A DNA stretch of 64,000 nucleotides from Brachyhypopomus gauderio (lineage: Eukaryota; Chordata; Actinopteri; Gymnotiformes; Hypopomidae). The notes under the pieces were generated by a model. The model saw only the letters and a program-made list of their open reading frames with translations. It did no database searches and had not been told where the DNA came from. The stretch covers positions 186,001-250,000 of the forward strand of contig NW_027506978.1 of NCBI RefSeq assembly GCF_052324685.1. Reading direction: 5' to 3'. The translations under genes and the position numbers were made by a program. Below are positions 1 to 64,000 of the stretch, piece by piece. Positions within the stretch are counted from its first letter, which is position 1. Each line of letters starts with the position of its first letter.

Positions 1-58
1 ATCGAACCCCGGTCTTCCGCGTGACAGGCGGAGATACTATCCACTATACTAACGAGGA
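1..58 (-). tRNA. tRNA-Asp-GTC: tRNA-Asp (GUC), partial at window edge (U0)
   Basis: This is the 5' 58 nt of an Asp gene on the minus strand. The last 14 nt (the 3' side of the T stem, the acceptor strand and the discriminator) lie outside the window. The anticodon is GUC. Position 64, which separates alpha from beta Asp genes, is not visible here. Confidence 0.95.
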
Positions 59-64
59 CACGTG
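59..64. promoter_or_regulatory. E-box CACGTG abutting the Asp gene 5' end (unit 1 example)
   Basis: The palindrome CACGTG directly follows the last base of the Asp gene in forward coordinates, so it occupies positions -1 to -6 of the Asp transcript. It is present at the same place in every unit, for example 2037-2042. Whether any bHLH factor uses it is unknown; a chance palindrome fixed by homogenisation is equally possible. Confidence 0.3.
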
Positions 65-821
65 CTGTGTCTTGCAGTGATGCTGAGTCAGGTGACGTGC
101 ACTTGTCCCCTTGATTTTAAAGTACTCTGAATCATTGTGCCTGCAAGGAGGTGGTAAAAAGAACACATTGTGGTGATATTGACTCACTGTTGCCATTCCT
201 CTTTTACCATCGTCAGTTTGTGGACTTATGATAGGAAAAACTCAAAGAATCTTGGTGACCTACAGGTTTGATTCATCTGCCTTCCTAGTTAAGTCATGCA
301 AACCATTTGCTGCAAAATTGGCTTTAGCTACATTGGCAATTCATTTTGTCTTTGTATTCCAGTGCATTGTACCGAACTGCAATAGCCATCTTAGATCAAC
401 TGAGATTTTGCATTTCTCTCTTTCCCACATGCAAGTTCTGAATTTCTTGGCACACATTACTGCTTTGCATCTACTAAAAGCACTCCAGAGAAAGCTTCAC
501 TTCATACCTTCATGAGGTAGGTGTCGTTTGTACTTGTATTTTGGTGGTATTTTTGTTTTTTTTTTTGTTTGTGTGCATTGTTTGTCTACTCTTGGAACAT
601 CCTGTGATTGGTTAGGGTAGGATTAGAGTTTAATTACGTTGGCCTCAGATTCTGGTTAATTCCAGGCTTCTTGTGCTAACCTTGTTGTTTGTTAGCTGTT
701 GTTGGCAGTAATTAGTTGCTGCAGGTGCACTTGCCGCCATGCTCCAAGGAGTGAATTGGGGGCGGATACATTTTTTCTCCAGCTTTGTTAGTTCTTCCTC
801 AGCCTCGCTTCTTCTTTCCTA
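59..821. other. Divergent Asp-Met spacer (unit 1 example, recurs in every unit)
   Basis: This is about 763 bp between the 5' end of Asp (-) and the 5' end of Met (+). It holds a CACGTG at its left edge, TGAGTCA at 84-90, TGACTCA at 180-186, an 95-codon open frame (228-515) that I regard as chance, an inverted CCAAT (ATTGG near 608), and a T5-G-T11 tract at about 549-566. I see no box A/box B pair, snRNA or snoRNA signature, or protein homology. The equivalent stretch recurs before every Met gene. Confidence 0.8.
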
Positions 822-894
822 GCCTCGTTAGCGCAGTAGGTAGCGCGTCAGTCTCATAATCTGAAGGTCGTGAGTTCGACCCTCACACGGGGCA
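822..894 (+). tRNA. tRNA-Met-CAT: tRNA-Met (CAU), elongator, U1
   Basis: This 73-nt gene folds as a complete cloverleaf. The acceptor GCCTCGT pairs with ACGGGGC, the D stem GCGC with GCGC, the anticodon stem TCAGT with TCTGA around loop CTCATAA, and the T stem GTGAG with CTCAC around loop TTCGACC; the discriminator is A. The G1-C72 pair and normal TTC T-loop mark it as elongator rather than initiator Met. Internal Pol III promoters are box A (positions 8-19) and box B (GAGTTCGACCC). It has no intron and no encoded CCA. This is the consensus Met sequence, shared by 20 of 32 copies. Confidence 0.97.
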
Positions 895-1478
895 GCAGAA
901 GCTTTTTGAAAAGATTGACGAGCCCCCAAAAGATGCTCAAACGCTCTTTCCTTATTCACTCGCATGCTGAGCACACCCCCTACCCTGAAAATAGTATTGG
1001 CACATGACTCTTACAGGTCATCCCTAGTTGATTCAAGCTGTGCTTTTTCTTTTGTAAATTCGCGTGTGCACAGCAAGTTGTGTTGCATCCAATTCAATTC
1101 TCTCCACTGACCGTTCAGTCAATACCTTGATGGCGTCTGTATTGACACCTCTACTGAGACATCAAGCTGCCTCTTTGGAGCATGTTTGCTCCCAGATCAA
1201 ACTGCAGTGTCGTGGAGCCAACACAGAATAATGGACCACGTCGGACACTTTTCACTTTTGATTCTTTTTGATTCACTTTTGATGACACGCTTTTGAATAC
1301 CTGATCACCTGGAATTGGTACCAGCTTGAAGTTAATAGTGAGTAGACTTATGGAGATTCATTTATTTGAATTTTCTACTCAAGCCATTTGCAACTCAGAA
1401 GCAATGACACTTGTGCACTCATCATTGAGCTTGAGGAAGTCCAAGGAATTGATCTCTATGTTACTCTCGCTCCTCCGA
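895..1478. other. Met-Ser spacer (unit 1 example, recurs in every unit)
   Basis: After the Met terminator this 584-bp stretch holds short direct repeats of CTTTTGATT-type sequence (about 1250-1280) and T-rich runs at 1044-1048. I see no gene. The frames that cross it start at GTG or TTG and run into or out of tRNA sequence. Units with the extra C here break the 79-codon frame, which argues against coding. Confidence 0.75.
903..907 (+). terminator. Pol III terminator of tRNA-Met (T5), unit 1 example
   Basis: TTTTT lies 9 to 13 nt after the Met discriminator base, which is the expected place for an RNA polymerase III stop. It is at the same offset in every unit except U14 and U15, where it reads TATTT. 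Confidence 0.85.
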
Positions 1479-1560
1479 ACTGCGATGGCCTAGAGGTTAA
1501 GGCGTTGGACTTGAAATCCAATGGGGTTTCCCCGCGCAGGTTCGACTCCTGCTTGCAGCG
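1479..1560 (+). tRNA. tRNA-Ser-TGA: tRNA-Ser (UGA), alpha form with A1-C72 mismatch, U1
   Basis: This is an 82-nt class II tRNA. The anticodon stem TTGGA/TCCAA carries loop CTTGAAA (anticodon UGA, reading UCA). The long variable arm is GGGG-TTT-CCCC, the T stem is GCAGG/CCTGC with loop TTCGACT, and the discriminator is G, as required by seryl-tRNA synthetase. The alpha form differs from the beta form by G1A, which leaves A1 opposite C72, and by G13T inside box A (TGGCCTAGAGG). It is therefore probably less stable or less well processed at its 5' end, but not clearly dead. Sixteen units carry this form. Confidence 0.88.
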
Positions 1561-1581
1561 TGAGTGTCTTGTTGGGAGTGT

Positions 1582-1606
1582 GGAAAGAGAGAGTGTGCTC
1601 TCTTCC
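1582..1606 (+). other. Hairpin in the tRNA-Ser 3' trailer (unit 1 example)
   Basis: GGAA-A-GAGAG pairs with CTCTC-TTCC around a six-base loop (AGTGTG), making a nine-pair stem with one bulged A. It lies between the Ser gene and the first T-run, 22 nt past the gene. It is conserved in every unit. Confidence 0.6.
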
Positions 1607-1616
1607 TGCTAGCCAG

Positions 1617-1620
1617 TTTT
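1617..1620 (+). terminator. Pol III terminator of tRNA-Ser (T4), unit 1 example
   Basis: The first run of four T after Ser is 57 to 60 nt past the gene in every unit, so the primary transcript would carry an unusually long 3' trailer. Most vertebrate tRNA genes terminate within about 10 to 20 nt. Confidence 0.65.
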
Positions 1621-1954
1621 AAATATGCTTCTCATGCCATTTGCAACTTTGTGCTGCCAAACTTTAGCAGTCCTAACTGATCCTGAAATAGTCCCAGGAA
1701 TTGAGTTACAAATGGCTGCTTTGTCGTTACAATGTGTTGGCATGGAAATGCAGTGGGGTCTCTTGCAGCGTAGAGGATTAACTTGCCTCTCTAATGTGAT
1801 TTGTGATGAGACCTTATGCCACCAGTGGGGAGAGCTTGCACTCACAGGTGCTTCATCCAAAGATCTTCATGCAACATAGCGATGTCTTGTTTCAGGTAAA
1901 AGAAAAAGTGCCACATTCTTTCATGGCTGGTCACTGGTTGCTCCGCCTTGCGCT
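1621..1954. other. Convergent Ser-Asp spacer (unit 1 example, recurs in every unit)
   Basis: The space between the Ser and Asp terminators contains open frames of 84 and 83 codons on opposite strands over the same bases. I judge these to be chance frames. No other element is visible. Alpha/beta marker sites here include TTTGTCG versus TTCGTCG and CAGCGTAG versus CAGCTTAG. Confidence 0.75.
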
Positions 1955-1958
1955 AAAA
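1955..1958 (-). terminator. Pol III terminator of tRNA-Asp (T4 on minus strand), unit 1 example
   Basis: AAAA on the plus strand reads as TTTT on the minus strand, starting 6 nt after the Asp 3' end. It has the same offset (7 to 10 bases left of the Asp gene) in all 32 complete Asp copies. Confidence 0.85.
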
Positions 1959-1964
1959 GAGGGT

Positions 1965-2036
1965 CTCCCCGTCTGGGAATCGAACCCCGGTCTTCCGCGT
2001 GACAGGCGGAGATACTATCCACTATACTAACGAGGA
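1965..2036 (-). tRNA. tRNA-Asp-GTC: tRNA-Asp (GUC), alpha form with G50-A64 mismatch, U1
   Basis: This is a 72-nt minus-strand gene. The acceptor TCCTCGT pairs with ACGGGGA, the D stem is GTAT/GTAT, the anticodon stem is TCCGC/GCGGA with loop CTGTCAC (anticodon GUC), and the T loop is TTCGATT; the discriminator is G. C38, the site methylated by DNMT2/TRDMT1 in tRNA-Asp, is present. The alpha form has A instead of C at position 64 (plus-strand base 1974), so the T stem CGGGG/CCCAG contains a G50-A64 mismatch. Box A and box B bases are intact. Fourteen units share this form. Confidence 0.88.
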
Positions 2037-2799
2037 CACGTGCTGTGTCTTGCAGTGATGCTGAGTCAGGTGACGTGCACTTGTCCCCTTGATTTTAAAG
2101 TACTCTGAATCATTGTGCCTGCAAGGAGGTGGTAAAAAGAACACATTGTGGTGATATTGACTCACTGTTGCCATTCCTCTTTTACCATCGTCAGTTTGTG
2201 GACTTATGATAGGAAAAACTCAAAGAATCTTGGTGACCTACAGGTTTGATTCATCTGCCTTCCTAGTTAAGTCATGCAAACCATTTGCTGCAAAATTGGC
2301 TTTAGCTACATTGGCAATTCATTTTGTCTTTGTATTCCAGTGCATTGTACCGAACTGCAATAGCCATCTTAGATCAACTGAGATTTTGCATTTCTCTCTT
2401 TCCCACATGCAAGTTCTGAATTTCTTGGCACACATTACTGCTTTGCATCTACTAAAAGCACTCCAGAGAAAGCTTCACTTCATACCTTCATGAGGTAGGT
2501 GTCGTTTGTACTTGTATTTTGGTGGTATTTTTGTTTTTTTTTTTGTTTGTGTGCATTGTTTGTCTACTCTTGGAACATCCTGTGATTGGTTAGGGTAGGA
2601 TTAGAGTTTAATTACGTTGGCCTCAGATTCTGGTTAATTCCAGGCTTCTTGTGCTAACCTTGTTGTTTGTTAGCTGTTGTTGGCAGTAATTATTTGCTGC
2701 AGGTGCACTTGCCGCCATGCTCCAAGGAGTGAATTGGGGGCGGATACATTTTTTCTCCAGCTTTGTTAGTTCTTCCTCAGCCTCGCTTCTTCTTTCCTA

Positions 2800-2872
2800 G
2801 CCTCGTTAGCGCAGTAGGTAGCGCGTCAGTCTCATAATCTGAAGGTCGTGAGTTCGACCCTCACACGGGGCA
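2800..2872 (+). tRNA. tRNA-Met-CAT: tRNA-Met (CAU), consensus, U2
   Basis: Identical to the U1 copy. The T5 stop is at 2881-2885. Confidence 0.97.
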
Positions 2873-3455
2873 GCAGAAGCTTTTTGAAAAGATTGACGAG
2901 CCCCCAAAAGATGCTCAAACGCTCTTTCCTTATTCACTCGCATGCTGAGCACACCCCCTACCTGAAAATAGTATTGGCACATGACTCTTACAGGTCATCC
3001 CTAGTTGATTCAAGCTGTGCTTTTTCTTTTGTAAATTCGCGTGTGCACAGCAAGTTGTGTTGCATCCAATTCAATTCTCTCCACTGACCGTTCAGTCAAT
3101 ACCTTGATGGCGTCTGTATTGACACCTCTACTGAGACATCAAGCTGCCTCTTTGGAGCATGTTTGCTCCCAGATCAAACTGCAGTGTCGTGGTGCCAACA
3201 CAGAATAATGGACCACGTCGGACACTTTTCACTTTTGATTCTTTTTGATTCACTTTTGATGACACGCTTTTGAATACCTGATCACTTGGAATTGGTACCA
3301 GCTTGAAGTTAATAGTGAGTAGACTTATGGAGATTCATTTATTTGAATTTTCTTCTCAAGCCATTTGCAACTCAGAAGCAATGACACTTGTGCACTCATC
3401 ATTGAGCTTGAGGAAGTCCAAGGAATTGATCTCTATGTTACTCTCGCTCCGCCGA

Positions 3456-3537
3456 GCTGCGATGGCCGAGAGGTTAAGGCGTTGGACTTGAAATCCAATG
3501 GGGTTTCCCCGCGCAGGTTCGACTCCTGCTTGCAGCG
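3456..3537 (+). tRNA. tRNA-Ser-TGA: tRNA-Ser (UGA), beta (canonical) form, U2
   Basis: This is the reference beta copy. The acceptor GCTGCGA pairs fully with TTGCAGC (including G6-U67), box A is TGGCCGAGAGG and box B GGTTCGACTCC, with anticodon UGA and discriminator G. It closely matches vertebrate tRNA-Ser-UGA and should be functional. Sixteen units carry the beta form, two of them with an extra change (U9, U10). Confidence 0.97.
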
Positions 3538-3941
3538 TGAGTGTCTTGTTGGGCGTGTGGAAAGAGAGAGTGTGCTCTCTTCCTGCTAGCCAGTTTTAAA
3601 TATGCTTCTCATGCCATTTGCAACTTTGTGCTGCCAAACTTTAGCAGTCCTAACTGATCCTGAAATAGTCCCAGGAATTGAGTTACAAATGGCTGCTTCG
3701 TCGTTACAATGTGTTGGCATGGAAATGCAGTGGGGTCTCTTGCAGCGTAGAGGATTAACTTGCCTCTCTAATGTGATTTGTGATGAGACCTTATGCCACC
3801 AGTGGGGAGAGCTCGCACTCACAGGTGCTTCATCCAAAGATCTTCATGCAACATAGCGATGTCTTGTTTCAGGTAAAAGAAAAAGTGCCACATTCTTTCA
3901 TGGCCGGTCACTGGTTGCTCCGCCTTGCGCTAAAAGAGGGT

Positions 3942-4013
3942 CTCCCCGTCGGGGAATCGAACCCCGGTCTTCCGCGTGACAGGCGGAGATACTATCCACT
4001 ATACTAACGAGGA
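3942..4013 (-). tRNA. tRNA-Asp-GTC: tRNA-Asp (GUC), beta (canonical) form, U2
   Basis: This is the reference beta copy. The T stem CGGGG/CCCCG is fully paired, and the rest is as in U1. Thirteen units carry this canonical Asp gene. Confidence 0.97.
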
Positions 4014-4774
4014 CACGTGCTGTGTCTCGCAGTGATGCTGAGTCAGGTGACGTGCACTTGTCCCCTTGATTTTAAAGTACTCTGAATCATTGTGCCTGCA
4101 AGGAGGTGGTAAAAAGAACACATTGTGGTGATATTGACTCACTGTTGCCACTCCTCTTTTACCATCGTCAGTTTGTGGACTTATGATAGGAAAAACTCAA
4201 AGAATCTTGGTGACCTACAGGTTTGATTCATCTGCCTTCCTAGTTAAGTCATGCGAACCATTTGCTGCAAAATTGGCTTTAGCTACATTGGCAATTCATT
4301 TTGTCTTCGTATTCCAGTGCATTGTACCGAACTGCAATATCCATCTTAGATCAACTGAGATTTTGCATTTCTCTCTTTCCCACATGCAAGTTCTGAATTT
4401 CTTGGCACACATTACTGCTTTGCATCTACTAAAAGCACTCCAGAGAAAGCTTCACTTCATACCTTCATGAGGTAGCTGTCGTTTGTACTTGTATTTTGGT
4501 GGTATTTTTGTTTTTTTTTGTTTGTGTGCGTTGTTTGTCTACTCTTGGAACATCCTGTGATTGGTTAGGGTAGGATTAGAGTTTAATTACGTTGGCCTCA
4601 GATTCTGGTTAATTCCAGGCTTCTTGTGCTAAGCTTGTTGTTTGTTAGCTGTTGTTGGCAGTAATTAGTTGCTGCAGGTGCACTTGCCGCCATGCTCCAA
4701 GGAGTGAATTGGGGGCGGATACATTTTTTCTCCAGCTTTGTTAGTTCTTCCTCAGCCTCGCTTCTTCTTTCCTA

Positions 4775-4847
4775 GCCTCGTTAGCGCAGTAGGTAGCGCG
4801 TCAGTCTCATAATCTGAAGGTCGTGAGTTTGACCCTCACACGGGGCA
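4775..4847 (+). tRNA. tRNA-Met-CAT: tRNA-Met (CAU) with C56T in the T loop, U3
   Basis: Base 4830 is T, so the T loop reads TTTGACC. C56 is nearly invariant: it pairs with G19 in the tRNA elbow and is the key base of the box B promoter bound by TFIIIC. This copy is probably a pseudogene or very weakly transcribed, though all stems are intact. Confidence 0.8.
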
Positions 4848-5430
4848 GCAGAAGCTTTTTGAAAAGATTGACGAGCCCCCAAAAGATGCTCAAACGCTCT
4901 TTCCTTATTCACTCGCATGCTGAGCACACCCCCTACCTGAAAATAGTATTGGCACATGACTCTTACAGGTCATCCCTAGTTGATTCAAGCTGTGCTTTTT
5001 CTTTTGTAAATTCGCGTGTGCACAGCAAGTTGTGTTGCATCCAATTCAATTCTCTCCACTGACCGTTCAGTCAATACCTTGATGGCGTCTGTATTGACAC
5101 CTCTACTGAGACATCAAGCTGCCTCTTTGGAGCATGTTTGCTCCCAGATCAAACTGCAGTGTCGTGGTGCCAACACAGAATAATGGACCACGTCGGACAC
5201 TTTTCACTTTTGATTCTTTTTGATTCACTTTTGATGACACGCTTTTGAATACCTGATCACTTGGAATTGGTACCAGCTTGAAGTTAATAGTGAGTAGACT
5301 TATGGAGATTCATTTATTTGAATTTTCTTCTCAAGCCATTTGCAACTCAGAAGCAATGACACTTGTGCACTCATCATTGAGCTTGAGGAAGTCCAAGGAA
5401 TTGATCTCTATGTTACTCTCGCTCCGCCGA

Positions 5431-5512
5431 GCTGCGATGGCCGAGAGGTTAAGGCGTTGGACTTGAAATCCAATGGGGTTTCCCCGCGCAGGTTCGACTC
5501 CTGCTTGCAGCG
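5431..5512 (+). tRNA. tRNA-Ser-TGA: tRNA-Ser (UGA), beta, U3
   Basis: Matches the U2 beta copy. Confidence 0.97.
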
Positions 5513-5916
5513 TGAGTGTCTTGTTGGGCGTGTGGAAAGAGAGAGTGTGCTCTCTTCCTGCTAGCCAGTTTTAAATATGCTTCTCATGCCATTTGCAACT
5601 TTGTGCTGCCAAACTTTAGCAGTCCTAACTGATCCTGAAATAGTCCCAGGAATTGAGTTACAAATGGCTGCTTCGTCGTTACAATGTGTTGGCATGGAAA
5701 TGCAGTGGGGTCTCTTGCAGCGTAGAGGATTAACTTGCCTCTCTAATGTGATTTGTGATGAGACCTTATGCCACCAGTGGGGAGAGCTCGCACTCACAGG
5801 TGCTTCATCCAAAGATCTTCATGCAACATAGCGATGTCTTGTTTCAGGTAAAAGAAAAAGTGCCACATTCTTTCATGGCCGGTCACTGGTTGCTCCGCCT
5901 TGCGCTAAAAGAGGGT

Positions 5917-5988
5917 CTCCCCGTCGGGGAATCGAACCCCGGTCTTCCGCGTGACAGGCGGAGATACTATCCACTATACTAACGAGGA
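5917..5988 (-). tRNA. tRNA-Asp-GTC: tRNA-Asp (GUC), beta, U3
   Basis: Matches the U2 beta copy. Confidence 0.97.
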
Positions 5989-6749
5989 CACGTGCTGTGT
6001 CTCGCAGTGATGCTGAGTCAGGTGACGTGCACTTGTCCCCTTGATTTTAAAGTACTCTGAATCATTGTGCCTGCAAGGAGGTGGTAAAAAGAACACATTG
6101 TGGTGATATTGACTCACTGTTGCCACTCCTCTTTTACCATCGTCAGTTTGTGGACTTATGATAGGAAAAACTCAAAGAATCTTGGTGACCTACAGGTTTG
6201 ATTCATCTGCCTTCCTAGTTAAGTCATGCGAACCATTTGCTGCAAAATTGGCTTTAGCTACATTGGCAATTCATTTTGTCTTCGTATTCCAGTGCATTGT
6301 ACCGAACTGCAATATCCATCTTAGATCAACTGAGATTTTGCATTTCTCTCTTTCCCACATGCAAGTTCTGAATTTCTTGGCACACATTACTGCTTTGCAT
6401 CTACTAAAAGCACTCCAGAGAAAGCTTCACTTCATACCTTCATGAGGTAGCTGTCGTTTGTACTTGTATTTTGGTGGTATTTTTGTTTTTTTTTGTTTGT
6501 GTGCGTTGTTTGTCTACTCTTGGAACATCCTGTGATTGGTTAGGGTAGGATTAGAGTTTAATTACGTTGGCCTCAGATTCTGGTTAATTCCAGGCTTCTT
6601 GTGCTAAGCTTGTTGTTTGTTAGCTGTTGTTGGCAGTAATTAGTTGCTGCAGGTGCACTTGCCGCCATGCTCCAAGGAGTGAATTGGGGGCGGATACATT
6701 TTTTCTCCAGCTTTGTTAGTTCTTCCTCAGCCTCGCTTCTTCTTTCCTA

Positions 6750-6822
6750 GCCTCGTTAGCGCAGTAGGTAGCGCGTCAGTCTCATAATCTGAAGGTCGTG
6801 AGTTCGACCCTCACACGGGGCA
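6750..6822 (+). tRNA. tRNA-Met-CAT: tRNA-Met (CAU), consensus, U4
   Basis: Consensus sequence. The T5 stop is at 6831-6835. Confidence 0.97.
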
Positions 6823-7405
6823 GCAGAAGCTTTTTGAAAAGATTGACGAGCCCCCAAAAGATGCTCAAACGCTCTTTCCTTATTCACTCGCATGCTGAGC
6901 ACACCCCCTACCTGAAAATAGTATTGGCACATGACTCTTACAGGTCATCCCTAGTTGATTCAAGCTGTGCTTTTTCTTTTGTAAATTCGCGTGTGCACAG
7001 CAAGTTGTGTTGCATCCAATTCAATTCTCTCCACTGACCGTTCAGTCAATACCTTGATGGCGTCTGTATTGACACCTCTACTGAGACATCAAGCTGCCTC
7101 TTTGGAGCATGTTTGCTCCCAGATCAAACTGCAGTGTCGTGGTGCCAACACAGAATAATGGACCACGTCGGACACTTTTCACTTTTGATTCTTTTTGATT
7201 CACTTTTGATGACACGCTTTTGAATACCTGATCACTTGGAATTGGTACCAGCTTGAAGTTAATAGTGAGTAGACTTATGGAGATTCATTTATTTGAATTT
7301 TCTTCTCAAGCCATTTGCAACTCAGAAGCAATGACACTTGTGCACTCATCATTGAGCTTGAGGAAGTCCAAGGAATTGATCTCTATGTTACTCTCGCTCC
7401 GCCGA

Positions 7406-7487
7406 GCTGCGATGGCCGAGAGGTTAAGGCGTTGGACTTGAAATCCAATGGGGTTTCCCCGCGCAGGTTCGACTCCTGCTTGCAGCG
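7406..7487 (+). tRNA. tRNA-Ser-TGA: tRNA-Ser (UGA), beta, U4
   Basis: Canonical beta sequence. Confidence 0.97.
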
Positions 7488-7891
7488 TGAGTGTCTTGTT
7501 GGGCGTGTGGAAAGAGAGAGTGTGCTCTCTTCCTGCTAGCCAGTTTTAAATATGCTTCTCATGCCATTTGCAACTTTGTGCTGCCAAACTTTAGCAGTCC
7601 TAACTGATCCTGAAATAGTCCCAGGAATTGAGTTACAAATGGCTGCTTCGTCGTTACAATGTGTTGGCATGGAAATGCAGTGGGGTCTCTTGCAGCGTAG
7701 AGGATTAACTTGCCTCTCTAATGTGATTTGTGATGAGACCTTATGCCACCAGTGGGGAGAGCTCGCACTCACAGGTGCTTCATCCAAAGATCTTCATGCA
7801 ACATAGCGATGTCTTGTTTCAGGTAAAAGAAAAAGTGCCACATTCTTTCATGGCCGGTCACTGGTTGCTCCGCCTTGCGCTAAAAGAGGGT

Positions 7892-7963
7892 CTCCCCGTC
7901 GGGGAATCGAACCCCGGTCTTCCGCGTGACAGGCGGAGATACTATCCACTATACTAACGAGGA
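7892..7963 (-). tRNA. tRNA-Asp-GTC: tRNA-Asp (GUC), beta, U4
   Basis: Canonical beta sequence. Confidence 0.97.
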
Positions 7964-8724
7964 CACGTGCTGTGTCTCGCAGTGATGCTGAGTCAGGTGA
8001 CGTGCACTTGTCCCCTTGATTTTAAAGTACTCTGAATCATTGTGCCTGCAAGGAGGTGGTAAAAAGAACACATTGTGGTGATATTGACTCACTGTTGCCA
8101 CTCCTCTTTTACCATCGTCAGTTTGTGGACTTATGATAGGAAAAACTCAAAGAATCTTGGTGACCTACAGGTTTGATTCATCTGCCTTCCTAGTTAAGTC
8201 ATGCGAACCATTTGCTGCAAAATTGGCTTTAGCTACATTGGCAATTCATTTTGTCTTCGTATTCCAGTGCATTGTACCGAACTGCAATATCCATCTTAGA
8301 TCAACTGAGATTTTGCATTTCTCTCTTTCCCACATGCAAGTTCTGAATTTCTTGGCACACATTACTGCTTTGCATCTACTAAAAGCACTCCAGAGAAAGC
8401 TTCACTTCATACCTTCATGAGGTAGCTGTCGTTTGTACTTGTATTTTGGTGGTATTTTTGTTTTTTTTTGTTTGTGTGCGTTGTTTGTCTACTCTTGGAA
8501 CATCCTGTGATTGGTTAGGGTAGGATTAGAGTTTAATTACGTTGGCCTCAGATTCTGGTTAATTCCAGGCTTCTTGTGCTAAGCTTGTTGTTTGTTAGCT
8601 GTTGTTGGCAGTAATTAGTTGCTGCAGGTGCACTTGCCGCCATGCTCCAAGGAGTGAATTGGGGGCGGATACATTTTTTCTCCAGCTTTGTTAGTTCTTC
8701 CTCAGCCTCGCTTCTTCTTTCCTA

Positions 8725-8797
8725 GCCTCGTTAGCGCAGTAGGTAGCGCGTCAGTCTCATAATCTGAAGGTCGTGAGTTCGACCCTCACATGGGGCA
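8725..8797 (+). tRNA. tRNA-Met-CAT: tRNA-Met (CAU) with C67T, U5
   Basis: Base 8791 is T, which changes G6-C67 to a G6-U67 wobble in the acceptor stem. The change is a CpG transition and is likely tolerated. U25 shares it. Confidence 0.93.
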
Positions 8798-9380
8798 GCA
8801 GAAGCTTTTTGAAAAGATTGACGAGCCCCCAAAAGATGCTCAAACGCTCTTTCCTTATTCACTCGCATGCTGAGCACACCCCCTACCTGAAAATAGTATT
8901 GGCACATGACTCTTACAGGTCATCCCTAGTTGATTCAAGCTGTGCTTTTTCTTTTGTAAATTCGCGTGTACACAGCAAGTTGTGTTGCATCCAATTCAAT
9001 TCTCTCCACTGACCGTTCAGTCAATACCTTGATGGCGTCTGTATTGACACCTCTACTGAGACATCAAGCTGCCTCTTTGGAGCATGTTCGCTCCCAGATC
9101 AAACTGCAGTGTCGTGGTGCCAACACAGAATAATGGACCACGTCGGACACTTTTCACTTTTGATTCTTTTTGATTCACTTTTGATGACACGCTTTTGAAT
9201 ACCTGATCACCTGGAATTGGTACCAGCTTGAAGTTAATAGTGAGTAGACTTATGGAGATTCATTTATTTGAATTTTCTTCTCAAGCCATTTGCAACTCAG
9301 AAGCAATGACACTTGTGCACTCATCATTGAGCTTGAGGAAGTCCAAGGAATTGATCTCTATGTTACTCTCGCTCCGCCGA

Positions 9381-9462
9381 GCTGCGATGGCCGAGAGGTT
9401 AAGGCGTTGGACTTGAAATCCAATGGGGTTTCCCCGCGCAGGTTCGACTCCTGCTTGCAGCG
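9381..9462 (+). tRNA. tRNA-Ser-TGA: tRNA-Ser (UGA), beta, U5
   Basis: Canonical beta sequence. Confidence 0.97.
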
Positions 9463-9866
9463 TGAGTGTCTTGTTGGGCGTGTGGAAAGAGAGAGTGTGC
9501 TCTCTTCCTGCTAGCCAGTTTTAAATATGCTTCTCATGCCATTTGCAACTTTGTGCTGCCAAACTTTAGCAGTCCTAACTGATCCTGAAATAGTCCCAGG
9601 AATTGAGTTACAAATGGCTGCTTCGTCGTTACAATGTGTTGGCATGGAAATGCAGTGGGGTCTCTTGCAGCTTAGAGGATTAACTTGCCTCTCTAATGTG
9701 ATTTGTGATGAGACCTTATGCCACCAGTGGGGAGAGCTTGCACTCACAGGTGCTTCATCCAAAGATCTTCATGCAACATAGTGATGTCTTGTTTCAGGTA
9801 AAAGAAAAAGTGCCACATTCTTTCATGGCCGGTCACTGGTTGCTCCGCCTTGCGCTAAAAGAGGGT

Positions 9867-9938
9867 CTCCCCGTCGGGGAATCGAACCCCGGTCTTCCGC
9901 GTGACAGGCGGAGATACTATCCACTATACTAACGAGGA
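9867..9938 (-). tRNA. tRNA-Asp-GTC: tRNA-Asp (GUC), beta, U5
   Basis: Canonical beta sequence. Confidence 0.97.
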
Positions 9939-10701
9939 CACGTGCTGTGTCTCGCAGTGATGCTGAGTCAGGTGACGTGCACTTGTCCCCTTGATTTTAA
10001 AGTACTCTGAATCATTGTGCCTGCAAGGAGGTGGTAAAAAGAACACATTGTGGTGATATTGACTCACTGTTGCCACTCCTCTTTTACCATCGTCAGTTTG
10101 TGGACTTATGATAGGAAAAACTCAAAGAATCTTGGTGACCTACAAGTTTGATTCATCTGCCTTCCTAGTTAAGTCATGCAAACCATTTGCTGCAAAATTG
10201 GCTTTAGCTACATTGGCAATTCATTTTGTCTTCGTATTCCAGTGCATTGTACCGAACTGCAATATCCATCTTAGATCAACTGAGATTTTGCATTTCTCTC
10301 TTTCCCACATGCAAGTTCTGAATTTCTTGGCACACATTACTGCTTTGCATCTACTAAAAGCACTCCAGAGAAAGCTTCACTTCATACCTTCATGAGGTAG
10401 GTGTCGTTTGTACTTGTATTTTGGTGGTATTTTTGTTTTTTTTTTTGTTTGTGTGCGTTGTTTGTCTACTCTTGGAACATCCTGTGATTGGTTAGGGTAG
10501 GATTAGAGTTTAATTACGTTGGCCTCAGATTCTGGTTAATTCCAGGCTTCTTGTGCTAACCTTGTTGTTTGTTAGCTGTTGTTGGCAGTAATTAGTTGCT
10601 GCAGGTGCACTTGCCGCCATGCTCCAAGGAGTGAATTGGGGGCGGATACATTTTTTCTCCAGCTTTGTTAGTTCTTCCTCAGCCTCGCTTCTTCTTTCCT
10701 A

Positions 10702-10774
10702 GCCTCGTTAGCGCAGTAGGTAGCGCGTCAGTCTCATAATCTGAAGGTCGTGAGTTCGACCCTCACACGGGGCA
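10702..10774 (+). tRNA. tRNA-Met-CAT: tRNA-Met (CAU), consensus, U6
   Basis: Consensus gene. The trailer reads GCAAAAGC rather than GCAGAAGC before the T5 stop at 10783-10787, a flank shared with U10, U12, U22, U27 and U29. Confidence 0.97.
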
Positions 10775-11357
10775 GCAAAAGCTTTTTGAAAAGATTGACG
10801 AGCCCCCAAAAGATGCTCAAACGCTCTTTCCTTATTCACTCGCATGCTGAGCACACCCCCTACCTGAAAATAGTATTGGCACATGACTCTTACAGGTCAT
10901 CCCTAGTTGATTCAAGCTGTGCTTTTTCTTTTGTAAATTCGCGTGTACACAGCAAGTTGTGTTGCATCCAATTCAATTCTCTCCACTGACCGTTCAGTCA
11001 ATACCTTGATGGCGTCTGTATTGACACCTCTACTGAGACATCAAGCTGCCTCTTTGGAGCATGTTCGCTCCCAGATCAAATTGCAGTGTCGTGGTGCCAA
11101 CACAGAATAATGGACCACGTCGGACACTTTTCACTTTTGATTCTTTTTGATTCACTTTTGATGACACGCTTTTGAATACCTGATCACCTGGAATTGGTAC
11201 CAGCTTGAAGTTAATAGTGAGTAGACTTATGGAGATTCATTTATTTGAATTTTCTACTCAAGCCATTTGCAACTCAGAAGCAATGACACTTGTGCACTCA
11301 TCATTGAGCTTGAGGAAGTCCAAGGAATTGATCTCTATGTTACTCTCGCTCCTCCGA

Positions 11358-11439
11358 ACTGCGATGGCCTAGAGGTTAAGGCGTTGGACTTGAAATCCAA
11401 TGGGGTTTCCCCGCGCAGGTTCGACTCCTGCTTGCAGCG
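11358..11439 (+). tRNA. tRNA-Ser-TGA: tRNA-Ser (UGA), alpha, U6
   Basis: Alpha form as in U1 (A1-C72, T13). Confidence 0.88.
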
Positions 11440-11843
11440 TGAGTGTCTTGTTGGGAGTGTGGAAAGAGAGAGTGTGCTCTCTTCCTGCTAGCCAGTTTTA
11501 AATATGCTTCTCATGCCATTTGCAACTTTGTGCTGCCAAACTTTAGCAGTCCTAACTGATCCTGAAATAGTCCCAGGAATTGAGTTACAAATGGCTGCTT
11601 TGTCGTTACAATGTGTTGGCATGGAAATGCAGTGGGGTCTCTTGCAGCGTAGAGGATTAACTTGCCTCTCTAATGTGATTTGTGATGAGACCTTATGCCA
11701 CCAGTGGGGAGAGCTTGCACTCACAGGTGCTTCATCCAAAGATCTTCATGCAACATAGCGATGTCTTGTTTCAGGTAAAAGAAAAAGTGCCACATTCTTT
11801 CATGGCTGGTCACTGGTTGCTCCGCCTTGCGCTAAAAGAGGGT

Positions 11844-11915
11844 CTCCCCGTCTGGGAATCGAACCCCGGTCTTCCGCGTGACAGGCGGAGATACTATCCA
11901 CTATACTAACGAGGA
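11844..11915 (-). tRNA. tRNA-Asp-GTC: tRNA-Asp (GUC), alpha, U6
   Basis: Alpha form as in U1 (G50-A64). Confidence 0.88.
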
Positions 11916-12678
11916 CACGTGCTGTGTCTTGCAGTGATGCTGAGTCAGGTGACGTGCACTTGTCCCCTTGATTTTAAAGTACTCTGAATCATTGTGCCTG
12001 CAAGGAGGTGGTAAAAAGAACACATTGTGGTGATATTGACTCACTGTTGCCATTCCTCTTTTACCATCGTCAGTTTGTGGACTTATGATAGGAAAAACTC
12101 AAAGAATCTTGGTGACCTACAGGTTTGATTCATCTGCCTTCCTAGTTAAGTCATGCAAACCATTTGCTGCAAAATTGGCTTTAGCTACATTGGCAATTCA
12201 TTTTGTCTTTGTATTCCAGTGCATTGTACCGAACTGCAATATCCATCTTAGATCAACTGAGATTTTGCATTTCTCTCTTTCCCACATGCAAGTTCTGAAT
12301 TTCTTGGCACACATTACTGCTTTGCATCTACTAAAAGCACTCCAGAGAAAGCTTCACTTCATACCTTCATGAGGTAGGTGTCGTTTGTACTTGTATTTTG
12401 GTGGTATTTTTTTTTTTTTTTTTGTTTGTGTGCGTTGTTTGTCTACTCTTGGAACATCCTGTGATTGGTTAGGGTAGGATTAGAGTTTAATTACGTTGGC
12501 CTCAGATTCTGGTTAATTCCAGGCTTCTTGTGCTAACCTTGTTGTTTGTTAGCTGTTGTTGGCAGTAATTAGTTGCTGCAGGTGCACTTGCCGCCATGCT
12601 CCAAGGAGTGAATTGGGGGCGGATACATTTTTTCTCCAGCTTTGTTAGTTCTTCCTCAGCCTCGCTTCTTCTTTCCTA

Positions 12679-12751
12679 GCCTCGTTAGCGCAGTAGGTAG
12701 CGCGTCAGTCTCATAATCTGAAGGTCGTGAGTTCGACCCTCACACGGGGCA
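12679..12751 (+). tRNA. tRNA-Met-CAT: tRNA-Met (CAU), consensus, U7
   Basis: Consensus sequence. The T5 stop is at 12760-12764. Confidence 0.97.
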
Positions 12752-13335
12752 GCAGAAGCTTTTTGAAAAGATTGACGAGCCCCCAAAAGATGCTCAAACG
12801 CTCTTTCCTTATTCACTCGCATGCTGAGCACACCCCCTACCCTGAAAATAGTATTGGCACATGACTCTTACAGGTCATCCCTAGTTGATTCAAGCTGTGC
12901 TTTTTCTTTTGTAAATTCGCGTGTGCACAGCAAGTTGTGTTGCATCCAATTCAATTCTCTCCACTGACCGTTCAGTCAATACCTTGATGGCGTCTGTATT
13001 GACACCTCTACTGAGACATCAAGCTGCCTCTTTGGAGCATGTTTGCTCCCAGATCAAACTGCAGTGTCGTGGAGCCAACACAGAATAATGGACCACGTCG
13101 GACACTTTTCACTTTTGATTCTTTTTGATTCACTTTTGATGACACGCTTTTGAATACCTGATCACCTGGAATTGGTACCAGCTTGAAGTTAATAGTGAGT
13201 AGACTTATGGAGATTCATTTATTTGAATTTTCTTCTCAAGCCATTTGCAACTCAGAAGCAATGACACTTGTGCACTCATCATTGAGCTTGAGGAAGTCCA
13301 AGGAATTGATCTCTATGTTACTCTCGCTCCGCCGA

Positions 13336-13417
13336 GCTGCGATGGCCGAGAGGTTAAGGCGTTGGACTTGAAATCCAATGGGGTTTCCCCGCGCAGGTTC
13401 GACTCCTGCTTGCAGCG
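13336..13417 (+). tRNA. tRNA-Ser-TGA: tRNA-Ser (UGA), beta, U7
   Basis: Canonical beta sequence. Confidence 0.97.
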
Positions 13418-13821
13418 TGAGTGTCTTGTTGGGCGTGTGGAAAGAGAGAGTGTGCTCTCTTCCTGCTAGCCAGTTTTAAATATGCTTCTCATGCCATTTG
13501 CAACTTTGTGCTGCCAAACTTTAGCAGTCCTAACTGATCCTGAAATAGTCCCAGGAATTGAGTTACAAATGGCTGCTTCGTCGTTACAATGTGTTGGCAT
13601 GGAAATGCAGTGGGGTCTCTTGCAGCTTAGAGGATTAACTTGCCTCTCTAATGTGATTTGTGATGAGACCTTATGCCACCAGTGGGGAGAGCTTGCACTC
13701 ACAGGTGCTTCATCCAAAGATTTTCATGCAACATAGCGATGTCTTGTTTCAGGTAAAAGAAAAAGTGCCACATTCTTTCATGGCCGGTCACTGGTTGCTC
13801 CGCCTTGCGCTAAAAGAGGGT

Positions 13822-13893
13822 CTCCTCGTCGGGGAATCGAACCCCGGTCTTCCACGTAACAGGCGGAGATACTATCCACTATACTAACGAGGA
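13822..13893 (-). tRNA. Asp-type tRNA with GUU (Asn) anticodon, U7
   Basis: The gene is the Asp body with three changes. C36T makes the anticodon GUU (plus-strand AAC at 13858-13860), C40T gives a G30-U40 wobble (plus-strand base 13854), and G69A turns the U4-G69 wobble into U4-A69 (plus-strand base 13826). The T stem is canonical, and boxes A and B, discriminator G and C38 are unchanged. A true vertebrate tRNA-Asn has a different anticodon arm and acceptor stem, so this looks like point mutation of Asp rather than conversion from an Asn gene. It would read AAC/AAU. Eukaryotic AsnRS relies on G34-U35-U36 and G73, all present, so charging with Asn is plausible; charging with Asp would misread Asn codons. 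A silent pseudogene is the alternative. Confidence 0.88.
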
Positions 13894-14656
13894 CACGTGC
13901 TGTGTCTCGCAGTGATGCTGAGTCAGGTGACGTGCACTTGTCCCCTTGATTTTAAAGTACTCTGAATCATTGTGCCTGCAAGGAGGTGGTAAAAAGAACA
14001 CATTGTGGTGATATTGACTCACTGTTGCCACTCCTCTTTTACCATCGTCAGTTTGTGGACTTATGATTGGAAAAACTCAAAGAATCTTGGTGACCTACAG
14101 GTTTGATTCATCTGCCTTCCTAGTTAAGTCATGCAAACCATTTGCTGCAAAATTGGCTTTAGCTACATTGGCAATTCATTTTGTCTTCGTATTCCAGTGC
14201 ATTGTAGCGAACTGCAATATCCATCTTAGATCAACTGAGATTTTGCATTTCTCTCTTTCCCACATGCAAGTTCTGAATTTCTTGGCACACATTACTGCTT
14301 TGCATCTACTAAAAGCACTCCAGAGAAAGCTTCACTTCATACCTTCATGAGGTAGGTGTCGTTTGTACTTGTATTTTGGTGGTATTTTTGTTTTTTTTTT
14401 TGTTTGTGTGCGTTGTTTGTCTACTCTTGGAACATCCTGTGATTGGTTAGGGTAGGATTAGAGTTTAATTACGTTGGCCTCAGATTCTGGTTAATTCCAG
14501 GCTTCTTGTGCTAACCTTGTTGTTTGTTAGCTGTTGTTGGCAGTAATTAGTTGCTGCAGGTGCACTTGCCGCCATGCTCCAAGGAGTGAATTGGGGGCGG
14601 ATACATTTTTTCTCCAGCTTTGTTAGTTCTTCCTCAGCCTCGCTTCTTCTTTCCTA

Positions 14657-14729
14657 GCCTCGTTAGCGCAGTAGGTAGCGCGTCAGTCTCATAATCTGAA
14701 GGTCGTGAGTTCGACCCTCACACGGGGCA
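14657..14729 (+). tRNA. tRNA-Met-CAT: tRNA-Met (CAU), consensus, U8
   Basis: Consensus sequence. The T5 stop is at 14738-14742. Confidence 0.97.
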
Positions 14730-15312
14730 GCAGAAGCTTTTTGAAAAGATTGACGAGCCCCCAAAAGATGCTCAAACGCTCTTTCCTTATTCACTCGCAT
14801 GCTGAGCACACCCCCTACCTGAAAATAGTATTGGCACATGACTCTTACAGGTCATCCCTAGTTGATTCAAGCTGTGCTTTTTCTTTTGTAAATTCGCGTG
14901 TGCACAGCAAGTTGTGTTGCATCCAATTCAATTCTCTCCACTGACCGTTCAGTCAATACCTTGATGGCGTCTGTATTGACACCTCTACTGAGACATCAAG
15001 CTGCCTCTTTGGAGCATGTTTGCTCCCAGATCAAACTGCAGTGTCGTGGAGCCAACACAGAATAATGGACCACGTCGGACACTTTTCACTTTTGATTCTT
15101 TTTGATTCACTTTTGATGACACGCTTTTGAATACCTGATCACCTGGAATTGGTACCAGCTTGAAGTTAATAGTGAGTAGACTTATGGAGATTCATTTATT
15201 TGAATTTTCTACTCAAGCCATTTGCAACTCAGAAGCAATGACACTTGTGCACTCATCATTGAGCTTGAGGAAGTCCAAGGAATTGATCTCTATGTTACTC
15301 TCGCTCCTCCGA

Positions 15313-15394
15313 ACTGCGATGGCCTAGAGGTTAAGGCGTTGGACTTGAAATCCAATGGGGTTTCCCCGCGCAGGTTCGACTCCTGCTTGCAGCG
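15313..15394 (+). tRNA. tRNA-Ser-TGA: tRNA-Ser (UGA), alpha, U8
   Basis: Alpha form (A1-C72, T13). Confidence 0.88.
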
Positions 15395-15798
15395 TGAGTG
15401 TCTTGTTGGGAGTGTGGAAAGAGAGAGTGTGCTCTCTTCCTGCTAGCCAGTTTTAAATATGCTTCTCATGCCATTTGCAACTTTGTGCTGCCAAACTTTA
15501 GCAGTCCTAACTGATCCTGAAATAGTCCCAGGAATTGAGTTACAAATGGCTGCTTTGTCGTTACAATGTGTTGGCATGGAAATGCAGTGGGGTCTCTTGC
15601 AGCGTAGAGGATTAACTTGCCTCTCTAATGTGATTTGTGATGAGACCTTATGCCACCAGTGGGGAGAGCTTGCACTCACAGGTGCTTCATCCAAAGAGCT
15701 TCATGCAACATAGCGATGTCTTGTTTCAGGTAAAAGAAAAAGTGCCACATTCTTTCATGGCTGGTCACTGGTTGCTCCGCCTTGCGCTAAAAGAGGGT

Positions 15799-15870
15799 CT
15801 CCCCGTCTGGGAATCGAACCCCGGTCTTCCGCGTGACAGGCGGAGATACTATCCACTATACTAACGAGGA
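15799..15870 (-). tRNA. tRNA-Asp-GTC: tRNA-Asp (GUC), alpha, U8
   Basis: Alpha form (G50-A64). Confidence 0.88.
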
Positions 15871-16633
15871 CACGTGCTGTGTCTTGCAGTGATGCTGAGT
15901 CAGGTGACGTGCACTTGTCCCCTTGATTTTAAAGTACTCTGAATCATTGTGCCTGCAAGGAGGTGGTAAAAAGAACACATTGTGGTGATATTGACTCACT
16001 GTTGCCATTCCTCTTTTACCATCGTCAGTTTGTGGACTTATGATAGGAAAAACTCAAAGAATCTTGGTGACCTACAGGTTTGATTCATCTGCCTTCCTAG
16101 TTAAGTCATGCAAACCATTTGCTGCAAAATTGGCTTTAGCTACATTGGCAATTCATTTTGTCTTTGTATTCCAGTGCATTGTACCGAACTGCAATATCCA
16201 TCTTAGATCAACTGAGATTTTGCATTTCTCTCTTTCCCACATGCAAGTTCTGAATTTCTTGGCACACATTACTGCTTTGCATCTACTAAAAGCACTCCAG
16301 AGAAAGCTTCACTTCATACCTTCATGAGGTAGCTGTCGTTTGTACTTGTATTTTGGTGGTATTTTTGTTTTTTTTTTTGTTTGTGTGCGTTGTTTGTCTA
16401 CTCTTGGAACATCCTGTGATTGGTTAGGGTAGGATTAGAGTTTAATTACGTTGGCCTCAGATTCTGGTTAATTCCAGGCTTCTTGTGCTAACCTTGTTGT
16501 TTGTTAGCTGTTGTTGGCAGTAATTAGTTGCTGCAGGTGCACTTGCCGCCATGCTCCAAGGAGTGAATTGGGGGCGGATACATTTTTTCTCCAGCTTTGT
16601 TAGTTCTTCCTCAGCCTCGCTTCTTCTTTCCTA

Positions 16634-16706
16634 GCCTCGTTAGCGCAGTAGGTAGCGCGTCAGTCTCATAATCTGAAGGTCGTGAGTTCGACCCTCACAC
16701 GGGGCA
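16634..16706 (+). tRNA. tRNA-Met-CAT: tRNA-Met (CAU), consensus, U9
   Basis: Consensus sequence. The T5 stop is at 16715-16719. Confidence 0.97.
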
Positions 16707-17289
16707 GCAGAAGCTTTTTGAAAAGATTGACGAGCCCCCAAAAGATGCTCAAACGCTCTTTCCTTATTCACTCGCATGCTGAGCACACCCCCTACCTGAA
16801 AATAGTATTGGCACATGACTCTTACAGGTCATCCCTAGTTGATTCAAGCTGTGCTTTTTCTTTTGTAAATTCGCGTGTGCACAGCAAGTTGTGTTGCATC
16901 CAATTCAATTCTCTCCACTGACCGTTCAGTCAATACCTTGATGGCGTCTGTATTGACACCTCTACTGAGACATCAAGCTGCCTCTTTGGAGCATGTTCGC
17001 TCCCAGATCAAACTGCAGTGTCGTGGTGCCAACACAGAATAATGGACCACGTCGGACACTTTTCACTTTTGATTCTTTTTGATTCACTTTTGATGACACG
17101 CTTTTGAATACCTGATCACCTGGAATTGGTACCAGCTTGAAGTTAATAGTGAGTAGACTTATGGAGATTCATTTATTTGAATTTTCTTCTCAAGCCATTT
17201 GCAACTCAGAAGCAATGACACTTGTGCACTCATCATTGAGCTTGAGGAAGTCCAAGGAATTGATCTCTATGTTACTCTCGCTCCGCCGA

Positions 17290-17371
17290 GCTGCGATGGC
17301 CGAGAGGTTAAGGCGTTGGACTTGAAATCCAATGGGGTTTCCCCGTGCAGGTTCGACTCCTGCTTGCAGCG
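17290..17371 (+). tRNA. tRNA-Ser-TGA: tRNA-Ser (UGA), beta with C48T, U9
   Basis: Beta form, except that the last variable-region base (17346) is T instead of C. This changes the expected G15-C48 Levitt pair to G15-U48. It is a CpG transition shared only with U10. Confidence 0.93.
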
Positions 17372-17775
17372 TGAGTGTCTTGTTGGGCGTGTGGAAAGAG
17401 AGAGTGTGCTCTCTTCCTGCTAGCCAGTTTTAAATATGCTTCTCATGCCATTTGCAACTTTGTGCTGCCAAACTTTAGCAGTCCTAACTGATCCTGAAAT
17501 AGTCCCAGGAATTGAGTTACAAATGGCTGCTTCGTCGTTACAATGTGTTGGCATGGAAATGCAGTGGGGTCTCTTGCAGCTTAGAGGATTAACTTGCCTC
17601 TCTAATGTGATTTGTGATGAGACCTTATGCCACCAGTGGGGAGAGCTTGCACTCACAGGTGCTTCATCCAAAGATCTTCATGCAACATAGTGATGTCTTG
17701 TTTCAGGTAAAAGAAAAAGTGCCACATTCTTTCATGGCCGGTCACTGGTTGCTCCGCCTTGCGCTAAAAGAGGGT

Positions 17776-17847
17776 CTCCCCGTCGGGGAATCGAACCCCG
17801 GTCTTCCGCGTGACAGGCGGAGATACTATCCACTATACTAACGAGGA
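17776..17847 (-). tRNA. tRNA-Asp-GTC: tRNA-Asp (GUC), beta, U9
   Basis: Canonical beta sequence. Confidence 0.97.
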
Positions 17848-18610
17848 CACGTGCTGTGTCTCGCAGTGATGCTGAGTCAGGTGACGTGCACTTGTCCCCT
17901 TGATTTTAAAGTACTCTGAATCATTGTGCCTGCAAGGAGGTGGTAAAAAGAACACATTGTGGTGATATTGACTCACTGTTGCCACTCCTCTTTTACCATC
18001 GTCAGTTTGTGGACTTATGATAGGAAAAACTCAAAGAATCTTGGTGACCTACAAGTTTGATTCATCTGCCTTCCTAGTTAAGTCATGCAAACCATTTGCT
18101 GCAAAATTGGCTTTAGCTACATTGGCAATTCATTTTGTCTTCGTATTCCAGTGCATTGTACCGAACTGCAATATCCATCTTAGATCAACTGAGATTTTGC
18201 ATTTCTCTCTTTCCCACATGCAAGTTCTGAATTTCTTGGCACACATTACTGCTTTGCATCTACTAAAAGCACTCCAGAGAAAGCTTCACTTCATACCTTC
18301 ATGAGGTAGGTGTCGTTTGTACTTGTATTTTGGTGGTATTTTTGTTTTTTTTTTTGTTTGTGTGCGTTGTTTGTCTACTCTTGGAACATCCTGTGATTGG
18401 TTAGGGTAGGATTAGAGTTTAATTACGTTGGCCTCAGATTCTGGTTATTTCCAGGCTTCTTGTGCTAACCTTGTTGTTTGTTAGCTGTTGTTGGCAGTAA
18501 TTAGTTGCTGCAGGTGCACTTGCCGCCATGCTCCAAGGAGTGAATTGGGGGCGGATACATTTTTTCTCCAGCTTTGTTAGTTCTTCCTCAGCCTCGCTTC
18601 TTCTTTCCTA

Positions 18611-18683
18611 GCCTCGTTAGCGCAGTAGGTAGCGCGTCAGTCTCATAATCTGAAGGTCGTGAGTTCGACCCTCACACGGGGCA
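18611..18683 (+). tRNA. tRNA-Met-CAT: tRNA-Met (CAU), consensus, U10
   Basis: Consensus gene with the GCAAAAGC trailer. The T5 stop is at 18692-18696. Confidence 0.97.
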
Positions 18684-19266
18684 GCAAAAGCTTTTTGAAA
18701 AGATTGACGAGCCCCCAAAAGATGCTCAAACGCTCTTTCCTTATTCACTCGCATGCTGAGCACACCCCCTACCTGAAAATAGTATTGGCACATGACTCTT
18801 ACAGGTCATCCCTAGTTGATTCAAGCTGTGCTTTTTCTTTTGTAAATTCGCGTGTACACAGCAAGTTGTGTTGCATCCAATTCAATTCTCTCCACTGACC
18901 GTTCAGTCAATACCTTGATGGCGTCTGTATTGACACCTCTACTGAGACATCAAGCTGCCTCTTTGGAGCATGTTCGCTCCCAGATCAAATTGCAGTGTCG
19001 TGGTGCCAACACAGAATAATGGACCACGTCGGACACTTTTCACTTTTGATTCTTTTTGATTCACTTTTGATGACACGCTTTTGAATACCTGATCACCTGG
19101 AATTGGTACCAGCTTGAAGTTAATAGTGAGTAGACTTATGGAGATTCATTTATTTGAATTTTCTTCTCAAGCCATTTGCAACTCAGAAGCAATGACACTT
19201 GTGCACTCATCATTGAGCTTGAGGAAGTCCAAGGAATTGATCTCTATGTTACTCTCGCTCCGCCGA

Positions 19267-19348
19267 GCTGCGATGGCCGAGAGGTTAAGGCGTTGGACTT
19301 GAAATCCAATGGGGTTTCCCCGTGCAGGTTCGACTCCTGCTTGCAGCG
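19267..19348 (+). tRNA. tRNA-Ser-TGA: tRNA-Ser (UGA), beta with C48T, U10
   Basis: Same C48T change as U9, at base 19323, consistent with duplication of the neighbouring unit. Confidence 0.93.
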
Positions 19349-19752
19349 TGAGTGTCTTGTTGGGCGTGTGGAAAGAGAGAGTGTGCTCTCTTCCTGCTAG
19401 CCAGTTTTAAATATGCTTCTCATGCCATTTGCAACTTTGTGCTGCCAAACTTTAGCAGTCCTAACTGATCCTGAAATAGTCCCAGGAATTGAGTTACAAA
19501 TGGCTGCTTCGTCGTTACAATGTGTTGGCATGGAAATGCAGTGGGGTCTCTTGCAGCTTAGAGGATTAACTTGCCTCTCTAATGTGATTTGTGATGAGAC
19601 CTTATGCCACCAGTGGGGAGAGCTTGCACTCACAGGTGCTTCATCCAAAGATCTTCATGCAACATAGTGATGTCTTGTTTCAGGTAAAAGAAAAAGTGCC
19701 ACATTCTTTCATGGCCGGTCACTGGTTGCTCCGCCTTGCGCTAAAAGAGGGT

Positions 19753-19824
19753 CTCCCCGTCGGGGAATCGAACCCCGGTCTTCCGCGTGACAGGCGGAGA
19801 TACTATCCACTATACTAACGAGGA
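19753..19824 (-). tRNA. tRNA-Asp-GTC: tRNA-Asp (GUC), beta, U10
   Basis: Canonical beta sequence. Confidence 0.97.
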
Positions 19825-20587
19825 CACGTGCTGTGTCTCGCAGTGATGCTGAGTCAGGTGACGTGCACTTGTCCCCTTGATTTTAAAGTACTCTGAATCA
19901 TTGTGCCTGCAAGGAGGTGGTAAAAAGAACACATTGTGGTGATATTGACTCACTGTTGCCACTCCTCTTTTACCATCGTCAGTTTGTGGACTTATGATAG
20001 GAAAAACTCAAAGAATCTTGGTGACCTACAAGTTTGATTCATCTGCCTTCCTAGTTAAGTCATGCAAACCATTTGCTGCAAAATTGGCTTTAGCTACATT
20101 GGCAATTCATTTTGTCTTCGTATTCCAGTGCATTGTACCGAACTGCAATATCCATCTTAGATCAACTGAGATTTTGCATTTCTCTCTTTCCCACATGCAA
20201 GTTCTGAATTTCTTGGCACACATTACTGCTTTGCATCTACTAAAAGCACTCCAGAGAAAGCTTCACTTCATACCTTCATGAGGTAGGTGTCGTTTGTACT
20301 TGTATTTTGGTGGTATTTTTGTTTTTTTTTTTGTTTGTGTGCGTTGTTTGTCTACTCTTGGAACATCCTGTGATTGGTTAGGGTAGGATTAGAGTTTAAT
20401 TACGTTGGCCTCAGATTCTGGTTAATTCCAGGCTTCTTGTGCTAACCTTGTTGTTTGTTAGCTGTTGTTGGCAGTAATTAGTTGCTGCAGGTGCACTTGC
20501 CGCCATGCTCCAAGGAGTGAATTGGGGGCGGATACATTTTTTCTCCAGCTTTGTTAGTTCTTCCTCAGCCTCGCTTCTTCTTTCCTA

Positions 20588-20660
20588 GCCTCGTTAGCGC
20601 AGTAGGTAGCGCGTCAGTCTCATAATCTGAAGGTCGTGAGTTCGACCCTCACACGGGGCA
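20588..20660 (+). tRNA. tRNA-Met-CAT: tRNA-Met (CAU), consensus, U11
   Basis: Consensus sequence. The T5 stop is at 20669-20673. Confidence 0.97.
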
Positions 20661-21244
20661 GCAGAAGCTTTTTGAAAAGATTGACGAGCCCCCAAAAGAT
20701 GCTCAAACGCTCTTTCCTTATTCACTCGCATGCTGAGCACACCCCCTACCCTGAAAATAGTATTGGCACATGACTCTTACAGGTCATCCCTAGTTGATTC
20801 AAGCTGTGCTTTTTCTTTTGTAAATTCGCGTGTGCACAGCAAGTTGTGTTGCATCCAATTCAATTCTCTCCACTGACCGTTCAGTCAATACCTTGATGGC
20901 GTCTGTATTGACACCTCTACTGAGACATCAAGCTGCCTCTTTGGAGCATGTTTGCTCCCAGATCAAACTGCAGTGTCGTGGAGCCAACACAGAATAATGG
21001 ACCACGTCGGACACTTTTCACTTTTGATTCTTTTTGATTCACTTTTGATGACACGCTTTTGAATACCTGATCACCTGGAATTGGTACCAGCTTGAAGTTA
21101 ATAGTGAGTAGACTTATGGAGATTCATTTATTTGAATTTTCTTCTCAAGCCATTTGCAACTCAGAAGCAATGACACTTGTGCACTCATCATTGAGCTTGA
21201 GGAAGTCCAAGGAATTGATCTCTATGTTACTCTCGCTCCGCCGA

Positions 21245-21326
21245 GCTGCGATGGCCGAGAGGTTAAGGCGTTGGACTTGAAATCCAATGGGGTTTCCCCG
21301 CGCAGGTTCGACTCCTGCTTGCAGCG
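21245..21326 (+). tRNA. tRNA-Ser-TGA: tRNA-Ser (UGA), beta, U11
   Basis: Canonical beta gene, followed by a short alpha-type tract in the spacer (see findings). Confidence 0.97.
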
Positions 21327-21730
21327 TGAGTGTCTTGTTGGGCGTGTGGAAAGAGAGAGTGTGCTCTCTTCCTGCTAGCCAGTTTTAAATATGCTTCTCA
21401 TGCCATTTGCAACTTTGTGCTGCCAAACTTTAGCAGTCCTAACTGATCCTGAAATAGTCCCAGGAATTGAGTTACAAATGGCTGCTTTGTCGTTACAATG
21501 TGTTGGCATGGAAATGCAGTGGGGTCTCTTGCAGCGTAGAGGATTAACTTGCCTCTCTAATGTGATTTGTGATGAGACCTTATGCCACCAGTGGGGAGAG
21601 CTTGCACTCACAGGTGCTTCATCCAAAGATCTTCATGCAACATAGCGATGTCTTGTTTCAGGTAAAAGAAAAAGTGCCACATTCTTTCATGGCCGGTCAC
21701 TGGTTGCTCCGCCTTGCGCTAAAAGAGGGT

Positions 21731-21802
21731 CTCCCCGTCGGGGAATCGAACCCCGGTCTTCCGCGTGACAGGCGGAGATACTATCCACTATACTAACGAG
21801 GA
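21731..21802 (-). tRNA. tRNA-Asp-GTC: tRNA-Asp (GUC), beta, U11
   Basis: Canonical beta sequence. Confidence 0.97.
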
Positions 21803-22565
21803 CACGTGCTGTGTCTCGCAGTGATGCTGAGTCAGGTGACGTGCACTTGTCCCCTTGATTTTAAAGTACTCTGAATCATTGTGCCTGCAAGGAGGTGGTA
21901 AAAAGAACACATTGTGGTGATATTGACTCACTGTTGCCACTCCTCTTTTACCATCGTCAGTTTGTGGACTTATGATAGGAAAAACTCAAAGAATCTTGGT
22001 GACCTACAAGTTTGATTCATCTGCCTTCCTAGTTAAGTCATGCAAACCATTTGCTGCAAAATTGGCTTTAGCTACATTGGCAATTCATTTTGTCTTCGTA
22101 TTCCAGTGCATTGTACCGAACTGCAATATCCATCTTAGATCAACTGAGATTTTGCATTTCTCTCTTTCCCACATGCAAGTTCTGAATTTCTTGGCACACA
22201 TTACTGCTTTGCATCTACTAAAAGCACTCCAGAGAAAGCTTCACTTCATACCTTCATGAGGTAGGTGTCGTTTGTACTTGTATTTTGGTGGTATTTTTGT
22301 TTTTTTTTTTGTTTGTGTGCGTTGTTTGTCTACTCTTGGAACATCCTGTGATTGGTTAGGGTAGGATTAGAGTTTAATTACGTTGGCCTCAGATTCTGGT
22401 TAATTCCAGGCTTCTTGTGCTAACCTTGTTGTTTGTTAGCTGTTGTTGGCAGTAATTAGTTGCTGCAGGTGCACTTGCCGCCATGCTCCAAGGAGTGAAT
22501 TGGGGGCGGATACATTTTTTCTCCAGCTTTGTTAGTTCTTCCTCAGCCTCGCTTCTTCTTTCCTA

Positions 22566-22638
22566 TCCTCGTTAGCGCAGTAGGTAGCGCGTCAGTCTCA
22601 TAATCTGAAGGTCGTGAGTTCGACCCTCACACGGGGCA
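22566..22638 (+). tRNA. tRNA-Met-CAT: tRNA-Met (CAU) with G1T, U12
   Basis: The first base of the mature tRNA (22566) is T, leaving U1 opposite C72. The terminal acceptor pair is lost, which should disturb RNase P cleavage and aminoacylation. The promoter boxes are intact. This change occurs in this unit only. Confidence 0.85.
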
Positions 22639-23221
22639 GCAAAAGCTTTTTGAAAAGATTGACGAGCCCCCAAAAGATGCTCAAACGCTCTTTCCTTATT
22701 CACTCGCATGCTGAGCACACCCCCTACCTGAAAATAGTATTGGCACATGACTCTTACAGGTCATCCCTAGTTGATTCAAGCTGTGCTTTTTCTTTTGTAA
22801 ATTCGCGTGTGCACAGCAAGTTGTGTTGCATCCAATTCAATTCTCTCCACTGACCGTTCAGTCAATACCTTGATGGCGTCTGTATTGACACCTCTACTGA
22901 GACATCAAGCTGCCTCTTTGGAGCATGTTTGCTCCCAGATCAAACTGCAGTGTCGTGGAGCCAACACAGAATAATGGACCACGTCGGACACTTTTCACTT
23001 TTGATTCTTTTTGATTCACTTTTGATGACACGCTTTTGAATACCTGATCACCTGGAATTGGTACCAGCTTGAAGTTAATAGTGAGTAGACTTATGGAGAT
23101 TCATTTATTTGAATTTTCTTCTCAAGCCATTTGCAACTCAGAAGCAATGACACTTGTGCACTCATCATTGAGCTTGAGGAAGTCCAAGGAATTGATCTCT
23201 ATGTTACTCTCGCTCCGCCGA

Positions 23222-23303
23222 GCTGCGATGGCCGAGAGGTTAAGGCGTTGGACTTGAAATCCAATGGGGTTTCCCCGCGCAGGTTCGACTCCTGCTTGCA
23301 GCG
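23222..23303 (+). tRNA. tRNA-Ser-TGA: tRNA-Ser (UGA), beta, U12
   Basis: Canonical beta sequence. Confidence 0.97.
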
Positions 23304-23707
23304 TGAGTGTCTTGTTGGGCGTGTGGAAAGAGAGAGTGTGCTCTCTTCCTGCTAGCCAGTTTTAAATATGCTTCTCATGCCATTTGCAACTTTGTGCTGC
23401 CAAACTTTAGCAGTCCTAACTGATCCTGAAATAGTCCCAGGAATTGAGTTACAAATGGCTGCTTCGTCGTTACAATGTGTTGGCATGGAAATGCAGTGGG
23501 GTCTCTTGCAGCTTAGAGGATTAACTTGCCTCTCTAATGTGATTTGTGATGAGACCTTATGCCACCAGTGGGGAGAGCTTGCACTCACAGGTGCTTCATC
23601 CAAAGATTTTCATGCAACATAGCGATGTCTTGTTTCAGGTAAAAGAAAAAGTGCCACATTCTTTCATGGCCGGTCACTGGTTGCTCCGCCTTGCGCTAAA
23701 AGAGGGT

Positions 23708-23779
23708 CTCCTCGTCAGGGAATCGAACCCCGGTCTTCCACGTAACAGGCGGAGATACTATCCACTATACTAACGAGGA
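23708..23779 (-). tRNA. Asp-type tRNA with GUU (Asn) anticodon, U12
   Basis: Same three changes as U7 (anticodon GUU at plus-strand 23744-23746) plus C64T, which makes G50-U64 a wobble pair in the T stem. All stems remain paired. Confidence 0.87.
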
Positions 23780-24543
23780 CACGTGCTGTGTCTCGCAGTG
23801 ATGCTGAGTCAGGTGACGTGCACTTGTCCCCTTGATTTTAAAGTACTCTGAATCATTGTGCCTGCAAGGAGGTGGTAAAAAGAACACATTGTGGTGATAT
23901 TGACTCACTGTTGCCATTCCTCTTTTACCATCGTCAGTTTGTGGACTTATGATAGGAAAAACTCAAAGAATTTTGGTGACCTACAGGTTTGATTCATCTG
24001 CCTTCCTAGTTAAGTCATGCAAACCATTTGCTGCAAAATTGGCTTTAGCTACATTGGCAATTCATTTTGTCTTTGTATTCCAGTGCATTGTACCGAACTG
24101 CAATATCCATCTTAGATCAACTGAGATTTTGCATTTCTCTCTTTCCCACATGCAAGTTCTGAATTTCTTGGCACACATTACTGCTTTGCATCTACTAAAA
24201 GCACTCCAGAGAAAGCTTCACTTCATACCTTCATGAGGTAGGTGTCGTTTGTACTTGTATTTTGGTGGTATTTTTGTTTTTTTTTTTTGTTTGTGTGCGT
24301 TGTTTGTCTACTCTTGGAACATCCTGTGATTGGTTAGGGTAGGATTAGAGTTTAATTACGTTGGCCTCAGATTCTGGTTAATTCCAGGCTTCTTGTGCTA
24401 ACCTTGTTGTTTGTTAGCTGTTGTTGGCAGTAATTAGTTGCTGCAGGTGCACTTGCCGCCATGCTCCAAGGAGTGAATTGGGGGCGGATACATTTTTTCT
24501 CCAGCTTTGTTAGTTCTTCCTCAGCCTCGCTTCTTCTTTCCTA

Positions 24544-24616
24544 GCCTCGTTAGCGCAGTAGGTAGCGCGTCAGTCTCATAATCTGAAGGTCGTGAGTTCG
24601 ACCCTCACACGGGGCA
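24544..24616 (+). tRNA. tRNA-Met-CAT: tRNA-Met (CAU), consensus, U13
   Basis: Consensus sequence. The T5 stop is at 24625-24629. Confidence 0.97.
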
Positions 24617-25200
24617 GCAGAAGCTTTTTGAAAAGATTGACGAGCCCCCAAAAGATGCTCAAACGCTCTTTCCTTATTCACTCGCATGCTGAGCACACCC
24701 CCTACCCTGAAAATAGTATTGGCACATGACTCTTACAGGTCATCCCTAGTTGATTCAAGCTGTGCTTTTTCTTTTGTAAATTCGCGTGTGCACAGCAAGT
24801 TGTGTTGCATCCAATTCAATTCTCTCCACTGACCGTTCAGTCAATACCTTGATGGCGTCTGTATTGACACCTCTACTGAGACATCAAGCTGCCTCTTTGG
24901 AGCATGTTTGCTCCCAGATCAAACTGCAGTGTCGTGGAGCCAACACAGAATAATGGACCACGTCGGACACTTTTCACTTTTGATTCTTTTTGATTCACTT
25001 TTGATGACACGCTTTTGAATACCTGATCACCTGGAATTGGTACCAGCTTGAAGTTAATAGTGAGTAGACTTATGGAGATTCATTTATTTGAATTTTCTTC
25101 TCAAGCCATTTGCAACTCAGAAGCAATGACACTTGTGCACTCATCATTGAGCTTGAGGAAGTCCAAGGAATTGATCTCTATGTTACTCTCGCTCCGCCGA

Positions 25201-25282
25201 GCTGCGATGGCCGAGAGGTTAAGGCGTTGGACTTGAAATCCAATGGGGTTTCCCCGCGCAGGTTCGACTCCTGCTTGCAGCG
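25201..25282 (+). tRNA. tRNA-Ser-TGA: tRNA-Ser (UGA), beta, U13
   Basis: Canonical beta sequence. Confidence 0.97.
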
Positions 25283-25686
25283 TGAGTGTCTTGTTGGGCG
25301 TGTGGAAAGAGAGAGTGTGCTCTCTTCCTGCTAGCCAGTTTTAAATATGCTTCTCATGCCATTTGCAACTTTGTGCTGCCAAACTTTAGCAGTCCTAACT
25401 GATCCTGAAATAGTCCCAGGAATTGAGTTACAAATGGCTGCTTCGTCGTTACAATGTGTTGGCATGGAAATGCAGTGGGGTCTCTTGCAGCTTAGAGGAT
25501 TAACTTGCCTCTCTAATGTGATTTGTGATGAGACCTTATGCCACCAGTGGGGAGAGCTTGCACTCACAGGTGCTTCATCCAAAGATTTTCATGCAACATA
25601 GCGATGTCTTGTTTCAGGTAAAAGAAAAAGTGCCACATTCTTTCATGGCCGGTCACTGGTTGCTCCGCCTTGCGCTAAAAGAGGGT

Positions 25687-25758
25687 CTCCTCGTCAGGGA
25701 ATCGAACCCCGGTCTTCCACGTAACAGGCGGAGATACTATCCACTATACTAACGAGGA
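25687..25758 (-). tRNA. Asp-type tRNA with GUU (Asn) anticodon, U13
   Basis: Matches the U12 copy, with the anticodon at plus-strand 25723-25725 and the G50-U64 pair. Confidence 0.87.
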
Positions 25759-26521
25759 CACGTGCTGTGTCTCGCAGTGATGCTGAGTCAGGTGACGTGC
25801 ACTTGTCCCCTTGATTTTAAAGTACTCTGAATCATTGTGCCTGCAAGGAGGTGGTAAAAAGAACACATTGTGGTGATATTGACTCACTGTTGCCACTCCT
25901 CTTTTACCATCGTCAGTTTGTGGACTTATGATTGGAAAAACTCAAAGAATCTTGGTGACCTACAGGTTTGATTCATCTGCCTTCCTAGTTAAGTCATGCA
26001 AACCATTTGCTGCAAAATTGGCTTTAGCTACATTGGCAATTCATTTTGTCTTCGTATTCCAGTGCATTGTAGCGAACTGCAATATCCATCTTAGATCAAC
26101 TGAGATTTTGCATTTCTCTCTTTCCCACATGCAAGTTCTGAATTTCTTGGCACACATTACTGCTTTGCATCTACTAAAAGCACTCCAGAGAAAGCTTCAC
26201 TTCATACCTTCATGAGGTAGGTGTCGTTTGTACTTGTATTTTGGTGGTATTTTTGTTTTTTTTTTTGTTTGTGTGCGTTGTTTGTCTACTCTTGGAACAT
26301 CCTGTGATTGGTTAGGGTAGGATTAGAGTTTAATTACGTTGGCCTCAGATTCTGGTTAATTCCAGGCTTCTTGTGCTAACCTTGTTGTTTGTTAGCTGTT
26401 GTTGGCAGTAATTAGTTGCTGCAGGTGCACTTGCCGCCATGCTCCAAGGAGTGAATTGGGGGCGGATACATTTTTTCTCCAGCTTTGTTAGTTCTTCCTC
26501 AGCCTCGCTTCTTCTTTCCTA

Positions 26522-26594
26522 GCCTCGTTAGCGCAGTAGGTAGCGTGTCAGTCTCATAATCTGAAGGTCGTGAGTTCGACCCTCACACGGGGCA
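26522..26594 (+). tRNA. tRNA-Met-CAT: tRNA-Met (CAU) with C25T and no close terminator, U14
   Basis: Base 26546 is T, giving G10-U25 in the D stem, which is tolerable. The T5 stop is changed to TATTT at 26603-26607, so the transcript should run on to the T5 run about 140 bp further downstream. Production of mature tRNA may be reduced. Confidence 0.88.
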
Positions 26595-27177
26595 GCAGAA
26601 GCTATTTGAAAAGATTGACGAGCCCCCAAAAGATGCTCAAACGCTCTTTCCTTATTCACTCGCATGCTGAGCACACCCCCTACCTGAAAATAGTATTGGC
26701 ACATGACTCTTACAGGTCATCCCTAGTTGATTCAAGCTGTGCTTTTTCTTTTGTAAATTCGCGTGTGCACAGCAAGTTGTGTTGCATCCAATTCAATTCT
26801 CTCCACTGACCGTTCAGTCAATACCTTGATGGCGTCTGTATTGACACCTCTACTGAGACATCAAGCTGCCTCTTTGGAGCATGTTTGCTCCCAGATCAAA
26901 CTGCAGTGTCGTGGAGCCAACACAGAATAATGGACCACGTCGGACACTTTTCACTTTTGATTCTTTTTGATTCACTTTTGATGACACGCTTTTGAATACC
27001 TGATCACCTGGAATTGGTACCAGCTTGAAGTTAATAGTGAGTAGACTTATGGAGATTCATTTATTTGAATTTTCTTCTCAAGCCATTTGCAACTCAGAAG
27101 CAATGACACTTGTGCACTCATCATTGAGCTTGAGGAAGTCCAAGGAATTGATCTCTATGTTACTCTCGCTCCGCCGA

Positions 27178-27259
27178 GCTGCGATGGCCGAGAGGTTAAG
27201 GCGTTGGACTTGAAATCCAATGGGGTTTCCCCGCGCAGGTTCGACTCCTGCTTGCAGCG
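27178..27259 (+). tRNA. tRNA-Ser-TGA: tRNA-Ser (UGA), beta, U14
   Basis: Canonical beta sequence. Confidence 0.97.
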
Positions 27260-27663
27260 TGAGTGTCTTGTTGGGCGTGTGGAAAGAGAGAGTGTGCTCT
27301 CTTCCTGCTAGCCAGTTTTAAATATGCTTCTCATGCCATTTGCAACTTTGTGCTGCCAAACTTTAGCAGTCCTAACTGATCCTGAAATAGTCCCAGGAAT
27401 TGAGTTACAAATGGCTGCTTCGTCGTTACAATGTGTTGGCATGGAAATGCAGTGGGGTCTCTTGCAGCTTAGAGGATTAACTTGCCTCTCTAATGTGATT
27501 TGTGATGAGACCTTATGCCACCAGTGGGGAGAGCTTGCACTCACAGGTGCTTCATCCAAAGATTTTCATGCAACATAGCGATGTCTTGTTTCAGGTAAAA
27601 GAAAAAGTGCCACATTCTTTCATGGCCGGTCACTGGTTGCTCCGCCTTGCGCTAAAAGAGGGT

Positions 27664-27735
27664 CTCCTCGTCAGGGAATCGAACCCCGGTCTTCCACGTA
27701 ACAGGCGGAGATACTATCCACTATACTAACGAGGA
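27664..27735 (-). tRNA. Asp-type tRNA with GUU (Asn) anticodon, U14
   Basis: Matches the U12 and U13 copies, with the anticodon at plus-strand 27700-27702. Confidence 0.87.
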
Positions 27736-28498
27736 CACGTGCTGTGTCTCGCAGTGATGCTGAGTCAGGTGACGTGCACTTGTCCCCTTGATTTTAAAGT
27801 ACTCTGAATCATTGTGCCTGCAAGGAGGTGGTAAAAAGAACACATTGTGGTGATATTGACTCACTGTTGCCACTCCTCTTTTACCATCGTCAGTTTGTGG
27901 ACTTATGATTGGAAAAACTCAAAGAATCTTGGTGACCTACAGGTTTGATTCATCTGCCTTCCTAGTTAAGTCATGCAAACCATTTGCTGCAAAATTGGCT
28001 TTAGCTACATTGGCAATTCATTTTGTCTTCGTATTCCAGTGCATTGTAGCGAACTGCAATATCCATCTTAGATCAACTGAGATTTTGCATTTCTCTCTTT
28101 CCCACATGCAAGTTCTGAATTTCTTGGCACACATTACTGCTTTGCATCTACTAAAAGCACTCCAGAGAAAGCTTCACTTCATACCTTCATGAGGTAGGTG
28201 TCGTTTGTACTTGTATTTTGGTGGTATTTTTGTTTTTTTTTTTGTTTGTGTGCGTTGTTTGTCTACTCTTGGAACATCCTGTGATTGGTTAGGGTAGGAT
28301 TAGAGTTTAATTACGTTGGCCTCAGATTCTGGTTAATTCCAGGCTTCTTGTGCTAACCTTGTTGTTTGTTAGCTGTTGTTGGCAGTAATTAGTTGCTGCA
28401 GGTGCACTTGCCGCCATGCTCCAAGGAGTGAATTGGGGGCGGATACATTTTTTCTCCAGCTTTGTTAGTTCTTCCTCAGCCTCGCTTCTTCTTTCCTA

Positions 28499-28571
28499 GC
28501 CTCGTTAGCGCAGTAGGTAGCGTGTCAGTCTCATAATCTGAAGGTCGTGAGTTCGACCCTCACACGGGGCA
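28499..28571 (+). tRNA. tRNA-Met-CAT: tRNA-Met (CAU) with C25T and no close terminator, U15
   Basis: Same C25T (28523) and TATTT (28580-28584) as U14, so one duplication carried both changes. Confidence 0.88.
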
Positions 28572-29154
28572 GCAGAAGCTATTTGAAAAGATTGACGAGC
28601 CCCCAAAAGATGCTCAAACGCTCTTTCCTTATTCACTCGCATGCTGAGCACACCCCCTACCTGAAAATAGTATTGGCACATGACTCTTACAGGTCATCCC
28701 TAGTTGATTCAAGCTGTGCTTTTTCTTTTGTAAATTCGCGTGTGCACAGCAAGTTGTGTTGCATCCAATTCAATTCTCTCCACTGACCGTTCAGTCAATA
28801 CCTTGATGGCGTCTGTATTGACACCTCTACTGAGACATCAAGCTGCCTCTTTGGAGCATGTTTGCTCCCAGATCAAACTGCAGTGTCGTGGAGCCAACAC
28901 AGAATAATGGACCACGTCGGACACTTTTCACTTTTGATTCTTTTTGATTCACTTTTGATGACACGCTTTTGAATACCTGATCACCTGGAATTGGTACCAG
29001 CTTGAAGTTAATAGTGAGTAGACTTATGGAGATTTATTTATTTGAATTTTCTACTCAAGCCATTTGCAACTCAGAAGCAATGACACTTGTGCACTCATCA
29101 TTGAGCTTGAGGAAGTCCAAGGAATTGATCTCTATGTTACTCTCGCTCCTCCGA

Positions 29155-29236
29155 ACTGCGATGGCCTAGAGGTTAAGGCGTTGGACTTGAAATCCAATGG
29201 GGTTTCCCCGCGCAGGTTCGACTCCTGCTTGCAGCG
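29155..29236 (+). tRNA. tRNA-Ser-TGA: tRNA-Ser (UGA), alpha, U15
   Basis: Alpha form (A1-C72, T13). Confidence 0.88.
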
Positions 29237-29640
29237 TGAGTGTCTTGTTGGGAGTGTGGAAAGAGAGAGTGTGCTCTCTTCCTGCTAGCCAGTTTTAAAT
29301 ATGCTTCTCATGCCATTTGCAACTTTGTGCTGCCAAACTTTAGCAGTCCTAACTGATCCTGAAATAGTCCCAGGAATTGAGTTACAAATGGCTGCTTTGT
29401 CGTTACAATGTGTTGGCATGGAAATGCAGTGGGGTCTCTTGCAGCGTAGAGGATTAACTTGCCTCTCTAATGTGATTTGTGATGAGACCTTATGCCACCA
29501 GTGGGGAGAGCTTGCACTCACAGGTGCTTCATCCAAAGATCTTCATGCAACATAGCGATGTCTTGTTTCAGGTAAAAGAAAAAGTGCCACATTCTTTCAT
29601 GGCTGGTCACTGGTTGCTCCGCCTTGCGCTAAAAGAGGGT

Positions 29641-29712
29641 CTCCCCGTCTGGGAATCGAACCCCGGTCTTCCGCGTGACAGGCGGAGATACTATCCACTA
29701 TACTAACGAGGA
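29641..29712 (-). tRNA. tRNA-Asp-GTC: tRNA-Asp (GUC), alpha, U15
   Basis: Alpha form (G50-A64). Confidence 0.88.
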
Positions 29713-30475
29713 CACGTGCTGTGTCTTGCAGTGATGCTGAGTCAGGTGACGTGCACTTGTCCCCTTGATTTTAAAGTACTCTGAATCATTGTGCCTGCAA
29801 GGAGGTGGTAAAAAGAACACATTGTGGTGATATTGACTCACTGTTGCCATTCCTCTTTTACCATCGTCAGTTTGTGGACTTATGATAGGAAAAACTCAAA
29901 GAATCTTGGTGACCTACAGGTTTGATTCATCTGCCTTCCTAGTTAAGTCATGCAAACCATTTGCTGCAAAATTGGCTTTAGCTACATTGGCAATTCATTT
30001 TGTCTTTGTATTCCAGTGCATTGTACCGAACTGCAATATCCATCTTAGATCAACTGAGATTTTGCATTTCTCTCTTTCCCACATGCAAGTTCTGAATTTC
30101 TTGGCACACATTACTGCTTTGCATCTACTAAAAGCACTCCAGAGAAAGCTTCACTTCATACCTTCATGAGGTAGGTGTCGTTTGTACTTGTATTTTGGTG
30201 GTATTTTTGTTTTTTTTTTTGTTTGTGTGCGTTGTTTGTCTACTCTTGGAACATCCTGTGATTGGTTAGGGTAGGATTAGAGTTTAATTACGTTGGCCTC
30301 AGATTCTGGTTAATTCCAGGCTTCTTGTGCTAACCTTGTTGTTTGTTAGCTGTTGTTGGCAGTAATTAGTTGCTGCAGGTGCACTTGCCGCCATGCTCCA
30401 AGGAGTGAATTGGGGGCGGATACATTTTTTCTCCAGCTTTGTTAGTTCTTCCTCAGCCTCGCTTCTTCTTTCCTA

Positions 30476-30548
30476 GCCTCGTTAGCGCAGTAGGTAGCGC
30501 GTCAGTCTCATAATCTGAAGGTCGTGAGTTCGACCCTCACACGGGGTA
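30476..30548 (+). tRNA. tRNA-Met-CAT: tRNA-Met (CAU) with C72T, U16
   Basis: Base 30547 is T, so the terminal acceptor pair is G1-U72 instead of G1-C72. Seen also in U17, U19, U20 and U32. It may weaken the acceptor end, but pairing is kept. Confidence 0.9.
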
Positions 30549-31131
30549 GCAGAAGCTTTTTGAAAAGATTGACGAGCCCCCAAAAGATGCTCAAACGCTC
30601 TTTCCTTATTCACTCGCATGCTGAGCACACCCCCTACCTGAAAATAGTATTGGCACATGACTCTTACAGGTCATCCCTAGTTGATTCAAGCTGTGCTTTT
30701 TCTTTTGTAAATTCGCGTGTACACAGCAAGTTGTGTTGCATCCAATTCAATTCTCTCCACTGACCGTTCAGTCAATACCTTGATGGCATCTGTATTGACA
30801 CCTCTACTGAGACATCAAGCTGCCTCTTTGGAGCATGTTCGCTCCCAGATCAAACTGCAGTGTCGTGGTGCCAACACAGAATAATGGACCACGTCGGACA
30901 CTTTTCACTTTTGATTCTTTTTGATTCACTTTTGATGACACGCTTTTGAATACCTGATCACCTGGAATTGGTACCAGCTTGAAGTTAATAGTGAGTAGAC
31001 TTATGGAGATTCATTTATTTGAATTTTCTACTCAAGCCATTTGCAACTCAGAAGCAATGACACTTGTGCACTCATCATTGAGCTTGAGGAAGTCCAAGGA
31101 ATTGATCTCTATGTTACTCTCGCTCCTCCGA

Positions 31132-31213
31132 ACTGCGATGGCCTAGAGGTTAAGGCGTTGGACTTGAAATCCAATGGGGTTTCCCCGCGCAGGTTCGACT
31201 CCTGCTTGCAGCG
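31132..31213 (+). tRNA. tRNA-Ser-TGA: tRNA-Ser (UGA), alpha, U16
   Basis: Alpha form (A1-C72, T13). Confidence 0.88.
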
Positions 31214-31617
31214 TGAGTGTCTTGTTGGGAGTGTGGAAAGAGAGAGTGTGCTCTCTTCCTGCTAGCCAGTTTTAAATATGCTTCTCATGCCATTTGCAAC
31301 TTTGTGCTGCCAAACTTTAGCAGTCCTAACTGATCCTGAAATAGTCCCAGGAATTGAGTTACAAATGGCTGCTTTGTCGTTACAATGTGTTGGCATGGAA
31401 ATGCAGTGGGGTCTCTTGCAGCGTAGAGGATTAACTTGCCTCTCTAATGTGATTTGTGATGAGACCTTATGCCACCAGTGGGGAGAGCTTGCACTCACAG
31501 GTGCTTCATCCAAAGATCTTCATGCAACATAGCGATGTCTTGTTTCAGGTAAAAGAAAAAGTGCCACATTCTTTCATGGCTGGTCACTGGTTGCTCCGCC
31601 TTGCGCTAAAAGAGGGT

Positions 31618-31689
31618 CTCCCCGTCTGGGAATCGAACCCCGGTCTTCCGCGTGACAGGCGGAGATACTATCCACTATACTAACGAGGA
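31618..31689 (-). tRNA. tRNA-Asp-GTC: tRNA-Asp (GUC), alpha, U16
   Basis: Alpha form (G50-A64). Confidence 0.88.
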
Positions 31690-32452
31690 CACGTGCTGTG
31701 TCTTGCAGTGATGCTGAGTCAGGTGACGTGCACTTGTCCCCTTGATTTTAAAGTACTCTGAATCATTGTGCCTGCAAGGAGGTGGTAAAAAGAACACATT
31801 GTGGTGATATTGACTCACTGTTGCCATTCCTCTTTTACCATCGTCAGTTTGTGGACTTATGATAGGAAAAACTCAAAGAATCTTGGTGACCTACAGGTTT
31901 GATTCATCTGCCTTCCTAGTTAAGTCATGCAAACCATTTGCTGCAAAATTGGCTTTAGCTACATTGGCAATTCATTTTGTCTTTGTATTCCAGTGCATTG
32001 TACCGAACTGCAATATCCATCTTAGATCAACTGAGATTTTGCATTTCTCTCTTTCCCACATGCAAGTTCTGAATTTCTTGGCACACATTACTGCTTTGCA
32101 TCTACTAAAAGCACTCCAGAGAAAGCTTCACTTCATACCTTCATGAGGTAGGTGTCGTTTGTACTTGTATTTTGGTGGTATTTTTGTTTTTTTTTTTGTT
32201 TGTGTGCGTTGTTTGTCTACTCTTGGAACATCCTGTGATTGGTTAGGGTAGGATTAGAGTTTAATTACGTTGGCCTCAGATTCTGGTTAATTCCAGGCTT
32301 CTTGTGCTAACCTTGTTGTTTGTTAGCTGTTGTTGGCAGTAATTAGTTGCTGCAGGTGCACTTGCCGCCATGCTCCAAGGAGTGAATTGGGGGCGGATAC
32401 ATTTTTTCTCCAGCTTTGTTAGTTCTTCCTCAGCCTCGCTTCTTCTTTCCTA

Positions 32453-32525
32453 GCCTCGTTAGCGCAGTAGGTAGCGCGTCAGTCTCATAATCTGAAGGTC
32501 GTGAGTTCGACCCTCACACGGGGTA
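32453..32525 (+). tRNA. tRNA-Met-CAT: tRNA-Met (CAU) with C72T, U17
   Basis: G1-U72 form; the changed base is 32524. Confidence 0.9.
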
Positions 32526-33108
32526 GCAGAAGCTTTTTGAAAAGATTGACGAGCCCCCAAAAGATGCTCAAACGCTCTTTCCTTATTCACTCGCATGCTG
32601 AGCACACCCCCTACCTGAAAATAGTATTGGCACATGACTCTTACAGGTCATCCCTAGTTGATTCAAGCTGTGCTTTTTCTTTTGTAAATTCGCGTGTACA
32701 CAGCAAGTTGTGTTGCATCCAATTCAATTCTCTCCACTGACCGTTCAGTCAATACCTTGATGGCATCTGTATTGACACCTCTACTGAGACATCAAGCTGC
32801 CTCTTTGGAGCATGTTCGCTCCCAGATCAAACTGCAGTGTCGTGGTGCCAACACAGAATAATGGACCACGTCGGACACTTTTCACTTTTGATTCTTTTTG
32901 ATTCACTTTTGATGACACGCTTTTGAATACCTGATCACCTGGAATTGGTACCAGCTTGAAGTTAATAGTGAGTAGACTTATGGAGATTCATTTATTTGAA
33001 TTTTCTACTCAAGCCATTTGCAACTCAGAAGCAATGACACTTGTGCACTCATCATTGAGCTTGAGGAAGTCCAAGGAATTGATCTCTATGTTACTCTCGC
33101 TCCTCCGA

Positions 33109-33190
33109 ACTGCGATGGCCTAGAGGTTAAGGCTTTGAACTTGAAATCCAATGGGGTTTCCCCGCGCAGGTTCGACTCCTGCTTGCAGCG
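33109..33190 (+). tRNA. tRNA-Ser-TGA: tRNA-Ser (UGA), alpha with G26T and G30A, U17
   Basis: On top of the alpha changes, base 33134 (position 26) is T and 33138 (position 30) is A. The latter leaves A30 opposite C40 in the anticodon stem. With A1-C72 as well, two stems are now imperfect, so this is a probable pseudogene. Confidence 0.75.
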
Positions 33191-33594
33191 TGAGTGTCTT
33201 GTTGGGCGTGTGGAAAGAGAGAGTGTGCTCTCTTCCTGCTAGCCAGTTTTAAATATGCTTCTCATGCCATTTGCAACTTTGTGCTGCCAAACTTTAGCAG
33301 TCCTAACTGATCCTGAAATAGTCCCAGGAATTGAGTTACAAATGGCTGCTTTGTCGTTACAATGTGTTGGCATGGAAATGCAGTGGGGTCTCTTGCAGCG
33401 TAGAGGATTAACTTGCCTCTCTAATGTGATTTGTGATGAGACCTTATGCCACCAGTGGGGAGAGCTTGCACTCACAGGTGCTTCATCCAAAGATCTTCAT
33501 GCAACATAGCGATGTCTTGTTTCAGGTAAAAGAAAAAGTGCCACATTCTTTCATGGCTGGTCACTGGTTGCTCCGCCTTGCGCTAAAAGAGGGT

Positions 33595-33666
33595 CTCCCC
33601 GTCGGGGAATCGAACCCCGGTCTTCCGCGTGACAGGCGGAGATACTATCCACTATACTAACGAGGA
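33595..33666 (-). tRNA. tRNA-Asp-GTC: tRNA-Asp (GUC), beta, U17
   Basis: A canonical Asp gene in a unit with an alpha Ser gene, so the unit is recombinant. Confidence 0.97.
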
Positions 33667-34429
33667 CACGTGCTGTGTCTTGCAGTGATGCTGAGTCAGG
33701 TGACGTGCACTTGTCCCCTTGATTTTAAAGTACTCTGAATCATTGTGCCTGCAAGGAGGTGGTAAAAAGAACACATTGTGGTGATATTGACTCACTGTTG
33801 CCACTCCTCTTTTACCATCGTCAGTTTGTGGACTTATGATTGGAAAAACTCAAAGAATCTTGGTGACCTACAGGTTTGATTCATCTGCCTTCCTAGTTAA
33901 GTCATGCAAACCATTTGCTGCAAAATTGGCTTTAGCTACATTGGCAATTCATTTTGTCTTCGTATTCCAGTGCATTGTAGCGAACTGCAATATCCATCTT
34001 AGATCAACTGAGATTTTGCATTTCTCTCTTTCCCACATGCAAGTTCTGAATTTCTTGGCACACATTACTGCTTTGCATCTACTAAAAGCACTCCAGAGAA
34101 AGCTTCACTTCATACCTTCATGAGGTAGGTGTCGTTTGTACTTGTATTTTGGTGGTATTTTTGTTTTTTTTTTTGTTTGTGTGCGTTGTTTGTCTACTCT
34201 TGGAACATCCTGTGATTGGTTAGGGTAGGATTAGAGTTTAATTACGTTGGCCTCAGATTCTGGTTAATTCCAGGCTTCTTGTGCTAACCTTGTTGTTTGT
34301 TAGCTGTTGTTGGCAGTAATTAGTTGCTGCAGGTGCACTTGCCGCCATGCTCCAAGGAGTGAATTGGGGGCGGATACATTTTTTCTCCAGCTTTGTTAGT
34401 TCTTCCTCAGCCTCGCTTCTTCTTTCCTA

Positions 34430-34502
34430 GCCTCGTTAGCGCAGTAGGTAGCGCGTCAGTCTCATAATCTGAAGGTCGTGAGTTCGACCCTCACACGGGG
34501 CA
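34430..34502 (+). tRNA. tRNA-Met-CAT: tRNA-Met (CAU), consensus, U18
   Basis: Consensus sequence. The T5 stop is at 34511-34515. Confidence 0.97.
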
Positions 34503-35085
34503 GCAGAAGCTTTTTGAAAAGATTGACGAGCCCCCAAAAGATGCTCAAACGCTCTTTCCTTATTCACTCGCATGCTGAGCACACCCCCTACCTGAAAATA
34601 GTATTGGCACATGACTCTTACAGGTCATCCCTAGTTGATTCAAGCTGTGCTTTTTCTTTTGTAAATTCGCGTGTGCACAGCAAGTTGTGTTGCATCCAAT
34701 TCAATTCTCTCCACTGACCGTTCAGTCAATACCTTGATGGCGTCTGTATTGACACCTCTACTGAGACATCAAGCTGCCTCTTTGGAGCATGTTTGCTCCC
34801 AGATCAAACTGCAGTGTCGTGGAGCCAACACAGAATAATGGACCACGTCGGACACTTTTCACTTTTGATTCTTTTTGATTCACTTTTGATGACACGCTTT
34901 TGAATACCTGATCACCTGGAATTGGTACCAGCTTGAAGTTAATAGTGAGTAGACTTATGGAGATTCATTTATTTGAATTTTCTACTCAAGCCATTTGCAA
35001 CTCAGAAGCAATGACACTTGTGCACTCATCATTGAGCTTGAGGAAGTCCAAGGAATTGATCTCTATGTTACTCTCGCTCCTCCGA

Positions 35086-35167
35086 ACTGCGATGGCCTAG
35101 AGGTTAAGGCGTTGGACTTGAAATCCAATGGGGTTTCCCCGCGCAGGTTCGACTCCTGCTTGCAGCG
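35086..35167 (+). tRNA. tRNA-Ser-TGA: tRNA-Ser (UGA), alpha, U18
   Basis: Alpha form (A1-C72, T13). Confidence 0.88.
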
Positions 35168-35571
35168 TGAGTGTCTTGTTGGGAGTGTGGAAAGAGAGAG
35201 TGTGCTCTCTTCCTGCTAGCCAGTTTTAAATATGCTTCTCATGCCATTTGCAACTTTGTGCTGCCAAACTTTAGCAGTCCTAACTGATCCTGAAATAGTC
35301 CCAGGAATTGAGTTACAAATGGCTGCTTTGTCGTTACAATGTGTTGGCATGGAAATGCAGTGGGGTCTCTTGCAGCGTAGAGGATTAACTTGCCTCTCTA
35401 ATGTGATTTGTGATGAGACCTTATGCCACCAGTGGGGAGAGCTTGCACTCACAGGTGCTTCATCCAAAGATCTTCATGCAACATAGCGATGTCTTGTTTC
35501 AGGTAAAAGAAAAAGTGCCACATTCTTTCATGGCTGGTCACTGGTTGCTCCGCCTTGCGCTAAAAGAGGGT

Positions 35572-35643
35572 CTCCCCGTCTGGGAATCGAACCCCGGTCT
35601 TCCGCGTGACAGGCGGAGATACTATCCACTATACTAACGAGGA
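35572..35643 (-). tRNA. tRNA-Asp-GTC: tRNA-Asp (GUC), alpha, U18
   Basis: Alpha form (G50-A64). Confidence 0.88.
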
Positions 35644-36407
35644 CACGTGCTGTGTCTTGCAGTGATGCTGAGTCAGGTGACGTGCACTTGTCCGCTTGAT
35701 TTTAAAGTACTCTGAATCATTGTGCCTGCAAGGAGGTGGTAAAAAGAACACATTGTGGTGATATTGACTCACTGTTGCCATTCCTCTTTTACCATCGTCA
35801 GTTTGTGGACTTATGATAGGAAAAACTCAAAGAATCTTGGTGACCTACAGGTTTGATTCATCTGCCTTCCTAGTTAAGTCATGCAAACCATTTGCTGCAA
35901 AATTGGCTTTAGCTACATTGGCAATTCATTTTGTCTTCGTATTCCAGTGCATTGTACCGAACTGCAATATCCATCTTAGATCAACTGAGATTTTGCATTT
36001 CTCTCTTTCCCACATGCAAGTTCTGAATTTCTTGGCACACATTACTGCTTTGCATCTACTAAAAGCACTCCAGAGAAAGCTTCACTTCATACCTTCATGA
36101 GGTAGGTGTCGTTTGTACTTGTATTTTGGTGGTATTTTTGTTTTTTTTTTTTGTTTGTGTGCGTTGTTTGTCTACTCTTGGAACATCCTGTGATTGGTTA
36201 GGGTAGGATTAAAGTTTAATTACGTTGGCCTCAGATTCTGGTTAATTCCAGGCTTCTTGTGCTAACCTTGTTGTTTGTTAGCTGTTGTTGGCAGTAATTA
36301 GTTGCTGCAGGTGCACTTGCCGCCATGCTCCAAGGAGTGAATTGGGGGCGGATACATTTTTTCTCCAGCTTTGTTAGTTCTTCCTCAGCCTCGCTTCTTC
36401 TTTCCTA

Positions 36408-36480
36408 GCCTCGTTAGCGCAGTAGGTAGCGCGTCAGTCTCATAATCTGAAGGTCGTGAGTTCGACCCTCACACGGGGTA
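36408..36480 (+). tRNA. tRNA-Met-CAT: tRNA-Met (CAU) with C72T, U19
   Basis: G1-U72 form; the changed base is 36479. Duplicate partner of U16. Confidence 0.9.
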
Positions 36481-37063
36481 GCAGAAGCTTTTTGAAAAGA
36501 TTGACGAGCCCCCAAAAGATGCTCAAACGCTCTTTCCTTATTCACTCGCATGCTGAGCACACCCCCTACCTGAAAATAGTATTGGCACATGACTCTTACA
36601 GGTCATCCCTAGTTGATTCAAGCTGTGCTTTTTCTTTTGTAAATTCGCGTGTACACAGCAAGTTGTGTTGCATCCAATTCAATTCTCTCCACTGACCGTT
36701 CAGTCAATACCTTGATGGCATCTGTATTGACACCTCTACTGAGACATCAAGCTGCCTCTTTGGAGCATGTTCGCTCCCAGATCAAACTGCAGTGTCGTGG
36801 TGCCAACACAGAATAATGGACCACGTCGGACACTTTTCACTTTTGATTCTTTTTGATTCACTTTTGATGACACGCTTTTGAATACCTGATCACCTGGAAT
36901 TGGTACCAGCTTGAAGTTAATAGTGAGTAGACTTATGGAGATTCATTTATTTGAATTTTCTACTCAAGCCATTTGCAACTCAGAAGCAATGACACTTGTG
37001 CACTCATCATTGAGCTTGAGGAAGTCCAAGGAATTGATCTCTATGTTACTCTCGCTCCTCCGA

Positions 37064-37145
37064 ACTGCGATGGCCTAGAGGTTAAGGCGTTGGACTTGAA
37101 ATCCAATGGGGTTTCCCCGCGCAGGTTCGACTCCTGCTTGCAGCG
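37064..37145 (+). tRNA. tRNA-Ser-TGA: tRNA-Ser (UGA), alpha, U19
   Basis: Alpha form (A1-C72, T13). Confidence 0.88.
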
Positions 37146-37549
37146 TGAGTGTCTTGTTGGGAGTGTGGAAAGAGAGAGTGTGCTCTCTTCCTGCTAGCCA
37201 GTTTTAAATATGCTTCTCATGCCATTTGCAACTTTGTGCTGCCAAACTTTAGCAGTCCTAACTGATCCTGAAATAGTCCCAGGAATTGAGTTACAAATGG
37301 CTGCTTTGTCGTTACAATGTGTTGGCATGGAAATGCAGTGGGGTCTCTTGCAGCGTAGAGGATTAACTTGCCTCTCTAATGTGATTTGTGATGAGACCTT
37401 ATGCCACCAGTGGGGAGAGCTTGCACTCACAGGTGCTTCATCCAAAGATCTTCATGCAACATAGCGATGTCTTGTTTCAGGTAAAAGAAAAAGTGCCACA
37501 TTCTTTCATGGCTGGTCACTGGTTGCTCCGCCTTGCGCTAAAAGAGGGT

Positions 37550-37621
37550 CTCCCCGTCTGGGAATCGAACCCCGGTCTTCCGCGTGACAGGCGGAGATAC
37601 TATCCACTATACTAACGAGGA
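37550..37621 (-). tRNA. tRNA-Asp-GTC: tRNA-Asp (GUC), alpha, U19
   Basis: Alpha form (G50-A64). Confidence 0.88.
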
Positions 37622-38384
37622 CACGTGCTGTGTCTTGCAGTGATGCTGAGTCAGGTGACGTGCACTTGTCCCCTTGATTTTAAAGTACTCTGAATCATTG
37701 TGCCTGCAAGGAGGTGGTAAAAAGAACACATTGTGGTGATATTGACTCACTGTTGCCATTCCTCTTTTACCATCGTCAGTTTGTGGACTTATGATAGGAA
37801 AAACTCAAAGAATCTTGGTGACCTACAGGTTTGATTCATCTGCCTTCCTAGTTAAGTCATGCAAACCATTTGCTGCAAAATTGGCTTTAGCTACATTGGC
37901 AATTCATTTTGTCTTTGTATTCCAGTGCATTGTACCGAACTGCAATATCCATCTTAGATCAACTGAGATTTTGCATTTCTCTCTTTCCCACATGCAAGTT
38001 CTGAATTTCTTGGCACACATTACTGCTTTGCATCTACTAAAAGCACTCCAGAGAAAGCTTCACTTCATACCTTCATGAGGTAGGTGTCGTTTGTACTTGT
38101 ATTTTGGTGGTATTTTTGTTTTTTTTTTTGTTTGTGTGCGTTGTTTGTCTACTCTTGGAACATCCTGTGATTGGTTAGGGTAGGATTAGAGTTTAATTAC
38201 GTTGGCCTCAGATTCTGGTTAATTCCAGGCTTCTTGTGCTAACCTTGTTGTTTGTTAGCTGTTGTTGGCAGTAATTAGTTGCTGCAGGTGCACTTGCCGC
38301 CATGCTCCAAGGAGTGAATTGGGGGCGGATACATTTTTTCTCCAGCTTTGTTAGTTCTTCCTCAGCCTCGCTTCTTCTTTCCTA

Positions 38385-38457
38385 GCCTCGTTAGCGCAGT
38401 AGGTAGCGCGTCAGTCTCATAATCTGAAGGTCGTGAGTTCGACCCTCACACGGGGTA
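38385..38457 (+). tRNA. tRNA-Met-CAT: tRNA-Met (CAU) with C72T, U20
   Basis: G1-U72 form; the changed base is 38456. Duplicate partner of U17. Confidence 0.9.
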
Positions 38458-39040
38458 GCAGAAGCTTTTTGAAAAGATTGACGAGCCCCCAAAAGATGCT
38501 CAAACGCTCTTTCCTTATTCACTCGCATGCTGAGCACACCCCCTACCTGAAAATAGTATTGGCACATGACTCTTACAGGTCATCCCTAGTTGATTCAAGC
38601 TGTGCTTTTTCTTTTGTAAATTCGCGTGTACACAGCAAGTTGTGTTGCATCCAATTCAATTCTCTCCACTGACCGTTCAGTCAATACCTTGATGGCATCT
38701 GTATTGACACCTCTACTGAGACATCAAGCTGCCTCTTTGGAGCATGTTCGCTCCCAGATCAAACTGCAGTGTCGTGGTGCCAACACAGAATAATGGACCA
38801 CGTCGGACACTTTTCACTTTTGATTCTTTTTGATTCACTTTTGATGACACGCTTTTGAATACCTGATCACCTGGAATTGGTACCAGCTTGAAGTTAATAG
38901 TGAGTAGACTTATGGAGATTCATTTATTTGAATTTTCTACTCAAGCCATTTGCAACTCAGAAGCAATGACACTTGTGCACTCATCATTGAGCTTGAGGAA
39001 GTCCAAGGAATTGATCTCTATGTTACTCTCGCTCCTCCGA

Positions 39041-39122
39041 ACTGCGATGGCCTAGAGGTTAAGGCTTTGAACTTGAAATCCAATGGGGTTTCCCCGCGCA
39101 GGTTCGACTCCTGCTTGCAGCG
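39041..39122 (+). tRNA. tRNA-Ser-TGA: tRNA-Ser (UGA), alpha with G26T and G30A, U20
   Basis: Carries the same two extra changes as U17, at 39066 and 39070. Probable pseudogene copied by the three-unit duplication. Confidence 0.75.
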
Positions 39123-39526
39123 TGAGTGTCTTGTTGGGCGTGTGGAAAGAGAGAGTGTGCTCTCTTCCTGCTAGCCAGTTTTAAATATGCTTCTCATGCC
39201 ATTTGCAACTTTGTGCTGCCAAACTTTAGCAGTCCTAACTGATCCTGAAATAGTCCCAGGAATTGAGTTACAAATGGCTGCTTTGTCGTTACAATGTGTT
39301 GGCATGGAAATGCAGTGGGGTCTCTTGCAGCGTAGAGGATTAACTTGCCTCTCTAATGTGATTTGTGATGAGACCTTATGCCACCAGTGGGGAGAGCTTG
39401 CACTCACAGGTGCTTCATCCAAAGATCTTCATGCAACATAGCGATGTCTTGTTTCAGGTAAAAGAAAAAGTGCCACATTCTTTCATGGCTGGTCACTGGT
39501 TGCTCCGCCTTGCGCTAAAAGAGGGT

Positions 39527-39598
39527 CTCCCCGTCGGGGAATCGAACCCCGGTCTTCCGCGTGACAGGCGGAGATACTATCCACTATACTAACGAGGA
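39527..39598 (-). tRNA. tRNA-Asp-GTC: tRNA-Asp (GUC), beta, U20
   Basis: Canonical Asp beside an alpha Ser, as in U17. Confidence 0.97.
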
Positions 39599-40361
39599 CA
39601 CGTGCTGTGTCTTGCAGTGATGCTGAGTCAGGTGACGTGCACTTGTCCCCTTGATTTTAAAGTACTCTGAATCATTGTGCCTGCAAGGAGGTGGTAAAAA
39701 GAACACATTGTGGTGATATTGACTCACTGTTGCCACTCCTCTTTTACCATCGTCAGTTTGTGGACTTATGATTGGAAAAACTCAAAGAATCTTGGTGACC
39801 TACAGGTTTGATTCATCTGCCTTCCTAGTTAAGTCATGCAAACCATTTGCTGCAAAATTGGCTTTAGCTACATTGGCAATTCATTTTGTCTTCGTATTCC
39901 AGTGCATTGTAGCGAACTGCAATATCCATCTTAGATCAACTGAGATTTTGCATTTCTCTCTTTCCCACATGCAAGTTCTGAATTTCTTGGCACACATTAC
40001 TGCTTTGCATCTACTAAAAGCACTCCAGAGAAAGCTTCACTTCATACCTTCATGAGGTAGGTGTCGTTTGTACTTGTATTTTGGTGGTATTTTTGTTTTT
40101 TTTTTTGTTTGTGTGCGTTGTTTGTCTACTCTTGGAACATCCTGTGATTGGTTAGGGTAGGATTAGAGTTTAATTACGTTGGCCTCAGATTCTGGTTAAT
40201 TCCAGGCTTCTTGTGCTAACCTTGTTGTTTGTTAGCTGTTGTTGGCAGTAATTAGTTGCTGCAGGTGCACTTGCCGCCATGCTCCAAGGAGTGAATTGGG
40301 GGCGGATACATTTTTTCTCCAGCTTTGTTAGTTCTTCCTCAGCCTCGCTTCTTCTTTCCTA

Positions 40362-40434
40362 GCCTCGTTAGCGCAGTAGGTAGCGCGTCAGTCTCATAAT
40401 CTGAAGGTCGTGAGTTCGACCCTCACACGGGGCA
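40362..40434 (+). tRNA. tRNA-Met-CAT: tRNA-Met (CAU), consensus, U21
   Basis: Consensus sequence. The T5 stop is at 40443-40447. Confidence 0.97.
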
Positions 40435-41017
40435 GCAGAAGCTTTTTGAAAAGATTGACGAGCCCCCAAAAGATGCTCAAACGCTCTTTCCTTATTCACT
40501 CGCATGCTGAGCACACCCCCTACCTGAAAATAGTATTGGCACATGACTCTTACAGGTCATCCCTAGTTGATTCAAGCTGTGCTTTTTCTTTTGTAAATTC
40601 GCGTGTGCACAGCAAGTTGTGTTGCATCCAATTCAATTCTCTCCACTGACCGTTCAGTCAATACCTTGATGGCGTCTGTATTGACACCTCTACTGAGACA
40701 TCAAGCTGCCTCTTTGGAGCATGTTTGCTCCCAGATCAAACTGCAGTGTCGTGGAGCCAACACAGAATAATGGACCACGTCGGACACTTTTCACTTTTGA
40801 TTCTTTTTGATTCACTTTTGATGACACGCTTTTGAATACCTGATCACCTGGAATTGGTACCAGCTTGAAGTTAATAGTGAGTAGACTTATGGAGATTCAT
40901 TTATTTGAATTTTCTACTCAAGCCATTTGCAACTCAGAAGCAATGACACTTGTGCACTCATCATTGAGCTTGAGGAAGTCCAAGGAATTGATCTCTATGT
41001 TACTCTCGCTCCTCCGA

Positions 41018-41099
41018 ACTGCGATGGCCTAGAGGTTAAGGCGTTGGACTTGAAATCCAATGGGGTTTCCCCGCGCAGGTTCGACTCCTGCTTGCAGCG
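41018..41099 (+). tRNA. tRNA-Ser-TGA: tRNA-Ser (UGA), alpha, U21
   Basis: Alpha form (A1-C72, T13). Confidence 0.88.
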
Positions 41100-41503
41100 T
41101 GAGTGTCTTGTTGGGAGTGTGGAAAGAGAGAGTGTGCTCTCTTCCTGCTAGCCAGTTTTAAATATGCTTCTCATGCCATTTGCAACTTTGTGCTGCCAAA
41201 CTTTAGCAGTCCTAACTGATCCTGAAATAGTCCCAGGAATTGAGTTACAAATGGCTGCTTTGTCGTTACAATGTGTTGGCATGGAAATGCAGTGGGGTCT
41301 CTTGCAGCGTAGAGGATTAACTTGCCTCTCTAATGTGATTTGTGATGAGACCTTATGCCACCAGTGGGGAGAGCTTGCACTCACAGGTGCTTCATCCAAA
41401 GATCTTCATGCAACATAGCGATGTCTTGTTTCAGGTAAAAGAAAAAGTGCCACATTCTTTCATGGCTGGTCACTGGTTGCTCCGCCTTGCGCTAAAAGAG
41501 GGT

Positions 41504-41575
41504 CTCCCCGTCTGGGAATCGAACCCCGGTCTTCCGCGTGACAGGCGGAGATACTATCCACTATACTAACGAGGA
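41504..41575 (-). tRNA. tRNA-Asp-GTC: tRNA-Asp (GUC), alpha, U21
   Basis: Alpha form (G50-A64). Confidence 0.88.
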
Positions 41576-42339
41576 CACGTGCTGTGTCTTGCAGTGATGC
41601 TGAGTCAGGTGACGTGCACTTGTCCGCTTGATTTTAAAGTACTCTGAATCATTGTGCCTGCAAGGAGGTGGTAAAAAGAACACATTGTGGTGATATTGAC
41701 TCACTGTTGCCATTCCTCTTTTACCATCGTCAGTTTGTGGACTTATGATAGGAAAAACTCAAAGAATCTTGGTGACCTACAGGTTTGATTCATCTGCCTT
41801 CCTAGTTAAGTCATGCAAACCATTTGCTGCAAAATTGGCTTTAGCTACATTGGCAATTCATTTTGTCTTCGTATTCCAGTGCATTGTACCGAACTGCAAT
41901 ATCCATCTTAGATCAACTGAGATTTTGCATTTCTCTCTTTCCCACATGCAAGTTCTGAATTTCTTGGCACACATTACTGCTTTGCATCTACTAAAAGCAC
42001 TCCAGAGAAAGCTTCACTTCATACCTTCATGAGGTAGGTGTCGTTTGTACTTGTATTTTGGTGGTATTTTTGTTTTTTTTTTTTGTTTGTGTGCGTTGTT
42101 TGTCTACTCTTGGAACATCCTGTGATTGGTTAGGGTAGGATTAAAGTTTAATTACGTTGGCCTCAGATTCTGGTTAATTCCAGGCTTCTTGTGCTAACCT
42201 TGTTGTTTGTTAGCTGTTGTTGGCAGTAATTAGTTGCTGCAGGTGCACTTGCCGCCATGCTCCAAGGAGTGAATTGGGGGCGGATACATTTTTTCTCCAG
42301 CTTTGTTAGTTCTTCCTCAGCCTCGCTTCTTCTTTCCTA

Positions 42340-42412
42340 GCCTCGTTAGCGCAGTAGGTAGCGCGTCAGTCTCATAATCTGAAGGTCGTGAGTTCGACCC
42401 TCACACGGGGCA
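42340..42412 (+). tRNA. tRNA-Met-CAT: tRNA-Met (CAU), consensus, U22
   Basis: Consensus gene with the GCAAAAGC trailer. It differs from U16 and U19 at base 72, so the three-unit duplication ends upstream of here. The T5 stop is at 42421-42425. Confidence 0.97.
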
Positions 42413-42995
42413 GCAAAAGCTTTTTGAAAAGATTGACGAGCCCCCAAAAGATGCTCAAACGCTCTTTCCTTATTCACTCGCATGCTGAGCACACCCCCTA
42501 CCTGAAAATAGTATTGGCACATGACTCTTACAGGTCATCCCTAGTTGATTCAAGCTGTGCTTTTTCTTTTGTAAATTCGCGTGTACACAGCAAGTTGTGT
42601 TGCATCCAATTCAATTCTCTCCACTGACCGTTCAGTCAATACCTTGATGGCGTCTGTATTGACACCTCTACTGAGACATCAAGCTGCCTCTTTGGAGCAT
42701 GTTCGCTCCCAGATCAAATTGCAGTGTCGTGGTGCCAACACAGAATAATGGACCACGTCGGACACTTTTCACTTTTGATTCTTTTTGATTCACTTTTGAT
42801 GACACGCTTTTGAATACCTGATCACCTGGAATTGGTACCAGCTTGAAGTTAATAGTGAGTAGACTTATGGAGATTCATTTATTTGAATTTTCTACTCAAG
42901 CCATTTGCAACTCAGAAGCAATGACACTTGTGCACTCATCATTGAGCTTGAGGAAGTCCAAGGAATTGATCTCTATGTTACTCTCGCTCCTCCGA

Positions 42996-43077
42996 ACTGC
43001 GATGGCCTAGAGGTTAAGGCGTTGGACTTGAAATCCAATGGGGTTTCCCCGCGCAGGTTCGACTCCTGCTTGCAGCG
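42996..43077 (+). tRNA. tRNA-Ser-TGA: tRNA-Ser (UGA), alpha, U22
   Basis: Alpha form (A1-C72, T13). Confidence 0.88.
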
Positions 43078-43481
43078 TGAGTGTCTTGTTGGGAGTGTGG
43101 AAAGAGAGAGTGTGCTCTCTTCCTGCTAGCCAGTTTTAAATATGCTTCTCATGCCATTTGCAACTTTGTGCTGCCAAACTTTAGCAGTCCTAACTGATCC
43201 TGAAATAGTCCCAGGAATTGAGTTACAAATGGCTGCTTTGTCGTTACAATGTGTTGGCATGGAAATGCAGTGGGGTCTCTTGCAGCGTAGAGGATTAACT
43301 TGCCTCTCTAATGTGATTTGTGATGAGACCTTATGCCACCAGTGGGGAGAGCTTGCACTCACAGGTGCTTCATCCAAAGATCTTCATGCAACATAGCGAT
43401 GTCTTGTTTCAGGTAAAAGAAAAAGTGCCACATTCTTTCATGGCTGGTCACTGGTTGCTCCGCCTTGCGCTAAAAGAGGGT

Positions 43482-43553
43482 CTCCCCGTCTGGGAATCGA
43501 ACCCCGGTCTTCCGCGTGACAGGCGGAGATACTATCCACTATACTAACGAGGA
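43482..43553 (-). tRNA. tRNA-Asp-GTC: tRNA-Asp (GUC), alpha, U22
   Basis: Alpha form (G50-A64). Confidence 0.88.
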
Positions 43554-44316
43554 CACGTGCTGTGTCTTGCAGTGATGCTGAGTCAGGTGACGTGCACTTG
43601 TCCCCTTGATTTTAAAGTACTCTGAATCATTGTGCCTGCAAGGAGGTGGTAAAAAGAACACATTGTGGTGATATTGACTCACTGTTGCCATTCCTCTTTT
43701 ACCATCGTCAGTTTGTGGACTTATGATAGGAAAAACTCAAAGAATCTTGGTGACCTACAGGTTTGATTCATCTGCCTTCCTAGTTAAGTCATGCAAACCA
43801 TTTGCTGCAAAATTGGCTTTAGCTACATTGGCAATTCATTTTGTCTTTGTATTCCAGTGCATTGTACCGAACTGCAATATCCATCTTAGATCAACTGAGA
43901 TTTTGCATTTCTCTCTTTCCCACATGCAAGTTCTGAATTTCTTGGCACACATTACTGCTTTGCATCTACTAAAAGCACTCCAGAGAAAGCTTCACTTCAT
44001 ACCTTCATGAGGTAGGTGTCGTTTGTACTTGTATTTTGGTGGTATTTTTGTTTTTTTTTTTGTTTGTGTGCGTTGTTTGTCTACTCTTGGAACATCCTGT
44101 GATTGGTTAGGGTAGGATTAGAGTTTAATTACGTTGGCCTCAGATTCTGGTTAATTCCAGGCTTCTTGTGCTAACCTTGTTGTTTGTTAGCTGTTGTTGG
44201 CAGTAATTAGTTGCTGCAGGTGCACTTGCCGCCATGCTCCAAGGAGTGAATTGGGGGCGGATACATTTTTTCTCCAGCTTTGTTAGTTCTTCCTCAGCCT
44301 CGCTTCTTCTTTCCTA

Positions 44317-44389
44317 GCCTCGTTAGCGCAGTAGGTAGCGCGTCAGTCTCATAATCTGAAGGTCGTGAGTTCGACCCTCACACGGGGCA
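44317..44389 (+). tRNA. tRNA-Met-CAT: tRNA-Met (CAU), consensus, U23
   Basis: Consensus sequence. The T5 stop is at 44398-44402. Confidence 0.97.
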
Positions 44390-44973
44390 GCAGAAGCTTT
44401 TTGAAAAGATTGACGAGCCCCCAAAAGATGCTCAAACGCTCTTTCCTTATTCACTCGCATGCTGAGCACACCCCCTACCCTGAAAATAGTATTGGCACAT
44501 GACTCTTACAGGTCATCCCTAGTTGATTCAAGCTGTGCTTTTTCTTTTGTAAATTCGCGTGTGCACAGCAAGTTGTGTTGCATCCAATTCAATTCTCTCC
44601 ACTGACCGTTCAGTCAATACCTTGATGGCGTCTGTATTGACACCTCTACTGAGACATCAAGCTGCCTCTTTGGAGCATGTTTGCTCCCAGATCAAACTGC
44701 AGTGTCGTGGAGCCAACACAGAATAATGGACCACGTCGGACACTTTTCACTTTTGATTCTTTTTGATTCACTTTTGATGACACGCTTTTGAATACCTGAT
44801 CACCTGGAATTGGTACCAGCTTGAAGTTAATAGTGAGTAGACTTATGGAGATTCATTTATTTGAATTTTCTACTCAAGCCATTTGCAACTCAGAAGCAAT
44901 GACACTTGTGCACTCATCATTGAGCTTGAGGAAGTCCAAGGAATTGATCTCTATGTTACTCTCGCTCCTCCGA

Positions 44974-45055
44974 ACTGCGATGGCCTAGAGGTTAAGGCGT
45001 TGGACTTGAAATCCAATGGGGTTTCCCCGCGCAGGTTCGACTCCTGCTTGCAGCG
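44974..45055 (+). tRNA. tRNA-Ser-TGA: tRNA-Ser (UGA), alpha, U23
   Basis: Alpha form (A1-C72, T13). Confidence 0.88.
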
Positions 45056-45459
45056 TGAGTGTCTTGTTGGGAGTGTGGAAAGAGAGAGTGTGCTCTCTTC
45101 CTGCTAGCCAGTTTTAAATATGCTTCTCATGCCATTTGCAACTTTGTGCTGCCAAACTTTAGCAGTCCTAACTGATCCTGAAATAGTCCCAGGAATTGAG
45201 TTACAAATGGCTGCTTTGTCGTTACAATGTGTTGGCATGGAAATGCAGTGGGGTCTCTTGCAGCGTAGAGGATTAACTTGCCTCTCTAATGTGATTTGTG
45301 ATGAGACCTTATGCCACCAGTGGGGAGAGCTTGCACTCACAGGTGCTTCATCCAAAGATCTTCATGCAACATAGCGATGTCTTGTTTCAGGTAAAAGAAA
45401 AAGTGCCACATTCTTTCATGGCTGGTCACTGGTTGCTCCGCCTTGCGCTAAAAGAGGGT

Positions 45460-45531
45460 CTCCCCGTCTGGGAATCGAACCCCGGTCTTCCGCGTGACAG
45501 GCGGAGATACTATCCACTATACTAACGAGGA
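45460..45531 (-). tRNA. tRNA-Asp-GTC: tRNA-Asp (GUC), alpha, U23
   Basis: Alpha form (G50-A64). Confidence 0.88.
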
Positions 45532-46294
45532 CACGTGCTGTGTCTTGCAGTGATGCTGAGTCAGGTGACGTGCACTTGTCCCCTTGATTTTAAAGTACTC
45601 TGAATCATTGTGCCTGCAAGGAGGTGGTAAAAAGAACACATTGTGGTGATATTGACTCACTGTTGCCATTCCTCTTTTACCATCGTCAGTTTGTGGACTT
45701 ATGATAGGAAAAACTCAAAGAATCTTGGTGACCTACAGGTTTGATTCATCTGCCTTCCTAGTTAAGTCATGCAAACCATTTGCTGCAAAATTGGCTTTAG
45801 CTACATTGGCAATTCATTTTGTCTTTGTATTCCAGTGCATTGTACCGAACTGCAATAGCCATCTTAGATCAACTGAGATTTTGCATTTCTCTCTTTCCCA
45901 CATGCAAGTTCTGAATTTCTTGGCACACATTACTGCTTTGCATCTACTAAAAGCACTCCAGAGAAAGCTTCACTTCATACCTTCATGAGGTAGGTGTCGT
46001 TTGTACTTGTATTTTGGTGGTATTTTTGTTTTTTTTTTTGTTTGTGTGCATTGTTTGTCTACTCTTGGAACATCCTGTGATTGGTTAGGGTAGGATTAGA
46101 GTTTAATTACGTTGGCCTCAGATTCTGGTTAATTCCAGGCTTCTTGTGCTAACCTTGTTGTTTGTTAGCTGTTGTTGGCAGTAATTAGTTGCTGCAGGTG
46201 CACTTGCCGCCATGCTCCAAGGAGTGAATTGGGGGCGGATACATTTTTTCTCCAGCTTTGTTAGTTCTTCCTCAGCCTCGCTTCTTCTTTCCTA

Positions 46295-46367
46295 GCCTCG
46301 TTAGCGCAGTAGGTAGCGCGTCAGTCTCATAATCTGAAGGTCGTGAGTTCGACCCTCACACGGGGCA
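46295..46367 (+). tRNA. tRNA-Met-CAT: tRNA-Met (CAU), consensus, U24
   Basis: Consensus sequence. The T5 stop is at 46376-46380. Confidence 0.97.
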
Positions 46368-46950
46368 GCAGAAGCTTTTTGAAAAGATTGACGAGCCCCC
46401 AAAAGATGCTCAAACGCTCTTTCCTTATTCACTCGCATGCTGAGCACACCCCCTACCTGAAAATAGTATTGGCACATGACTCTTACAGGTCATCCCTAGT
46501 TGATTCAAGCTGTGCTTTTTCTTTTGTAAATTCGCATGTGCACAGCAAGTTGTGTTGCATCCAATTCAATTCTCTCCACTGACCGTTCAGTCAATACCTT
46601 GATGGCGTCTGTATTGACACCTCTACTGAGACATCAAGCTGCCTCTTTGGAGCATGTTTGCTCCCAGATCAAACTGCAGTGTCGTGGTGCCAACACAGAA
46701 TAATGGACCACGTCGGACACTTTTCACTTTTGATTCTTTTTGATTCACTTTTGATGACACGCTTTTGAATACCTGATCACTTGGAATTGGTACCAGCTTG
46801 AAGTTAATAGTGAGTAGACTTATGGAGATTCATTTATTTGAATTTTCTTCTCAAGCCATTTGCAACTCAGAAGCAATGACACTTGTGCACTCATCATTGA
46901 GCTTGAGGAAGTCCAAGGAATTGATCTCTATGTTACTCTCGCTCCGCCGA

Positions 46951-47032
46951 GCTGCGATGGCCGAGAGGTTAAGGCGTTGGACTTGAAATCCAATGGGGTT
47001 TCCCCGCGCAGGTTCGACTCCTGCTTGCAGCG
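46951..47032 (+). tRNA. tRNA-Ser-TGA: tRNA-Ser (UGA), beta, U24
   Basis: Canonical beta sequence. The downstream spacer matches the U2-U4 subtype. Confidence 0.97.
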
Positions 47033-47436
47033 TGAGTGTCTTGTTGGGCGTGTGGAAAGAGAGAGTGTGCTCTCTTCCTGCTAGCCAGTTTTAAATATGC
47101 TTCTCATGCCATTTGCAACTTTGTGCTGCCAAACTTTAGCAGTCCTAACTGATCCTGAAATAGTCCCAGGAATTGAGTTACAAATGGCTGCTTCGTCGTT
47201 ACAATGTGTTGGCATGGAAATGCAGTGGGGTCTCTTGCAGCGTAGAGGATTAACTTGCCTCTCTAATGTGATTTGTGATGAGACCTTATGCCACCAGTGG
47301 GGAGAGCTCGCACTCACAGGTGCTTCATCCAAAGATCTTCATGCAACATAGCGATGTCTTGTTTCAGGTAAAAGAAAAAGTGCCACATTCTTTCATGGCC
47401 GGTCACTGGTTGCTCCGCCTTGCGCTAAAAGAGGGT

Positions 47437-47508
47437 CTCCCCGTCGGGGAATCGAACCCCGGTCTTCCGCGTGACAGGCGGAGATACTATCCACTATACT
47501 AACGAGGA
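47437..47508 (-). tRNA. tRNA-Asp-GTC: tRNA-Asp (GUC), beta, U24
   Basis: Canonical beta sequence. Confidence 0.97.
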
Positions 47509-48270
47509 CACGTGCTGTGTCTCGCAGTGATGCTGAGTCAGGTGACGTGCACTTGTCCCCTTGATTTTAAAGTACTCTGAATCATTGTGCCTGCAAGGAG
47601 GTGGTAAAAAGAACACATTGTGGTGATATTGACTCACTGTTGCCACTCCTCTTTTACCATCGTCAGTTTGTGGACTTATGATAGGAAAAACTCAAAGAAT
47701 CTTGGTGACCTACAGGTTTGATTCATCTGCCTTCCTAGTTAAGTCATGCGAACCATTTGCTGCAAAATTGGCTTTAGCTACATTGGCAATTCATTTTGTC
47801 TTCGTATTCCAGTGCATTGTACCGAACTGCAATATCCATCTTAGATCAACTGAGATTTTGCATTTCTCTCTTTCCCACATGCAAGTTCTGAATTTCTTGG
47901 CACACATTACTGCTTTGCATCTACTAAAAGCACTCCAGAGAAAGCTTCACTTCATACCTTCATGAGGTAGCTGTCGTTTGTACTTGTATTTTGGTGGTAT
48001 TTTTGTTTTTTTTTTGTTTGTGTGCGTTGTTTGTCTACTCTTGGAACATCCTGTGATTGGTTAGGGTAGGATTAGAGTTTAATTACGTTGGCCTCAGATT
48101 CTGGTTAATTCCAGGCTTCTTGTGCTAAGCTTGTTGTTTGTTAGCTGTTGTTGGCAGTAATTAGTTGCTGCAGGTGCACTTGCCGCCATGCTCCAAGGAG
48201 TGAATTGGGGGCGGATACATTTTTTCTCCAGCTTTGTTAGTTCTTCCTCAGCCTCGCTTCTTCTTTCCTA

Positions 48271-48343
48271 GCCTCGTTAGCGCAGTAGGTAGCGCGTCAG
48301 TCTCATAATCTGAAGGTCGTGAGTTCGACCCTCACATGGGGCA
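48271..48343 (+). tRNA. tRNA-Met-CAT: tRNA-Met (CAU) with C67T, U25
   Basis: Same G6-U67 change as U5, at base 48337. Confidence 0.93.
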
Positions 48344-48926
48344 GCAGAAGCTTTTTGAAAAGATTGACGAGCCCCCAAAAGATGCTCAAACGCTCTTTCC
48401 TTATTCACTCGCATGCTGAGCACACCCCCTACCTGAAAATAGTATTGGCACATGACTCTTACAGGTCATCCCTAGTTGATTCAAGCTGTGCTTTTTCTTT
48501 TGTAAATTCGCGTGTACACAGCAAGTTGTGTTGCATCCAATTCAATTCTCTCCACTGACCGTTCAGTCAATACCTTGATGGCGTCTGTATTGACACCTCT
48601 ACTGAGACATCAAGCTGCCTCTTTGGAGCATGTTCGCTCCCAGATCAAACTGCAGTGTCGTGGTGCCAACACAGAATAATGGACCACGTCGGACACTTTT
48701 CACTTTTGATTCTTTTTGATTCACTTTTGATGACACGCTTTTGAATACCTGATCACCTGGAATTGGTACCAGCTTGAAGTTAATAGTGAGTAGACTTATG
48801 GAGATTCATTTATTTGAATTTTCTTCTCAAGCCATTTGCAACTCAGAAGCAATGACACTTGTGCACTCATCATTGAGCTTGAGGAAGTCCAAGGAATTGA
48901 TCTCTATGTTACTCTCGCTCCGCCGA

Positions 48927-49008
48927 GCTGCGATGGCCGAGAGGTTAAGGCGTTGGACTTGAAATCCAATGGGGTTTCCCCGCGCAGGTTCGACTCCTGC
49001 TTGCAGCG
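48927..49008 (+). tRNA. tRNA-Ser-TGA: tRNA-Ser (UGA), beta, U25
   Basis: Canonical beta sequence. Confidence 0.97.
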
Positions 49009-49412
49009 TGAGTGTCTTGTTGGGCGTGTGGAAAGAGAGAGTGTGCTCTCTTCCTGCTAGCCAGTTTTAAATATGCTTCTCATGCCATTTGCAACTTTGT
49101 GCTGCCAAACTTTAGCAGTCCTAACTGATCCTGAAATAGTCCCAGGAATTGAGTTACAAATGGCTGCTTCGTCGTTACAATGTGTTGGCATGGAAATGCA
49201 GTGGGGTCTCTTGCAGCTTAGAGGATTAACTTGCCTCTCTAATGTGATTTGTGATGAGACCTTATGCCACCAGTGGGGAGAGCTTGCACTCACAGGTGCT
49301 TCATCCAAAGATCTTCATGCAACATAGTGATGTCTTGTTTCAGGTAAAAGAAAAAGTGCCACATTCTTTCATGGCTGGTCACTGGTTGCTCCGCCTTGCG
49401 CTAAAAGAGGGT

Positions 49413-49484
49413 CTCCCCGTCTGGGAATCGAACCCCGGTCTTCCGCGTGACAGGCGGAGATACTATCCACTATACTAACGAGGA
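49413..49484 (-). tRNA. tRNA-Asp-GTC: tRNA-Asp (GUC), alpha, U25
   Basis: An alpha Asp (G50-A64) beside a beta Ser, the only such pairing in the window, so a crossover lies between the two genes. Confidence 0.88.
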
Positions 49485-50247
49485 CACGTGCTGTGTCTTG
49501 CAGTGATGCTGAGTCAGGTGACGTGCACTTGTCCCCTTGATTTTAAAGTACTCTGAATCATTGTGCCTGCAAGGAGGTGGTAAAAAGAACACATTGTGGT
49601 GATATTGACTCACTGTTGCCATTCCTCTTTTACCATCGTCAGTTTGTGGACTTATGATAGGAAAAACTCAAAGAATCTTGGTGACCTACAGGATTGATTC
49701 ATCTGCCTTCCTAGTTAAGTCATGCAAACCATTTGCTGCAAAATTGGCTTTAGCTACATTGGCAATTCATTTTGTCTTTGTATTCCAGTGCATTGTACCG
49801 AACTGCAATATCCATCTTAGATCAACTGAGATTTTGCATTTCTCTCTTTCCCACATGCAAGTTCTGAATTTCTTGGCACACATTACTGCTTTGCATCTAC
49901 TAAAAGCACTCCAGAGAAAGCTTCACTTCATACCTTCATGAGGTAGGTGTCGTTTGTACTTGTATTTTGGTGGTATTTTTGTTTTTTTTTTTGTTTGTGT
50001 GCGTTGTTTGTCTACTCTTGGAACATCCTGTGATTGGTTAGGGTAGGATTAGAGTTTAATTACGTTGGCCTCAGATTCTGGTTAATTCCAGGCTTCTTGT
50101 GCTAACCTTGTTGTTTGTTAGCTGTTGTTGGCAGTAATTAGTTGCTGCAGGTGCACTTGCCGCCATGCTCCAAGGAGTGAATTGGGGGCGGATACATTTT
50201 TTCTCCAGCTTTGTTAGTTCTTCCTCAGCCTCGCTTCTTCTTTCCTA

Positions 50248-50320
50248 GCCTCGTTAGCGCAGTAGGTAGCGCGTCAGTCTCATAATCTGAAGGTCGTGAG
50301 TTCGACCCTCACACGGGGCA
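50248..50320 (+). tRNA. tRNA-Met-CAT: tRNA-Met (CAU), consensus, U26
   Basis: Consensus sequence. The T5 stop is at 50329-50333. Confidence 0.97.
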
Positions 50321-50904
50321 GCAGAAGCTTTTTGAAAAGATTGACGAGCCCCCAAAAGATGCTCAAACGCTCTTTCCTTATTCACTCGCATGCTGAGCAC
50401 ACCCCCTACCCTGAAAATAGTATTGGCACATGACTCTTACAGGTCATCCCTAGTTGATTCAAGCTGTGCTTTTTCTTTTGTAAATTCGCGTGTGCACAGC
50501 AAGTTGTGTTGCATCCAATTCAATTCTCTCCACTGACCGTTCAGTCAATACCTTGATGGCGTCTGTATTGACACCTCTACTGAGACATCAAGCTGCCTCT
50601 TTGGAGCATGTTTGCTCCCAGATCAAACTGCAGTGTCGTGGAGCCAACACAGAATAATGGACCACGTCGGACACTTTTCACTTTTGATTCTTTTTGATTC
50701 ACTTTTGATGACACGCTTTTGAATACCTGATCACCTGGAATTGGTACCAGCTTGAAGTTAATAGTGAGTAGACTTATGGAGATTCATTTATTTGAATTTT
50801 CTTCTCAAGCCATTTGCAACTCAGAAGCAATGACACTTGTGCACTCATCATTGAGCTTGAGGAAGTCCAAGGAATTGATCTCTATGTTACTCTCGCTCCG
50901 CCGA

Positions 50905-50986
50905 GCTGCGATGGCCGAGAGGTTAAGGCGTTGGACTTGAAATCCAATGGGGTTTCCCCGCGCAGGTTCGACTCCTGCTTGCAGCG
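50905..50986 (+). tRNA. tRNA-Ser-TGA: tRNA-Ser (UGA), beta, U26
   Basis: Canonical beta sequence. Confidence 0.97.
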
Positions 50987-51390
50987 TGAGTGTCTTGTTG
51001 GGCGTGTGGAAAGAGAGAGTGTGCTCTCTTCCTGCTAGCCAGTTTTAAATATGCTTCTCATGCCATTTGCAACTTTGTGCTGCCAAACTTTAGCAGTCCT
51101 AACTGATCCTGAAATAGTCCCAGGAATTGAGTTACAAATGGCTGCTTCGTCGTTACAATGTGTTGGCATGGAAATGCAGTGGGGTCTCTTGCAGCTTAGA
51201 GGATTAACTTGCCTCTCTAATGTGATTTGTGATGAGACCTTATGCCACCAGTGGGGAGAGCTTGCACTCACAGGTGCTTCATCCAAAGATCTTCATGCAA
51301 CATAGTGATGTCTTGTTTCAGGTAAAAGAAAAAGTGCCACATTCTTTCATGGCCGGTCACTGGTTGCTCCGCCTTGCGCTAAAAGAGGGT

Positions 51391-51462
51391 CTCCCCGTCG
51401 GGGAATCGAACCCCGGTCTTCCGCGTGACAGGCGGAGATACTATCCACTATACTAACGAGGA
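51391..51462 (-). tRNA. tRNA-Asp-GTC: tRNA-Asp (GUC), beta, U26
   Basis: Canonical beta sequence. Confidence 0.97.
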
Positions 51463-52225
51463 CACGTGCTGTGTCTCGCAGTGATGCTGAGTCAGGTGAC
51501 GTGCACTTGTCCCCTTGATTTTAAAGTACTCTGAATCATTGTGCCTGCAAGGAGGTGGTAAAAAGAACACATTGTGGTGATATTGACTCACTGTTGCCAC
51601 TCCTCTTTTACCATCGTCAGTTTGTGGACTTATGATAGGAAAAACTCAAAGAATCTTGGTGACCTACAAGTTTGATTCATCTGCCTTCCTAGTTAAGTCA
51701 TGCAAACCATTTGCTGCAAAATTGGCTTTAGCTACATTGGCAATTCATTTTGTCTTCGTATTCCAGTGCATTGTACCGAACTGCAATATCCATCTTAGAT
51801 CAACTGAGATTTTGCATTTCTCTCTTTCCCACATGCAAGTTCTGAATTTCTTGGCACACATTACTGCTTTGCATCTACTAAAAGCACTCCAGAGAAAGCT
51901 TCACTTCATACCTTCATGAGGTAGGTGTCGTTTGTACTTGTATTTTGGTGGTATTTTTGTTTTTTTTTTTGTTTGTGTGCGTTGTTTGTCTACTCTTGGA
52001 ACATCCTGTGATTGGTTAGGGTAGGATTAGAGTTTAATTACGTTGGCCTCAGATTCTGGTTAATTCCAGGCTTCTTGTGCTAACCTTGTTGTTTGTTAGC
52101 TGTTGTTGGCAGTAATTAGTTGCTGCAGGTGCACTTGCCGCCATGCTCCAAGGAGTGAATTGGGGGCGGATACATTTTTTCTCCAGCTTTGTTAGTTCTT
52201 CCTCAGCCTCGCTTCTTCTTTCCTA

Positions 52226-52298
52226 GCCTCGTTAGCGCAGTAGGTAGCGCGTCAGTCTCATAATCTGAAGGTCGTGAGTTTGACCCTCACACGGGGCA
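52226..52298 (+). tRNA. tRNA-Met-CAT: tRNA-Met (CAU) with C56T in the T loop, U27
   Basis: Base 52281 is T, the same box B and elbow lesion as U3. The flanks (GCAAAAGC trailer, T11 tract) are unlike U3, so the two changes probably arose separately at the same CpG. Confidence 0.8.
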
Positions 52299-52881
52299 GC
52301 AAAAGCTTTTTGAAAAGATTGACGAGCCCCCAAAAGATGCTCAAACGCTCTTTCCTTATTCACTCGCATGCTGAGCACACCCCCTACCTGAAAATAGTAT
52401 TGGCACATGACTCTTACAGGTCATCCCTAGTTGATTCAAGCTGTGCTTTTTCTTTTGTAAATTCGCGTGTACACAGCAAGTTGTGTTGCATCCAATTCAA
52501 TTCTCTCCACTGACCGTTCAGTCAATACCTTGATGGCGTCTGTATTGACACCTCTACTGAGACATCAAGCTGCCTCTTTGGAGCATGTTCGCTCCCAGAT
52601 CAAATTGCAGTGTCGTGGTGCCAACACAGAATAATGGACCACGTCGGACACTTTTCACTTTTGATTCTTTTTGATTCACTTTTGATGACACGCTTTTGAA
52701 TACCTGATCACCTGGAATTGGTACCAGCTTGAAGTTAATAGTGAGTAGACTTATGGAGATTCATTTATTTGAATTTTCTACTCAAGCCATTTGCAACTCA
52801 GAAGCAATGACACTTGTGCACTCATCATTGAGCTTGAGGAAGTCCAAGGAATTGATCTCTATGTTACTCTCGCTCCTCCGA

Positions 52882-52963
52882 ACTGCGATGGCCTAGAGGT
52901 TAAGGCGTTGGACTTGAAATCCAATGGGGTTTCCCCGCGCAGGTTCGACTCCTGCTTGCAGCG
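52882..52963 (+). tRNA. tRNA-Ser-TGA: tRNA-Ser (UGA), alpha, U27
   Basis: Alpha form (A1-C72, T13). Confidence 0.88.
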
Positions 52964-53367
52964 TGAGTGTCTTGTTGGGAGTGTGGAAAGAGAGAGTGTG
53001 CTCTCTTCCTGCTAGCCAGTTTTAAATATGCTTCTCATGCCATTTGCAACTTTGTGCTGCCAAACTTTAGCAGTCCTAACTGATCCTGAAATAGTCCCAG
53101 GAATTGAGTTACAAATGGCTGCTTTGTCGTTACAATGTGTTGGCATGGAAATGCAGTGGGGTCTCTTGCAGCGTAGAGGATTAACTTGCCTCTCTAATGT
53201 GATTTGTGATGAGACCTTATGCCACCAGTGGGGAGAGCTTGCACTCACAGGTGCTTCATCCAAAGATCTTCATGCAACATAGCGATGTCTTGTTTCAGGT
53301 AAAAGAAAAAGTGCCACATTCTTTCATGGCTGGTCACTGGTTGCTCCGCCTTGCGCTAAAAGAGGGT

Positions 53368-53439
53368 CTCCCCGTCTGGGAATCGAACCCCGGTCTTCCG
53401 CGTGACAGGCGGAGATACTATCCACTATACTAACGAGGA
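53368..53439 (-). tRNA. tRNA-Asp-GTC: tRNA-Asp (GUC), alpha, U27
   Basis: Alpha form (G50-A64). Confidence 0.88.
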
Positions 53440-54202
53440 CACGTGCTGTGTCTTGCAGTGATGCTGAGTCAGGTGACGTGCACTTGTCCCCTTGATTTTA
53501 AAGTACTCTGAATCATTGTGCCTGCAAGGAGGTGGTAAAAAGAACACATTGTGGTGATATTGACTCACTGTTGCAATTCCTCTTTTACCATCGTCAGTTT
53601 GTGGACTTATGATAGGAAAAACTCAAAGAATCTTGGTGACCTACAGGTTTGATTCATCTGCCTTCCTAGTTAAGTCATGCAAACCATTTGCTGCAAAATT
53701 GGCTTTAGCTACATTGGCAATTCATTTTGTCTTTGTATTCCAGTGCATTGTACCGAACTGCAATATCCATCTTAGATCAACTGAGATTTTGCATTTCTCT
53801 CTTTCCCACATGCAAGTTCTGAATTTCTTGGCACACATTACTGCTTTGCATCTACTAAAAGCACTCCAGAGAAAGCTTCACTTCATACCTTCATGAGGTA
53901 GGTGTCGTTTGTACTTGTATTTTGGTGGTATTTTTGTTTTTTTTTTTGTTTGTGTGCGTTGTTTGTCTACTCTTGGAACATCCTGTGATTGGTTAGGGTA
54001 GGATTAGAGTTTAATTACGTTGGCCTCAGATTCTGGTTAATTCCAGGCTTCTTGTGCTAACCTTGTTGTTTGTTAGCTGTTGTTGGCAGTAATTAGTTGC
54101 TGCAGGTGCACTTGCCGCCATGCTCCAAGGAGTGAATTGGGGGCGGATACATTTTTTCTCCAGCTTTGTTAGTTCTTCCTCAGCCTCGCTTCTTCTTTCC
54201 TA

Positions 54203-54275
54203 GCCTCGTTAGCGCAGTAGGTAGCGCGTCAGTCTCATAATCTGAAGGTCGTGAGTTCGACCCTCACACGGGGCA
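54203..54275 (+). tRNA. tRNA-Met-CAT: tRNA-Met (CAU), consensus, U28
   Basis: Consensus sequence. The T5 stop is at 54284-54288. Confidence 0.97.
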
Positions 54276-54859
54276 GCAGAAGCTTTTTGAAAAGATTGAC
54301 GAGCCCCCAAAAGATGCTCAAACGCTCTTTCCTTATTCACTCGCATGCTGAGCACACCCCCTACCCTGAAAATAGTATTGGCACATGACTCTTACAGGTC
54401 ATCCCTAGTTGATTCAAGCTGTGCTTTTTCTTTTGTAAATTCGCGTGTGCACAGCAAGTTGTGTTGCATCCAATTCAATTCTCTCCACTGACCGTTCAGT
54501 CAATACCTTGATGGCGTCTGTATTGACACCTCTACTGAGACATCAAGCTGCCTCTTTGGAGCATGTTTGCTCCCAGATCAAACTGCAGTGTCGTGGAGCC
54601 AACACAGAATAATGGACCACGTCGGACACTTTTCACTTTTGATTCTTTTTGATTCACTTTTGATGACACGCTTTTGAATACCTGATCACCTGGAATTGGT
54701 ACCAGCTTGAAGTTAATAGTGAGTAGACTTATGGAGATTCATTTATTTGAATTTTCTTCTCAAGCCATTTGCAACTCAGAAGCAATGACACTTGTGCACT
54801 CATCATTGAGCTTGAGGAAGTCCAAGGAATTGATCTCTATGTTACTCTCGCTCCGCCGA

Positions 54860-54941
54860 GCTGCGATGGCCGAGAGGTTAAGGCGTTGGACTTGAAATCC
54901 AATGGGGTTTCCCCGCGCAGGTTCGACTCCTGCTTGCAGCG
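54860..54941 (+). tRNA. tRNA-Ser-TGA: tRNA-Ser (UGA), beta, U28
   Basis: Canonical beta sequence. Confidence 0.97.
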
Positions 54942-55345
54942 TGAGTGTCTTGTTGGGCGTGTGGAAAGAGAGAGTGTGCTCTCTTCCTGCTAGCCAGTTT
55001 TAAATATGCTTCTCATGCCATTTGCAACTTTGTGCTGCCAAACTTTAGCAGTCCTAACTGATCCTGAAATAGTCCCAGGAATTGAGTTACAAATGGCTGC
55101 TTCGTCGTTACAATGTGTTGGCATGGAAATCCAGTGGGGTCTCTTGCAGCTTAGAGGATTAACTTGCCTCTCTAATGTGATTTGTGATGAGACCTTATGC
55201 CACCAGTGGGGAGAGCTTGCACTCACAGGTGCTTCATCCAAAGATCTTCATGCAACATAGTGATGTCTTGTTTCAGGTAAAAGAAAAAGTGCCACATTCT
55301 TTCATGGCCGGTCACTGGTTGCTCCGCCTTGCGCTAAAAGAGGGT

Positions 55346-55417
55346 CTCCCCGTCGGGGAATCGAACCCCGGTCTTCCGCGTGACAGGCGGAGATACTATC
55401 CACTATACTAACGAGGA
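55346..55417 (-). tRNA. tRNA-Asp-GTC: tRNA-Asp (GUC), beta, U28
   Basis: Canonical beta sequence. Confidence 0.97.
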
Positions 55418-56180
55418 CACGTGCTGTGTCTCGCAGTGATGCTGAGTCAGGTGACGTGCACTTGTCCCCTTGATTTTAAAGTACTCTGAATCATTGTGCC
55501 TGCAAGGAGGTGGTAAAAAGAACACATTGTGGTGATATTGACTCACTGTTGCCACTCCTCTTTTACCATCGTCAGTTTGTGGACTTATGATAGGAAAAAC
55601 TCAAAGAATCTTGGTGACCTACAAGTTTGATTCATCTGCCTTCCTAGTTAAGTCATGCAAACCATTTGCTGCAAAATTGGCTTTAGCTACATTGGCAATT
55701 CATTTTGTCTTCGTATTCCAGTGCATTGTACCGAACTGCAATATCCATCTTAGATCAACTGAGATTTTGCATTTCTCTCTTTCCCACATGCAAGTTCTGA
55801 ATTTCTTGGCACACATTACTGCTTTGCATCTACTAAAAGCACTCCAGAGAAAGCTTCACTTCATACCTTCATGAGGTAGGTGTCGTTTGTACTTGTATTT
55901 TGGTGGTATTTTTGTTTTTTTTTTTGTTTGTGTGCGTTGTTTGTCTACTCTTGGAACATCCTGTGATTGGTTAGGGTAGGATTAGAGTTTAATTACGTTG
56001 GCCTCAGATTCTGGTTAATTCCAGGCTTCTTGTGCTAACCTTGTTGTTTGTTAGCTGTTGTTGGCAGTAATTAGTTGCTGCAGGTGCACTTGCCGCCATG
56101 CTCCAAGGAGTGAATTGGGGGCGGATACATTTTTTCTCCAGCTTTGTTAGTTCTTCCTCAGCCTCGCTTCTTCTTTCCTA

Positions 56181-56253
56181 GCCTCGTTAGCGCAGTAGGT
56201 AGCGCGTCAGTCTCATAATCTGAAGGTCGTGAGTTCGACCCTCACACGGGGCA
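56181..56253 (+). tRNA. tRNA-Met-CAT: tRNA-Met (CAU), consensus, U29
   Basis: Consensus gene with the GCAAAAGC trailer; it lacks the C56T of its duplicate partner U27. The T5 stop is at 56262-56266. Confidence 0.97.
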
Positions 56254-56836
56254 GCAAAAGCTTTTTGAAAAGATTGACGAGCCCCCAAAAGATGCTCAAA
56301 CGCTCTTTCCTTATTCACTCGCATGCTGAGCACACCCCCTACCTGAAAATAGTATTGGCACATGACTCTTACAGGTCATCCCTAGTTGATTCAAGCTGTG
56401 CTTTTTCTTTTGTAAATTCGCGTGTACACAGCAAGTTGTGTTGCATCCAATTCAATTCTCTCCACTGACCGTTCAGTCAATACCTTGATGGCGTCTGTAT
56501 TGACACCTCTACTGAGACATCAAGCTGCCTCTTTGGAGCATGTTCGCTCCCAGATCAAATTGCAGTGTCGTGGTGCCAACACAGAATAATGGACCACGTC
56601 GGACACTTTTCACTTTTGATTCTTTTTGATTCACTTTTGATGACACGCTTTTGAATACCTGATCACCTGGAATTGGTACCAGCTTGAAGTTAATAGTGAG
56701 TAGACTTATGGAGATTCATTTATTTGAATTTTCTACTCAAGCCATTTGCAACTCAGAAGCAATGACACTTGTGCACTCATCATTGAGCTTGAGGAAGTCC
56801 AAGGAATTGATCTCTATGTTACTCTCGCTCCTCCGA

Positions 56837-56918
56837 ACTGCGATGGCCTAGAGGTTAAGGCGTTGGACTTGAAATCCAATGGGGTTTCCCCGCGCAGGTT
56901 CGACTCCTGCTTGCAGCG
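56837..56918 (+). tRNA. tRNA-Ser-TGA: tRNA-Ser (UGA), alpha, U29
   Basis: Alpha form (A1-C72, T13). Confidence 0.88.
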
Positions 56919-57322
56919 TGAGTGTCTTGTTGGGAGTGTGGAAAGAGAGAGTGTGCTCTCTTCCTGCTAGCCAGTTTTAAATATGCTTCTCATGCCATTT
57001 GCAACTTTGTGCTGCCAAACTTTAGCAGTCCTAACTGATCCTGAAATAGTCCCAGGAATTGAGTTACAAATGGCTGCTTTGTCGTTACAATGTGTTGGCA
57101 TGGAAATGCAGTGGGGTCTCTTGCAGCGTAGAGGATTAACTTGCCTCTCTAATGTGATTTGTGATGAGACCTTATGCCACCAGTGGGGAGAGCTTGCACT
57201 CACAGGTGCTTCATCCAAAGATCTTCATGCAACATAGCGATGTCTTGTTTCAGGTAAAAGAAAAAGTGCCACATTCTTTCATGGCTGGTCACTGGTTGCT
57301 CCGCCTTGCGCTAAAAGAGGGT

Positions 57323-57394
57323 CTCCCCGTCTGGGAATCGAACCCCGGTCTTCCGCGTGACAGGCGGAGATACTATCCACTATACTAACGAGGA
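57323..57394 (-). tRNA. tRNA-Asp-GTC: tRNA-Asp (GUC), alpha, U29
   Basis: Alpha form (G50-A64). Confidence 0.88.
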
Positions 57395-58157
57395 CACGTG
57401 CTGTGTCTCGCAGTGATGCTGAGTCAGGTGACGTGCACTTGTCCCCTTGATTTTAAAGTACTCTGAATCATTGTGCCTGCAAGGAGGTGGTAAAAAGAAC
57501 ACATTGTGGTGATATTGACTCACTGTTGCAATTCCTCTTTTACCATCGTCAGTTTGTGGACTTATGATAGGAAAAACTCAAAGAATCTTGGTGACCTACA
57601 GGTTTGATTCATCTGCCTTCCTAGTTAAGTCATGCAAACCATTTGCTGCAAAATTGGCTTTAGCTACATTGGCAATTCATTTTGTCTTTGTATTCCAGTG
57701 CATTGTACCGAACTGCAATATCCATCTTAGATCAACTGAGATTTTGCATTTCTCTCTTTCCCACATGCAAGTTCTGAATTTCTTGGCACACATTACTGCT
57801 TTGCATCTACTAAAAGCACTCCAGAGAAAGCTTCACTTCATACCTTCATGAGGTAGGTGTCGTTTGTACTTGTATTTTGGTGGTATTTTTGTTTTTTTTT
57901 TTGTTTGTGTGCGTTGTTTGTCTACTCTTGGAACATCCTGTGATTGGTTAGGGTAGGATTAGAGTTTAATTACGTTGGCCTCAGATTCTGGTTAATTCCA
58001 GGCTTCTTGTGCTAACCTTGTTGTTTGTTAGCTGTTGTTGGCAGTAATTAGTTGCTGCAGGTGCACTTGCCGCCATGCTCCAAGGAGTGAATTGGGGGCG
58101 GATACATTTTTTCTCCAGCTTTGTTAGTTCTTCCTCAGCCTCGCTTCTTCTTTCCTA

Positions 58158-58230
58158 GCCTCGTTAGCGCAGTAGGTAGCGCGTCAGTCTCATAATCTGA
58201 AGGTCGTGAGTTCGACCCTCACACGGGGCA
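58158..58230 (+). tRNA. tRNA-Met-CAT: tRNA-Met (CAU), consensus, U30
   Basis: Consensus sequence. The T5 stop is at 58239-58243. Confidence 0.97.
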
Positions 58231-58814
58231 GCAGAAGCTTTTTGAAAAGATTGACGAGCCCCCAAAAGATGCTCAAACGCTCTTTCCTTATTCACTCGCA
58301 TGCTGAGCACACCCCCTACCCTGAAAATAGTATTGGCACATGACTCTTACAGGTCATCCCTAGTTGATTCAAGCTGTGCTTTTTCTTTTGTAAATTCGCG
58401 TGTGCACAGCAAGTTGTGTTGCATCCAATTCAATTCTCTCCACTGACCGTTCAGTCAATACCTTGATGGCGTCTGTATTGACACCTCTACTGAGACATCA
58501 AGCTGCCTCTTTGGAGCATGTTTGCTCCCAGATCAAACTGCAGTGTCGTGGAGCCAACACAGAATAATGGACCACGTCGGACACTTTTCACTTTTGATTC
58601 TTTTTGATTCACTTTTGATGACACGCTTTTGAATACCTGATCACCTGGAATTGGTACCAGCTTGAAGTTAATAGTGAGTAGACTTATGGAGATTCATTTA
58701 TTTGAATTTTCTTCTCAAGCCATTTGCAACTCAGAAGCAATGACACTTGTGCACTCATCATTGAGCTTGAGGAAGTCCAAGGAATTGATCTCTATGTTAC
58801 TCTCGCTCCGCCGA

Positions 58815-58896
58815 GCTGCGATGGCCGAGAGGTTAAGGCGTTGGACTTGAAATCCAATGGGGTTTCCCCGCGCAGGTTCGACTCCTGCTTGCAGCG
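58815..58896 (+). tRNA. tRNA-Ser-TGA: tRNA-Ser (UGA), beta, U30
   Basis: Canonical beta sequence. Confidence 0.97.
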
Positions 58897-59300
58897 TGAG
58901 TGTCTTGTTGGGCGTGTGGAAAGAGAGAGTGTGCTCTCTTCCTGCTAGCCAGTTTTAAATATGCTTCTCATGCCATTTGCAACTTTGTGCTGCCAAACTT
59001 TAGCAGTCCTAACTGATCCTGAAATAGTCCCAGGAATTGAGTTACAAATGGCTGCTTCGTCGTTACAATGTGTTGGCATGGAAATGCAGTGGGGTCTCTT
59101 GCAGCTTAGAGGATTAACTTGCCTCTCTAATGTGATTTGTGATGAGACCTTATGCCACCAGTGGGGAGAGCTTGCACTCACAGGTGCTTCATCCAAAGAT
59201 TTTCATGCAACATAGCGATGTCTTGTTTCAGGTAAAAGAAAAAGTGCCACATTCTTTCATGGCCGGTCACTGGTTGCTCCGCCTTGCGCTAAAAGAGGGT

Positions 59301-59372
59301 CTCCTCGTCGGGGAATCGAACCCCGGTCTTCCACGTAACAGGCGGAGATACTATCCACTATACTAACGAGGA
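59301..59372 (-). tRNA. Asp-type tRNA with GUU (Asn) anticodon, U30
   Basis: Same as the U7 version: GUU anticodon at plus-strand 59337-59339, G30-U40, U4-A69 and an unaltered T stem. It lies about 45 kb from U7, so the variant has spread or persisted within the array. Confidence 0.88.
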
Positions 59373-60135
59373 CACGTGCTGTGTCTTGCAGTGATGCTGA
59401 GTCAGGTGACGTGCACTTGTCCCCTTGATTTTAAAGTACTCTGAATCATTGTGCCTGCAAGGAGGTGGTAAAAAGAACACATTGTGGTGATATTGACTCA
59501 CTGTTGCCATTCCTCTTTTACCATCGTCAGTTTGTGGACTTATGATAGGAAAAACTCAAAGAATCTTGGTGACCTACAGGTTTGATTCATCTGCCTTCCT
59601 AGTTAAGTCATGCAAACCATTTGCTGCAAAATTGGCTTTAGCTACATTGGCAATTCATTTTGTCTTTGTATTCCAGTGCATTGTACCGAACTGCAATATC
59701 CATCTTAGATCAACTGAGATTTTGCATTTCTCTCTTTCCCACATGCAAGTTCTGAATTTCTTGGCACACATTACTGCTTTGCATCTACTAAAAGCACTCC
59801 AGAGAAAGCTTCACTTCATACCTTCATGAGGTAGGTGTCGTTTGTACTTGTATTTTGGTGGTATTTTTGTTTTTTTTTTTGTTTGTGTGCGTTGTTTGTC
59901 TACTCTTGGAACATCCTGTGATTGGTTAGGGTAGGATTAGAGTTTAATTACGTTGGCCTCAGATTCTGGTTAATTCCAGGCTTCTTGTGCTAACCTTGTT
60001 GTTTGTTAGCTGTTGTTGGCAGTAATTAGTTGCTGCAGGTGCACTTGCCGCCATGCTCCAAGGAGTGAATTGGGGGCGGATACATTTTTTCTCCAGCTTT
60101 GTTAGTTCTTCCTCAGCCTCGCTTCTTCTTTCCTA

Positions 60136-60208
60136 GCCTCGTTAGCGCAGTAGGTAGCGCGTCAGTCTCATAATCTGAAGGTCGTGAGTTCGACCCTCAC
60201 ACGGGGCA
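60136..60208 (+). tRNA. tRNA-Met-CAT: tRNA-Met (CAU), consensus, U31
   Basis: Consensus sequence. The T5 stop is at 60217-60221. Confidence 0.97.
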
Positions 60209-60791
60209 GCAGAAGCTTTTTGAAAAGATTGACGAGCCCCCAAAAGATGCTCAAACGCTCTTTCCTTATTCACTCGCATGCTGAGCACACCCCCTACCTG
60301 AAAATAGTATTGGCACATGACTCTTACAGGTCATCCCTAGTTGATTCAAGCTGTGCTTTTTCTTTTGTAAATTCGCGTGTGCACAGCAAGTTGTGTTGCA
60401 TCCAATTCAATTCTCTCCACTGACCGTTCAGTCAATACCTTGATGGCGTCTGTATTGACACCTCTACTGAGACATCAAGCTGCCTCTTTGGAGCATGTTT
60501 GCTCCCAGATCAAACTGCAGTGTCGTGGAGCCAACACAGAATAATGGACCACGTCGGACACTTTTCACTTTTGATTCTTTTTGATTCACTTTTGATGACA
60601 CGCTTTTGAATACCTGATCACCTGGAATTGGTACCAGCTTGAAGTTAATAGTGAGTAGACTTATGGAGATTCATTTATTTGAATTTTCTACTCAAGCCAT
60701 TTGCAACTCAGAAGCAATGACACTTGTGCACTCATCATTGAGCTTGAGGAAGTCCAAGGAATTGATCTCTATGTTACTCTCGCTCCTCCGA

Positions 60792-60873
60792 ACTGCGATG
60801 GCCTAGAGGTTAAGGCGTTGGACTTGAAATCCAATGGGGTTTCCCCGCGCAGGTTCGACTCCTGCTTGCAGCG
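60792..60873 (+). tRNA. tRNA-Ser-TGA: tRNA-Ser (UGA), alpha, U31
   Basis: Alpha form (A1-C72, T13). Confidence 0.88.
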
Positions 60874-61277
60874 TGAGTGTCTTGTTGGGAGTGTGGAAAG
60901 AGAGAGTGTGCTCTCTTCCTGCTAGCCAGTTTTAAATATGCTTCTCATGCCATTTGCAACTTTGTGCTGCCAAACTTTAGCAGTCCTAACTGATCCTGAA
61001 ATAGTCCCAGGAATTGAGTTACAAATGGCTGCTTTGTCGTTACAATGTGTTGGCATGGAAATGCAGTGGGGTCTCTTGCAGCGTAGAGGATTAACTTGCC
61101 TCTCTAATGTGATTTGTGATGAGACCTTATGCCACCAGTGGGGAGAGCTTGCACTCACAGGTGCTTCATCCAAAGATCTTCATGCAACATAGCGATGTCT
61201 TGTTTCAGGTAAAAGAAAAAGTGCCACATTCTTTCATGGCTGGTCACTGGTTGCTCCGCCTTGCGCTAAAAGAGGGT

Positions 61278-61349
61278 CTCCCCGTCTGGGAATCGAACCC
61301 CGGTCTTCCGCGTGACAGGCGGAGATACTATCCACTATACTAACGAGGA
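61278..61349 (-). tRNA. tRNA-Asp-GTC: tRNA-Asp (GUC), alpha, U31
   Basis: Alpha form (G50-A64). Confidence 0.88.
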
Positions 61350-62112
61350 CACGTGCTGTGTCTTGCAGTGATGCTGAGTCAGGTGACGTGCACTTGTCCC
61401 CTTGATTTTAAAGTACTCTGAATCATTGTGCCTGCAAGGAGGTGGTAAAAAGAACACATTGTGGTGATATTGACTCACTGTTGCCATTCCTCTTTTACCA
61501 TCGTCAGTTTGTGGACTTATGATAGGAAAAACTCAAAGAATCTTGGTGACCTACAGGTTTGATTCATCTGCCTTCCTAGTTAAGTCATGCAAACCATTTG
61601 CTGCAAAATTGGCTTTAGCTACATTGGCAATTCATTTTGTCTTTGTATTCCAGTGCATTGTACCGAACTGCAATATCCATCTTAGATCAACTGAGATTTT
61701 GCATTTCTCTCTTTCCCACATGCAAGTTCTGAATTTCTTGGCACACATTACTCCTTTGCATCTACTAAAAGCACTCCAGAGAAAGCTTCACTTCATACCT
61801 TCATGAGGTAGGTGTCGTTTGTACTTGTATTTTGGTGGTATTTTTGTTTTTTTTTTTGTTTGTGTGCGTTGTTTGTCTACTCTTGGAACATCCTGTGATT
61901 GGTTAGGGTAGGATTAGAGTTTAATTACGTTGGCCTCAGATTCTGGTTAATTCCAGGCTTCTTGTGCTAACCTTGTTGTTTGTTAGCTGTTGTTGGCAGT
62001 AATTAGTTGCTGCAGGTGCACTTGCCGCCATGCTCCAAGGAGTGAATTGGGGGCGGATACATTTTTTCTCCAGCTTTGTTAGTTCTTCCTCAGCCTCGCT
62101 TCTTCTTTCCTA

Positions 62113-62185
62113 GCCTCGTTAGCGCAGTAGGTAGCGCGTCAGTCTCATAATCTGAAGGTCGTGAGTTCGACCCTCACACGGGGTA
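62113..62185 (+). tRNA. tRNA-Met-CAT: tRNA-Met (CAU) with C72T, U32
   Basis: G1-U72 form; the changed base is 62184. Same subtype as U16, U17, U19 and U20, about 24 kb away. Confidence 0.9.
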
Positions 62186-62768
62186 GCAGAAGCTTTTTGA
62201 AAAGATTGACGAGCCCCCAAAAGATGCTCAAACGCTCTTTCCTTATTCACTCGCATGCTGAGCACACCCCCTACCTGAAAATAGTATTGGCACATGACTC
62301 TTACAGGTCATCCCTAGTTGATTCAAGCTGTGCTTTTTCTTTTGTAAATTCGCGTGTACACAGCAAGTTGTGTTGCATCCAATTCAATTCTCTCCACTGA
62401 CCGTTCAGTCAATACCTTGATGGCATCTGTATTGACACCTCTACTGAGACATCAAGCTGCCTCTTTGGAGCATGTTCGCTCCCAGATCAAACTGCAGTGT
62501 CGTGGTGCCAACACAGAATAATGGACCACGTCGGACACTTTTCACTTTTGATTCTTTTTGATTCACTTTTGATGACACGCTTTTGAATACCTGATCACCT
62601 GGAATTGGTACCAGCTTGAAGTTAATAGTGAGTAGACTTATGGAGATTCATTTATTTGAATTTTCTACTCAAGCCATTTGCAACTCAGAAGCAATGACAC
62701 TTGTGCACTCATCATTGAGCTTGAGGAAGTCCAAGGAATTGATCTCTATGTTACTCTCGCTCCTCCGA

Positions 62769-62850
62769 ACTGCGATGGCCTAGAGGTTAAGGCGTTGGAC
62801 TTGAAATCCAATGGGGTTTCCCCGCGCAGGTTCGACTCCTGCTTGCAGCG
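62769..62850 (+). tRNA. tRNA-Ser-TGA: tRNA-Ser (UGA), alpha, U32
   Basis: Alpha gene (A1-C72, T13), but its trailer carries the beta-type GGGCGTG, as in U17 and U20, so a crossover lies near the 3' end. Confidence 0.88.
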
Positions 62851-63254
62851 TGAGTGTCTTGTTGGGCGTGTGGAAAGAGAGAGTGTGCTCTCTTCCTGCT
62901 AGCCAGTTTTAAATATGCTTCTCATGCCATTTGCAACTTTGTGCTGCCAAACTTTAGCAGTCCTAACTGATCCTGAAATAGTCCCAGGAATTGAGTTACA
63001 AATGGCTGCTTTGTCGTTACAATGTGTTGGCATGGAAATGCAGTGGGGTCTCTTGCAGCGTAGAGGATTAACTTGCCTCTCTAATGTGATTTGTGATGAG
63101 ACCTTATGCCACCAGTGGGGAGAGCTTGCACTCACAGGTGCTTCATCCAAAGATCTTCATGCAACATAGCGATGTCTTGTTTCAGGTAAAAGAAAAAGTG
63201 CCACATTCTTTCATGGCTGGTCACTGGTTGCTCCGCCTTGCGCTAAAAGAGGGT

Positions 63255-63326
63255 CTCCCCGTCGGGGAATCGAACCCCGGTCTTCCGCGTGACAGGCGGA
63301 GATACTATCCACTATACTAACGAGGA
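63255..63326 (-). tRNA. tRNA-Asp-GTC: tRNA-Asp (GUC), beta, U32
   Basis: Canonical beta Asp in a unit with an alpha Ser. Confidence 0.97.
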
Positions 63327-64000
63327 CACGTGCTGTGTCTTGCAGTGATGCTGAGTCAGGTGACGTGCACTTGTCCCCTTGATTTTAAAGTACTCTGAAT
63401 CATTGTGCCTGCAAGGAGGTGGTAAAAAGAACACATTGTGGTGATATTGACTCACTGTTGCCATTCCTCTTTTACCATCGTCAGTTTGTGGACTTATGAT
63501 AGGAAAAACTCAAAGAATCTTGGTGACCTACAGGTTTGATTCATCTGCCTTCCTAGTTAAGTCATGCAAACCATTTGCTGCAAAATTGGCTTTAGCTACA
63601 TTGGCAATTCATTTTGTCTTTGTATTCCAGTGCATTGTACCGAACTGCAATATCCATCTTAGATCAACTGAGATTTTGCATTTCTCTCTTTCCCACATGC
63701 AAGTTCTGAATTTCTTGGCACACATTACTGCTTTGCATCTACTAAAAGCACTCCAGAGAAAGCTTCACTTCATACCTTCATGAGGTAGCTGTCGTTTGTA
63801 CTTGTATTTTGGTGGTATTTTTGTTTTTTTTTTTGTTTGTGTGCGTTGTTTGTCTACTCTTGGAACATCCTGTGATTGGTTAGGGTAGGATTAGAGTTTA
63901 ATTACGTTGGCCTCAGATTCTGGTTAATTCCAGGCTTCTTGTGCTAACCTTGTTGTTTGTTAGCTGTTGTTGGCAGTAATTAGTTGCTGCAGGTGCACTT
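63327..64000. other. Divergent Asp-Met spacer, cut by the window end
   Basis: This is the first 674 bp of the next spacer, of the same type as 59-821. The following Met gene would begin about 90 bp past the window. Confidence 0.9.

What the first reader, a model, noticed from the sequence alone, without database searches (positions are those of the whole stretch)
23708..27735. Three consecutive Asp-type tRNA genes with an Asn (GUU) anticodon (U12-U14)
Plus-strand GTAACAG replaces GTGACAG in the anticodon loop, turning GUC into GUU in three adjacent units. The accompanying changes keep the fold: G30-U40, U4-A69 (better than the original U-G) and G50-U64. Promoter boxes, terminator, G73 and C38 are retained. 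This is an alloacceptor switch inside a multicopy array. It could yield an Asn-reading tRNA on an Asp body, a mischarged tRNA, or transcribed decoys. Anticodon-shifted tRNAs are known in other animals, but I know of no case amplified in a tandem cluster with Met and Ser.
Basis: partly seen in the sequence, partly recalled or inferred. Interest (0 to 1): 0.82.

Follow-up and report, generated by a model that had tools for sequence, protein, structure and literature searches.

The report
Asp tRNA genes with Asn anticodon
In a long tandem array of animal-type tRNA genes, five of the 32 aspartate tRNA genes carry the asparagine anticodon; they all descend from one mutated copy that recombination spread through the array, and they probably make a redundant asparagine tRNA or nothing of note, which only RNA and charging data can settle.

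Summary
The window is a tandem array of 32 units of about 1,977 bp, each with tRNA-Met(CAT), tRNA-Ser(TGA) and, on the minus strand, an Asp-type tRNA gene. Five of the 32 Asp-type genes, not three, carry GTT: U7, U12-U14 and U30. All five share C36T, C40T and G69A plus one private spacer SNP, so they are one haplotype, spread by recombination. U12-U14 add C64T. The bodies match published metazoan Asp stem motifs at 20 of 21 positions and Asn motifs at 11 of 21, so the anticodon/isotype conflict is genuine. By published identity rules the genes have each listed Asn determinant and lose only C36 of the Asp set, so an expressed copy would most likely be Asn-charged. Misaspartylation is the functional rival, if C38 hinders the protective t6A37. 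Variable sites are 2.6 times as frequent in the tRNA genes as in the spacers, and other damaged alleles are common, so drift in a redundant array explains the shift without selection. Expression and charging are untested. It is a multicopy variant of known nuclear alloacceptor anticodon shifts.

The parts
23708..23779 (-). U12 Asp-body tRNA gene with Asn GUU anticodon (C36T, C40T, G69A, C64T)
   Evidence: (54.8 bits)
25687..25758 (-). U13 Asp-body tRNA gene with GUU anticodon, identical to U12
   Evidence: (54.8 bits)
27664..27735 (-). U14 Asp-body tRNA gene with GUU anticodon, identical to U12
   Evidence: (54.8 bits)
13822..13893 (-). U7 Asp-body tRNA gene with GUU anticodon, C64 retained; not in the finding I was given
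   Evidence: (56.4 bits)
59301..59372 (-). U30 Asp-body tRNA gene with GUU anticodon, C64 retained; not in the finding I was given
   Evidence: (56.4 bits)
23608..23608 (.). Spacer SNP (T instead of C) 100 bp from the tRNA gene, private to the five Asn-anticodon units (U12 position given; alignment column 1646)
   Evidence: window position worked out from the distance and read
822..63326 (.). 32 tandem units (about 1,977 bp) of Met(CAT) +, Ser(TGA) +, Asp-type -; a cut tRNA at 1-58, minus strand, shows that the array continues past the left edge

Best explanation
One Asp(GUC) gene in a redundant tandem tRNA array acquired C36T (with C40T and G69A), turning its anticodon into GUU. Unequal exchange or gene conversion between units then copied that haplotype into 5 of the 32 units seen, and a C64T subline sits in U12-U14. 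The shared haplotype and its mosaic flanks are shown by the sequence; which exchange mechanism is inferred. The rest is inference too. The changes look like ordinary G/C-to-A/T mutation tolerated because of redundancy. If the genes are transcribed, the product keeps G34, U35, A37 and G73 and gains U36, so it most likely is charged by AsnRS and reads AAC/AAU as a redundant tRNA-Asn on an Asp body. U36-A37 would allow t6A37, which in yeast blocks aspartylation.
For: Shared haplotype: C36T, C40T, G69A and one spacer SNP are fixed in and private to the same five units. Recombination: 9 of the other 42 informative biallelic sites fail the four-gamete test with the anticodon site, and the lower bound for the array is 8 events. 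Intact cloverleaf: no mismatched stem pair in the two Asn alleles; cmscan 56.4 and 54.8 bits against 57.5 for canonical Asp (13 of 32) and 51.0 for the commonest Asp allele, A64 (14 of 32). Flanks and TTTT shared with Asp siblings. Identity rules: Asn in bacteria G73, G34, U35, U36, A37; Asp in eukaryotes G73, G10-U25, G34, U35, C36; t6A37 prevents aspartylation of yeast tRNA-Asn (PMC9976931 passages and section 29). Drift: 14 of 227 tRNA sites vary against 41 of 1,745 spacer sites, Fisher p = 0.0038; 15 of 15 minor or derived tRNA alleles are G/C against A/T, and G/C to A/T as I polarised them.
Against: No transcription, maturation or charging data. Eukaryotic Asn determinants are blank in the review's table, so the rule is carried over from bacteria and, in part, yeast. 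C38 is an Asp determinant and is not A38, which human mitochondrial t6A formation needs. G69A removes the U4-G69 pair of Asp and Asn tRNAs. The minimum-energy fold of the unmodified Asn-T64 transcript lies 3.2 kcal/mol below its cloverleaf. Nuclear alloacceptor shifts are thought mostly to be young pseudogenes (PMC4981973 passages). Three tRNA changes against one spacer change private to this haplotype (p = 0.00018) could also reflect conversion from a diverged copy elsewhere instead of local mutation.
Confidence: 0.55

Rival explanations
1. The five genes are transcriptionally silent or their products are degraded: they are young pseudogene-like alleles drifting in the array, with no effect on translation.
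For: Other damaged alleles are common in the same array: Ser with an A1-C72 mismatch in 16 of 32, Asp with G50-A64 in 14 of 32, Met with C56T in 2 of 32, Ser with A30-C40 in 2 of 32. Published view that most recent alloacceptor remoldings are already pseudogenes (PMC4981973 passages).
Against: Terminator, flanks and stem pairing of the five genes are intact. The excess of variants inside the tRNA genes and in the first 20 bp beside them (5 of 120 sites; few sites) is what transcription-associated mutation could leave, which hints at transcription; this is inference.
Confidence: 0.33
2. The product stays an AspRS substrate and inserts aspartate at asparagine codons at a low level.
For: Only C36 of the listed Asp determinants is lost; G73, G34, U35, C38 and G10-U25 stay. 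Yeast AspRS risks mischarging tRNA-Asn(GUU), and t6A37 prevents aspartylation there. C38 may hinder t6A37: A38 is required by the human mitochondrial enzyme. Authors of PMC7919458 infer mischarging for fly alloacceptor shifts (passage).
Against: C36 is a strong Asp determinant. In Xenopus oocytes only U36 and A37 were absolutely required for t6A, as cited in PMC7102964, so t6A37 should form. Several mischarging copies should carry a cost (inference).
Confidence: 0.15
3. The GUU anticodon came in by gene conversion from another, diverged Asp-type gene elsewhere in the genome and did not arise in the array. This concerns the origin and can hold together with any of the functional readings.
For: Three tRNA substitutions appear together in 5 of 5 carriers and no intermediate exists among 32 units, while the rest of the unit has one private SNP.
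Against: The haplotype also includes a private SNP 100 bp outside the gene, and the gene flanks match array siblings. Intermediates may have been lost or lie outside the window.
Confidence: 0.2
4. Selection raised the copy number of the GUU allele because extra Asn decoding or a tRNA fragment is useful.
For: Present in 5 of 32 units with intact stems.
Against: Alleles with broken pairs reach 14 and 16 of 32 in the same array, so frequency alone is no sign of benefit; the clustering of three is marginal (p = 0.056).
Confidence: 0.05

Closest known systems
Nuclear alloacceptor anticodon shifts (Rogers and Griffiths-Jones 2014, PMC3923123; Velandia-Huerto 2016, PMC4981973; abstract text and passages seen)
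   Same: Anticodon base change moving a nuclear tRNA gene to another amino acid's codon, thought to be favoured by gene redundancy.
   Different: Those are described gene by gene by synteny; here one shift is shared by five copies in a tandem array. In the passages I saw, the identity pairs occurring more than once were Asn/Lys and Met/Thr; I did not see the full list, so an Asp/Asn case there is not excluded.
Human 1q23.3 tRNA tandem repeat (PMC4041453; passages seen)
   Same: Array of units (9-43 per allele) with several tRNA genes on both strands, including tRNA-Asp; 98% identity between units.
   Different: 7.3-kb GC-rich unit with Leu, Gly, Glu, Gly, Asp; the word anticodon does not occur in its main text. 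Here the unit is 1.98 kb with Met, Ser, Asp and 44-45% GC.
Mitochondrial alloacceptor tRNA remolding (PMC4783518; search listing and start of abstract only)
   Same: Duplication, then anticodon change on another body.
   Different: Mitochondrial, with loss of the ancestral gene; here 27 unshifted siblings remain.
Asn-to-Lys anticodon shift in Drosophila ananassae (PMC7884595; passages seen)
   Same: Switch between two identities served by closely related synthetases; [quoted passage not shown] melanogaster.
   Different: Different identity pair, and the passages speak of a single shifted gene.

Membership tests
Nuclear alloacceptor anticodon-shift tRNA | Anticodon belongs to a different amino acid from the tRNA body | tested here: met
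   GUU anticodon; stem motifs match Asp at 20 of 21 and Asn at 11 of 21 positions of PMC9023262 Table 1; 4-nt variable loop
Nuclear alloacceptor anticodon-shift tRNA | Direction can be polarised against an ancestral paralogue or orthologue | tested here: met
   27 of the 32 Asp-type genes keep GTC in the same context; no outgroup species was available
Nuclear alloacceptor anticodon-shift tRNA | tRNA fold and Pol III signals retained | tested here: met
   Rfam tRNA 54.8-56.4 bits against cutoff 29; no broken stem pair, TTTT and flanks as in siblings; changes lie outside the A and B boxes (box limits recalled)
Functional tRNA-Asn | Listed Asn determinants G73, G34, U35, U36, A37 | tested here: met
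   All present; determinants are from bacteria, with yeast support
Functional tRNA-Asn | Metazoan Asn stem motifs | tested here: not met
   11 of 21 positions, so the body is not that of the tRNA-Asn family
Functional tRNA-Asn | Transcribed, matured and charged with Asn | not testable with these tools
   No RNA or charging data
tRNA-Asp | G73, G34, U35, C36, C38, G10-U25 | tested here: not met
   C36 lost; the other five retained (list)

The most novel reading that the evidence does not exclude
The five genes make a dual-identity tRNA: Asp body with C38 and G10-U25 but U36. Its charging with Asn or Asp is set by whether t6A37 is installed next to C38, so that modification state would tune Asp-for-Asn substitution across the proteome. 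The copy number of this allele would then be a heritable, recombination-driven dial.
Probability: 0.07. Interest if true: 0.8.

Novelty: new variant of a known kind. Interest (0 to 1): 0.42.

Why it matters
Nuclear alloacceptor shifts are hard to tell from pseudogenes. Here one shift exists in five copies beside 27 unshifted siblings with near-identical flanks, so promoter context is controlled naturally. Asp and Asn differ by C36 or U36 in the listed anticodon determinants, so this body tests whether one base suffices in an animal and whether C38 and t6A37 decide charging. The array also suggests that per-copy constraint is relaxed enough for tRNA alleles with broken pairs to reach 14 and 16 of 32 copies.

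Tried and rejected
Assembly or base-call error: judged unlikely because distinguishable units share three linked substitutions and a spacer SNP; raw reads could not be checked.

Whole-unit triplication of U12-U14: rejected. The three units show no difference between columns 764 and 1955, a stretch that spans the Ser and Asp genes, but differ on the Met side at columns such as 13, 45, 133, 152, 627, 679 and 685, so exchange of segments and not plain triplication is needed.

Selection on adjacency: not supported (p = 0.056).

Protein-coding content of the spacer: the three longest of the six ORFs of 60 aa or more listed for one unit had no Pfam match. All 97 Rfam matches at the gathering threshold in the window were tRNA.

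Organism and relatives: not found. No genome is held. Megablast of one unit against plasmids gave nothing. Exact scans of viral contigs and genome contigs gave nothing; a control scan of viral contigs with the normal Asp anticodon also gave nothing, and genome contigs had no control, so these zeros say nothing about rarity. 'Animal' rests on the match to stem motifs of human, mouse and silkworm tRNAs.

Thermodynamic folding without modifications: of the four alleles tested, three (Asp A64, Asn C64, Asn T64) have a minimum-energy fold that is not the cloverleaf, and the fourth (Asp C64) one that is only near it. The cloverleaf lies 0.5-0.6 kcal/mol above the minimum for three alleles and 3.2 above it for Asn T64. 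That counts a little against U12-U14.

Papers opened but not used in the argument: PMC6468285 (queuosine and C38 methylation, passages), PMC11878792 (human LysRS, passages), PMC2888827 (tRNA gene clusters, passages).

Full report
What is there. The window is a tandem array. ARAGORN finds 96 tRNA genes: 32 Met(CAT) and 32 Ser(TGA) on the plus strand and 32 Asp-type on the minus strand, of which 27 have GTC and 5 have GTT. The 31 units bounded by successive Met genes are 1,975-1,978 bp; with the last unit, whose end I set, they align over 1,982 columns with 65 variable columns, 55 of them without gaps. Rfam scoring gives the same 96 genes plus a 97th, cut off at window position 1, so the array runs on to the left.

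The observation. The three genes named are correct in position, strand and substitutions. Two further units, U7 and U30, carry the same anticodon shift. All five share C36T, C40T and G69A; U12, U13 and U14 also have C64T. Position 64 splits the 32 Asp-type genes into Asp-C64 13, Asp-A64 14, Asn-C64 2 and Asn-T64 3.

Body identity. Against the metazoan stem motifs of PMC9023262 Table 1 (section 7 read), the five genes match Asp at 20 of 21 positions and Asn at 11 of 21. Of the seven isotypes I scored, Asp is best and Gly next with 15. They keep the four-base variable loop, G73, G10-U25, C38 and A37. The conflict between anticodon and body is therefore real, although tRNAscan-SE isotype models were not available.

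Genealogy. The three tRNA substitutions and one spacer SNP 100 bp away are fixed in, and private to, exactly these five units. Three private sites in 72 bp of Asp gene against one in the other 1,910 columns is an uneven spread (Fisher p = 0.00018; the sites are linked, so read this as descriptive). The carriers have different Met-side halves, and 9 of the other 42 informative biallelic sites fail the four-gamete test with the anticodon site; the lower bound for the whole array is 8 recombination events. So one haplotype has been moved between units by exchange or conversion. U12-U14 are not a plain triplication.

Mutation and constraint. tRNA sites vary more than spacer sites: 14 of 227 against 41 of 1,745 (rate ratio 2.6, odds ratio 2.7, p = 0.0038). 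The first 20 bp beside the genes are also high (5 of 120), while sites 51-100 bp away are low (3 of 299) and those beyond 100 bp are intermediate (16 of 561 and 16 of 585), so the fall with distance is not even. All 15 minor or derived tRNA alleles are G/C against A/T; in spacers 29 of 41 are. I set polarity by majority, and for the two evenly split Ser sites and Asp position 64 by the published motifs; on that reading all 15 are G/C to A/T, 8 of them C to T on the sense strand (my count). Constraint per copy looks loose: Ser has A1-C72 in 16 of 32, Asp has G50-A64 in 14 of 32, Met has C56T in 2 of 32 and Ser has A30-C40 in 2 of 32. PMC8113476 (passage) states that tRNA gene bodies normally vary very little although transcription-associated mutagenesis raises the rate beside them; the work it cites was not held. 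My reading is that redundancy in the array lets that mutation show inside the genes. This is inference.

Structure. No stem pair is broken in the Asn alleles. Their cmscan scores, 56.4 and 54.8 bits, lie between canonical Asp (57.5) and the commonest Asp allele (51.0). Against this, the energy-minimum fold of the unmodified Asn-T64 transcript is 3.2 kcal/mol below its cloverleaf, and G69A replaces U4-G69, a pair that occurs in Asp and Asn tRNAs and that PMC9023262 says could be part of the identity elements (passage). G30-U40 also occurs in yeast tRNA-Asp, where it is a hinge point when free and AspRS-bound forms are compared (section 8).

How it most likely works. PMC9976931 (passages and section 29) lists G73, G10-U25, G34, U35 and C36 for eukaryotic Asp, counts C38 among five strong Asp determinants, and gives G73, G34, U35, U36 and A37 for bacterial Asn; the eukaryotic Asn row is blank. 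It says that C36 in Asp is replaced by U36 in Asn, that t6A37 prevents aspartylation of yeast tRNA-Asn, and that yeast AspRS risks mischarging tRNA-Asn(GUU). The variant loses one Asp determinant and has every listed Asn determinant. [quoted passage not shown] In Xenopus oocytes only U36 and A37 were absolutely required, but human mitochondrial t6A formation also needs A38 (PMC7102964 passages). The variant has U36-A37-C38. So Asn charging is the better bet and Asp mischarging the live rival, with t6A37 next to C38 as the switch. Expression is unknown. The odds given to rivals are not all exclusive: the imported-conversion rival concerns origin only.

Comparison. Nuclear alloacceptor shifts are a known kind: 31 of 75 shifts in PMC3923123, 30 of the 31 in eukaryotes (abstract text and passages). 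Most recent ones are thought to be pseudogenes (PMC4981973 passages), though authors of PMC7919458 infer mischarging (passage). Tandem tRNA repeats are also known, for example human 1q23.3 (PMC4041453 passages). The combination, one shift in several copies of a tandem array, did not appear in the titles and abstract beginnings listed, which cover open-licence papers only and whose hits I did not all open.

Verdict. Real, incomplete as described, best read as a neutral or nearly neutral allele spread in a redundant array, with a plausible but unproven tRNA-Asn product. Interest is moderate: the charging test is clean and the array is a natural controlled comparison.

Noticed in passing
Ser genes of 16 of 32 units, e.g. 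1479-1560 and 29155-29236: Half of the tRNA-Ser(TGA) genes have A1 and T13 in place of G1 and G13, giving an A1-C72 mismatch at the acceptor end (57.9 bits against 62.9); U17 and U20 add G26T and an A30-C40 mismatch (48.8 bits)..
   Followed up: partly
Asp genes of 14 of 32 units, e.g. 1965-2036 and 29641-29712: The commonest Asp allele has C64A, a G50-A64 mismatch in the T stem, with the lowest score among the Asp-type genes (51.0 bits)..
   Followed up: partly
4775-4847 (U3) and 52226-52298 (U27): tRNA-Met with C56T, which changes the T loop (TTTGACC in U3) and, by the recalled box definition, the B box..
   Followed up: no
whole array, 822-63326: tRNA genes are more variable between units than spacers (14 of 227 against 41 of 1,745 sites), the reverse of the pattern described for tRNA gene bodies in PMC8113476, and all 15 minor or derived tRNA alleles are G/C against A/T..
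   Followed up: yes
U14 and U15, columns 13-685 of the unit alignment: Neighbouring units share their Met-side haplotype (Met C25T and a flanking SNP seen in no other unit) but differ at Ser and Asp, a visible mosaic boundary from local exchange..
   Followed up: partly
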